Source: a virus. From it: a stretch of DNA of 34,288 nucleotides. Where the stretch lies: positions 1 to 34,288 of IMG/VR virus record IMGVR_UViG_3300023210_000115, one strand, 5' to 3'. The notes under the pieces are model-generated. The model did not search any database. It was not told the DNA's origin and worked only from the letters and a program-made list of their open reading frames with translations. This document shows, one piece after another, positions 1 to 34,288 of this stretch; positions within the stretch are counted from its first letter, which is position 1, and each line of letters begins with the position of its first letter. Both the position numbers and the translations under genes were made by a program.

Positions 1-1
1 T

Positions 2-319
2 TCTTCTCAGTACCGCCATGATGTTACTAATATTCCAGGCAGTTTTGGTCATAATGTGACTAAGATTAATACTATCTATGGTGACTTGCACTTTGTAGCT
101 GAACCACTCCTTCGCGGAATGTGGGAAGATTATGCAATTGCAATTGACCTTAAGAATGTAGCTTATCGTCCATTGTTTGGTAATGGTATCTCTCGTGATA
201 CGCATATTATCACTAATGTTCAGAACAATAATGTCGATGGTCGTAAAGACATCATCCTAACAGAAGCTGGTCTTGAGATTAGTTTACCAGAAACTCACGC
301 TATTCTTAAGTTTAGCTAG
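2..319 (+). CDS. Major capsid protein, C-terminal part (5' end outside window)
   Basis: The frame is open from the first bases of the window to a TAG at 317-319, so this is the last ~105 residues of a longer gene. The GTG at 56 is only an internal codon. The end of the protein has a run of beta strands with the pattern G-D-L-H-F, then AIAIDLKNVAYRPL, then D-x-R-K-D-I-I-L-x-E-x-G-L-E near the C-terminus. From family knowledge this resembles the C-terminus of SU10/DUF5309-type HK97-fold major capsid proteins, which end with a conserved E-x-G-L-E strand and a short tail. It is followed by a hairpin and then by candidate head-tail adaptor genes, the normal place for a capsid gene. The missing N-terminus makes the family assignment moderate. 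Confidence 0.7.
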   Translation, partial: SSQYRHDVTNIPGSFGHNVTKINTIYGDLHFVAEPLLRGMWEDYAIAIDLKNVAYRPLFGNGISRDTHIITNVQNNNVDGRKDIILTEAGLEISLPETHAILKFS

Positions 320-362
320 ACAGTAACAGCGTACTACACAAAAAACGCAGGTAATTAAACCA

Positions 363-386
363 ATATGCCCCCTTCGGGGGGCGTAT
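363..386 (+). terminator. UUCG-capped hairpin after the capsid gene
   Basis: A ten-base-pair stem (ATATGCCCCC pairing with GGGGGCGTAT, one G-T pair) closes a TTCG loop, a very stable tetraloop. It lies 44 bases after the capsid stop codon and 14 bases before the next start codon. No T-run follows; the next bases are ATTAAGGAG, the ribosome binding site of the next gene. It may be a partial terminator, an RNA-processing or stability element protecting the capsid mRNA 3' end, or both. The remaining bases of 320-400 show nothing else recognisable. Confidence 0.6.
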
Positions 387-400
387 ATTAAGGAGAGTTC

Positions 401-1594
401 ATGGCAACATGGAAAACAGAAGTTGAGAAGCTAGCAGGCGCAACCGATACCGTACTAGATGCTTGGTTAGTTGAAGGTGCCTGGGATGTTATCAATAAAA
501 TAAAGATAGTATTTCCCCAAACATTAGAGCTGTATAGTAGTGAGACAACTATCAACGCGGGTTCAGGGGTTGACCTAGTGAACACGGATACTGTCACAAT
601 GGTTAGTCGTGATGACGTGTTTGCGGCGAGAGTACCTCTAAGTCATGCAGCAAGAGCATCAGATTCATCTAGTATCTATGCGGCCACTGCGGGCAGTCCA
701 ATATTTTTTATAAAAGGCAACAAGCTTTACATTAAACCAGACCCAGATGAAACAAGAGTGGGTTCTGTGTATATCGTTGGCGTAGATGCATCATTCTTTA
801 ATGAGGAGGACAACCCATTTGACGTATCATTATTCAAGACATTCCCTTATGAGAAAAGACATCTCGTAACTAACTACACAGCTCAAAAAGTACTACAAGA
901 AAAGATAATGAGTTACAGCATATCCACAATGGGCTCACCTGCAACAAAACCGGGTGTTATGAGTTTAGATACAGTCAGTTACACTGCTCCAGCATCAACG
1001 GCGGTAGTTGCCGTGAGTGACGTCGATTTATCATCTGCAACCTTTACTGGTACCCCGCCAGAGTATGACACTCAGTCATGCAGTGTTGCGTTTGGTGATG
1101 TCTTTGATGATTTTCTAACGATCGACGAAGACTCAGAACTAGCCTCAGTTGAACTACAAAAACAAAATAATATATTACAACAATATTCGGGTGACATACA
1201 GAATGCTACAGCTTCATTCAATCAAGAGAATGCAGCCTACCAAATATCCTTTCAGGAGTTCATAACGGGTGTTCAGGCTGAAAATCAAGCCGCTATTCAG
1301 GATATGCAAAAAGATTTAGCAATAGCTCAAGCGAATGCACAGTTAACAAGCACTAAGTTACTCCAGGACGCTATCCAAACAACACAGGCTATTATGGCAA
1401 ACAACACCAGTGACATACAACGACACCAAAGCGAGATGTCTTTGTATGCGGCTGAATCACAAAGCATTATACAAAAGTATGGTGCGGATTTACAGGCTGA
1501 TAGCTTGAAAATAAAAAACCTACAAGACACCCTAATGCTCCTAAAACAAGAATACATGCAGGTGTTCGCGATCCCACAAGGAGAGCAAAAATGA
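401..1594 (+). CDS. Virion structural protein, probable head-tail adaptor region, with C-terminal coiled coil
   Basis: The protein has 397 residues and starts at an ATG preceded by AAGGAGAG. The N-terminal ~220 residues are mixed alpha/beta, including a segment with S-P-I-F-F-I-K-G-N-K-L-Y-I-K-P-D-P followed by a predicted helix. From about residue 245 to 385 it is almost uninterrupted Gln/Ala/Glu-rich helix with few Pro or Gly, predicted to be a long coiled coil. The position directly after the capsid gene and before two small adaptor-like genes suggests a head-tail connection or head decoration role. The strand-turn-strand segment is a common feature of phage adaptor proteins, but I do not recognise a named family. 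Its stop overlaps the next start (ATGA at 1591). The function is inference; the protein itself is secure. Confidence 0.6.
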   Translation: MATWKTEVEKLAGATDTVLDAWLVEGAWDVINKIKIVFPQTLELYSSETTINAGSGVDLVNTDTVTMVSRDDVFAARVPLSHAARASDSSSIYAATAGSPIFFIKGNKLYIKPDPDETRVGSVYIVGVDASFFNEEDNPFDVSLFKTFPYEKRHLVTNYTAQKVLQEKIMSYSISTMGSPATKPGVMSLDTVSYTAPASTAVVAVSDVDLSSATFTGTPPEYDTQSCSVAFGDVFDDFLTIDEDSELASVELQKQNNILQQYSGDIQNATASFNQENAAYQISFQEFITGVQAENQAAIQDMQKDLAIAQANAQLTSTKLLQDAIQTTQAIMANNTSDIQRHQSEMSLYAAESQSIIQKYGADLQADSLKIKNLQDTLMLLKQEYMQVFAIPQGEQK

Positions 1595-1881
1595 CACAAC
1601 AACAATTAATAGAGTTAGTCAATCAACATCACCCACAAATGGGTGAAACTGAGATTAGACTATTCTTAAACCAAGCACTACAATTACTCGCCTTCAAGGC
1701 TGGTGGCGTAAGAGACGAGGTTGCTGGTAAATCGACAGCTGGTATTAGGGATTATCACTATGATGATTTTAATTATATTTATTCTATCTTAAATATCGAG
1801 TCGGTCTATTTGGCGGACAGTGATGGTACGATGTATAAAATTCCCAGGTTAGTTGGGACACCTAAGACAGAGGAGGATTAA
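1591..1881 (+). CDS. Small protein, possible N-terminal part of a head-tail adaptor
   Basis: This 96-residue protein starts at an ATG that overlaps the previous stop (ATGA) and has GGAGAG 8-9 bases upstream. Residues ~18-36 form a helix with E-I-R-x-F-L-N-Q-A-L-x-x-L-A, a pattern typical of the first helix of small phage head-tail connector proteins. The C-terminal half has strands with an S-I-L-N-I-E-S-V-Y-L segment. The next gene carries the complementary C-terminal pattern of such connectors, so the two may form one adaptor divided between two chains. No enzymatic motif is visible. Confidence 0.5.
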   Translation: MTQQQLIELVNQHHPQMGETEIRLFLNQALQLLAFKAGGVRDEVAGKSTAGIRDYHYDDFNYIYSILNIESVYLADSDGTMYKIPRLVGTPKTEED

Positions 1882-2249
1882 TGGCACTTCAATATAATTA
1901 TGCGTATAACACACATAAGGATTTAGATAAGACAGTATTCTCGCTCTATAAAAAGAATGATGACGGTGAGTGGGATACAATAGATGTAGCTCGTGGCTAC
2001 GAAATACACGGAACAGTATTACCCACAAAGTTCGCAACAGATTTAACAACAGAGCCAGATATCCCTGAGATGTTCCAGGATGCCTTGGTTTCGTATGTTG
2101 TGTATAAGGGATATTCAAAACCACCTAACTTAAATCCACAATTAGCCCAACTTATGTATGCTAATTTCGAGAAAACAAAAAAAGAATATAAGAAGTGGTG
2201 CAACTCAAACGGAGTTAAGTTTGGGTCGATAGTATCACAGGACTTTTAA
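1881..2249 (+). CDS. Head-tail adaptor-like protein (C-terminal connector pattern)
   Basis: This 122-residue protein starts at the TAATG overlap with the preceding gene, after GAGGAGG. The N-terminal half looks like a small beta domain. Residues ~70-105 are helical with PEMFQDALVSYVVYKGY, then L-A-Q-L-M-Y-A-N-F-E-K-T-K-K-E-Y-K-K-W. From family knowledge, this A-L-x-x-Y-x-x-Y-K-x-Y, then A, then an F-containing basic helix, is what tail-tube A or connector proteins of podoviruses show near their C-terminus. Together with the 96-residue gene before it, it would have about the size of a single gp11-type connector. The assignment is by pattern only. Confidence 0.55.
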   Translation: MALQYNYAYNTHKDLDKTVFSLYKKNDDGEWDTIDVARGYEIHGTVLPTKFATDLTTEPDIPEMFQDALVSYVVYKGYSKPPNLNPQLAQLMYANFEKTKKEYKKWCNSNGVKFGSIVSQDF

Positions 2250-2250
2250 T

Positions 2251-3564
2251 ATGGCCAACCTACAGAATAAAAGCGATTATCAGCGTATTAATCTAATGGC
2301 TGGTGAGAACGCAAACGAATATATGAACCTACGCAACGCATTGAATAATTATCTCGGGGAAGACTTGAATAAGTACGAACCGAGAGAGGCTTTGGGGATA
2401 GTATGCGGTGATGATGATTGGAACAGCAAGACGGCTTCCGAGATAGTTTGTGATTATATCGGGGTAAGTAGAACCAAGTACACTTTGAAAGAAGCTTTGA
2501 ATTTTATAGAGAACTTCTTCTCCAACACACACTACACAAGCTATGATGGTGTTGGTGATTATGCAATACTCAATGAGGCAATCAGTGTTGGTAATGGCAG
2601 TGATGGCTCGTTTACCCTTTGGTTTTATATGAATGAAACAACGGGGTATATTCTCAATGGAGGTAGTCCATACGCCTCAGCCCTCAGGTTTTTTGCGGCT
2701 GGTAAAATGAGGTTGTGGCCAAAAAATGGTGCAACATTATATACCGACAACGAGATACTTCCTGCGGTACCGGGGAACTGGTATCATTTTGCTTTCGTGA
2801 AAGCAGGCGACTATATGGAAATATATCTAAACGCCGTGCCTCATGACCAAATAGAAGATATTGATGCGTATTTTGTTTTACAGAACATTGCTCGTTGTCA
2901 AAATAATACAAGCTTTTTTAATGGAAAAGTCGATGAATTCCATGTTTTCGATAAAGCACTTTCATTAGCAGAAATTACAACACTTTTTGGGGATGGTACT
3001 CCGCAAGGCTGTGGTTACGCAAAGGGTATTAGTGGTCTCATTAATTCATATCCAATGGAAGGCAACGGTTACGATGAGGCCGTAAGTGATAATCCATTTG
3101 GTGATGAGTTATACGATGCAGATGCATCCACATTTGAGGTGGGGACATATCATTGGGGAACCTATGGGAATAATGTGTTGGAGAATGAAAATAAGACATT
3201 AAAGGCAACCTATGTGGATCGCCCGAGCATGATGTATGAGCATTTCAAAGACCAAAATGATTTAATTAGCGACCTAACTGTCGGCAAAATGTATAAGTGT
3301 GAGATAGACATTAAAGTAACAAATGGAGCAAGCTGTTCCTTGCGTATTCACAATGGCAGCAGTTATGCTTGCAATGAAACAATAACATCGGATGTGTTTA
3401 CTAGAAAAACTATGCATTTTGTTGCAACTGATTCCGACAATTGCTTTATTATTGTATGGGATTTTGACGGTGATGGTAGTGTGTGGATAGATAATATTTC
3501 GCTAAAAGAAGTAAACGGAAACCCATTAACAACCTACGCAGATGCTCATTACGAGGCACACTAA
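2251..3564 (+). CDS. LamG-domain virion protein, candidate fibre or receptor-binding protein
   Basis: This is a 437-residue protein. Residues ~1-90 are a helical unknown region. Residues ~95-250 have the laminin-G/concanavalin-like pattern: a target strand S-Y-D-G-V-G-D-Y-A, a strand with F-T-L-W-F-Y, W-Y-H-F-A-F-V-K followed by Y-M-E-I-Y-L-N, and a closing F-F-N-G-K-V-D-E-F-H-V-F-D-K-A-L-S. From ~285 to 425 comes a second beta-rich region ending in G-S-V-W-I-D-N-I-S-L-K-E-V, the signature end strand of carbohydrate-binding-module-like jelly rolls. Such domain pairs are common in phage fibres and spikes that bind surface glycans. The position between adaptors and tail genes fits a receptor-binding role. 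The start ATG is two bases after the previous stop. Confidence 0.65.
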   Translation: MANLQNKSDYQRINLMAGENANEYMNLRNALNNYLGEDLNKYEPREALGIVCGDDDWNSKTASEIVCDYIGVSRTKYTLKEALNFIENFFSNTHYTSYDGVGDYAILNEAISVGNGSDGSFTLWFYMNETTGYILNGGSPYASALRFFAAGKMRLWPKNGATLYTDNEILPAVPGNWYHFAFVKAGDYMEIYLNAVPHDQIEDIDAYFVLQNIARCQNNTSFFNGKVDEFHVFDKALSLAEITTLFGDGTPQGCGYAKGISGLINSYPMEGNGYDEAVSDNPFGDELYDADASTFEVGTYHWGTYGNNVLENENKTLKATYVDRPSMMYEHFKDQNDLISDLTVGKMYKCEIDIKVTNGASCSLRIHNGSSYACNETITSDVFTRKTMHFVATDSDNCFIIVWDFDGDGSVWIDNISLKEVNGNPLTTYADAHYEAH

Positions 3565-3565
3565 C

Positions 3566-3796
3566 ATGAATTATGTGATAATCCCAAAAATATTAGTAAC
3601 TGAAGAGATGATGAATGATTGCCATGCGACACTTCGTGGCGATTTTTATAATTCAGAAAATCTCGTAACCAGCAGTCTTGGTAATGTAATTCTAAAGTGG
3701 AGAGGCGATAAACCCGAAAGCCTCAGCGAATACACCAGAATAGAAGACGTTAAAAACGAGCTCCTGAAGCCAGAATGGACTCCAGATGAAGAATAA
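3566..3796 (+). CDS. Small protein of unknown function
   Basis: I chose the ATG at 3566 rather than the open frame from 3542, because it starts just after the previous stop codon with GAGGCAC upstream; this gives 76 residues. The protein has an N-terminal strand (N-Y-V-I-I-P-K), a middle with G-N-V-I-L-K-W, and an acidic C-terminus ending W-T-P-D-E-E. It follows the LamG protein directly and could be a fibre assembly helper, as such helpers are often encoded immediately after fibre genes, but no family is recognised. About 60 bases without a gene follow. Confidence 0.5.
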   Translation: MNYVIIPKILVTEEMMNDCHATLRGDFYNSENLVTSSLGNVILKWRGDKPESLSEYTRIEDVKNELLKPEWTPDEE

Positions 3797-3856
3797 CACT
3801 AAAATAAAAAGAGATGCTCCGTATGGCGATATTTGGGGCACTGAAAGGGAAACAGT

Positions 3857-4048
3857 ATGTTAGATTACACAGTGGAAACAAAAGACAAGATAGATGACAT
3901 GCATAAAGCTATCATAGGGAATGGAAATCCTAAGCTGGGTTTCATACACAGAATTGCTACACTCGAAGCAACACTCATTATACACAGTTGGATATTGGGT
4001 ATCCTTACTGTTGGTATTGTGGGTGGAGCAATAAAATTATTCTTATAG
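3857..4048 (+). CDS. Small membrane protein, holin-like (XhlA-like layout)
   Basis: The protein has 63 residues, with a hydrophilic N-terminal ~38 residues and one strong C-terminal membrane segment (about residues 41-63, W-I-L-G-I-L-T-V-G-I-V-G-G-A-I-K-L-F-L). The soluble part T-K-D-K-I-D-D-M-H-K-A-I-I-G-N-G followed by R-I-A-T-L-E-A resembles the layout of XhlA/haemolysin-type phage proteins, where a short helical region precedes a single membrane helix and which work with holins. No endolysin is visible in this window, so a lysis role is an inference from topology and size. Confidence 0.5.
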   Translation: MLDYTVETKDKIDDMHKAIIGNGNPKLGFIHRIATLEATLIIHSWILGILTVGIVGGAIKLFL

Positions 4049-4056
4049 GAGGGATA

Positions 4057-4221
4057 ATGGCTATTTTAAAGGTAATCTTGGGGTTACTCCCAAAGAAGTT
4101 AATTAAGAACTTGATAATCAAGTTGTTAGCTGACTGGGCAAAGACAACAGACAACACGCTCGATGATGAAGCTGTAAATGTTGTAGACGAAATCTTAACA
4201 AAGGCATTGGAATTAATCTAA
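4057..4221 (+). CDS. Small amphipathic helical protein
   Basis: The ATG at 4057 follows a good site (AGGAGGGATA), so I prefer it to the longer open frame from 3988 that runs inside the holin-like gene. This gives 54 residues. The N-terminal ~30 residues are Leu/Ile/Lys-rich (K-V-I-L-G-L-L-P-K-K-L-I-K-N-L-I-I-K-L-L), amphipathic and possibly membrane-associated; the C-terminal half is acidic. It sits immediately after a holin-like gene, so a lysis-accessory role is possible but unproven. Its stop TAA overlaps the ATG of the next small gene (TAATG). Confidence 0.5.
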   Translation: MAILKVILGLLPKKLIKNLIIKLLADWAKTTDNTLDDEAVNVVDEILTKALELI

Positions 4222-4367
4222 TGTCCCTTTGGTGTACCAACGCTAAGTGCTCCGATAAGGGGCACTGTAAGCGTTTTATTGCTAAAACCAGAGACACTCA
4301 CATCGTGACTAAACCAAAAGGTGATGAGTGTCCATATTATATTAAAAAGAGGAAGAAGAATGCCTAA
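4221..4367 (+). CDS. 48-residue Cys-rich, possible zinc-binding protein
   Basis: This small ORF fills an otherwise empty gap. It starts with the ATG of a TAATG overlap at 4221 and ends at the TAA at 4365-4367, overlapping the next gene by 8 bases. It reads M-S-L-W-C-T-N-A-K-C-S-D-K-G-H-C, then a basic middle, then D-E-C-P-Y-Y and a Lys/Arg-rich end. Four Cys and one His in a C-x4-C-x5-C ... C arrangement suggest a metal-binding knuckle. The exact fit between the stop of the previous gene and the start of the next supports it as real. No family is recognised. Confidence 0.5.
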   Translation: MSLWCTNAKCSDKGHCKRFIAKTRDTHIVTKPKGDECPYYIKKRKKNA

Positions 4368-4584
4368 GCAGATATATACAATAAAGACATTTCACGGCAT
4401 GGTCACAAATGAAGACCTTGAGGACTTACCAGATACAACAGCATACTTATGTGAAAATGTAGACCCCTTTGTGGTTACTAAGGTGCAAGGTGCGAGAAGA
4501 CACCTACCAATGGATCCAGATGGGATTGAGGATGAAAATAACGACATCATTATAATCTTGCCAGATCCACCAGCGGAGGCATAA
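4360..4584 (+). CDS. Small tail-associated protein
   Basis: I chose the ATG at 4360, preceded by AGAGGAAGAAGA, giving 74 residues rather than the longer open frame from 4321. The pattern F-H-G-M-V-T-N-E-D-L-E-D-L-P-D-T-T-A then C-E-N-V-D-P resembles the extreme N-terminus of podovirus tail nozzle-type proteins, which often begin with a conserved F-x-G-x-x-x-N-x-D-x-x-D-x-P-x-x-x-A ... N-V-D motif. Here it is a separate small gene two genes upstream of the giant nozzle-like gene, so it may be a detached anchor segment. The stop overlaps the next start (TAATG). Confidence 0.5.
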   Translation: MPKQIYTIKTFHGMVTNEDLEDLPDTTAYLCENVDPFVVTKVQGARRHLPMDPDGIEDENNDIIIILPDPPAEA

Positions 4585-5072
4585 TGCCAGAAGAATTAAA
4601 GAAACCAGATACGGCCTTGTATGATTTTAGGATAACGTGGCTAGATAAACACAATAAACGACAAGTTAAGTTTGTAGCCACACAGGGATATGACGATTTG
4701 TTTGAGTCGTTCTCTGAGCAATTTAACTGTGTTAAGACAGCTGCTGGCAATGGCATCGTTATACGCCTTCCCCAATACTCATCAAACCTAAAAATAACAC
4801 ACGAACTACCTATAATGGAAGATGAGGCTGAAAAATGGGATGGAGACCTACCTAACGACTTCATGCATCCTCCCTGTATTCTTACTGGTGGTAATTATTT
4901 AATAACAGAAGACGACAGTACTGAGGTTATAGATAGAACAAGTAACCCCAACAAAACACACACAACGAGAGACTCCATCGTAGATAAATCTATTTATGGT
5001 GTAAATGTGTTTAATGTCTCGAAAGATGCAGTCCTCACGGATAATAACAATACAATAGTAAGGAGGCTGTAG
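4584..5072 (+). CDS. Unknown tail-region protein
   Basis: The protein has 162 residues and starts at a TAATG overlap with GCGGAGGC upstream. It is beta-rich with a short helix, D-D-L-F-E-S-F-S-E-Q-F, and an N-terminal D-F-R-I-T-W-L-D-K-H-N-K-R-Q-V-K-F-V-A. I recognise no domain. It lies between a small nozzle-like N-terminal protein and the 1908-residue protein, and its stop (TAG) overlaps the GTG start of the latter, so the three are translationally coupled and probably act in the same tail structure. Confidence 0.5.
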   Translation: MPEELKKPDTALYDFRITWLDKHNKRQVKFVATQGYDDLFESFSEQFNCVKTAAGNGIVIRLPQYSSNLKITHELPIMEDEAEKWDGDLPNDFMHPPCILTGGNYLITEDDSTEVIDRTSNPNKTHTTRDSIVDKSIYGVNVFNVSKDAVLTDNNNTIVRRL

Positions 5073-8000
5073 TGGATAGAGATATAAGTGTTGCTATAGA
5101 TTGTGATTCCACGAGCGTGGAGTCGAACTTAGGTCGCGGATTAGTGCGATTTACATTTACAAATGGGGATACAACAGCCTACGATTCATACTCATACACG
5201 ACGAGTGATGTGGATCAGGTTTTTGGGAAGATGAAGTTTGACACAGGCAATCTCTTTGTTTACCCCACGAAGGTAGACAATGAAGACGGGACATACACAT
5301 GGACTTGGTGGATTAATCCTGATGCACAATGGCATGATGAAGACTGGCAACCAAATCCAGGGCAGTGGTATACAGGGGAACCTGGCTGGGAACCTGGTAG
5401 TGGCGGTGGTAGTGGCGGTGACGCACCACCACCAGATGACGAAGAAGATGATGAGGAAGAACCCGCTCCCCCAGAAGACGATTATTCTACTATAACCTTA
5501 TACCTTGGAAACAATAATGCATGTAGTACTATTGAGCTTTTTGGTGAAAATGTTAATCAAAAAAATAGTTCTTATTTGGGTTGGGATACTGGATGGTATG
5601 AGTTTTGGCAGAATACTGCAAACCTCCGCAATGAAGGTAATGCGGAACTTGTTTTATTTTATGGACTTGACTTAAATTACAGAAGTCCAAGTATATACGA
5701 GATACAAAATGTAGACCCAGGTTTTGTTCAGACCGAGGTCTTGGATGTAAACTTCCCTCTATCCGTGTTAACGGCTAGCGAGACAATGGACATGTATCTC
5801 AGTCAAATCCCATTGGGTATTATATTAAATGATACTGGTGATGCTTTCTATAACGAAGACACAAGGGTTGTGGGTATTATGTCTAAACTTAACTTACCTA
5901 TTTACGCACCCGTAATAAATCCAACAGTATCCTACAACAATGCCGTGGGTGTATTAGATTTTATAGATCTCCCATTGTCATTAGGAAGTGTACCTTTTGC
6001 TGTGCGAGAGACATTCTTAACTATGTATTTCTCGGACAGAATTGAAATGAACATAACGCAACCATCAGGTAATGTGATTAAGTTCTTTTCAGATTATGCC
6101 CAAAACTACACATTTACAAACAACACACACAATAATGTGGAAACTGAACGCAAGCCATGGAGTATGTATTACCGTGATACAGTTCCCGTATTTTTTGGTG
6201 GAAACTTTTATAAATCATTCTTCCTACCACAGCTTACAAGCTCTAATGATGTAACAATTCAACTCCTTATAGATGTCAATGGTGTAAATTACACGGCATA
6301 TAATGTAACAGCAAGAGAGGACATACATAATGGTGTACGAATAGCTGCTGTTCAAGAGTATGACTATGAACCTAACTATGCTGATGGAAATGATTTCTCA
6401 TTCAGTCTTGTAGACAGTAAGTATTGCCCTACGGTTAGAATGCATGACTTATCAGGACTCTGGACACAGACAGAAAGATTACCTAATGTTGTTTTGAATA
6501 AGGTGCAGTACGGTATTGATTGGTATTATGATGATGCGTGGCGTGAAGATGGAACTGTATATAACGAATTTAATATAATGGAAGATAGTCCAAGGGCAGC
6601 AATAGGAAACATCGAAGAAAGATGGAATCCAGACCCAGTCAGCTTTTATGGAAGTTTGTCGCAGTGGCCAAATAGTCTTGATGATCATAACGCACAACCA
6701 ATTCCACCTAGTTATAGACGCGTATACACTACTCTTGAGAACAAAAATTACCTTTGGCGTAATTGCTCAAACATATTAGCTAACCCTCGAAAAGGTTTTC
6801 TAATAACAAATACACTTAATCAGTCAAAGGATGATATGGCGGCTGAGTCACGCCCATATGAATACAAGTTCAGATATAGACTTAGATATAAATATTGTTT
6901 TATCCACAACGGAGATTCAATCACAACGCAAGAAAGCTTATACAGCGCTAACAAGGAACCTGTGACACTACAAAGAAGCTTTATGCCCAAGGTAGCAAAA
7001 ACACTCAATGTATTGAAATACGATTGGTGGACTGGGGTTAAGGATTATGTTGTCAATGGAGTTAAGCCTCTTTGGTTGAAGTTAATTAAGGGTCGTGGAT
7101 ATACCGAGAACGGCGCAACTGTTGTTAATCTCGACATAAAGGAAGAGATTAATGGACCATCATCGGTGGTTTCATGCAGGGGGGTTGATGCTGATGCTCC
7201 CATAACTATTCAAAATAACTCTGCGTTTGTTGGCGGAGGTAAGCCTTATTGGATAGGAAGAGGACGGGATAAGAGTATTACTGCCCAGCCTGAAGGTTTA
7301 AAATCCCCAGAGTATACAGCAATAGCTGGGTTCACGGACTACGTAGTCTTTACAAAAGACACACCTGATGAGATTACCATCTTTGGAATTAAAACTGGTG
7401 TATCTTTTCTATATAAGATAGACACCACCCTCTCTTCATTTGCACCAGAGGATATTGAAATAGAGACACTTACCGATAACACTCGTGTTGTGTTAGGTAT
7501 AAACGATACAGCAACACAGGGATTTGCTTTTGAGAAAATAGAGTTAGCATTCACACCCTCCTTCATAGAAAGGACAGATGATAAGATATTTCTAATGGAT
7601 GAACATGCTACTCAGAATAGTCCAGGCTCACTATATCACTTTGATAGAGATGGGGTTATTCAGGGTGTGATTGGTTTGGTTTTTGAACATCCCGTAGGGT
7701 TAGCTAGCTTTGATATTGGTGATTTCAAGATATTCAATAATGGCATTCTTTCTAGTGATAGCCACGAGACTAGGTATGACTTATACATACTCCTATCACC
7801 CGAAAACTACAACAATCAAGATTCATGGTTTAGTCCTGAATCTAGTTTCGACCTAAGGAATCAATTCTTATTCAGAGTTGAAGATATTGAAAATAACCTT
7901 GACGATGTAATTTTAACCATGAAGACAAAAACACCCGTTATGTTTATGGAAAGTTGGAGTGAGTCTCTTTGGGGATGGACAAGAAGTAAAGGTCAATTAA

Positions 8001-10798
8001 AATGCCTTAAGAGAGGAAAACCTAGACGCTCATCATCTAAGGGATCGATGCGGAGTGAACCTGATGCTGGTGAGGAGTATGGCGAAGTTACTGATCGTAT
8101 TTCAACTGTAGCTAACAGGCCCAGGGGATCAACGTGGGCGTGGTTCATAAGCATAGCATTAAGCACAGCGGCGTTAGCTACTATGGCTGTTGCTGGGTGG
8201 CTTGCACTTGGACTTGGTATTTTCTCGCACATGTCCCTAATGACCTTTATAAGTTTTGGGTTTATGGGGCCAGTCGCTTGGGCGGTATTAGCTCTCGCAT
8301 TGTTATTGTTTGGAGCATGGGCTTTCTTTGCTAAAATTTGCGTTCCAGAGGGTGATTACGTAAACTATAGAGATAGTGATGGGTTTAGCTCCAATACAAA
8401 ATACTACCCCGTAAAACGTAGTTTATCTCTCCAAAGCACACGCATCCGTAATAGCAGTGATGCCACAAACTATACAGAGGTAACTTCTGTTTCGTTTGTT
8501 GTTGAATTTGGTGATAATGCTAAAACCTACGGAATGTTGACTGGGCGTTTTAGTGCTTGTGTAAAGTGTGGGCATACTAGGAAAGAATTAGTATATCCAT
8601 CAGCAAACCACGATATTAAGAATCAAGCCTACCTATATACGGTAGTAGCTGATAATCATAATTGGAATGTTCAAACAGTGGCGATGACGCTAGATTCACT
8701 TTACGGTCCAGCTGTTGAAGACGGATATAATTACAAGCCTACAAGTGGGCGCGCTTGGATGACTACGAGTGGTAGCGAGGATGACAATTACTTCCGTGGT
8801 GGAGATAGAGATAAACCGTGGAATATACCATCGAAAGTTCCCAATTCTCAGTCAATGGTTATGCTTGGTGAATGGGGTGGCTTAAATCAGCAGTATGAGA
8901 GAATTGGTAATAGTATTTATGTTCTCGATAGTACTTTATCAGAAACGCCATCTCTTAAGCGATTGAGACTACAGACAGAATATACAGATACGAATATAGA
9001 AAGTGATGGTACCTCCACTACAATTACAAAATACACACTAGATGACGGTTTCCTAACTAACGGAACGTACGTTGTGTATAATGGAGAGGAGGATACTGAT
9101 TGGTGGGATTCGGAAAACGGTAAACTAAACCTAACACCAACATCATCACTAAATAATCATACGTGGAGAACTGTTTTGAGTGACGAAGAAGATGTTGAGT
9201 TAACTATTGAAGTTGACGACGTATCGTATAAAAGTAACTTACTAGACAACTATCGCTCTGTCAAGATGAGAGCTGTTGAGGTTGATGGAGTTACTAAGTT
9301 GTGGTTTTTCTCAACAAACAACGTAATAGCGGTGCTTGTTGTAGATGATGACGTTATTGAGAAGTGGGGTTTAAACGCCGTCAGTGATATAAAGATGGGT
9401 GGTATAGGTGCGTTAGGTACAGAAGGAGCCCCAATAACACAATTCATATTAGCCCCTGAAGATGAGCAGGTTGTACAGTTTAGACTAGGCTTCCTTTACG
9501 ATGACTACCAGGACGCACCCCTCGCATCGACCATAATAGGTGGAAACGCGGAAGCTTTTCTGGGTCCAGGTAATGCTGAAAAGCACCTAATAAGGATAAT
9601 GCTAGAGGTGGAGATTGACCAGATACCACCGAGGGCTACAAAGTTAATGCTTTATGGAAGAAAAGGATATGAAGATTCATTAGGGTATTTCAGATTAATA
9701 AAATCTATCGATATTAGATCTTGGCAACCTGAGACTGGTGGGAAGATTATAGAAGTGATTAAACCATCTTCATTCAATGGAGCATCTTTTGAATCTATAG
9801 CTGGATATTCATCCACGTTAGATAGTGTAGATGTTCAATATAAACTAGCGACAGAGCTAAATGGTGAGTTGTTTGTTGGTGGCGTAATGTCAGCTGGAAG
9901 TGACAGTAAACTTGATTTAGCGAAACACATTATAAAGTCAGAGCCGGGGAAATACAGTGTCTTTAATTGGCCAGAAAAGTATGGTACGATTAATGAGGTC
10001 CCAACAGCAATGGCATCCTTTGCGAACAGAGTGTTTGTATTTAGTCCATCGTCAATGTACGTTTTGAATCCAGAAGGTATATATGTAGAGCAGAAGGATG
10101 ACACCATGGGGGCTTATTCACAAGACATGGTACTCTCTACCGATGCTGGGTTGTTTTATGGCAACAGGAAGGGTTTTTGGTGGCATAACGGGCAACAGGC
10201 TAAGATGATCTCAACACCGATCTATGACTCTAAGTCGGGTTATCCTGCATACAGTAAGATTGACTGGGATCAACCAGTATTGTTATTTCATTTCCCACAG
10301 TACAATATCATTGGAATTGCACACACATCAACAGGGTCACTTTACAACACCGATTCTGCAAATCCGTACGGTATGTTTTTGTTCTCACTTGAGAGAAATA
10401 CATGGATGTATGACTCACAGTTCACTGGTAATCCGGTAGGTAAATACGAGGACTATAAGGGTGATGTGTATATTTGCACAAAAGAGAATTGGTTTAAGTT
10501 GTTTGGAGATGACGAGAGATCCCCATGGCATATTGTTACTAAGGAGATTAACCTCGGAGATCCTCAGCAAGATGTTAAGGTGTATGGCATTAATCTATCT
10601 GGGTACTCAAGCGACTATAAGATTAGTGGCGCTAACGATATAGATAATATATTCTTGCCTTTTGCAGAAACAACAGCGGGCTTCTATGTTCCACCGGGTT
10701 CTCCAACTAATGCTATAAAAAACTATGTACTTAGTATCTCTGGTGATGAGGAATTAAATAGTATTGGAATAAGATACAGAGGAGTAAAGACAAAATGA
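5072..10798 (+). CDS. 1908-residue tail nozzle-like protein with internal membrane segment
   Basis: The GTG start overlaps the previous stop and follows AGGAGGCT. The N-terminus (to ~105) is beta-rich and Trp-rich, then a flexible linker (G-S-G-G-G-S-G-G followed by a Pro/Asp/Glu run, about 110-135), then a long beta-rich body. Residues ~1021-1088 are strongly hydrophobic, enough for two to four membrane helices, broken by a G-P. A C-x2-C pair lies at 1163/1166. The C-terminal ~450 residues have repeated strand blocks such as G-E-L-F-V-G-G, A-N-R-V-F-V-F-S-P-S-S, G-L-F-Y-G-N-R-K-G-F-W-W, a beta-propeller-like pattern seen in podovirus tail tube B/nozzle proteins. T7-type nozzle proteins have roughly 800 residues, so this one is more than twice as long. 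The membrane segment is unusual in a tail protein. Confidence 0.6.
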   Translation: MDRDISVAIDCDSTSVESNLGRGLVRFTFTNGDTTAYDSYSYTTSDVDQVFGKMKFDTGNLFVYPTKVDNEDGTYTWTWWINPDAQWHDEDWQPNPGQWYTGEPGWEPGSGGGSGGDAPPPDDEEDDEEEPAPPEDDYSTITLYLGNNNACSTIELFGENVNQKNSSYLGWDTGWYEFWQNTANLRNEGNAELVLFYGLDLNYRSPSIYEIQNVDPGFVQTEVLDVNFPLSVLTASETMDMYLSQIPLGIILNDTGDAFYNEDTRVVGIMSKLNLPIYAPVINPTVSYNNAVGVLDFIDLPLSLGSVPFAVRETFLTMYFSDRIEMNITQPSGNVIKFFSDYAQNYTFTNNTHNNVETERKPWSMYYRDTVPVFFGGNFYKSFFLPQLTSSNDVTIQLLIDVNGVNYTAYNVTAREDIHNGVRIAAVQEYDYEPNYADGNDFSFSLVDSKYCPTVRMHDLSGLWTQTERLPNVVLNKVQYGIDWYYDDAWREDGTVYNEFNIMEDSPRAAIGNIEERWNPDPVSFYGSLSQWPNSLDDHNAQPIPPSYRRVYTTLENKNYLWRNCSNILANPRKGFLITNTLNQSKDDMAAESRPYEYKFRYRLRYKYCFIHNGDSITTQESLYSANKEPVTLQRSFMPKVAKTLNVLKYDWWTGVKDYVVNGVKPLWLKLIKGRGYTENGATVVNLDIKEEINGPSSVVSCRGVDADAPITIQNNSAFVGGGKPYWIGRGRDKSITAQPEGLKSPEYTAIAGFTDYVVFTKDTPDEITIFGIKTGVSFLYKIDTTLSSFAPEDIEIETLTDNTRVVLGINDTATQGFAFEKIELAFTPSFIERTDDKIFLMDEHATQNSPGSLYHFDRDGVIQGVIGLVFEHPVGLASFDIGDFKIFNNGILSSDSHETRYDLYILLSPENYNNQDSWFSPESSFDLRNQFLFRVEDIENNLDDVILTMKTKTPVMFMESWSESLWGWTRSKGQLKCLKRGKPRRSSSKGSMRSEPDAGEEYGEVTDRISTVANRPRGSTWAWFISIALSTAALATMAVAGWLALGLGIFSHMSLMTFISFGFMGPVAWAVLALALLLFGAWAFFAKICVPEGDYVNYRDSDGFSSNTKYYPVKRSLSLQSTRIRNSSDATNYTEVTSVSFVVEFGDNAKTYGMLTGRFSACVKCGHTRKELVYPSANHDIKNQAYLYTVVADNHNWNVQTVAMTLDSLYGPAVEDGYNYKPTSGRAWMTTSGSEDDNYFRGGDRDKPWNIPSKVPNSQSMVMLGEWGGLNQQYERIGNSIYVLDSTLSETPSLKRLRLQTEYTDTNIESDGTSTTITKYTLDDGFLTNGTYVVYNGEEDTDWWDSENGKLNLTPTSSLNNHTWRTVLSDEEDVELTIEVDDVSYKSNLLDNYRSVKMRAVEVDGVTKLWFFSTNNVIAVLVVDDDVIEKWGLNAVSDIKMGGIGALGTEGAPITQFILAPEDEQVVQFRLGFLYDDYQDAPLASTIIGGNAEAFLGPGNAEKHLIRIMLEVEIDQIPPRATKLMLYGRKGYEDSLGYFRLIKSIDIRSWQPETGGKIIEVIKPSSFNGASFESIAGYSSTLDSVDVQYKLATELNGELFVGGVMSAGSDSKLDLAKHIIKSEPGKYSVFNWPEKYGTINEVPTAMASFANRVFVFSPSSMYVLNPEGIYVEQKDDTMGAYSQDMVLSTDAGLFYGNRKGFWWHNGQQAKMISTPIYDSKSGYPAYSKIDWDQPVLLFHFPQYNIIGIAHTSTGSLYNTDSANPYGMFLFSLERNTWMYDSQFTGNPVGKYEDYKGDVYICTKENWFKLFGDDERSPWHIVTKEINLGDPQQDVKVYGINLSGYSSDYKISGANDIDNIFLPFAETTAGFYVPPGSPTNAIKNYVLSISGDEELNSIGIRYRGVKTK

Positions 10799-11058
10799 GA
10801 AAGTTACATTTGCAAGCATTCAGAGTGACAGATACCACAGACACCAACAAGGCATTGAGTAGTGCTGTGAAGCGTATCTATGATGATATTAACAAAATAG
10901 CACACGACCTCAATGAATCCTATGTTGATCCCAAGAAAGACCATCAGGGGTATGAAGGGCAAGTGAGGGTTATTGAAAAGAACGGGAAACAAATAATTCA
11001 ATTTAAAAAAAAGAAAGGTTGGACTAATGTCACAGTACCAACTGAAGGAGGAGAGTAA
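10795..11058 (+). CDS. Small basic protein after the nozzle gene
   Basis: This 87-residue protein starts at an ATGA overlap with the previous stop. The N-terminal half is helical (S-S-A-V-K-R-I-Y-D-D-I-N-K-I-A-H-D-L-N); the C-terminal half reads Q-V-R-V-I-E-K-N-G-K-Q-I-I-Q-F-K-K-K-K-G-W, a strand-turn-strand. The final G-K-Q-x-I-x-F-K-x-K-x-G-W pattern is common in small structural proteins found between tail and ejection genes of podoviruses. No function can be assigned. It is coupled to the next gene by TAATG. Confidence 0.45.
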   Translation: MRKLHLQAFRVTDTTDTNKALSSAVKRIYDDINKIAHDLNESYVDPKKDHQGYEGQVRVIEKNGKQIIQFKKKKGWTNVTVPTEGGE

Positions 11059-11543
11059 TGGGATTTTTCGGACCAGACCCAAATGACATCTATAAGACTG
11101 CGATGAATTTCGATCAAGTTAATACCGATTTTCAGAAGCAAATTGGACAGCAAATGTTTAATCCAAACAGTGCTTATAACCAGCGTCAATTGGGAGGTAT
11201 TCAGCAACAAGGAATGGACCAGATAAACAACAACTGGAACATGTCAAACAAACTTGCTGCAATGGGAAGAGGATTGGGTGCTCAGCAACGAGGGAATGCT
11301 TTTGCGTCACAGACAGGAGAAAGTATGTTTAAAGGTTTTAATGGTGCTTTGGGGCAAAATGCACAAATGGGCATGGGGCTACTTGGACAAGGACTCCAGG
11401 GAGACTCATCAAACATGCAAATGCAACAAGCTGCTGCAATGGCACAGGCAAACACGATGAATCAAAACAGTGCAAACCGAATGGGCTTTATAAATAGTGC
11501 AATGGGTTTAGCAGGACAGTTCATGCCTGTCCTAGGGATTTAG
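11058..11543 (+). CDS. Gln/Met/Asn-rich internal virion (ejection) protein candidate
   Basis: The protein has 161 residues and starts at a TAATG overlap after GGAGGAGAG. Composition is strongly biased: many Gln, Asn, Met, Ala and Gly, few charges. After an N-terminal F-G-P-D-P-N-D it is helical with repeats such as Q-M-Q-Q-A-A-A-M-A-Q-A and ends in a hydrophobic G-L-A-G-Q-F-M-P-V-L. Small Ala/Gln-rich helical proteins of this kind are typical of the internal core or ejection proteins of podoviruses (T7 gp14-like in size and bias). It is the first of four such genes in a row, all upstream of the giant protein. Confidence 0.55.
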   Translation: MGFFGPDPNDIYKTAMNFDQVNTDFQKQIGQQMFNPNSAYNQRQLGGIQQQGMDQINNNWNMSNKLAAMGRGLGAQQRGNAFASQTGESMFKGFNGALGQNAQMGMGLLGQGLQGDSSNMQMQQAAAMAQANTMNQNSANRMGFINSAMGLAGQFMPVLGI

Positions 11544-11544
11544 G

Positions 11545-12426
11545 ATGCCAGCAACATTTCAACCAATGCAAACCAATTGGAACTTTGGGCAAAACATAGC
11601 ACAATCCATGAACCAAAGAAGAGCATTAGCCCTCCAGGACAAGCAACACGCTGAGGCTTTAGCTGCAAAAAGGGAACGAGAAGGTGTGTTGGATGCAAGA
11701 TATGAGAAATCATTGAATCGTCAAAACATGAAAGAGGGAATGGCGGGGTACGCTAGAGATTATATCCACAGTCAAATGTCTGATTTAGAGTTACCAGACA
11801 ATCTAAATCTTGAAGATTTATCAAACTCAGAATTGTTTAATTTCCTACAACGAGATAAGTCTGATTTACGAAAAGGTGCTATTGATTCTTATATGGATGA
11901 ATCAAACCTTTCACCGGCTGACAGAAAAGCTTACTACGGTATGTTGAACACACAGGTTAATGACCAACTATTAATGGATGTTATGGCGGAACAGGGAAAT
12001 AAATTTCTTGACCCAATCGCCAATGCGTTCCAAACTAGACACGGCGATGACTTTGACCAAGGCGATATTCAAGAAGCGTTCAAAAGGATGGAGCCATCGC
12101 AAGTTAGAGCTTTGCAAAATATGACATCAAACGATATTCACGATGAGGGTACATGGAGTTCATACTTACCTGAGGAATATAATATCCCAGGAGCAAAAGA
12201 CCTCTATTATGAGGGATTAGAAAAAGGTGGCTGGGGTGATGCACTGCAAGCATGGACAAATAAGATTCAGTTTAACGCAAACAACTTATTTAAAGGGGTA
12301 AGCGACAAGGAGCAAAATTGGAAAGAGTTTGGAGAAAGTGGGCAAGAAAAATATGATGATTTTGATATGTATGGCGAAAAAGGCAGTCTTATGGATAAAT
12401 GGGGAAGACCATTATTGAGTTTTTAA
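11545..12426 (+). CDS. Internal virion (ejection) protein candidate
   Basis: The protein has 293 residues, with an ATG one base after the previous stop and a purine-rich GGGATTTAGG before it. The N-terminus W-N-F-G-Q-N-I-A-Q-S-M-N-Q-R-R-A-L-A-L-Q-D is followed by a long charged helix (to ~70), a pattern frequent at the start of phage ejection proteins. The rest is mostly helical and acidic with no catalytic motif. It lies in the same cassette as the Gln-rich, Ala/Gly-rich and peptidoglycan-binding proteins. The role is inferred from composition and context. Confidence 0.5.
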   Translation: MPATFQPMQTNWNFGQNIAQSMNQRRALALQDKQHAEALAAKREREGVLDARYEKSLNRQNMKEGMAGYARDYIHSQMSDLELPDNLNLEDLSNSELFNFLQRDKSDLRKGAIDSYMDESNLSPADRKAYYGMLNTQVNDQLLMDVMAEQGNKFLDPIANAFQTRHGDDFDQGDIQEAFKRMEPSQVRALQNMTSNDIHDEGTWSSYLPEEYNIPGAKDLYYEGLEKGGWGDALQAWTNKIQFNANNLFKGVSDKEQNWKEFGESGQEKYDDFDMYGEKGSLMDKWGRPLLSF

Positions 12427-12438
12427 AAAGGAGATTAA

Positions 12439-13341
12439 ATGTATAATATTTATGGTGAAGCACTAAAACAACCGCGGGAGCAATTAATGAATCCGCAAGC
12501 TTTACAGATGCAGATTGCATCAAACAAGATGAAAATGACCCAAGATAGTGCAAGGAAACTTGTTCGTAAGTACAACGAAAGACCAAAGAGTTTAAGTGGT
12601 GAAGAGGTTGTACGGGCAATGGAAGCCGCCCAGATGTATGGGTGGAATGTTAGTCGTGGTAGAAAGAAAGATAAAACTGGCGTTGACGATGCTTTGTTTG
12701 GTCTTATTGGCGGTGCTGTAGACGGAGCATTGCTGGGGCTTGTACCCGATAAGTGGTACAGTAACAGAAGAAATAAAGGATGGGGTAAGGCTGGTAGGCT
12801 TGGTGGAGTAGCAGCATCATTAGCTATACCTGGTGCTGGATTCCTACAAGGAGCAAAAGCTTCTACTAAGCTCGGCAAAGCTGGCTTGTGGGCAGCGAGA
12901 AACATGACAACAGCTGGCATGGGTGCTCAAGCAAAAAGAATGATTGGTGCTGGTACATTGGCGGCAAGGTCAGCAATGGCAGGGCAACAAGGTGCAGCTG
13001 GAAGTGTAAAGCGAGTTGCACAATTAAGGCGGTTGGCTAAAGGAGCTGGCGGATTTAAGCCAGCATGGCAACAAGCTGCATTCGCAGGAATGAAAGATGC
13101 TCCAATAGGTAGTGGGCTTATGAATCTTAATGGATTAGGTGTTAAGGGATTAGAAACAACCAAAGCTATGGAAAAGATTGCACAAGCAAAAGCCTTGTTA
13201 ATGAAATATGGTGCTGGGGCTGGCGTTGCTGGTGCTGGTATATATGCACTGGGTCATCAAGGAAAAGATAATAGTTATGACCCTTATGAAGAAATGATGG
13301 CAACGCAAATGCCACAAATGCCACAAATGCCAGGGATGTAG
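12439..13341 (+). CDS. Ala/Gly-rich ejection protein with membrane-active segments
   Basis: This 300-residue protein starts after AAAAAGGAGATTAA. The first ~80 residues are a charged helical region. Then come glycine-zipper-like hydrophobic stretches: about residues 88-108 (A-L-F-G-L-I-G-G-A-V-D-G-A-L-L-G-L), ~118-138 (L-G-G-V-A-A-S-L-A-I-P-G-A-G) and ~255-272 (A-G-A-G-V-A-G-A-G-I-Y-A-L). The middle is Ala/Lys/Arg-rich. The C-terminus ends in three Q-M-P repeats. Such proteins in T7, P22 and N4-type phages insert in the host envelope during DNA ejection. Membrane insertion is an inference from sequence; the family is not named. Confidence 0.55.
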   Translation: MYNIYGEALKQPREQLMNPQALQMQIASNKMKMTQDSARKLVRKYNERPKSLSGEEVVRAMEAAQMYGWNVSRGRKKDKTGVDDALFGLIGGAVDGALLGLVPDKWYSNRRNKGWGKAGRLGGVAASLAIPGAGFLQGAKASTKLGKAGLWAARNMTTAGMGAQAKRMIGAGTLAARSAMAGQQGAAGSVKRVAQLRRLAKGAGGFKPAWQQAAFAGMKDAPIGSGLMNLNGLGVKGLETTKAMEKIAQAKALLMKYGAGAGVAGAGIYALGHQGKDNSYDPYEEMMATQMPQMPQMPGM

Positions 13342-13342
13342 A

Positions 13343-14155
13343 ATGTCAAGAATACAAGGGGTGCCAACAAATTTTGATTTAACAGGAATAGGTGCTTTTA
13401 ATGTAGAGACTGATGGGGAGCGTGGCTATAACCACCTCAACAGACAGGGAGATATGTTTCGTGCACAAGCTGATCCAGATATACAAACTGGCGGCGGAAG
13501 CAATGTTTCACCACATCAAGTTACGGCAAGTCAGTTTGAGGATATAAGAGGAGTGTCAAATACGCCCGAATTCATGCAATATACACCAATGGAAAACGCA
13601 CTCCCCGCACAACAAGGTCCAGGTTTTTTTGGTAGAATGTATAACACAATCGATAAGGGGTTGGGTGGAATCTTACCAGGTGGTCAAGATTTCAATGAAG
13701 GCTACCTAAAAAAAGGATATGACGCAATTGGTGGATACGAAGGGATAGATAAGACCGTAGGTGGCGTTTTACCAGGTGGTCAACCAGTTGGAGAGGGATA
13801 CATGAGCAAGGGTTATAATGCTATTGACCAAACCATGGGCGGTTATTTGCCAGGTGGTGTGGAACGAGGCGGTGCACCTGTACAAACTCAACTACAAGCA
13901 GCACCTTCTCAACAACACCCATATAGTCAAAGTGGATGGGGGAGTGATAAAACCGATGCTCAAATCAGAGAAATGCAAAGACGGATTGGGACTAAGGTGG
14001 ATGGTATGTGGGGTCCAAAGTCAGAAGCTTCCCTGAGTGCTTTTCAAAACAATGAGCGAATGGCACAAAGATCAGATTTAGCAGACAGGGATAATCCAAT
14101 GACACGCAGAGGTTTTCGTGTGTCGGGTGGCGATGCCCTACCTACGATGATGTAG
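13343..14155 (+). CDS. Ejection-cassette protein with C-terminal peptidoglycan-binding domain
   Basis: This is a 270-residue protein. The N-terminal half is low in structure and Gly/Gln-rich. Three imperfect repeats centred on I-D-x-x-x-G-G-x-L-P-G-G lie at residues 103-115, 135-147 and 161-172, separated by G-Y-x-x-x-G-Y-[DN]-A-I spacers. Residues ~207-235 read Q-I-R-E-M-Q-R-R-I-G, then V-D-G-M-W-G-P-K-S-E-A-S-L-S-A-F-Q, the core of the PG_binding_1 domain, which binds cell-wall peptidoglycan. The domain is followed by ~35 residues. The start is two bases after the previous stop. A role in holding or guiding the ejection machinery at the cell wall is inferred; no hydrolase motif is visible. 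Confidence 0.65.
   Translation: MSRIQGVPTNFDLTGIGAFNVETDGERGYNHLNRQGDMFRAQADPDIQTGGGSNVSPHQVTASQFEDIRGVSNTPEFMQYTPMENALPAQQGPGFFGRMYNTIDKGLGGILPGGQDFNEGYLKKGYDAIGGYEGIDKTVGGVLPGGQPVGEGYMSKGYNAIDQTMGGYLPGGVERGGAPVQTQLQAAPSQQHPYSQSGWGSDKTDAQIREMQRRIGTKVDGMWGPKSEASLSAFQNNERMAQRSDLADRDNPMTRRGFRVSGGDALPTMM
13649..13858 (+). repeat. Three imperfect coding repeats (I-D-x3-G-G-x-L-P-G-G)
   Basis: The three copies start at 13649, 13745 and 13823 and each encodes I-D-[KQ]-x-x-G-G-x-L-P-G-G. Unequal spacing (32 and 26 residues) and diverged codons show this is an old protein-level duplication rather than a fresh DNA repeat. The copies lie just upstream of the peptidoglycan-binding domain and likely form a Gly/Pro-rich stalk. 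Confidence 0.6.
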
Positions 14156-14185
14156 ATTCTCTCAACAAAGGAAAATATATGTGGG

Positions 14186-14210
14186 TGGGGGATCACGAGA
14201 GTGACCCCCA
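14186..14210 (+). promoter_or_regulatory. GNRA-type hairpin upstream of the giant gene
   Basis: TGGGGGATCAC pairs with GTGACCCCCA around a GAGA loop (14197-14200), with one bulged A at 14192, giving ten base pairs. It lies in the 75-base gap between the peptidoglycan-binding protein and the giant gene, 20 bases before the start codon. No T-run follows, so it is not a standard intrinsic terminator. It could limit read-through, stabilise the mRNA or serve as a hairpin promoter; N4 virion RNA polymerase recognises hairpins, but its hairpins have smaller stems. The role is open. Confidence 0.5.
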
Positions 14211-14230
14211 TACACAACCAAAGGAGTTTT

Positions 14231-17200
14231 ATGTACACACCTCAATCAAACATAGCATACACACCACAAGAAACAAAGCAATATATTCGCTTTTATAGAA
14301 AAAACCCGAGAGCTTTTTCACATGACCAAGTTAGGTCGTTAAAACAACACGCACAACACTACAACATCTCTGTAGATGAGGACGAGTTAGATAATACCTT
14401 CAGTCCGCTTCGTGCCATTAGAAGTGCTGGAGAAGGGTTTCTCTCGGGCTTTACTACAATTAACATAGGCGATCAACCCAAGAATCAATATGAAGGTATT
14501 GCAAGGTCAATAGGACAGTTGGCTGGTTTCGTGGGGTACTTACCATCTAAACCCATTTCTGCAGCAAGCAAATTAATGGGTGGTGTGGGTTGGATGGATA
14601 GAACAGCTGGTGTTTTAAAAGCCGCAAAAGGTTCGTCTATCCCTATGTATGGTGCTGGTCAGGCTGAAGCGCTTGCGGGTATTGCTGCGAAAAAACTCCT
14701 TGTGAAAGGAACAGCGAGCAAGGTTAATGCGGTAAAGTCGGTGTCCAGTTTCTTGTCAAAAGAAATCCCCACCGATATGCTAAAGGGTGCTTTTCACATG
14801 GGAACTGCATCAGCTATTAGTTCGTGGCAGGGTGGCGTTAAGGAAATGGCAAATGCTTTTGGGCATGGAGCCGTTACGGGTACTGTCTTTAGAGGTGTTG
14901 GTAATGTGGAATCAGGATTGGGTGAAACTATTGACCGTGGCCTACGAATGACGGCTATGTCACTACACTCAGGCTTACCATCAACAATGCACGGAGCTAC
15001 GACAGAGGAGCAGGTGTATGAGTATCTACTAGGGGCTTACTTTGGATACAAAGAAGGTCCAGCTTATAAGCGTAATGCTGGTAGATATGTAAATGATTTA
15101 ATAAAAGCAGGTAAAGACGCATCAACTGCTGGGACTGGAGTTGGTTTTGACCAACTATCTACTAAGGCAAAGGCGGAAGTCCCTTTGATAGTAAACAAGA
15201 TTTTCGGACTCACTGACCGTCGTAATTCTATGATAGAGCAGATAGCAGGTAAGTTTAAAATACCACTCATCAGGGCGGAAGAAGTCTACAATGAGTATCG
15301 TGCTGTTGCTGAGATGAAGCATGAGGTTATGCAGAAGACAGGGGATGAGGTGGTTGCTGAGGGGATTGCAGCACGACTCAAAAAGGGTGAGAAGAACCTT
15401 ATTCCTAATCTTACAGAACTTCAGGCATACAACGATGTTGAGGGTATAGAAAATCTAACGAGTGGTGTTGATAGGTATGTAAAGCAACACACGAAATACT
15501 GGTCAGCTAACCCCGAAGCAACAGCTGGTGAGTTAAGACAGAGGGCATTGGATGTCGGTATAAAACTCCAACACACATACGAGAAAGTTGTTGATGAACA
15601 AAAGAAAAATGGGAGAATAGTAAAATATTCAACCGACGGTAAAGCTAAACCAGAAGATGTTGGTTATACATCATTATCTGATTATGTTTCAGATTTCTTG
15701 GTAGACCAATACGGAGAAGAACCCTTTAAGCCTGATTCAGATAAAGGTAAAATATGGACACAAAAAGGAATCTATGCTAATGGTAAACACAATAAGCGTA
15801 TGATTAATATGTTTGTCGGCTACGGTCGACGTGGACCAGAAGGAGACTTTTCCAACAGTATAGAAGGCACAGAATTTGAAATCGGTGACGGTAGTCGTAT
15901 GTTCAACAAGCTTGGTAATCAAATAGGAGTTACATCACCCCCTGAATTCATGGATGAGATTTTTAATACTGCAGAAAAAAGATGGATGGAAAATGGTGGA
16001 GGTTACGAGAAGGGAGACAAAAGACCGCAGGGGACTGTTTATTTAGATAGTGTAGTTGTAAGTAGATATGGTAAGGTGAAGGAAGTTAATGCTTATGATT
16101 TAAATTCAGAAGAACGAGCAGTTGTTTTTGGTGAAATGGATAAAGCGGGATATATTTACGAGGGTGGTAGGGGTGATGCCCAAACAATGCGCTTCGTACC
16201 AATACATCCTGAAATTAGATATGGAGTTGGTAATAACGCTAAACGCCTAATGAAGATGTTTGGCGGAGTTGAAAATATCCACGAAAAACAACTACGCGGA
16301 TTTTCTGAATTTGCCAAGTCGAGGGGCAAAGATGTATTAGGATTAATGCCATCGCAAATAAAGACAGTCAGGGGTCAGCGTAATTACTTAAATAAAGTTA
16401 TGGATAAGTTTCCAGGAGTAAAAGCTGCTTATGACAAAGCTATTGTTTCAAATGCATTATATCTAAAAGACATGGCTGGTGTGGGTAGTCTCAAGGAATA
16501 TTTCAAGGCTGATGGCTTTATTAAGAATGCCATTGAATATAACAAAAGGCAAGCCATCTACAATACAGCTGGATACACAGGGGATATGAATCTCGCAAAA
16601 GGTGAGTTTTATGAACACGAAGGTGTTCCTGTGTTGCGTGTTTTGCGCGTGTTTGATGAATCGGTGGGTGTAGATCAAAAGAAACTACATAAAGGTAGCT
16701 CTGTATTTGATTATATGGAGGCAACTGACGGAGGTACGCTCCAGACGGAGGAAACAGGTAAAGCACTTGCATACATTACGGGTCAATCATTCGAGGGTAA
16801 ACATAAAGCCAACGTTAGGTTTCTGGGTAAAGAAGGACGTATTCTACAGAAAGATATGTTTCACCTACCGCCAAAAGGCATGAATAAATTCATGACCAAT
16901 AGTGGGATTGATTTAATAGTAAGAGAATCAGGAACTAAACAAAGGGGAAATAGTCCCCTGTATAAAATGAGGCGACTAGCTCCCGTTGGTGGTAACGAAG
17001 ATATAGCTATATACGATTCACGAGGACAACGGGTAGTGTCAGGATATGCAGTTGATTATGTCCCCGTATCATCAGTAAAAACAATTATGTCCGAAACACA
17101 TAAATTAAAAAATACAAATAAAACGATTGCTCCGAAACAGATGTTTACACAATTAGGACATAGTGAAAATATGGATACTATGTTTAGTGACCTTATCGAG

Positions 17201-20200
17201 GGTAGTCTGAACGGAACAACTAAAGCCAATAAAACAATAAGTGACTACTTAATCAATAAAGACCCAGCCCTAATAGAGCCTGTTCTCGAAAATCTAAACG
17301 ACATCAGTATGGATTTACTGGGACATGTATTAAATGTTCCTGGTGCCGAGAAATTAGCATCTCGTGTTTTAATGAAAATGATAGATAAGAACTCTAATTA
17401 TGTTAGATCCATGTATGATGCTGGTGAGTTGAGCAGAGAGGAGTTTGTTCAGTTTGTGGAGATGGAAGAGATATATAAGAATCCAGCAAAACGCCAACTG
17501 AATATGGATAATGGAAGCATGGCTATGACAACACACGCGAACACAAATAAGTATGTTGATCAGGTTATAAAGCAATATTATTATTCACGTGCCACAAACC
17601 CTAAGCCTGGCAATGGGACAAAGCAAAGAACTCAGGTATGGGATAGAGCTTTAACTGAAAAAGTAGACTGGGACGGAGCTGTTGGAGATGTTATTTCCGC
17701 TAAAGGAGAACACCTTCCAGAGGGTTCGGTTCTTAAAAAGATATACGGAGATAAGAATCCAGATAGATTCGTATTTTTCAATGAAGCAGGGAGGCATCAA
17801 AAATATACCTTCTCTGGGTCAGAAATGAAATTAGGTAAAATATGGGAGGACTTTACAATACTTATGAGGTCTGGTAAGGCATCAGAAAAGGTACTTACAC
17901 CCTATAGAAAATTTTTTAAAACATTAAACATAAGAGTTCCAATGTCTGCGGCATCTGCTGCACAAACGCTTTACTTTGGGGGCTTTACAGGAATCAAGGG
18001 ACAAGGGGTATTGCTTCATCCTCGCGTGATGATTCTACTTGATGGTGCTGACCATGATGGTGACACAGCAACTACATTTTTTGGTGGGAGAGAAATTCAT
18101 AAGAAAGGCTTAGACTCAGAATGGTTTAAGGATTTTGAGAAAGTTGAAGAAGAGTTTTATGAAACCGACCCCAATACAAAAATGAGAAGACTTAGTAATC
18201 CAAAATCAGATGAAATGATAATGAAGTATACATTGAGTGATCCAAAATATATGGAGTTAATGCGTAGCAAGTGGGGTTTGGTTGATCCAGGAGCACGTTA
18301 TAGGGCTGCAGAGGGAGCAGCACAGGGTCGAGGTGTCCTTGGACCTACCGTAGCTGCTAAAGCTCAACTACTGGCTGCTTTTGACCACCTCGTAGGCAAT
18401 AAGATTGATTTCATTGACATAGTTGAGCCTAATAAAAAAGGGGCTCCTGCTGTACGCCATGTCTTCTCACCAAAGAAAGATTCTTTAGCGAAAAACAACT
18501 TCATAAAAGAAGCACGAGCAATGCTTTCATTTGCTTTTGACCCAATGAATCAGGGTGGATTAAGGAGTGCTGATTATTTTTTTAGGGCTATGTTTGGTCA
18601 ACTTTTTGATCATGTTGGTTCATTCGATGTGATGACAAAAGAAAATATGGCAAAACCGCTTGGTACGATAGACACAAAGCACCTTCGTAAACTTCCCGTA
18701 GTGTCAGATATGTCTCATGTCAATAAGCTTGTGTGGGGTCGTGATGCAAATGGTCGAAAGTTTCCATTTAGACAATTGCGAAGATTACTGAAACACTCAT
18801 ACAGGAATATTCAAGGTAAAGAATTTAATTCATTTTACTCAAAACTGGGTAATGTTGTCCAGGAATCAAATCTTGATGTTGATATCTTGAGTAAGTTTAA
18901 TATGAAAAGGCTAGAGTCATCTATTGAGAAATACAATATAAGTGTTGGTGCTGTAAGGGATAAAGACGGTAAACGGATAAAAGGTGCTAACAAAAATAGC
19001 AATGAGCTCAGGGCGATAACTGGATACGATAGTTCTAAAATTAATTTTGAACCAGGCTCACCCATTAGAAAATTACTTGAAAGCAATATATGGCATGACT
19101 CTGTTTATGAAAAATATTTAAGTGCTATCGACCCAAAAGATAAATTATACGAAGAACCATTTACTATGCAGTATGTAGATACAAAAGTAAAGGCTAAGGA
19201 TAGAAAATATAAACCACGAAGAGTTACATTGAAAGATCATATTCTAAGCAAGGAGGGTCTTTTGGGTTATGAAAGAAAATTACGCAACCCAAGAGAACGA
19301 GCTAAAGCTCTTGACTCTGCCGAGCGTCAAGCTAGAGATTGGTTGGGACAAGTGGTGTCTGACATGGCTTCATTAGATTCAATAAAGACTGAGTTCTGGA
19401 GATTTAAGAATGAAGCACAAAGAAATATAGATATTAAAAACAGTGAATTTGCTCCCGTTATCCAGAAACTAATGCTAAAAGCTGACGAAATAAAGGGACT
19501 TGCGTACACAAAAAATGCACACGATATTGACCCTAATGCAAAGAGATTTTCTCGTAGCGAGATTGATGATATGATAGGAGGATTCTTAGAATCCACATTT
19601 CCTAACAATAAAATGACTAAGGCTAGAAAGCATATGAGAAATATCTTTGACCAGATAATGTTAGGTACTCTAATGCATAAAAAAACTGCTGAAGAATTAG
19701 GCTTACTTAAAGACGGAAGACACTACAAGACACAACATACGAGAGTTGGTTTTCAGTCTGCCAGTATTAGTGATGAAAGTTTACAAAAACATGTAAATAA
19801 TTATAGAAAAAGATTTGCCGAGGTGATACCAGAGGTTAAACCATACGAAGAGAAGAAAGCTATTGTGCAATCTAGCGAGGTTACAGACCTAAAGAGTATT
19901 GTCGAAAGCAAACCTATAGTGAGGCAACAGTTATCCGAACCAGGAAAAGTTATTCAGGAGAAGAATTTATCACCTGAACAAAAAACATACATGAACGATG
20001 TAATGTATCGTGAAATTATAGGCGGGGTTGAGGATATGTCTACAATCCCCAAAGACATAAAGAAGGTTGTAAGTTATGTTGTTGAGAAGTTAAATAAGTT
20101 TAACCCCGAGTCTCATCCATGGGAAAAGGGTAATAACTTGAATGACTTTATTCGTAGCACAGTTGGGAAGGATTTAAATAAGTTGGATTATACGGACATA

Positions 20201-23173
20201 AGATATCTAAAGAATTGGTTTACCGACTTAGAAATAAAAAATGGCTTTATACACAAAGGTAAGACACCCGATTTCTCCGAAGGTGTTCCTTTGTCTAAGT
20301 GGCATTACATATTTTTTCCCAAAGCTGTTGGTGAGAACCTAATGAAAGCGGGTTTTGAGTTAAAGTCTCAAGTGACAGCGTGGCAATCAAAACAAGGAAC
20401 CGTTATAGGTAAAGCTTTACAGCCCACAAACGTAATATCAGATATACAAAAGATAGCTGAAGCTACAGGTAATAGAAAGCGAAGAGCTTTTGAAGTCCTA
20501 AGCAAAAAGTTTAGTGATGATATTTATAATTTATCAGCAAATAATCCTGAGTTTGAAAACTTCTGGAGTATTGCAGCATTAGAAATGGAAATCGCTAATG
20601 GTGGATTAACTTATCAAGTAAAAGATTTAATAAACCCACGAGAGATATACGGTAGAAAGAAAACATATCTAGATAGATTTAGAAAAGTAGCTAAAGATAC
20701 AAATTGGCTAAAAACAAAACACGAGACATATAGAGTTGGTGGTAAGGGTGAAACCATGACTGGTCGTGAAGTGGTGGATTCTATCAAGGGTGTTATTAGA
20801 AGGTATACCGATATTGGTGGTAAGTGGATAACGGGTGACTCTGAAAATAATCTATTATCTCAATTCCTCGAAAGAGATACGACAAAAGCAAAATGGAAGG
20901 GTAAATACCCTTTAAAACTACACGTAGACGGAACACCCATGGTTAATTTTAAAATCAGAGGAGATAAGAAGTCATCCTACTATCAGTGGGCTTTAGATAA
21001 TCTCAATACTGCTGTTGAGGGTGGTATGGAGTTAGGGTTTGACGGTATGTCTGTCATTACTAGATCAATGCAAATGCAACAGATTAATGCTAACCTAGAA
21101 AGATTAAATAAAGCAAAGACTCAGGCTACAACCAAGACAGAAGCTGGTGTTATAAATGAAAAGATTAAGGAGCTTTATGGTGAAATTAGAAATATGCAAA
21201 AGTATAAAATCAAACCAACAGCATTAAGGGCAAGACAATTTTATTACCCACATATTAAAGCTGACGCAAGAATGGCAGCATCAGATTTGTTGGCTCGATA
21301 TAAAGATATTGATTTATCTTCACTTAGTAGTAGTGAAAAAGATATAGTAAAGAAAAGTTTAGCTACTGAATATCATATGAGTGTAAATGGCGTATACAGT
21401 CCTGTTGAGATGGATGTTATATTGAGAAGTAAATCACTCGGCAAGATACTAGGTGAGATTGCTGTTGAGAAAAACAGTAGCGAGGTTGCGGGTAATTGGT
21501 TTCGTGCTCAATATAAATTTGGAAATGCCCAGAGAAGAGAACATCACATTGCTGGTTGGGATCTCAGTTCTGATGCTTTTGTTAATTCATATATGAAGGG
21601 TATGATAGATAAGTATTTTTCTTCTCAAGCTCAGATTCTATCGGCCGCAAAGATAGGTGAATTCAAACACTTTGGAATGAATGGATGGGATAAGGGTATT
21701 AGTGCTGGATGGACAAACTACCTCAATGCTTTCACTCAACAGGTTTTGGGTAATCCAGTTAATATAGCTGACGAAGTCGCTAATGACCCTAAGATGAAAA
21801 TGAATGGTGTGTTCTCTCAATGGAGAGATAACCATGTAGCAAAAGTTATGCAAAAGGTTGCTGAGAAACTAAAACTAAAGAAAATTACTATCAAGGGGCT
21901 TAATGAAGTATCAGCAAACGATGTTGTTAAGTGGGCGAATGCAGAAGCACGGTATCAACTCGCAACACTCCTAGCTCATCCTAAGTCCTCCCTAAATAAT
22001 ATATTCGGTGGAACGATGCATACTGTAGAGAGTGTTGGATTGGGCAACTTCTTGAAGGCAAAGAACCTTTCTCACATAACGGCTGCAATAAGTCCTAAGC
22101 TGAAAACATGGGAAGATGTTAATAGTTGGCTAAAGGAACTTGGTATTCAGGAAGAGTTTCTCCGTAGTGAGTTAAACTTTAACCCAGCCTTTAAGGGTGT
22201 TAGGATGAAAAAAGCAGGAACTGAAATATTTAATCTCCTGATGAGTGGTAAGGTTAAGGAATTACCTGCTGTTTTAAAGAAACACAAGGTAACGGAAGGG
22301 ATGTTAGAGAAAGCTGGGTGGTTTATGCGTAATCCAGAGAAGATGCTTCGTAGGGATGCATTCCTGGCACACTATCTCCAGGCACTTGAAAATTTAGGTG
22401 GTAGTGTTGATGACCCTTTAAAAAATCCATACCTAATAGAGATAGCAAAACGAGGAGTTCAAGCTACGCAGTTTCTATATTCAGCTCCATTTAGACCTAT
22501 GTTTTCTAATACTGCATTAGGTAAGGTGGTAACTCGTTTCCAGTTATGGGCATGGAACTCAGTCAGGTTTAGGAATGATGTCATAAGAGAAGCAAAGCTT
22601 AGGGATTTTAGACAAGGTACTCCTGAGTTTGATAGATTTAAAAGAATGGCTATGATTGATATGTTTGTATTGGCTATGGGAAATGCCTTTACATATTCAT
22701 TATTTGAAACAGCATTACCTCAACCGTATGCATGGGCACAAGACATAGGTGATTTCTTATTTGGTGATACAGAAGAAAGGGAAAGGGCTTTTTATGGAGC
22801 TTATCCTGGTGTTTTTGCACCACTTCAAATGGCAACACCTCCATCAATGAGGATGGTTGGTCCTACAATAAATGCTCTCTATGAAAATGACTGGAGTAAA
22901 CTTGCAAATTATCATGTATGGACAATGTTTCCTTTTGGTAGAATCGGAAGAGATATGGTGGGGATTTATAAAAATCCTGGCATGATGATTGAAAAGACTA
23001 CAGGATTACCTTATAGGAAAATACCTAGATACAAGAACGAGTTAGCAAAAACTAACCCAAAGAGACATCATGCTTTTGGTATTGGGTATAATAAAAAGAT
23101 GCCAAAAAACAAATGGCTTGATGAAAGAATTGATAAGATAAAAGAAAAAGAGAAAGAAAAATCTATTGAATAA
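14231..23173 (+). CDS. Giant virion-type protein with a double-psi beta-barrel RNA polymerase signature
   Basis: I chose the ATG at 14231, after AAAGGAGTTTT, giving 2980 residues. Residues ~70-240 have ejection-protein-like Gly-rich hydrophobic segments (G-F-L-S-G-F-T-T; Q-L-A-G-F-V-G-Y-L; H-G-A-V-T-G-T-V-F-R-G). Near 1235-1285 it reads R-V-P-M-S, then G-Q-G-V-L-L-H-P-R-V, then D-G-A-D-H-D-G-D, with D1274, D1276 and D1278 matching the metal-binding N-A-D-F-D-G-D of RNA polymerase beta' and its L-H-P-x-V about ten residues before. A possible partner barrel lies at ~830-905 (T-D-G-G-T-L-Q-T ... R-E-S-G-T-K-Q). The C-terminal ~400 residues carry H-P-K-S-S-L-N-N-I-F-G-G and a conserved W-A-W-N-S-V-R-F-R-N-D region, duplicated downstream. 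It is probably packaged and injected with the DNA. crAss-like gp66 is the nearest known idea, but order and length differ. Confidence 0.65.
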   Translation: MYTPQSNIAYTPQETKQYIRFYRKNPRAFSHDQVRSLKQHAQHYNISVDEDELDNTFSPLRAIRSAGEGFLSGFTTINIGDQPKNQYEGIARSIGQLAGFVGYLPSKPISAASKLMGGVGWMDRTAGVLKAAKGSSIPMYGAGQAEALAGIAAKKLLVKGTASKVNAVKSVSSFLSKEIPTDMLKGAFHMGTASAISSWQGGVKEMANAFGHGAVTGTVFRGVGNVESGLGETIDRGLRMTAMSLHSGLPSTMHGATTEEQVYEYLLGAYFGYKEGPAYKRNAGRYVNDLIKAGKDASTAGTGVGFDQLSTKAKAEVPLIVNKIFGLTDRRNSMIEQIAGKFKIPLIRAEEVYNEYRAVAEMKHEVMQKTGDEVVAEGIAARLKKGEKNLIPNLTELQAYNDVEGIENLTSGVDRYVKQHTKYWSANPEATAGELRQRALDVGIKLQHTYEKVVDEQKKNGRIVKYSTDGKAKPEDVGYTSLSDYVSDFLVDQYGEEPFKPDSDKGKIWTQKGIYANGKHNKRMINMFVGYGRRGPEGDFSNSIEGTEFEIGDGSRMFNKLGNQIGVTSPPEFMDEIFNTAEKRWMENGGGYEKGDKRPQGTVYLDSVVVSRYGKVKEVNAYDLNSEERAVVFGEMDKAGYIYEGGRGDAQTMRFVPIHPEIRYGVGNNAKRLMKMFGGVENIHEKQLRGFSEFAKSRGKDVLGLMPSQIKTVRGQRNYLNKVMDKFPGVKAAYDKAIVSNALYLKDMAGVGSLKEYFKADGFIKNAIEYNKRQAIYNTAGYTGDMNLAKGEFYEHEGVPVLRVLRVFDESVGVDQKKLHKGSSVFDYMEATDGGTLQTEETGKALAYITGQSFEGKHKANVRFLGKEGRILQKDMFHLPPKGMNKFMTNSGIDLIVRESGTKQRGNSPLYKMRRLAPVGGNEDIAIYDSRGQRVVSGYAVDYVPVSSVKTIMSETHKLKNTNKTIAPKQMFTQLGHSENMDTMFSDLIEGSLNGTTKANKTISDYLINKDPALIEPVLENLNDISMDLLGHVLNVPGAEKLASRVLMKMIDKNSNYVRSMYDAGELSREEFVQFVEMEEIYKNPAKRQLNMDNGSMAMTTHANTNKYVDQVIKQYYYSRATNPKPGNGTKQRTQVWDRALTEKVDWDGAVGDVISAKGEHLPEGSVLKKIYGDKNPDRFVFFNEAGRHQKYTFSGSEMKLGKIWEDFTILMRSGKASEKVLTPYRKFFKTLNIRVPMSAASAAQTLYFGGFTGIKGQGVLLHPRVMILLDGADHDGDTATTFFGGREIHKKGLDSEWFKDFEKVEEEFYETDPNTKMRRLSNPKSDEMIMKYTLSDPKYMELMRSKWGLVDPGARYRAAEGAAQGRGVLGPTVAAKAQLLAAFDHLVGNKIDFIDIVEPNKKGAPAVRHVFSPKKDSLAKNNFIKEARAMLSFAFDPMNQGGLRSADYFFRAMFGQLFDHVGSFDVMTKENMAKPLGTIDTKHLRKLPVVSDMSHVNKLVWGRDANGRKFPFRQLRRLLKHSYRNIQGKEFNSFYSKLGNVVQESNLDVDILSKFNMKRLESSIEKYNISVGAVRDKDGKRIKGANKNSNELRAITGYDSSKINFEPGSPIRKLLESNIWHDSVYEKYLSAIDPKDKLYEEPFTMQYVDTKVKAKDRKYKPRRVTLKDHILSKEGLLGYERKLRNPRERAKALDSAERQARDWLGQVVSDMASLDSIKTEFWRFKNEAQRNIDIKNSEFAPVIQKLMLKADEIKGLAYTKNAHDIDPNAKRFSRSEIDDMIGGFLESTFPNNKMTKARKHMRNIFDQIMLGTLMHKKTAEELGLLKDGRHYKTQHTRVGFQSASISDESLQKHVNNYRKRFAEVIPEVKPYEEKKAIVQSSEVTDLKSIVESKPIVRQQLSEPGKVIQEKNLSPEQKTYMNDVMYREIIGGVEDMSTIPKDIKKVVSYVVEKLNKFNPESHPWEKGNNLNDFIRSTVGKDLNKLDYTDIRYLKNWFTDLEIKNGFIHKGKTPDFSEGVPLSKWHYIFFPKAVGENLMKAGFELKSQVTAWQSKQGTVIGKALQPTNVISDIQKIAEATGNRKRRAFEVLSKKFSDDIYNLSANNPEFENFWSIAALEMEIANGGLTYQVKDLINPREIYGRKKTYLDRFRKVAKDTNWLKTKHETYRVGGKGETMTGREVVDSIKGVIRRYTDIGGKWITGDSENNLLSQFLERDTTKAKWKGKYPLKLHVDGTPMVNFKIRGDKKSSYYQWALDNLNTAVEGGMELGFDGMSVITRSMQMQQINANLERLNKAKTQATTKTEAGVINEKIKELYGEIRNMQKYKIKPTALRARQFYYPHIKADARMAASDLLARYKDIDLSSLSSSEKDIVKKSLATEYHMSVNGVYSPVEMDVILRSKSLGKILGEIAVEKNSSEVAGNWFRAQYKFGNAQRREHHIAGWDLSSDAFVNSYMKGMIDKYFSSQAQILSAAKIGEFKHFGMNGWDKGISAGWTNYLNAFTQQVLGNPVNIADEVANDPKMKMNGVFSQWRDNHVAKVMQKVAEKLKLKKITIKGLNEVSANDVVKWANAEARYQLATLLAHPKSSLNNIFGGTMHTVESVGLGNFLKAKNLSHITAAISPKLKTWEDVNSWLKELGIQEEFLRSELNFNPAFKGVRMKKAGTEIFNLLMSGKVKELPAVLKKHKVTEGMLEKAGWFMRNPEKMLRRDAFLAHYLQALENLGGSVDDPLKNPYLIEIAKRGVQATQFLYSAPFRPMFSNTALGKVVTRFQLWAWNSVRFRNDVIREAKLRDFRQGTPEFDRFKRMAMIDMFVLAMGNAFTYSLFETALPQPYAWAQDIGDFLFGDTEERERAFYGAYPGVFAPLQMATPPSMRMVGPTINALYENDWSKLANYHVWTMFPFGRIGRDMVGIYKNPGMMIEKTTGLPYRKIPRYKNELAKTNPKRHHAFGIGYNKKMPKNKWLDERIDKIKEKEKEKSIE

Positions 23174-23197
23174 AAAAAAATACGCCCCTTACGGGAT
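23171..23197 (+). other. Truncated terminator at the end of the giant gene
   Basis: The stop TAA runs into an A-tract, then TACGCCCCTTACGGG, then breaks into ATCGATTGGG. The first ~24 bases match the left part of the terminator at 25175-25201 apart from one extra T, but the right arm GGGGCGT is missing after GGG. Only a weak three-base-pair stem can still form, so it should not terminate on either strand. It reads as a recombination junction inside a terminator copy. Confidence 0.75.
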
Positions 23198-23200
23198 CGA

Positions 23201-23710
23201 TTGGGCTGGGATGAAGGTACTCCAGAGTTTGAAAGATACCAAAGAATGATTACTGCTGATATGATGGTACTTGCCTTAGGTAATGTGTTTATGTATTCTT
23301 TATTTGAAACAGCATTACCAGCTCCATTAGGTTGGGCTCAGGACTTAGCAGATTTAGTTTTTGGAGACGAAGAGACAAGAGACAGAGCGTTCTTCGGTGC
23401 TTATCCAGGAGCTGCTGCACCATTGCAAATGTTCACACCTCCTTCAATGAGAATGGTTGGACCAACAATGAATGCAATATTAAATGATGACTGGTCGAAA
23501 ATGTCTAGTTATTATGTTTGGACAATGGCTCCCTTCGGAAGAATTGCTAGGGATGTACTTGGTGAAAGTGGTTACTTAAGAGAAGGCCCAGCAAGATTTA
23601 TCGAGAAATCATCAGGTGTTCCTTTCCATGGTTCAATAAGAGAAGCTAAGAAACTAAGAGATGGTAAATATAGACGAGGCCCTATGGGCACAAGATATTA
23701 CGGAGATTAA
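23201..23710 (+). pseudogene. Detached second copy of the giant protein's C-terminus
   Basis: This stretch encodes 169 residues from a TTG with no visible ribosome binding site. From G-T-P-E-F onwards it aligns with residues ~2796-2915 of the giant protein, with shared blocks L-F-E-T-A-L-P, G-A-Y-P-G, A-P-L-Q-M, T-P-P-S-M-R-M-V-G-P-T, P-F-G-R-I. About two thirds of ~115 positions are identical by eye; then the two diverge. It lies in the same frame as the giant gene, and the frame is open from the codon after the giant gene's TAA. It lacks everything upstream of this segment, so it looks like a remnant of another giant-gene allele. It could still be translated from an internal start or by stop-codon read-through. 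Its end fits closely to the next gene (stop, then ATG at once). Confidence 0.75.
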
Positions 23711-25177
23711 ATGGGATATAAAACAGGTAGAAAAATATCTAGATTCTTAAACACAAAAGAAGGCGAGGGGCGTATTCCTGACTCGTGGCCAATTATAGGT
23801 TCAAAAGAAAAATTGACTGATTGGCTTACTGTTGGGGAAATAGACAAGGAAGAAGGTAGGTTGCAGTGGGGAGCATTCAAGGCAAATCACCCTGTATTTA
23901 CTGGTTTCTTCGAAGCGCAAGGTGCACATATGTTTGGTGTTGATTACAATCAACATTTGAACACAACAGGTATGAACGAAAAACAAGCAAGTCAGTATAA
24001 AGCGGCCAGTAAAGTTGGACACCTTACACAGGCAGCTGGCGATATAATTATAGCTGCTGGCGCAGGTAAACAATTAGTTAAGAATGGGCGCATGGATATG
24101 ATTATGGATATGATAAATTACTACAAACCACCGCAATACAAGGGTGATATTATAGATGGAACTTACTCATACCCTGAAACACAAAAAGCACTACCATATA
24201 AAACACAAAAAGCACTACCATATAAAACACAAAAAGCACCACGGGTAATTACTAGACAAAAACCTCCGCGTACGAGTGATGGCGTTATGCGTGATGTGGG
24301 GTCTAGGGTATCGTTGCACCCGGTGCCGCGTCCCACCGCCCCACCCGAGGCGAGGGGGGAGCTAATAAGAACTATTCAAAACTCAATGAAAACCGGAAAA
24401 CCTTTTATTATTCCGCCCACTTTTGCTAATGGCTTCCCCATTAAGGATATGTGGGGGGATTTAAGAGATCGATTTTCCGACGTTAGACGAGGCCGGAATG
24501 TAGAAATAAGAAAAGAACCTGGGTTAGTACAAAACCGAACAGGTAATTTAATCAACCCTCAAACAGGTAAAGCTGATTTACCTACCGCTAGTGCTGTTTC
24601 AATGCCTATGATATATACAGGAGGAGCAGTACCAACTTACGATTCAGATATAAATTCACTAGAAGACCATGTAGCCGTGCAAGTTGGTTATGACACAAAA
24701 GTTGATTTCATTAAAGCTATTCAATATCTTCAAAGTTTAGGTAAATTTAAAGATGATAGATTTAGTGTTTATGAAACACCAGCTGGTTTACGAATCATGG
24801 ATATTGGTAAAGCCCTGGGGGAGCCGCAAGATCCAAAAATGATAGATATCTTTAAGCAAGATAAATTCTATACATCATTTACTATTCAAAGATATAATAA
24901 ATTTCTTAGAGATAATGGCTTTGATCGACAACTAACAGAGCGAGCAGCGGATATAACCAAGCTTGGCGTAGGAGCTCCTTACGCTGCTCGTCTTTCCCCT
25001 AAATATGGTCGTAAGGATGATTATGTAGCAAGAAAGCTTTTTGACTTCGGTGGAGGTAAGGCTAATCCTAAAGCCGTAGATGCAGTAAAAAAATACCACG
25101 ACAACATAATTGATATCATTAAGTCAGAAGGGGCTCATATAAACATTGATAAGTTAATAAGACTTATAGAGGAATAA
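23711..25177 (+). CDS. Unknown protein, last + strand gene
   Basis: The protein has 488 residues, with an ATG directly after the previous stop and CGGAGATTAA as binding site. The N-terminal ~110 residues (with W-P-I-I-G-S-K and an A-A-G-D-I-I-I-A-A-G-A-G segment) look like the hydrophobic C-terminal sections of ejection proteins. Then a short tandem repeat (T-Q-K-A-L-P-Y-K), a Pro/Arg-rich linker coded by a GC-rich patch, and a C-terminal ~190-residue region with Y-T-S-F-T-I-Q-R-Y-N-K-F-L, then P-K-Y-G-R-K-D-D-Y-V-A-R. I recognise no family for the C-terminal region. The composite build (two regions joined by repeats and an odd linker) suggests fusion or assembly by recombination. The gene ends directly at the convergent terminator. 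Confidence 0.6.
   Translation: MGYKTGRKISRFLNTKEGEGRIPDSWPIIGSKEKLTDWLTVGEIDKEEGRLQWGAFKANHPVFTGFFEAQGAHMFGVDYNQHLNTTGMNEKQASQYKAASKVGHLTQAAGDIIIAAGAGKQLVKNGRMDMIMDMINYYKPPQYKGDIIDGTYSYPETQKALPYKTQKALPYKTQKAPRVITRQKPPRTSDGVMRDVGSRVSLHPVPRPTAPPEARGELIRTIQNSMKTGKPFIIPPTFANGFPIKDMWGDLRDRFSDVRRGRNVEIRKEPGLVQNRTGNLINPQTGKADLPTASAVSMPMIYTGGAVPTYDSDINSLEDHVAVQVGYDTKVDFIKAIQYLQSLGKFKDDRFSVYETPAGLRIMDIGKALGEPQDPKMIDIFKQDKFYTSFTIQRYNKFLRDNGFDRQLTERAADITKLGVGAPYAARLSPKYGRKDDYVARKLFDFGGGKANPKAVDAVKKYHDNIIDIIKSEGAHINIDKLIRLIEE
24179..24239 (+). repeat. 24-base tandem repeat, 2.5 copies, in coding frame
   Basis: The unit ACACAAAAAGCACTACCATA plus TAAA is present twice without mismatch (24179-24202, 24203-24226), followed by 13 bases of a third copy to 24239. 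It encodes T-Q-K-A-L-P-Y-K repeats. The perfect identity indicates a recent slippage duplication, and the unit length of 24 keeps the frame. Confidence 0.9.
24319..24362 (+). other. GC-rich patch inside an AT-rich gene
   Basis: By count, 37 of 44 bases are G or C, in a genome where the surroundings are clearly AT-rich. It encodes a Pro/Arg/Ala-rich stretch of the last + strand protein. It contains runs such as CCGCCCCACCC and GAGGGGGGAG. It may be a foreign insertion, a slippage-prone linker, or a recombination scar; there are no flanking inverted repeats that I can see. Confidence 0.6.
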
Positions 25178-25201
25178 AAAAAAACGCCCCTTACGGGGCG
25201 T
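25175..25201 (-). terminator. Intrinsic terminator at the convergence of both gene arms
   Basis: ACGCCCC and GGGGCGT form a perfect seven-base-pair stem (25184-25190 with 25195-25201) around TTAC. Read on the - strand, the hairpin is followed by a run of T (the A-tract at 25176-25184), giving a textbook intrinsic terminator for the leftward operon, six bases after the end of the phosphoesterase gene. On the + strand it is followed only by ACTCTTTA, so it is weaker there. It separates the two convergent transcription units. Confidence 0.85.
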
Positions 25202-25206
25202 ACTCT

Positions 25207-26076
25207 TTATAAGTCCATATGAACTATGATAGGGGTCTTGCCTTCCAGTAGGACTCCTATGTTTATTTGTGGTCTTGAGAACCATTTACCATAAGCAGCT
25301 GCATAGGTATTGTTATCCATGCCACAACCTAACTGCATAGCATAAGTCTTCCTATCAGAACCTACTTGATATTGAATATAACTCTTAGTGTGATAATGAC
25401 CTTGAATTACATTAACCATATCTTGTCTCATTCTATTATGAGCAACTCTACCCATTCCATGACACACAAGAGTATTATCGTCTATCCAAAAGTGTTCTGC
25501 AAACTCCCATTCTGGTACATCTAAAACCTCATCAACACTTCGTATCCACCGTTTTGATAAGCCAGCATTAAAAGCTTTGCGATTAGGAACATTGTCATGA
25601 TTGCCCAGTACCACTCGAGCAACTGGAAATGCTTCATAAAATTCCTGAAGTTGTTCGATAGCTTTATCCAGCTCTGCAGAAGCAGATAACCCATCAGGGT
25701 CAGTGTCGTGAAAACTACTATAGTGATTATCAATTAAATCTCCTAGGAAATACACTTCATCGCATTCCCATTTAATATACTGTGCTATACAGAACTCCAG
25801 AAAACCGTCTCTAACGAACGGGGCATGTAAATCTGGTATGAAGAGTATATTGCCTTTAGTTTTGCTCTTCACGGCTGTATTTGACCCCTTCACGGCAACA
25901 TTACTATTGTCGGGGTGTGCTACATGTCCATGGTTGTATAGAATTGTTCTTATCTGCCTAATGGTTAAATTCCAGTCTTTTGCTATTTCCGCTTGTGTCC
26001 CACCACGCTGATGCTCTTCAACAATTAAGTTCTGTATGTGATATGGAACAACCACTCGTGCCTTTATTTTCTTCAT
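25207..26076 (-). CDS. Metallophosphoesterase with N-terminal helix-turn-helix
   Basis: The protein has 289 residues; the ATG at 26076 has AGAGGAGATTT upstream. Residues ~14-50 form a helix-turn-helix (G-T-Q-A-E-I-A-K-D-W-N-L-T-I-R-Q-I-R-T-I-L) of resolvase/sigma-region-4 type, followed by a short linker. The rest is a calcineurin-like phosphoesterase with all metal ligands: D82 and H84 (D-L-H), G-D-L-I-D at 112-116, G-N-H-D at 158-161, H206 (C-H-G), G-H-Y-H at 226-229. Such enzymes hydrolyse phosphomono- or diesters, sometimes nucleic acids. The HTH fusion suggests a DNA-targeted activity. It is the last gene of the - strand operon and overlaps the preceding gene by 59 bases. The substrate is unknown. 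Confidence 0.85.
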   Translation of the reverse strand: MKKIKARVVVPYHIQNLIVEEHQRGGTQAEIAKDWNLTIRQIRTILYNHGHVAHPDNSNVAVKGSNTAVKSKTKGNILFIPDLHAPFVRDGFLEFCIAQYIKWECDEVYFLGDLIDNHYSSFHDTDPDGLSASAELDKAIEQLQEFYEAFPVARVVLGNHDNVPNRKAFNAGLSKRWIRSVDEVLDVPEWEFAEHFWIDDNTLVCHGMGRVAHNRMRQDMVNVIQGHYHTKSYIQYQVGSDRKTYAMQLGCGMDNNTYAAAYGKWFSRPQINIGVLLEGKTPIIVHMDL

Positions 26077-26302
26077 AAATCTCCTCTAGTTTATTTTGAA
26101 TCATTTCCCATCCGTCTTCTCCCGAATGAGGGATTATGCAATTAGTACAATCTTTCATACCTTTAAATAACACATAATCACCACCACAATTTTTGTATGT
26201 ATATAGCGGACAATAGCAGAACATGCAGTTGTATTGTCCTTTCACTCCAGTATGACAGGGGTAATAATCACACTGTCTATTGGTGAAGACTTTGTAGCTC
26301 AT
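26018..26302 (-). CDS. Cys-rich small-domain protein (PF04071-like)
   Basis: The ATG at 26302 lies in an ATGA overlap with the ThyX-like gene's stop, giving 94 residues; a GTG five codons upstream is the alternative. The core reads C-D-Y-Y-P-C-H, then Y-N-C-M-F-C-Y-C-P-L-Y, then C-G-G, then K-D-C-T-N-C-I-I-P-H, which matches the pattern I know for the cysteine-rich small domain (probable metal-binding) found in bacteria and archaea. About 40 mostly acidic residues follow. The biochemical function is not established. It sits beside ribonucleotide-metabolism genes, including a cobalamin-dependent enzyme. The 3' end overlaps the phosphoesterase gene by 59 bases in another frame. Confidence 0.75.
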   Translation of the reverse strand: MSYKVFTNRQCDYYPCHTGVKGQYNCMFCYCPLYTYKNCGGDYVLFKGMKDCTNCIIPHSGEDGWEMIQNKLEEIYEENKGTSGCSISHTELNC

Positions 26303-26859
26303 GTAATTAAACGCCACTCATCTAACTCTTCTATCCAAGCTGAGAAAGTATCCCACTCACCTAACCTATGGTTCTTTCTTTGCTTGTAGATTGTCTTGAG
26401 TTGCAGGAAGTTAGTTATAACTCTACCCTTTAGCTCTAAGCCCATTGGTACATTATAGAGTATCCTATTCCAGATCTCTTTCTTTGTGATACCACAGGTC
26501 TCTTTCTCGTGTTGTTCTATTAACTCATTTAGGAAGTTAATAGTCCTTCGATTAACATAAGTGTTACAGATCTCATCTAAATCTAACTTGAGTAAACTAT
26601 GCATCTTACTAGTACTACTTACTATGTCTACAAAATGATAACGCATAAATTGCATCCACCAAGCCTGACTCGCTGTTACATCAGCACTTACAGTTATTCC
26701 TTTTAGAAAAGAGTCGTGTCCACTTCCGATAGGGGCGTGAGCGAGCTTTATAGCCCGCTCCCTGTTCATCGTTGCTGTCTTGTCTTTGTTTTCGTGTGGG
26801 AACCCCGAAGCTCTTATAGATTCTCCGAATCCACTTACTACCAAATCTCCTATTATCAT
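26299..26859 (-). CDS. Phage protein resembling flavin-dependent thymidylate synthase (ThyX-like)
   Basis: I chose the ATG at 26859, which overlaps the ribonucleotide reductase stop (ATGA) with GGAGG upstream, giving 186 residues. Residues ~67-87 read W-W-M-Q-F-M-R-Y-H-F-V-D-I-V-S-S-T-S-K-M-H, which can be placed on the ThyX signature (Q-x-x-R-H-R-x-x-S-x-N-E-x-S-x-R), and ~160 reads T-N-F-L-Q-L-K-T-I-Y, like the N-x-R-x-L-x-x-F-L-x-L-R of ThyX. The second Arg and the Asn-Glu of the signature are changed, so activity is uncertain. I recall this protein type as a widespread phage hypothetical with S-G-H-D-x-F-L-K-G-I. Neighbours (reductase, dUTPase) fit a role in making dTMP. The fold call is inference. 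Confidence 0.55.
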   Translation of the reverse strand: MIIGDLVVSGFGESIRASGFPHENKDKTATMNRERAIKLAHAPIGSGHDSFLKGITVSADVTASQAWWMQFMRYHFVDIVSSTSKMHSLLKLDLDEICNTYVNRRTINFLNELIEQHEKETCGITKKEIWNRILYNVPMGLELKGRVITNFLQLKTIYKQRKNHRLGEWDTFSAWIEELDEWRLIT

Positions 26860-28484
26860 AATCCGCAGATACCTCCACTGCATTTCTCTTCAACTTCGTC
26901 AAAGATTACTCCCTTGTACTGTTTAGCTACATTGTAATCCACAGGTGTCAATGGTTGCCCACCTCTCGCACCATCAGGATACACAGTCATACCTCGTAAA
27001 CCGTGATAGTATTTTAAAAGAGTATTGGCTAAATCCACAGCAGTTTCTTCGTTATTATGTTCTGTACCCCAAGCAGGTAGATTAAGTGTACTTGATATAG
27101 CATGATCAACATACCTTTGAATATTGTATTGAAACTTAATCCTTTTCTCTGGATTCAATGCCAATGTGTATGCAGTCTCTATCTCTTTTGGGTTTAAATC
27201 ATATTTATTAATAAGGGACTCTGCCGTAGCATCTATAACATATTGGTATTTCCACATGGTTCCATCTTGTAGATACCTTCGCTTGTAGGCAACTGCGAAC
27301 AATGGTTCAATACCCGTGGTTGTCGATGCCATAATACCAATAGTACCAGTGGGAGCAATAGCCCTGTACTTAACAGGACGACTAATGTGAAGCTCGTCAC
27401 AAAAAGAATTCGCAGAACTTTCACTAATATCCTTGTACTCTTGTAACCATGTTTCAAGTTCGTGTACAACCTCATAACCATAACCCCTTGCGAGTAACCA
27501 TTCGTGGATACCCATTAATCCGAGACCTAATCTTCGGTTTTTCTCTCGAGTTTCCTCAACTTTTTCGTAGGGTAGATCTCCTCTGATTGAACCACAAACT
27601 AAGAACTTTGTAGATAGGTCTACTATGCGTTTCATCTCATCGAGATTATCAACATTTGCCATATTGATAGACCCCAAATTACAAACATCACTATCATCCT
27701 CACTCGTAACCTCTGCACAAGCATTCCTAAGAGTCTCTTTACCATCAAATTTAAAGTTGTATGAATGACCAGGTTCACCAGTCTTACACATCCTTCTTAT
27801 TGATTCATACCAAATCGGTGGTGTCTTACCTTGCTTAACTTTCGACATAAATAAATCATCCCAGTTAATGCTAATGTTTGTCATATCTAAAGTTGCGGGA
27901 AAATTAAAGTCAGCTTCCTTTAACGCTCTCACCACTGATGTCCAGTTTTTAGCATACATAAATTCGTGAATGTCTTTATGTCGCCAACTCAGAGAGGCAT
28001 ACATCGCACTTCTGCGACTACCACCCTGCATCACATTTCTACCGACCTCATTGAGTATTTTCATTAACGGTAATGGACCAGATGATTCTCCACCAGACCT
28101 AATAAGTTTACTACCTGCTGGTCGTAATGCAGAATAGTCAACTCCTATACCACCCCCGCTCATAAGAGCGAGAGTAGCATTTGAAACTAATTCAGCCCAA
28201 CCTTCTCGAGTATCTGTTGCCCGCATCAGAAAACAGTTGTTGTAGAAACTAACATCTCTCCCTGCGTAATATAAGTATCGTCCGCCTGGAATAAACTTCA
28301 TGGTCGCAATAAAGCTTTCTATGGCATTTAAATCTGCGGGTGATAGTAAAGGGTCAGTTGTACCCTTACGGTCCCCACAGACGTCATTTACCACCCTGTG
28401 AGCTAAATCTTTCCATGTTTCATCCTTTCGTATCGCATACTTCTGTTTAAAAATGGTTAGTGCGAAAGGGGTTTTGAATTCCAC
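26856..28484 (-). CDS. nrdJ: Adenosylcobalamin-dependent (class II) ribonucleotide reductase
   Basis: The protein has 542 residues. A GTG start at 28484 is supported by AAGGAGG six bases before it. The enzyme reduces ribonucleotides to deoxyribonucleotides with a thiyl radical generated from coenzyme B12. Visible motifs: N-N-C-F with C84; G-G-G-I-G-V-D-Y-S-A-L-R at ~110-121; N254-x-C256-x-E258, the radical site, followed by C-N-L-G-S-I-N; A-P-T-G-T-I-G and E-P-L-F-A; and the C-terminal redox pair C-S-G-G-I-C. Size and the absence of a small-subunit gene or an ATP-cone favour a compact class II enzyme over class I. The start overlaps the preceding gene by 38 bases. It supplies dNTPs for phage replication together with dUTPase and possibly the ThyX-like protein. 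Confidence 0.9.
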   Translation of the reverse strand: MEFKTPFALTIFKQKYAIRKDETWKDLAHRVVNDVCGDRKGTTDPLLSPADLNAIESFIATMKFIPGGRYLYYAGRDVSFYNNCFLMRATDTREGWAELVSNATLALMSGGGIGVDYSALRPAGSKLIRSGGESSGPLPLMKILNEVGRNVMQGGSRRSAMYASLSWRHKDIHEFMYAKNWTSVVRALKEADFNFPATLDMTNISINWDDLFMSKVKQGKTPPIWYESIRRMCKTGEPGHSYNFKFDGKETLRNACAEVTSEDDSDVCNLGSINMANVDNLDEMKRIVDLSTKFLVCGSIRGDLPYEKVEETREKNRRLGLGLMGIHEWLLARGYGYEVVHELETWLQEYKDISESSANSFCDELHISRPVKYRAIAPTGTIGIMASTTTGIEPLFAVAYKRRYLQDGTMWKYQYVIDATAESLINKYDLNPKEIETAYTLALNPEKRIKFQYNIQRYVDHAISSTLNLPAWGTEHNNEETAVDLANTLLKYYHGLRGMTVYPDGARGGQPLTPVDYNVAKQYKGVIFDEVEEKCSGGICGL

Positions 28485-28782
28485 TAATGTCCTCCTTGAG
28501 GGTATCCTCCAGCCTTAAGTATTCATCATAACACCCCGCAATCCACTTGTAGTTTATTAAATCTTGAGCTGTATCCAATAAGCCATCTGGTACTACCTTC
28601 TCACTTAATCTATTGTCGCTTATAAATTTCAATCTAACCTTCTTCATTAAAGTCATCATAGATGCCACATCCTGTGGAGATACCTTCTTATCTAGGAAGG
28701 CACTCCACTTAGTAGCGATTTCTGGAAAACTATTCCCATACTTTTTTTTCTTATGTAATATCTGGTCTAGATTAACTATCAT
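28447..28782 (-). CDS. DUF6378-like small protein
   Basis: The protein has 111 residues, starting at an ATGA overlap with the preceding stop. The pattern K-Y-G-N-S-F-P-E-I-A-T-K-W-S-A-F-L, then S-P-Q-D-V-A-S-M-M-T-L-M-K-K-V-R, then D-G-L-L-D-T-A-Q-D-L-I-N-Y, matches what I know of the DUF6378 family of phage proteins (Y-G, W-x-x-x-L, D-V-x-x-M-M, K-x-x-R, D-x-x-D-x-x-x-Y). The spacing of acidic residues on helices is reminiscent of MazG-type nucleotide pyrophosphatases, but that is a guess. Its place among nucleotide-metabolism genes would fit. Confidence 0.65.
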   Translation of the reverse strand: MIVNLDQILHKKKKYGNSFPEIATKWSAFLDKKVSPQDVASMMTLMKKVRLKFISDNRLSEKVVPDGLLDTAQDLINYKWIAGCYDEYLRLEDTLKEDISGIQNPFRTNHF

Positions 28783-28973
28783 GTGATCTCTATATAGCTT
28801 GTATCGATTTTATCTAACACTCTATAATCACTATCATTCTTCTCTAATGCATCCATTGCCATATCGATACAGTAGATTGATTCAGTTCCATCCGATGGGG
28901 AGATGCTCTCCCTTATTGCCTTCTTAGCCTTATAGCTAAGTGGCGGATTGTATGCTACTTTATAGATATTCAT
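28779..28973 (-). CDS. Small protein of unknown function
   Basis: This 64-residue protein has its ATG inside the dUTPase stop (ATGA), and its own stop overlaps the next start in the same way, so it is a translated member of the operon. It starts M-N-I-Y-K-V-A-Y-N-P-P-L-S-Y-K-A-K and contains one Cys and an acidic C-terminal half. No family is recognised. Confidence 0.6.
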   Translation of the reverse strand: MNIYKVAYNPPLSYKAKKAIRESISPSDGTESIYCIDMAMDALEKNDSDYRVLDKIDTSYIEIT

Positions 28974-29401
28974 CTTCCCGTACTCCCAAAACCACTTTCA
29001 CCTCGTTCTGTTTCACTTAATTCGTGAACAAGTTCCCATTCAATAGGTTTACCATCAAAAGCAACCATTTGAAACATACGGTCTCCGTGGTTAGTGAAGT
29101 ATACATCAGCTATGTCATTGTAATCGCAGAGAGCTATAAGCTCTCCACGATAATCTTTATCAATCAAGCCAATACTATTAGCCAGTCTAAATTTAGACTT
29201 ACCTAAACTACTTCTGGGTAATATCATATATGCACCATCGGGTTCACATTTGATGCCTAATTCAAACTTAATTTGACCATTCACTACTTGCCACGGTTTA
29301 CCAACCATAGGGATATCCAATCCCGCATCAGTAGAGTTATGGAATTTCTTCGCCCACATACCTCTCGTTTCTGCATTTAAGCAGTTAATTTTTATCTTCA
29401 T
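28970..29401 (-). CDS. dut: dUTPase (dUTP diphosphatase)
   Basis: The ATG at 29401 (143 residues) is preferred over the TTG one codon earlier. All five trimeric dUTPase motifs are present: A-G-L-D-I in motif 1 (~27-31), P-R-S-S-L-G-K-S in motif 2, G-L-I-D-x-D-Y-R-G-E-L in motif 3, R-M-F-Q-M-V in motif 4, and R-G-E-S-G-F-G-S-T-G in motif 5 at the C-terminus. The enzyme hydrolyses dUTP to dUMP and pyrophosphate, keeping uracil out of DNA and supplying dUMP for thymidylate synthesis. It overlaps the ClpP-like gene upstream by 17 bases. Confidence 0.93.
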   Translation of the reverse strand: MKIKINCLNAETRGMWAKKFHNSTDAGLDIPMVGKPWQVVNGQIKFELGIKCEPDGAYMILPRSSLGKSKFRLANSIGLIDKDYRGELIALCDYNDIADVYFTNHGDRMFQMVAFDGKPIEWELVHELSETERGESGFGSTGR

Positions 29402-29909
29402 CAAGAATATCCCGTAGTCTTTTTGTGTTTAAGTAAACATCTTTCCCATTGCAAATCTTTAGGAGTTCATCGTCGGTTAAATGCTTTTTGTAAAATAGAC
29501 CCATATCAGCACTCATCTCTTCCATGATGTCTGTATACATAAAGTAGTCAAAGGACTCCCTATCCTTTAACTCTCGTGAGATGAGCTCTTTGGTGCCTTC
29601 ATGGACGGTTGCAAAGCAATAAGGCATTACCATCTTCTCACCCCTAAAGTCCACAAAGATCTTAAATGCAGCAGAGGAGATCTGGTGAAAAGCAGCAAGG
29701 AACACATTATTCTGAACCTTATTAAGGTAGTCTAGTAATATCTGTGCATGAGCCAAAGACCCTCCTGTGCTACTGAAATACACGAACATCTTAGCTTCTG
29801 GATTTCTAACCACAAGTTGTTGGATACCATCCATTAGTTTCTCTATTGTTTCACTGGTTAATTCAAAATCAAATACAGCTATATCGTCTATTTCTTTTAT
29901 CCCAATCAC
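29385..29909 (-). CDS. ClpP-like serine protease
   Basis: The protein has 174 residues and starts at a GTG overlapping the stop of the small membrane gene (GTGA), with AAGGAG seven bases upstream. It has the ClpP/crotonase fold pattern: S-S-T-G-G-S-L at ~46-52 (oxyanion-hole Gly pair), Q-I-S-S-A-A-F with candidate nucleophile S79, and A-T-V-H-E-G with H103. The third catalytic acid is not obvious. Phage ClpP-like enzymes usually process head proteins and are encoded near the capsid; here it is in the replication operon, so it may act on host or replication proteins. Whether it forms rings cannot be told. Confidence 0.75.
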   Translation of the reverse strand: MIGIKEIDDIAVFDFELTSETIEKLMDGIQQLVVRNPEAKMFVYFSSTGGSLAHAQILLDYLNKVQNNVFLAAFHQISSAAFKIFVDFRGEKMVMPYCFATVHEGTKELISRELKDRESFDYFMYTDIMEEMSADMGLFYKKHLTDDELLKICNGKDVYLNTKRLRDILDEDKN

Positions 29910-30085
29910 TGAATCTCCTTAAGTTTATTCTGTCGTGTTCTATAGTACTTCCGTTGTTGTGCTTTTGCATGGTCATGCTTTCTTTTGTATTCATCATTCT
30001 CCTTTATAACCTTTACTAGTTTTACGAATAGTAAAGTTAAAGCTATAAGTAAGAGTATGAATACTGCTATTACAATGTTAATCAT
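29906..30085 (-). CDS. 59-residue single-pass membrane protein
   Basis: This small gene fills the gap between the ClpP-like and RuvC-like genes. The ATG at 30085 overlaps the resolvase stop (ATGA) and has AAGGAGG four bases upstream; the TGA at 29906-29908 overlaps the next GTG. Residues ~3-24 are a clean membrane helix (I-V-I-A-V-F-I-L-L-L-I-A-L-T-L-L-F-V), followed by a highly basic cytoplasmic-type tail (K-R-K-H-D-H-A-K-A-Q-Q-R-K-Y-Y-R-T-R). This layout is like Rz/i-spanin or small inner-membrane host-takeover proteins. No homolog is recognised. Confidence 0.75.
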   Translation of the reverse strand: MINIVIAVFILLLIALTLLFVKLVKVIKENDEYKRKHDHAKAQQRKYYRTRQNKLKEIQ

Positions 30086-30552
30086 TTATCCTCCTTGTGT
30101 TTTAATAAACCGTAGTGTGCTATAAGCAGGGCTTCCGCTTTACCGTCATCAGCTACAGATATATCTAAGTTGTAGAGTTTGTTTGCTAATTCGACACTCT
30201 GCACCTTAGTTGTTTTTAATAAGTTCATTTTCTTTTTCCAAGTCTGTGGTGGCACAAACTTTATATCAATCTTGAGTGCTGCGCAGATACCAATTAGAAT
30301 ACCAAACCCCCTACCGAACTTAAAGGAGCTTGCTACACCTTGTTTTGGCATACTGTGAACATCTTCTATCCAGACCTCATTATTACCCCAGTTTAACAGA
30401 CTAGAGATAACCTTCGTTAGCTTGTAGTAGTCAATCCAGTTCTTTTTCTTTGCATAGAAGGTAGGGATGTCGATTAGATCGACACCCTTATTCTCCCTAA
30501 TTCTTGCTACAGCACCAGATAGACCGGGGTCTATTCCGATGATATTACGCAT
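30082..30552 (-). CDS. RuvC-like Holliday junction resolvase
   Basis: This 156-residue protein has the RNase H-like resolvase motifs: I-I-G-I-D8-P-G-L-S-G-A-V-A at the N-terminus, V-W-I-E63-D in the middle, and A-D-D-G-K-A-E-A-L-L (D135, D136, E140) near the C-terminus. The length is close to cellular RuvC. It cleaves branched recombination or replication intermediates before packaging. It overlaps the preceding gene by 8 bases and is coupled to the small membrane gene downstream. Confidence 0.85.
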   Translation of the reverse strand: MRNIIGIDPGLSGAVARIRENKGVDLIDIPTFYAKKKNWIDYYKLTKVISSLLNWGNNEVWIEDVHSMPKQGVASSFKFGRGFGILIGICAALKIDIKFVPPQTWKKKMNLLKTTKVQSVELANKLYNLDISVADDGKAEALLIAHYGLLKHKEDK

Positions 30553-30811
30553 CTACTGGCACAAACTCCGCATCACTAATATCTTCATTCTTTAATGAAC
30601 TTGGTGGTGGTGCAGTCGGTGGCATAATAATTGACTTCATCATTGGTTGTAAATATGTGAACTTGTCCTTTATCTGCTCTACACGGAACTCACCAGCTAA
30701 CAAGTAGCCGTCCTTTAACTTTGCATTAATGACACTTGCCAACTTCGCTTTTGTTGATTCGATGATAATCTCATATGTGTGCTTTACTTCTGGTTGTCCT
30801 GGGTAATTCAT
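30545..30811 (-). CDS. Small protein, possibly DUF1737-like
   Basis: The protein has 88 residues, starting at ATGA over the primase-helicase stop with AAGGAG upstream. It contains T-Y-E-I-I-I, then A-K-L-K-D-G-Y-L-L-A-G-E-F, then Y-L-Q-P-M-M-K, which follows the order of the DUF1737 pattern (strand, helix ending in G-W/Y with a G-G/F strand, then Q-A/P-M-x-K). After it come ~25 Pro-rich and acidic residues ending P-V-D-A, a possible partner-binding tail as in single-strand DNA-binding or replication accessory proteins. The function is unknown. Confidence 0.5.
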   Translation of the reverse strand: MNYPGQPEVKHTYEIIIESTKAKLASVINAKLKDGYLLAGEFRVEQIKDKFTYLQPMMKSIIMPPTAPPPSSLKNEDISDAEFVPVDA

Positions 30812-32634
30812 ATAGTCTCCTTATCGACTGTTGAGTTTATTTGATATTTACTTCCTACAAAATCTAAATCTACTATGTATCCTGCTGTACCGTGCCTATT
30901 CTTAGGTACGTGTATTCTGAATACATTATCATCTTCTTCTTTGCCCCTGTTTCTATTTGGTCTCCAACACGTCCACAACATATCAGCCATGTTTACAACC
31001 TCACCTGAATCTTTAGGAGCATCTAATCCAAGTGGTATGTTACCATCTCCAGCCATATCTTTAGGTACTTGAGATAATACAAAGACAGCCACTCTCAGTT
31101 CTTTAGCTATCTTCTTTAATTCACGAGCTATGAAACTCGCTCTCTCGGTTGCATTACCACCCTTAGCTACAAGTAGTGATAGGTAATCGATAACGATAGC
31201 GTTTGGCATACGACCAGTTTTTGACCGCATCATATTAACATAGTCCTTAATCTCAGTTACCATCATATTGGGTTTATCGATAGTTATAATATGATCCATT
31301 TGATTCTTGAAGCTAGTCTTACTTAATTCATTATGCCAATCCGTTTCAGTCACCTTAATATACTTCTCAGCAATATCAACACCTGACATCTCTATCGAAA
31401 GGAACAACCAATCGATATTCCTCAACTTATTCATTAAGTTTAACATAAATGTAGTCTTACCACTACCTGGACCACCTGCCAACACAACAACATGGCCTGG
31501 CTTAATAGCTGGTAAGCCCCATTCTGGATAAGCTTTATTCATAAAGATATAATTATCCTGACTTGATGTCATATCCTCAATGTATCTGTTTAGATAATCA
31601 TTACCCATGAATATGTGTTCTGTAGCTACATCCTTCGACTTAAACATATGGCAAGATGGAATACAGAAATGCTTTTTGATATCATCGTTACATGTAAACA
31701 CATAACCTCGTTCAAAAAACTTAATGATATTCCTAAGTTCGTCTTCTGCTAATGGATTTGTAAGTCTTTCACTCCAAACTTTCAACATACTCCACACAAA
31801 CTCGATACTATACCCTTTTTCCTTCCAGTAAGATTGTAGCCTTAGAGCTGCTTTATGTCTCATACCCGAAAGATCGTAGGTGTTTAGCATCTTATAAATA
31901 CAGAGTTTCTCTCCATAAGGATACTCAACATAGGTTTTGATGGAACCTGACTGCATGTTGATTTCTTTATGTTTAGGTATATCACCAGCTTTGATTGATG
32001 CTATCTTTTGTGTGATATGCGGATAAGCTTTACCTATGAGAATAGCTTCAAGTACATCCTCTTGCCTGAATATAGGCGATATGAAGCTTTGAGTTGGGTT
32101 TTCCTCATCTAACTTCATCCATTTAACTAACTGCTTCTTACGGCCCGATTTGGGGTGTATAGAGAAGGGTAAGCGAAATAGCCTAACCTTATCATACACA
32201 GCCAAGTCAATATTATCCTTGAATTCTGGAAATAATATCTTCATATTCTGAGCAAACAGGTGACAAGCTACATTCCATTTACTTTCTAACTCCACGGGAT
32301 ACTCTACATATTCCTTTGGGATATAAATATGATAACCCTTATTGCCAGAAAAGAATACATAATAGGTTTTGTCTTTCATATACTCAAAGAAGCGTTTCAT
32401 TCGGATTGTTAAGCCATCTACATCCGAGTCATCTATATCGAGTACAAAATAATTACCATAAACCTTACCATTGTATCCACCTACCGTCTTTTCAGACAAG
32501 TAATACTCATTCATTTCTGGTCCGAAGCAGAAGAGAGACGAATACGCCTCTCTTTCTACTGGACTTATATCATCAGCATTTCTTACTTGTCGTCTTGACG
32601 AGACCGTCGAAGCATACAAGTAATGTTTTGTCAT
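30808..32634 (-). CDS. Primase-helicase: AEP-like primase fused to DnaB-like helicase
   Basis: The protein has 608 residues, starting at TAATG. The N-terminal part has archaeo-eukaryotic primase motifs: F-V-L-D66-I-D68-D, then F-S-G-N-K-G-Y-H-I (96-103), and a downstream R-L-F-R-L-P-F-S-I-H. A linker region follows, with a Cys/His cluster (C-N-D-D-I-K-K-H-F-C-I-P-S-C-H, ~313-328). From ~380 it is a RecA-fold helicase: Walker A G-G-P-G-S-G-K-T-T at ~386, then I-V-I-D-Y-L-S-L-L and V-F-V-L-S-Q-V-P. The order matches bifunctional T7 gp4-type proteins, but the primase half is of the AEP and not the TOPRIM class. It unwinds DNA and makes primers at the fork. Confidence 0.85.
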   Translation of the reverse strand: MTKHYLYASTVSSRRQVRNADDISPVEREAYSSLFCFGPEMNEYYLSEKTVGGYNGKVYGNYFVLDIDDSDVDGLTIRMKRFFEYMKDKTYYVFFSGNKGYHIYIPKEYVEYPVELESKWNVACHLFAQNMKILFPEFKDNIDLAVYDKVRLFRLPFSIHPKSGRKKQLVKWMKLDEENPTQSFISPIFRQEDVLEAILIGKAYPHITQKIASIKAGDIPKHKEINMQSGSIKTYVEYPYGEKLCIYKMLNTYDLSGMRHKAALRLQSYWKEKGYSIEFVWSMLKVWSERLTNPLAEDELRNIIKFFERGYVFTCNDDIKKHFCIPSCHMFKSKDVATEHIFMGNDYLNRYIEDMTSSQDNYIFMNKAYPEWGLPAIKPGHVVVLAGGPGSGKTTFMLNLMNKLRNIDWLFLSIEMSGVDIAEKYIKVTETDWHNELSKTSFKNQMDHIITIDKPNMMVTEIKDYVNMMRSKTGRMPNAIVIDYLSLLVAKGGNATERASFIARELKKIAKELRVAVFVLSQVPKDMAGDGNIPLGLDAPKDSGEVVNMADMLWTCWRPNRNRGKEEDDNVFRIHVPKNRHGTAGYIVDLDFVGSKYQINSTVDKETI

Positions 32635-32990
32635 TAGAACTGGCCGTTAAAAGCTTGCCCTGATGGCTTGAATGCTGTAGCGTTTAGAAAGTCACCTTTT
32701 TCTTTTACATTAATCTGAATATCTACATCCATACCCATCATATCTGGGTCATCTTTCTCTGGTAAGATAATATCTGCTGCTTCTGTATATGTTTCTAAGC
32801 CCATAGCAGATACTAAGTTGTTAATATCTTTTAATTTAATTGGGTTGTTATACACCATGGAGCAGAAGTCTCCATTTTGTAGTCTAAACTTTGCAATCAG
32901 GTATTCACCTGTCTTGCTTTCACTGAAACCTACTAATTTACCTACTGTCCATCCCTTTACCGCTTCTGCAACTTTTGTTCCTATAGCCAT
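32634..32990 (-). CDS. Small protein, possible single-strand DNA-binding or replication accessory factor
   Basis: I chose the ATG at 32990, preceded by AAGGAGG with good spacing, over the open frame to 33065, which would overlap the RecA-like gene; this gives 118 residues. It is mostly beta with V-G-F-S-E-S-K-T-G-E-Y-L-I-A-K-F-R-L-Q-N and V-D-I-Q-I-N-V-K-E-K-G-D-F-L-N-A-T-A-F-K, and ends in A-F-N-G-Q-F. OB-like strands and an aromatic, flexible end beside a recombinase and primase would fit a DNA-binding accessory protein, but the family is not identified. Confidence 0.55.
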   Translation of the reverse strand: MAIGTKVAEAVKGWTVGKLVGFSESKTGEYLIAKFRLQNGDFCSMVYNNPIKLKDINNLVSAMGLETYTEAADIILPEKDDPDMMGMDVDIQINVKEKGDFLNATAFKPSGQAFNGQF

Positions 32991-33048
32991 ACATGGCCTC
33001 CTTGTTTTTAAAAATGTGTGTAATGCTTCTTGCCAGTCTCGTTTACCG

Positions 33049-33783
33049 TTACTTAGCCACATCAAACTTCTTTAATACTTGTTTCATAAGGTCATCTGCA
33101 GTTTTGATATTATAGAAGTCCTTTACTCTACTACCACCAAAGCCAAAGCTACTGGTGGAACTTGCATCGAATGATACGCCAAGATAATGCTTACCGTCAT
33201 CATCTTTTTCTGGTTTAAAGATACAGTGTGCATCAGCTGTATCATGTACCATTCGTTTTGTTTTACCCGGTAAATCCATATCCAGGTAAGTTACATTCTT
33301 AGTTGTAACATCACTTGAAGCTAACTTCAGGTGAGTTACCGTGATTAATAATGGAGCAATCTTAAAACAAGTGTTTATGAAATTAAACAGAATGTCTCTT
33401 GTCCCACTCCAACCACTACCATAAGGCATTTCAGATAAGTCCTCAATACCTTTATCTTGACAATACCATTTTGAGATCATATTTGCCAACTTATCGATAG
33501 GGTCAAGAACAATAACATCAGGGTTAATTGCCTCAATGTTCTCGAGAACCCTTACCATCTTACTTCTTAAGTCTGGTAAATTATCTACATCGATGAAACT
33601 TCCTACATACGCCTTAGAACCTTTCTCAAAGTCAAAATACACAGTTCTAAGTTCCTTGGATAAGTTCACACAAAACTCTGTCTTACCTGACTTGACAGAG
33701 CCTGTGATGTTAATCCACTTGTATGATGGCTCCTTGTTTATTGTTGCAATGTCAATACCTAAATCTTTAAAAACATCTATCAA
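33049..33783 (-). CDS. RecA-like ATPase, Sak4-type recombinase candidate
   Basis: The protein has 244 residues. The TTG start at 33783 overlaps the preceding stop (TTGA) with GGGGAGGA upstream. Walker A is G-S-V-K-S-G-K-T-E-F (28-37), followed by V-Y-F-D-F-E-K-G; Walker B is D-V-I-V-L-D-P-I-D (~89-97); T-V-T-H-L-K is the sensor-like strand. This layout is the AAA_24/Sak4 group of phage RecA-core ATPases that promote single-strand annealing and recombination. It lies directly upstream of an accessory protein and the primase-helicase. It could also be a DnaB-independent helicase loader; the Sak4 call is preferred by length and motif spacing. Confidence 0.75.
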   Translation of the reverse strand: MIDVFKDLGIDIATINKEPSYKWINITGSVKSGKTEFCVNLSKELRTVYFDFEKGSKAYVGSFIDVDNLPDLRSKMVRVLENIEAINPDVIVLDPIDKLANMISKWYCQDKGIEDLSEMPYGSGWSGTRDILFNFINTCFKIAPLLITVTHLKLASSDVTTKNVTYLDMDLPGKTKRMVHDTADAHCIFKPEKDDDGKHYLGVSFDASSTSSFGFGGSRVKDFYNIKTADDLMKQVLKKFDVAK

Positions 33784-34028
33784 AAGTCCTCCCCTACTTC
33801 ATAACGCACACTAACATTCTCTGCATCTTCTAACATACTTAGTATGGTTGATGGTTCTACATCAACTCCATACTTCTCATACCAAAGGTCTTGAAGAGCT
33901 AATAACTCTTTCGTGTACTCTGGTTCTACCATGACCTCTGCGGTATTCTCCTCCAAAGGTCGCCAAGTGCCACCCTTCGTTGTTCTGAAGTAGTGGCCTG
34001 TTCCGTCATAATACATTTCCCAATACAT
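33780..34028 (-). CDS. Small protein of unknown function
   Basis: The protein has 82 residues; the ATG follows AAGGAGGAAAT. It begins M-Y-W-E-M-Y-Y-D-G-T-G-H-Y-F-R-T-T-K-G-G-T-W-R, a strand-turn-strand region, followed by an acidic helix, A-L-Q-D-L-W-Y-E-K-Y-G-V-D. The stop overlaps the TTG of the RecA-like gene. No family is recognised. Confidence 0.55.
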   Translation of the reverse strand: MYWEMYYDGTGHYFRTTKGGTWRPLEENTAEVMVEPEYTKELLALQDLWYEKYGVDVEPSTILSMLEDAENVSVRYEVGEDF

Positions 34029-34037
34029 ATTTCCTCC

Positions 34038-34268
34038 TTATTGTTGGGGTTGTCTATTGTAAACATCTCTTATCAATTCTTGCCATTGTAATCTACCTAA
34101 TGTGTAATTAAGTAGAAACCATTCGTGTATTGAGGCAAGTAACCACTCTCCATCTACATCTGAGAAGTGTGGTGTGTCCACATCATATTGTGGGTGAATC
34201 TGTTCTTCTTTGGGTAATCCGTTGTTGTATGCGTCTTCTAATTTATCTGCATAATGTCTATCTTTCAT
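34038..34268 (-). CDS. Small protein of unknown function
   Basis: The protein has 76 residues; the ATG at 34268 follows TAGAGGTAT. It is acidic and Trp/His/Tyr-rich, with D-K-L-E-D-A-Y-N-N-G, then D-G-E-W-L-L-A-S-I-H-E-W-F-L-L-N-Y and a C-terminal L-I-R-D-V-Y-N-R-Q-P-Q-Q. It is the first gene of the - strand operon visible here; the operon probably continues beyond the window edge. Nine bases separate its stop from the next ATG. Confidence 0.55.
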   Translation of the reverse strand: MKDRHYADKLEDAYNNGLPKEEQIHPQYDVDTPHFSDVDGEWLLASIHEWFLLNYTLGRLQWQELIRDVYNRQPQQ

Positions 34269-34288
34269 ATACCTCTAACAATAAGGAG

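Follow-up and report, generated by a model that had tools for sequence, protein, structure and literature searches.

Does a giant protein encoded beside the ejection-like genes of a phage contain an RNA polymerase (RNAP), and would such an enzyme enter the host together with the genome? Among the relatives of cellular RNA polymerase, single-chain, two-barrel polymerases are the simplest. The window analysed here is the whole of IMG/VR record IMGVR_UViG_3300023210_000115 (34,288 bases), in which a first-pass annotation had read a catalytic RNAP signature and proposed a polymerase injected from the virion.

The giant gene and its predicted catalytic signature

The frame of the giant ORF extends back to a GTG at 14201 (2990 aa), while an ATG at 14231, located 4 nt past an AAGGAG, is the likely start as judged from the sequence. 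Residue numbers are GTG-based unless stated, ATG-based numbers being lower by 10. The gene and its main parts, all on the plus strand, are as follows.

14221..14226, +, AAGGAG ribosome-binding site of the giant gene, from the sequence
14231..23173, +, giant protein of 2980 aa, candidate virion-ejected RNA polymerase (ORF, ATG with AAGGAG, layout shared with relatives)
14798..15070, +, Gly/Ala-rich conserved N-terminal region (conservation block 201-300)
15998..18640, +, RNA polymerase core as modelled, residues 600-1480 GTG / 590-1470 ATG (AlphaFold2, Foldseek)
17933..18064, +, catalytic signature RVPMS...LLHPRV...GADHDGD (sequence, shuffles, conservation in 41 relatives)
18050..18064, +, Asp triad D-H-D-G-D, with D1274/D1276/D1278 (ATG numbering) as predicted Mg ligands (41/41)
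19958..23170, +, all-helical C-terminal half (low-confidence helical model; residues 2700-2950 strongly conserved)

The Gly/Ala-rich region may possibly serve in ejection or assembly, and the helical C-terminal half is presumed to be a packaging or ejection part; a hydropathy scan of the giant protein detected no membrane segments. The gap ahead of the gene holds a GC-rich hairpin without a T run (GGGGGATCAC-GAGA-GTGACCCCC, 14178-14212). Beyond the gene, 23201-23710 encodes a partial copy of the C-terminal end of the giant protein, matching residues 2803-2948 at 60% identity, with a TTG start 27 nt past the giant gene stop.

The first-pass annotation described RVPMS, LLHPRV and GADHDGD in a protein of 2980 residues, and both the length, when counted from the ATG, and the position of all three elements proved correct: the Arg of RVPMS is R1235 (ATG numbering), and the Asp codons of the triad lie at 18050, 18056 and 18062. 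Taken alone, DxDGD is weak evidence, because it turns up in 717 of 20,000 shuffled versions of the giant protein and also, as DFDGD, in a second window ORF (2251-3564), a structural-operon protein that serves as a decoy. The full R-x-P ... [LIVM]HP ... DxDGD pattern was found in none of the 20,000 shuffles.

Conservation was counted over 41 non-redundant full-length relatives, in all of which R1245, P1247, H1273 and D1284/D1286/D1288 (GTG numbering) are retained; loss of the triad among homologs, which had been named beforehand as grounds for abandoning the polymerase reading, was thus not observed. Some relatives were retrieved by a pattern that includes DxDGD, while those retrieved by two patterns outside it carry DxDGD in every case. 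The middle His of DHDGD is confined to the window protein, with Leu in the other 40 of 41, and block 1251-1300, with 23 of its 50 columns conserved at 95% or more, is the most conserved 50-residue block of the protein among the 41 relatives. D1274, D1276 and D1278 (ATG numbering) would accordingly be read as binding Mg.

Relatives and predicted fold of the core

The motif region has relatives on more than 130 virus contigs. Among IMG/VR virus contigs, the motif region as query matched three other contigs, whereas the motif alignment matched 138, of which 80 were kept. The 41 members share 19-35% identity with the window protein, and complete relatives are mostly 2,800-3,400 aa long, with the same layout as in the window and D[LHN]DGD near residue 1,100-1,770. 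A distant relative of 3299 aa (L096, CALMES010000041.1) comes from a contig placed in the bin of a Peregrinibacteria genome, which may be a provirus, a phage contig or a case of mis-binning.

Searches of Pfam, PHROGs and PDB sequences with the window protein returned no match, and tblastn against 50,697 annotated phage records gave weak matches only, such as Marine virus AG-345-L05 (E 0.2). Profile comparison, of the kind that the first-pass annotation had recommended, gave several matches. At LHPRVM...GADHDGD the family profile matched Lactococcus 1706-type RNAPs with E 1.7e-5 and a score of 45.3, against 23.5 for the best of 60 column-shuffled controls, and across 57 columns spanning R-V-P to D-x-D it matched crAss RNAPs (E 0.0027, with a score of 33.8 against at most 20.5 after shuffling). 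P23-45 gp64 and gp96 matched weakly in the same register (E 0.009 and 0.076), and one relative matched Pfam RdRP at DLDGD with E 0.002-0.005, under the curated cut-off. Searching the PDB with profiles built from 7 or 41 relatives, on the other hand, yielded nothing relevant, and hhalign of the whole core against single gp66 or gp96 sequences gave no useful match. Sequence similarity to known RNAPs is limited to a short stretch, which counts against the polymerase reading.

An AlphaFold2 model of residues 600-1480, built from the 41-sequence alignment, reached a pLDDT of 82.1 and a pTM of 0.83. When compared by Foldseek with 350,542 PDB chains, it had a single match at E<=0.001, namely 6vr4 (E 1.6e-9, probability 1.00), so that the predicted fold agrees with the two-barrel RNA polymerase anticipated by the first-pass annotation. 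At 0.43 by query length, the TM-score to 6vr4 is moderate and counts against the polymerase reading. The non-significant matches that follow are mostly chains of other two-barrel RNAPs: P23-45 gp64, bacterial beta', ASFV RNAP and eukaryotic RPA1/RPB1. Among the predicted viral structures of BFVD, 17 matches passed 0.001, including crAss giant proteins as well as members of the family itself. The C-terminal half of the giant protein served as a control: its model, which is of low confidence, matched no PDB chain at E<=0.001. The following parts were assigned within the core.

16541..16549, +, invariant N-K-R (N781 K782 R783) ahead of the first barrel (41/41)
16607..17086, +, putative beta-type double-psi barrel DPBB-B, residues 803-962 (model strands, residues conserved 41/41)
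17768..18193, +, beta'-type double-psi barrel DPBB-A (model strands; profile matches at DxDGD)
18287..18397, +, bridge-helix candidate, a 37-residue helix (1363-1399) behind DPBB-A (model helix 764-800)
18482..18604, +, trigger-loop candidate, a helix pair around DPMNQGGL (model residues 829-869)

The N-K-R resembles F-F-K-R of phi14:2, with a weak hhalign match to the crAss set (E 0.12). Within the putative DPBB-B, D843 G844, K869, G879, K884 and K913 (GTG) are conserved in 41/41, the Lys residues stand in the expected order, and profile matches are weak (E 0.12, 0.46); the order of the parts, the fold match and the weak profile match together suggest that block 803-962 is a beta-type barrel. 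Behind DPBB-A, conservation of P1363, R1366 and G1376 (each 41/41) and R1377 (40/41), as well as D1447 (41/41) and P1448 (40/41), accompanies the modelled helices, for which bridge-helix and trigger-loop roles are proposed.

Some relatives (L013, L011, L066, L056 and L077) carry enzyme domains within the polymerase protein, directly after the Asp barrel. L013 has cpYpsA/SLOG (E 2e-17) with a NADAR-like stretch, a DprA-like domain (best E 1e-41) probably belongs to L011/L066, and two members, probably L056 and L077, have a GNAT acetyltransferase. At positions 1327 and 1413 relatives show long insertions. Given the inserted enzyme domains, the giant protein looks like a carrier of injected effectors. 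One crAss RNAP protein is annotated as DUF1768.

Overall, the presence of a predicted two-barrel RNA polymerase in the giant protein is well supported, because the conserved motif, the fold match, the silent control half and the gene context concur.

Genomic setting and proposed role

The giant gene follows a series of ejection-like genes and faces a convergent operon, as listed below.

11058..11543, +, small protein of the ejection-like cassette, from its position
11545..12426, +, ejection-like protein of the cassette, from its position
12439..13341, +, ejection-like protein of cluster c29, whose relatives in G001, G006 and G008 immediately precede the giant gene
13343..14155, +, cassette protein with a peptidoglycan-binding-like stretch (residues 186-239 match endolysin PHROGs, E 1e-4)
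25207..34268, -, convergent minus-strand operon (RNR, dUTPase-like, ClpP-like, RuvC-like, primase-helicase, Sak4)

Relatives' contigs measure 30-55 kb. Six longer ones (50-55 kb) share a plan: terminase, portal and major head protein are succeeded by tail genes and a giant tail protein, then by the ejection-like proteins and the giant RNAP gene, and, usually after one or two further genes, by a convergent replication operon that includes primase-helicase, Sak4 and RuvC-like genes. The window covers part of this plan, with a first ORF that clusters with the major head protein, and both here and in the six relatives the giant gene sits in the structural/ejection module; synteny therefore backs the ejection-cassette setting claimed at first pass. 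The union of RNR, dUTPase-like, ClpP-like, RuvC-like and Sak4 genes in one operon of a small phage genome (25207-34268) is a separate observation.

In isolates, the terminase, portal and capsid matches stay under 30% identity and are not crAss-like, those of portal and capsid being to Vibrio, Pseudomonas, Roseobacter and Microcystis phages, with no crAss-like records named. Membership in Crassvirales was rejected on these portal and capsid matches and on contig sizes of 30-55 kb rather than 90-100 kb. A Schitoviridae (N4-like) virion RNAP was also rejected, the predicted fold being two-barrel; no T7-type RNAP (PF00940) was found in 29 records, but the control genomes were silent too. A search of the window and six relatives for an early promoter, with exact 12-mers and degenerate 16-mers, found none that convinced, the one weak AT-rich pair in G001 being absent from the others.

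With a probability of roughly 0.8, we read the giant protein as a virion RNAP that is packaged, ejected and used to transcribe the minus-strand replication operon, the presumed early target (25207..34268), before phage protein synthesis. Packaging, ejection and early transcription are suggested by gene context and by analogy with phi14:2 gp66, P23-45 gp96 and N4 (PMC10172136, PMC10770324, PMC12633501). The enzyme would belong to the single-chain, two-barrel class and form part of the last large protein encoded by a T7/P22-like ejection cassette. Stored in the capsid with the ejection proteins, it would travel down the short tail together with the DNA or in front of it, probably in a partly unfolded state, and refold in the host. 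There, D1274/D1276/D1278 (ATG) of one double-psi barrel would hold Mg, the conserved Lys residues of the second would hold RNA/NTP, helix 1363-1399 would act as bridge helix, and transcription of the replication operon by the ejected enzyme would precede the making of phage proteins.

The polymerase could instead be made and act inside the infected cell, its helical parts serving assembly or regulation, as many two-barrel phage RNAPs, including P23-45 gp64 and YonO, are non-virion enzymes (PMC10770324). We consider this unlikely, since in the window and the six longer relatives the core lies within a chain of about 3000 aa belonging to a late structural operon, the gene adjoins ejection-like genes far from the replication operon, and the RNAP that gives the best fold match, that of phi14:2, is virion-packaged. 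It is more improbable still that an ejected two-barrel polymerase mainly makes something other than early mRNA, such as replication primers or RNA on ssDNA/RNA during entry: the phage encodes its own primase-helicase and the nearest studied relatives are DNA-dependent transcriptases, even though the two-barrel fold includes eukaryotic RNA-dependent polymerases and the best Pfam match of a relative is RdRP. That the barrel is a degenerate structural domain devoid of catalysis is hardly tenable, the catalytic-type residues being invariant in 41 members as divergent as 19-35% identity to the window, and apart from the missing PDB sequence match no tool result favours it. A chance origin of DxDGD, or its place in a metal-binding loop that has no relation to polymerases, was rejected: common as the motif is, even in this window, the shuffles of the three-part pattern, its conservation and above all the fold match contradict it.

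Comparison with known systems

The first-pass suggestion of a system not previously described went too far, as two-barrel RNAPs in ejected virion proteins are known from crAss-like phages and P23-45, and N4 ejects a giant RNAP of the other fold class. The published record comprises a few virion two-barrel RNAPs, plus the N4 type. What is new here is the sequence-isolated RNAP family and its ~50 kb T7/P22-like phages. A literature search conducted mostly outside subscription journals found no paper on the family, although the supplementary survey of PMC10770324 may list relatives. The annotation libraries searched had left the family's contigs unrecognised, and its core has no PHROGs family. 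The finding suggests that many uncultured phages may begin infection without host polymerase and, with a two-barrel enzyme set among T7/P22-like ejection genes, makes it testable whether ejection and transcription are coupled.

As predicted for the giant protein, phi14:2 gp66 (PDB 6vr4; gp077 in KC821624) is a single chain with two barrels, and its R-x-P...DxD stretch can be aligned with that of the window family. It is a giant structural protein by MS and virion-packaged. Overall sequence similarity is absent, and the motif of gp66 is DFDIDK, so that the D-x-D-G-D of the window family is nearer the canonical form. phi14:2 is, moreover, a crAss phage of 100 kb, unlike the window's group, whose portal and capsid were not crAss-like in our search.

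The orf75-type RNAP of Lactococcus phage 1706 provides a sequence link, its IHPKV...SGADFDGDTAYVIP aligning with LHPRVM...GADHDGDTATTFF of the window (E 1.7e-5), over 25 columns only and with the 1706 type rather than YonO itself. Proteins of the 1706 orf75 and YonO types stand alone at about 900-1030 aa, in contrast to the giant protein.

In Thermus phage P23-45, gp96 is a two-barrel RNAP fused to the tail tape measure protein and delivered with the DNA (PMC10770324). The DFDGD/DYDGD motif of gp96 and gp64 agrees with the D-x-D-G-D of the window family, and gp96 lies inside a giant virion protein, as proposed for the window core; P23-45 is, however, a long-tailed siphovirus, with the RNAP N-terminal in a 5002 aa tape measure. 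In addition, gp96 is flat and lacks a clamp, whereas the modelled window core has a long helical connector between its barrels. The non-virion gp64 matches the modelled core weakly in fold (E 0.24).

N4 and other Schitoviridae, which are short-tailed, eject a giant virion RNAP of ~3000-3500 aa with their ejection proteins (PMC12633501). We tentatively raise the idea, itself rather doubtful, that a T7/P22-like lineage of about 50 kb independently reached the N4 solution, with a two-barrel RNAP of cellular type in the ejectosome and transcription drawing the genome in. Both giant proteins comprise an N-terminal part, an RNAP core in the middle and a C-terminal part, but the N4 core has a T7-like single-subunit fold as opposed to the two-barrel fold predicted here: the arrangement is alike, the enzyme different.

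Follow-up and report, generated by a model that had tools for sequence, protein, structure and literature searches.

An orphaned gene end behind the giant gene of an IMG/VR phage, probably imported from a related phage with the gene that follows it

The stretch of DNA analyzed here, which comes from an uncultured phage and which we call the window, covers positions 1 to 34,288 (34,288 nt) of IMG/VR record IMGVR_UViG_3300023210_000115. Its giant gene is followed by a second copy of its own 3' end (copy 1 is the resident end, copy 2 the one behind it), and the question is how copy 2 came to be there and whether it serves as a spare. We believe, with a probability of roughly 0.78, that a related phage's giant gene was the source of copy 2, which is its orphaned 3' end, and that the downstream gene, gene 23711, was brought in with it. 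We read it as an ordinary trace of gene exchange and see no sign that it acts as a switch. It is a clear scar of gene trading behind the largest gene in a little-known phage group. The initial annotation had offered two readings of the repeat. Its suggestion that the repeat is left over from exchange with a related phage is supported, while no evidence supports the other, a reservoir from which the protein's end could be swapped. The features are collected in Table 1.

Table 1. Features of the window around the repeated gene end, with the encoded recombinase.
Feature	Position	Strand	Remarks
Giant gene	14201..23173	+	2990 aa, intact; ends TAA at 23173
Copy 1	22616..23173	+	Resident C-terminal end of the giant gene
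T1	23174..23195	+	Truncated terminator copy (AAAAAAATACGCCCCTTACGGG); the hairpin's 3' arm is reduced to GGG and the stable hairpin is lost
Junction	23196..23204		Also in contig IMGVR_UViG_3300024259_000103
Copy 2	23204..23710	+	3' gene end (GWDEGTPEF...RYYGD), probably orphaned from a related giant gene; open frame
Gene 23711	23711..25177	+	Cargo-slot gene, 488 aa; no homologue found; predicted ribosome-binding site CGGAG in the last codons of copy 2
T2	25177..25201		Full convergent terminator ACGCCCC-TTAC-GGGGCGT; stem 25184-25201; T-run on the minus strand
First leftward gene	25207..26076	-	Metallophosphoesterase-like
Sak4-like gene	33049..33783	-	Sak4-like single-strand annealing recombinase

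An end of about 130 residues that occurs twice, 600 bases apart, had been described from the sequence, and it is there: 22614-22913 and 23214-23513 form a direct repeat at a spacing of exactly 600 bases, with 71% ungapped identity. The sequence at residue G2806 of the giant protein (GTPEF) recurs 600 bases on and continues to a stop at 23710. Blastn aligns the two copies at 73% identity over 335 nt, so the earlier estimate of two thirds identical is fair for the DNA and too high for the protein, where identity is 56-59%. Tblastn of one copy against the other puts amino-acid identity at 57-59% with an E-value of about 1e-57, so the resemblance is far beyond chance. The frame of the giant gene stays open past its TAA (AAA AAA ATA CGC CCC TTA CGG GAT CGA TTG GGC TGG GAT GAA GGT ACT and so on) and runs through copy 2 to the ending RYYGD, also as annotated. 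GTPEF is present in both copies, although the family match in copy 2 starts earlier than had been said, at G-W-x-E. Copy 2 lacks the roughly 2800 N-terminal residues and matches the giant-gene family only from G-W-D-E on; it is a 5'-truncated homologue of the giant gene's 3' end, directly downstream of it on the same strand. The copies are colinear only up to about 22960, beyond which there is a 4-residue gap and then unrelated tails. The tail of copy 1 (HHAxxIGYNKxMP) is common to L046, a different phage, and is missing from copy 2.

Searches with these proteins returned little. The giant gene had no Pfam or PHROGs match above cut-offs, copy 2 and gene 23711 had none in either database, and tblastn of isolated phages with copy 2 and the giant C-terminus found no match. 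There was also no match in searches of PDB sequences, Rfam and tRNAs. The AlphaFold prediction for the giant C-terminus is all-helical and weak (pLDDT 73, pTM 0.38), and Foldseek with this model returned only two unnamed viral sequence homologues. For gene 23711 the AlphaFold model was uninformative (pLDDT 34).

The spacer between the copies had gone unnoticed in the initial annotation. It is a truncated duplicate (T1) of the terminator at 25184-25201 (T2), and differs from 25177-25197 by one mismatch in the 21 bases scanned. Hairpin folding gives -16 to -19 kcal/mol for T2 and -7 to -8 kcal/mol for T1, the latter from an unrelated fold. Since sequence matching the giant-gene family, from G-W-D-E, lies directly behind T1, the join falls between 23195 and 23204.

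Our comparison drew on 178 loci that encode this C-terminus, nearly all of them in IMG/VR and two on bacterial MAG contigs, which gave 103 distinct C-terminal sequences. The end is present once, fused to the giant gene, in all relatives fetched from outside the window's species, and two copies occur only in the window and its near-identical partner contig. A second copy kept as a conserved separate gene in all relatives, the pattern that the initial annotation would have counted against its readings, was not seen. Trees built from 73 and 86 sequences make copy 1 and L046 sisters (support 100/98) and place copy 2 outside the pair. The two copies are thus not each other's closest relatives, as they would be after a recent duplication; forcing them together costs 27.5 and 18.0 log-likelihood units, with p-AU values (0.0475 and 0.0453) that are borderline. 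Copy 2 sits on a long branch, its best relative is 58% identical, and in one tree it is the nearest sequence to copy 1 plus L046 (93/92). Among the sites where copy 1 and L046 both leave the family consensus, copy 2 has the consensus residue at 11 and theirs at 9, which points to a sister lineage as its source.

Over most of the aligned giant gene, starting at residue 1091, the nearest relative is L046, and its contig has the same genes as the window to the right of 25207. There the homologue of the first leftward gene lies downstream of the giant gene with neither copy 2 nor a cargo gene between. Because both flanks look L046-like, it is most likely the segment 23196-25176 that came in. The reading as a remnant of exchange is supported by a copy 2 that is truncated and foreign, a copy 1 nearer to L046, and relatives with a single copy. 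In composition, copy 2 and gene 23711 are not distinct from the rest of the genome, so the direction of transfer is not readable from composition.

Copy 2 looks like an end that was in use until recently. Its dN to the outgroup L048 is 0.415, compared with 0.409 for copy 1 and 0.440 for L046, and its changes are concentrated at third positions. A drifting spare would show more, and we take the dN, which is like that of intact gene ends, to mean that copy 2 was functional as a gene end until recently. It has no ribosome-binding site or translation start of its own: its candidate starts have binding energies of -4.1 and -0.9 kcal/mol, where many of the window's genes reach -8 to -12 kcal/mol and the background quartile is -4.0. 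Judged from these signals, copy 2 is probably not made as a protein today. Fusion to the giant protein by readthrough or slippage was considered and seems not to apply: the A-run overlaps the TAA and extends beyond it, and the sequence shows no signal for either.

The position behind the giant gene is a slot that gains and loses genes. In 41 of the 71 classifiable relatives the giant stop is succeeded by a rightward gene, usually with a TAATG overlap; in the other 30 the slot is empty and convergent leftward genes come directly next. The state of the slot changes at least 8 times on the tree. For example, L047 and L048 share 97% identity as far as the giant stop and about 94% beyond it, and a single 1.4-kb gene, located between that stop and the next module, is present in one and absent from the other, while L049 and L058 have deletion scars at the stop codon of the giant gene. 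The cargo genes of relatives belong to several families with no mutual similarity by blastp, one of them a glycosyltransferase. Gene 23711 had no significant profile match to these families and no match in 30 relative records; since no homologue was found, it is assigned to the cargo by its position. The window unites both kinds of end: copy 1 with its terminator is an empty-slot end, as in L046, and copy 2, TAAATG and gene 23711 form an occupied-slot end, in which the junction with CGGAG within the last codons resembles that of occupied-slot relatives. This wider pattern, in which unrelated cargo genes enter and leave a slot between the giant stop and a convergent operon, can be counted, and we did not find it described in a limited literature search.

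From these observations we infer that illegitimate, homology-assisted recombination joined the resident genome to a donor. On the resident side the join would lie just behind the giant gene, inside the terminator that follows it. The donor's giant gene would have been cut about 168 codons before its stop and its next gene, now gene 23711, carried along, with the resident giant protein retaining its own end. The cut terminator T1 should allow rightward transcription into gene 23711, and the intact T2 behind this gene would still halt the leftward operon. Copy 2 and gene 23711 would accordingly be the newcomers. The Sak4-like protein is a plausible agent of low-identity exchange here. Rad52-like recombinases (PMC3945230) and Sak4-type proteins (PMC5499656) have been linked to exchange between diverged sequences, and Sak4 is also a subject of PMC5928155. 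Several points count against this account, among them the borderline AU values, the long branch of copy 2 and the lack of a homologue for gene 23711. No donor with copy 2 on an intact giant gene was found in IMG/VR, only the window shows where the segment ends on the right (25177), and the near-identity of T1 and T2 is hard to square with phages as diverged as copies 1 and 2.

The same anatomy would be expected if the roles were reversed, with a resident giant gene that ended in copy 2 and was followed by gene 23711, and an L046-like end (copy 1 plus terminator) inserted upstream so that it displaced copy 2. Displacement that leaves orphan ends behind is documented for CDI/Rhs (PMC3150448) and T6SS loci (PMC5361080), and identity of the giant gene to L046 does jump from 0.21-0.23 over residues 2291-2490 to 0.57 from residue 2491. 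We consider this unlikely, although it is the alternative that we take most seriously: L046 is also nearest over most of the aligned gene upstream of that jump, starting at residue 1091, and the genes that its contig shares with the window right of 25207 make the resident L046-like on both sides. Tandem duplication of the gene end within the lineage, with later divergence, would account for the exact, in-frame spacing of 600 bases, for the similar codon usage, and for the place of copy 2 next to copy 1 and L046 with nine unusual residues in common. We find it quite improbable. A recent duplication is disfavored because the sister of copy 1 is L046 and not copy 2 (AU p 0.045-0.048, borderline), and L046 has no second copy. 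Copy 2 also lacks the tail of copy 1 and L046 and has kept the consensus at the 11 sites that they changed, and an untranslated duplicate should not hold an open frame and a normal dN over such divergence.

The terminator copies that flank the segment raise two further alternatives to the import of a donor's gene end and cargo gene. One is a possible target-site duplication by a mobile element; searches of the segment gave no transposase or endonuclease match. The other is an assembly chimera at a shared repeat, for which one could also cite the two contigs of the same population that break near the segment edges, at 23322 and 25378. We regard a chimera as extremely unlikely. The partner contig, IMGVR_UViG_3300024259_000103, is identical to the window from 5254 to 23322 (18 kb) and so contains the left junction, and it has 27 mismatches at 2234-5253 and an unalignable region elsewhere. 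The same join in a contig with differences elsewhere speaks against assembly error, and the join is not within a long repeat.

Whatever its origin, copy 2 could in principle be a spare end. As the initial annotation pointed out, recombination that removes the 600 bases from one copy to the other would keep the reading frame and leave a giant protein ending in RYYGD, and we note that it would recreate the arrangement of occupied-slot relatives. If such recombinants existed, this would be a two-form giant phage protein. The copies are in direct orientation and in register, the phage encodes the Sak4-like recombinase, and the longest exact run at the offset of 600 bases (22700-22719 and 23300-23319) is 20 nt. 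The partner contig ends 3 nt past this run, which might reflect heterogeneity and is a lead, not evidence. We nevertheless judge it very unlikely that the copies form a maintained switch, with recombination yielding a sub-population of the RYYGD form, and just as doubtful that the orphan end is a loaded alternative, with phage recombination regularly producing minority genomes in which an RYYGD-ended giant gene is joined directly to gene 23711, so that the population has two forms of the protein. No recombinant was found among the relatives fetched or elsewhere in IMG/VR, which is a weak test since the junction is covered by just two contigs of the species; the one other than the window is arranged in the same way up to the point where it ends. 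The exact run is only 20 nt, no other lineage keeps a spare end, and a switch of this kind would be one-way since the deletion loses the end of copy 1. An invertible end-switching cassette is ruled against by the direct orientation of the copies, and no inverted repeats were found around the alternative ends (those nearby are 12-17 nt long and 497-2165 nt apart).

Mosaic exchange between phages is usually a clean replacement, unlike the window, where a partial duplicate remained. By relaxed recombination, related phages swap low-identity segments with their own recombinases (PMC3945230); a Sak4-like protein is encoded in the window too. Closest among known cases are the orphan cdiA-CT/rhs ends and displaced T6SS effectors, which are alike in anatomy and not in toxin biology. 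The orphan cdiA-CT/rhs ends are 5'-truncated, lie directly behind a very large intact gene, mostly have no start signals and each have a further gene behind them; a deletion in one strain loaded such an end onto the main gene (PMC3150448). Copy 2 has the same anatomy. However, the ends in the window are homologous along most of their length and are not polymorphic toxins, and the window has no VENN motif, no immunity partner shown, and a single orphan, in a phage. An orphan toxin module of the CDI/Rhs kind was rejected on this homology and on the lack of a Pfam or PHROGs match. T6SS effectors are displaced by homology-facilitated illegitimate recombination (PMC5361080), and there too an incoming module beside its homologue leaves old parts behind, although these are bacterial effector-immunity arrays in which the retained part is an immunity gene with a proposed benefit.

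We also made a few observations outside the repeated end. Within gene 23711, positions 24177-24239 hold a perfect 24-nt tandem repeat (2.6 copies, encoding KTQKALPY repeats) near a GC-rich patch at 24300-24360. The two relatives of the giant C-terminus in MAG contigs, L191 (JAHISV010000010.1) and L192 (PMMO01000176.1), are labelled Bacteroidetes and Ignavibacteriae, which gives a hint of the hosts of the wider group. Near the left end of the window, positions 323-2228 are unalignable to the partner contig (G001) and make up a variable module together with 2234-5253.
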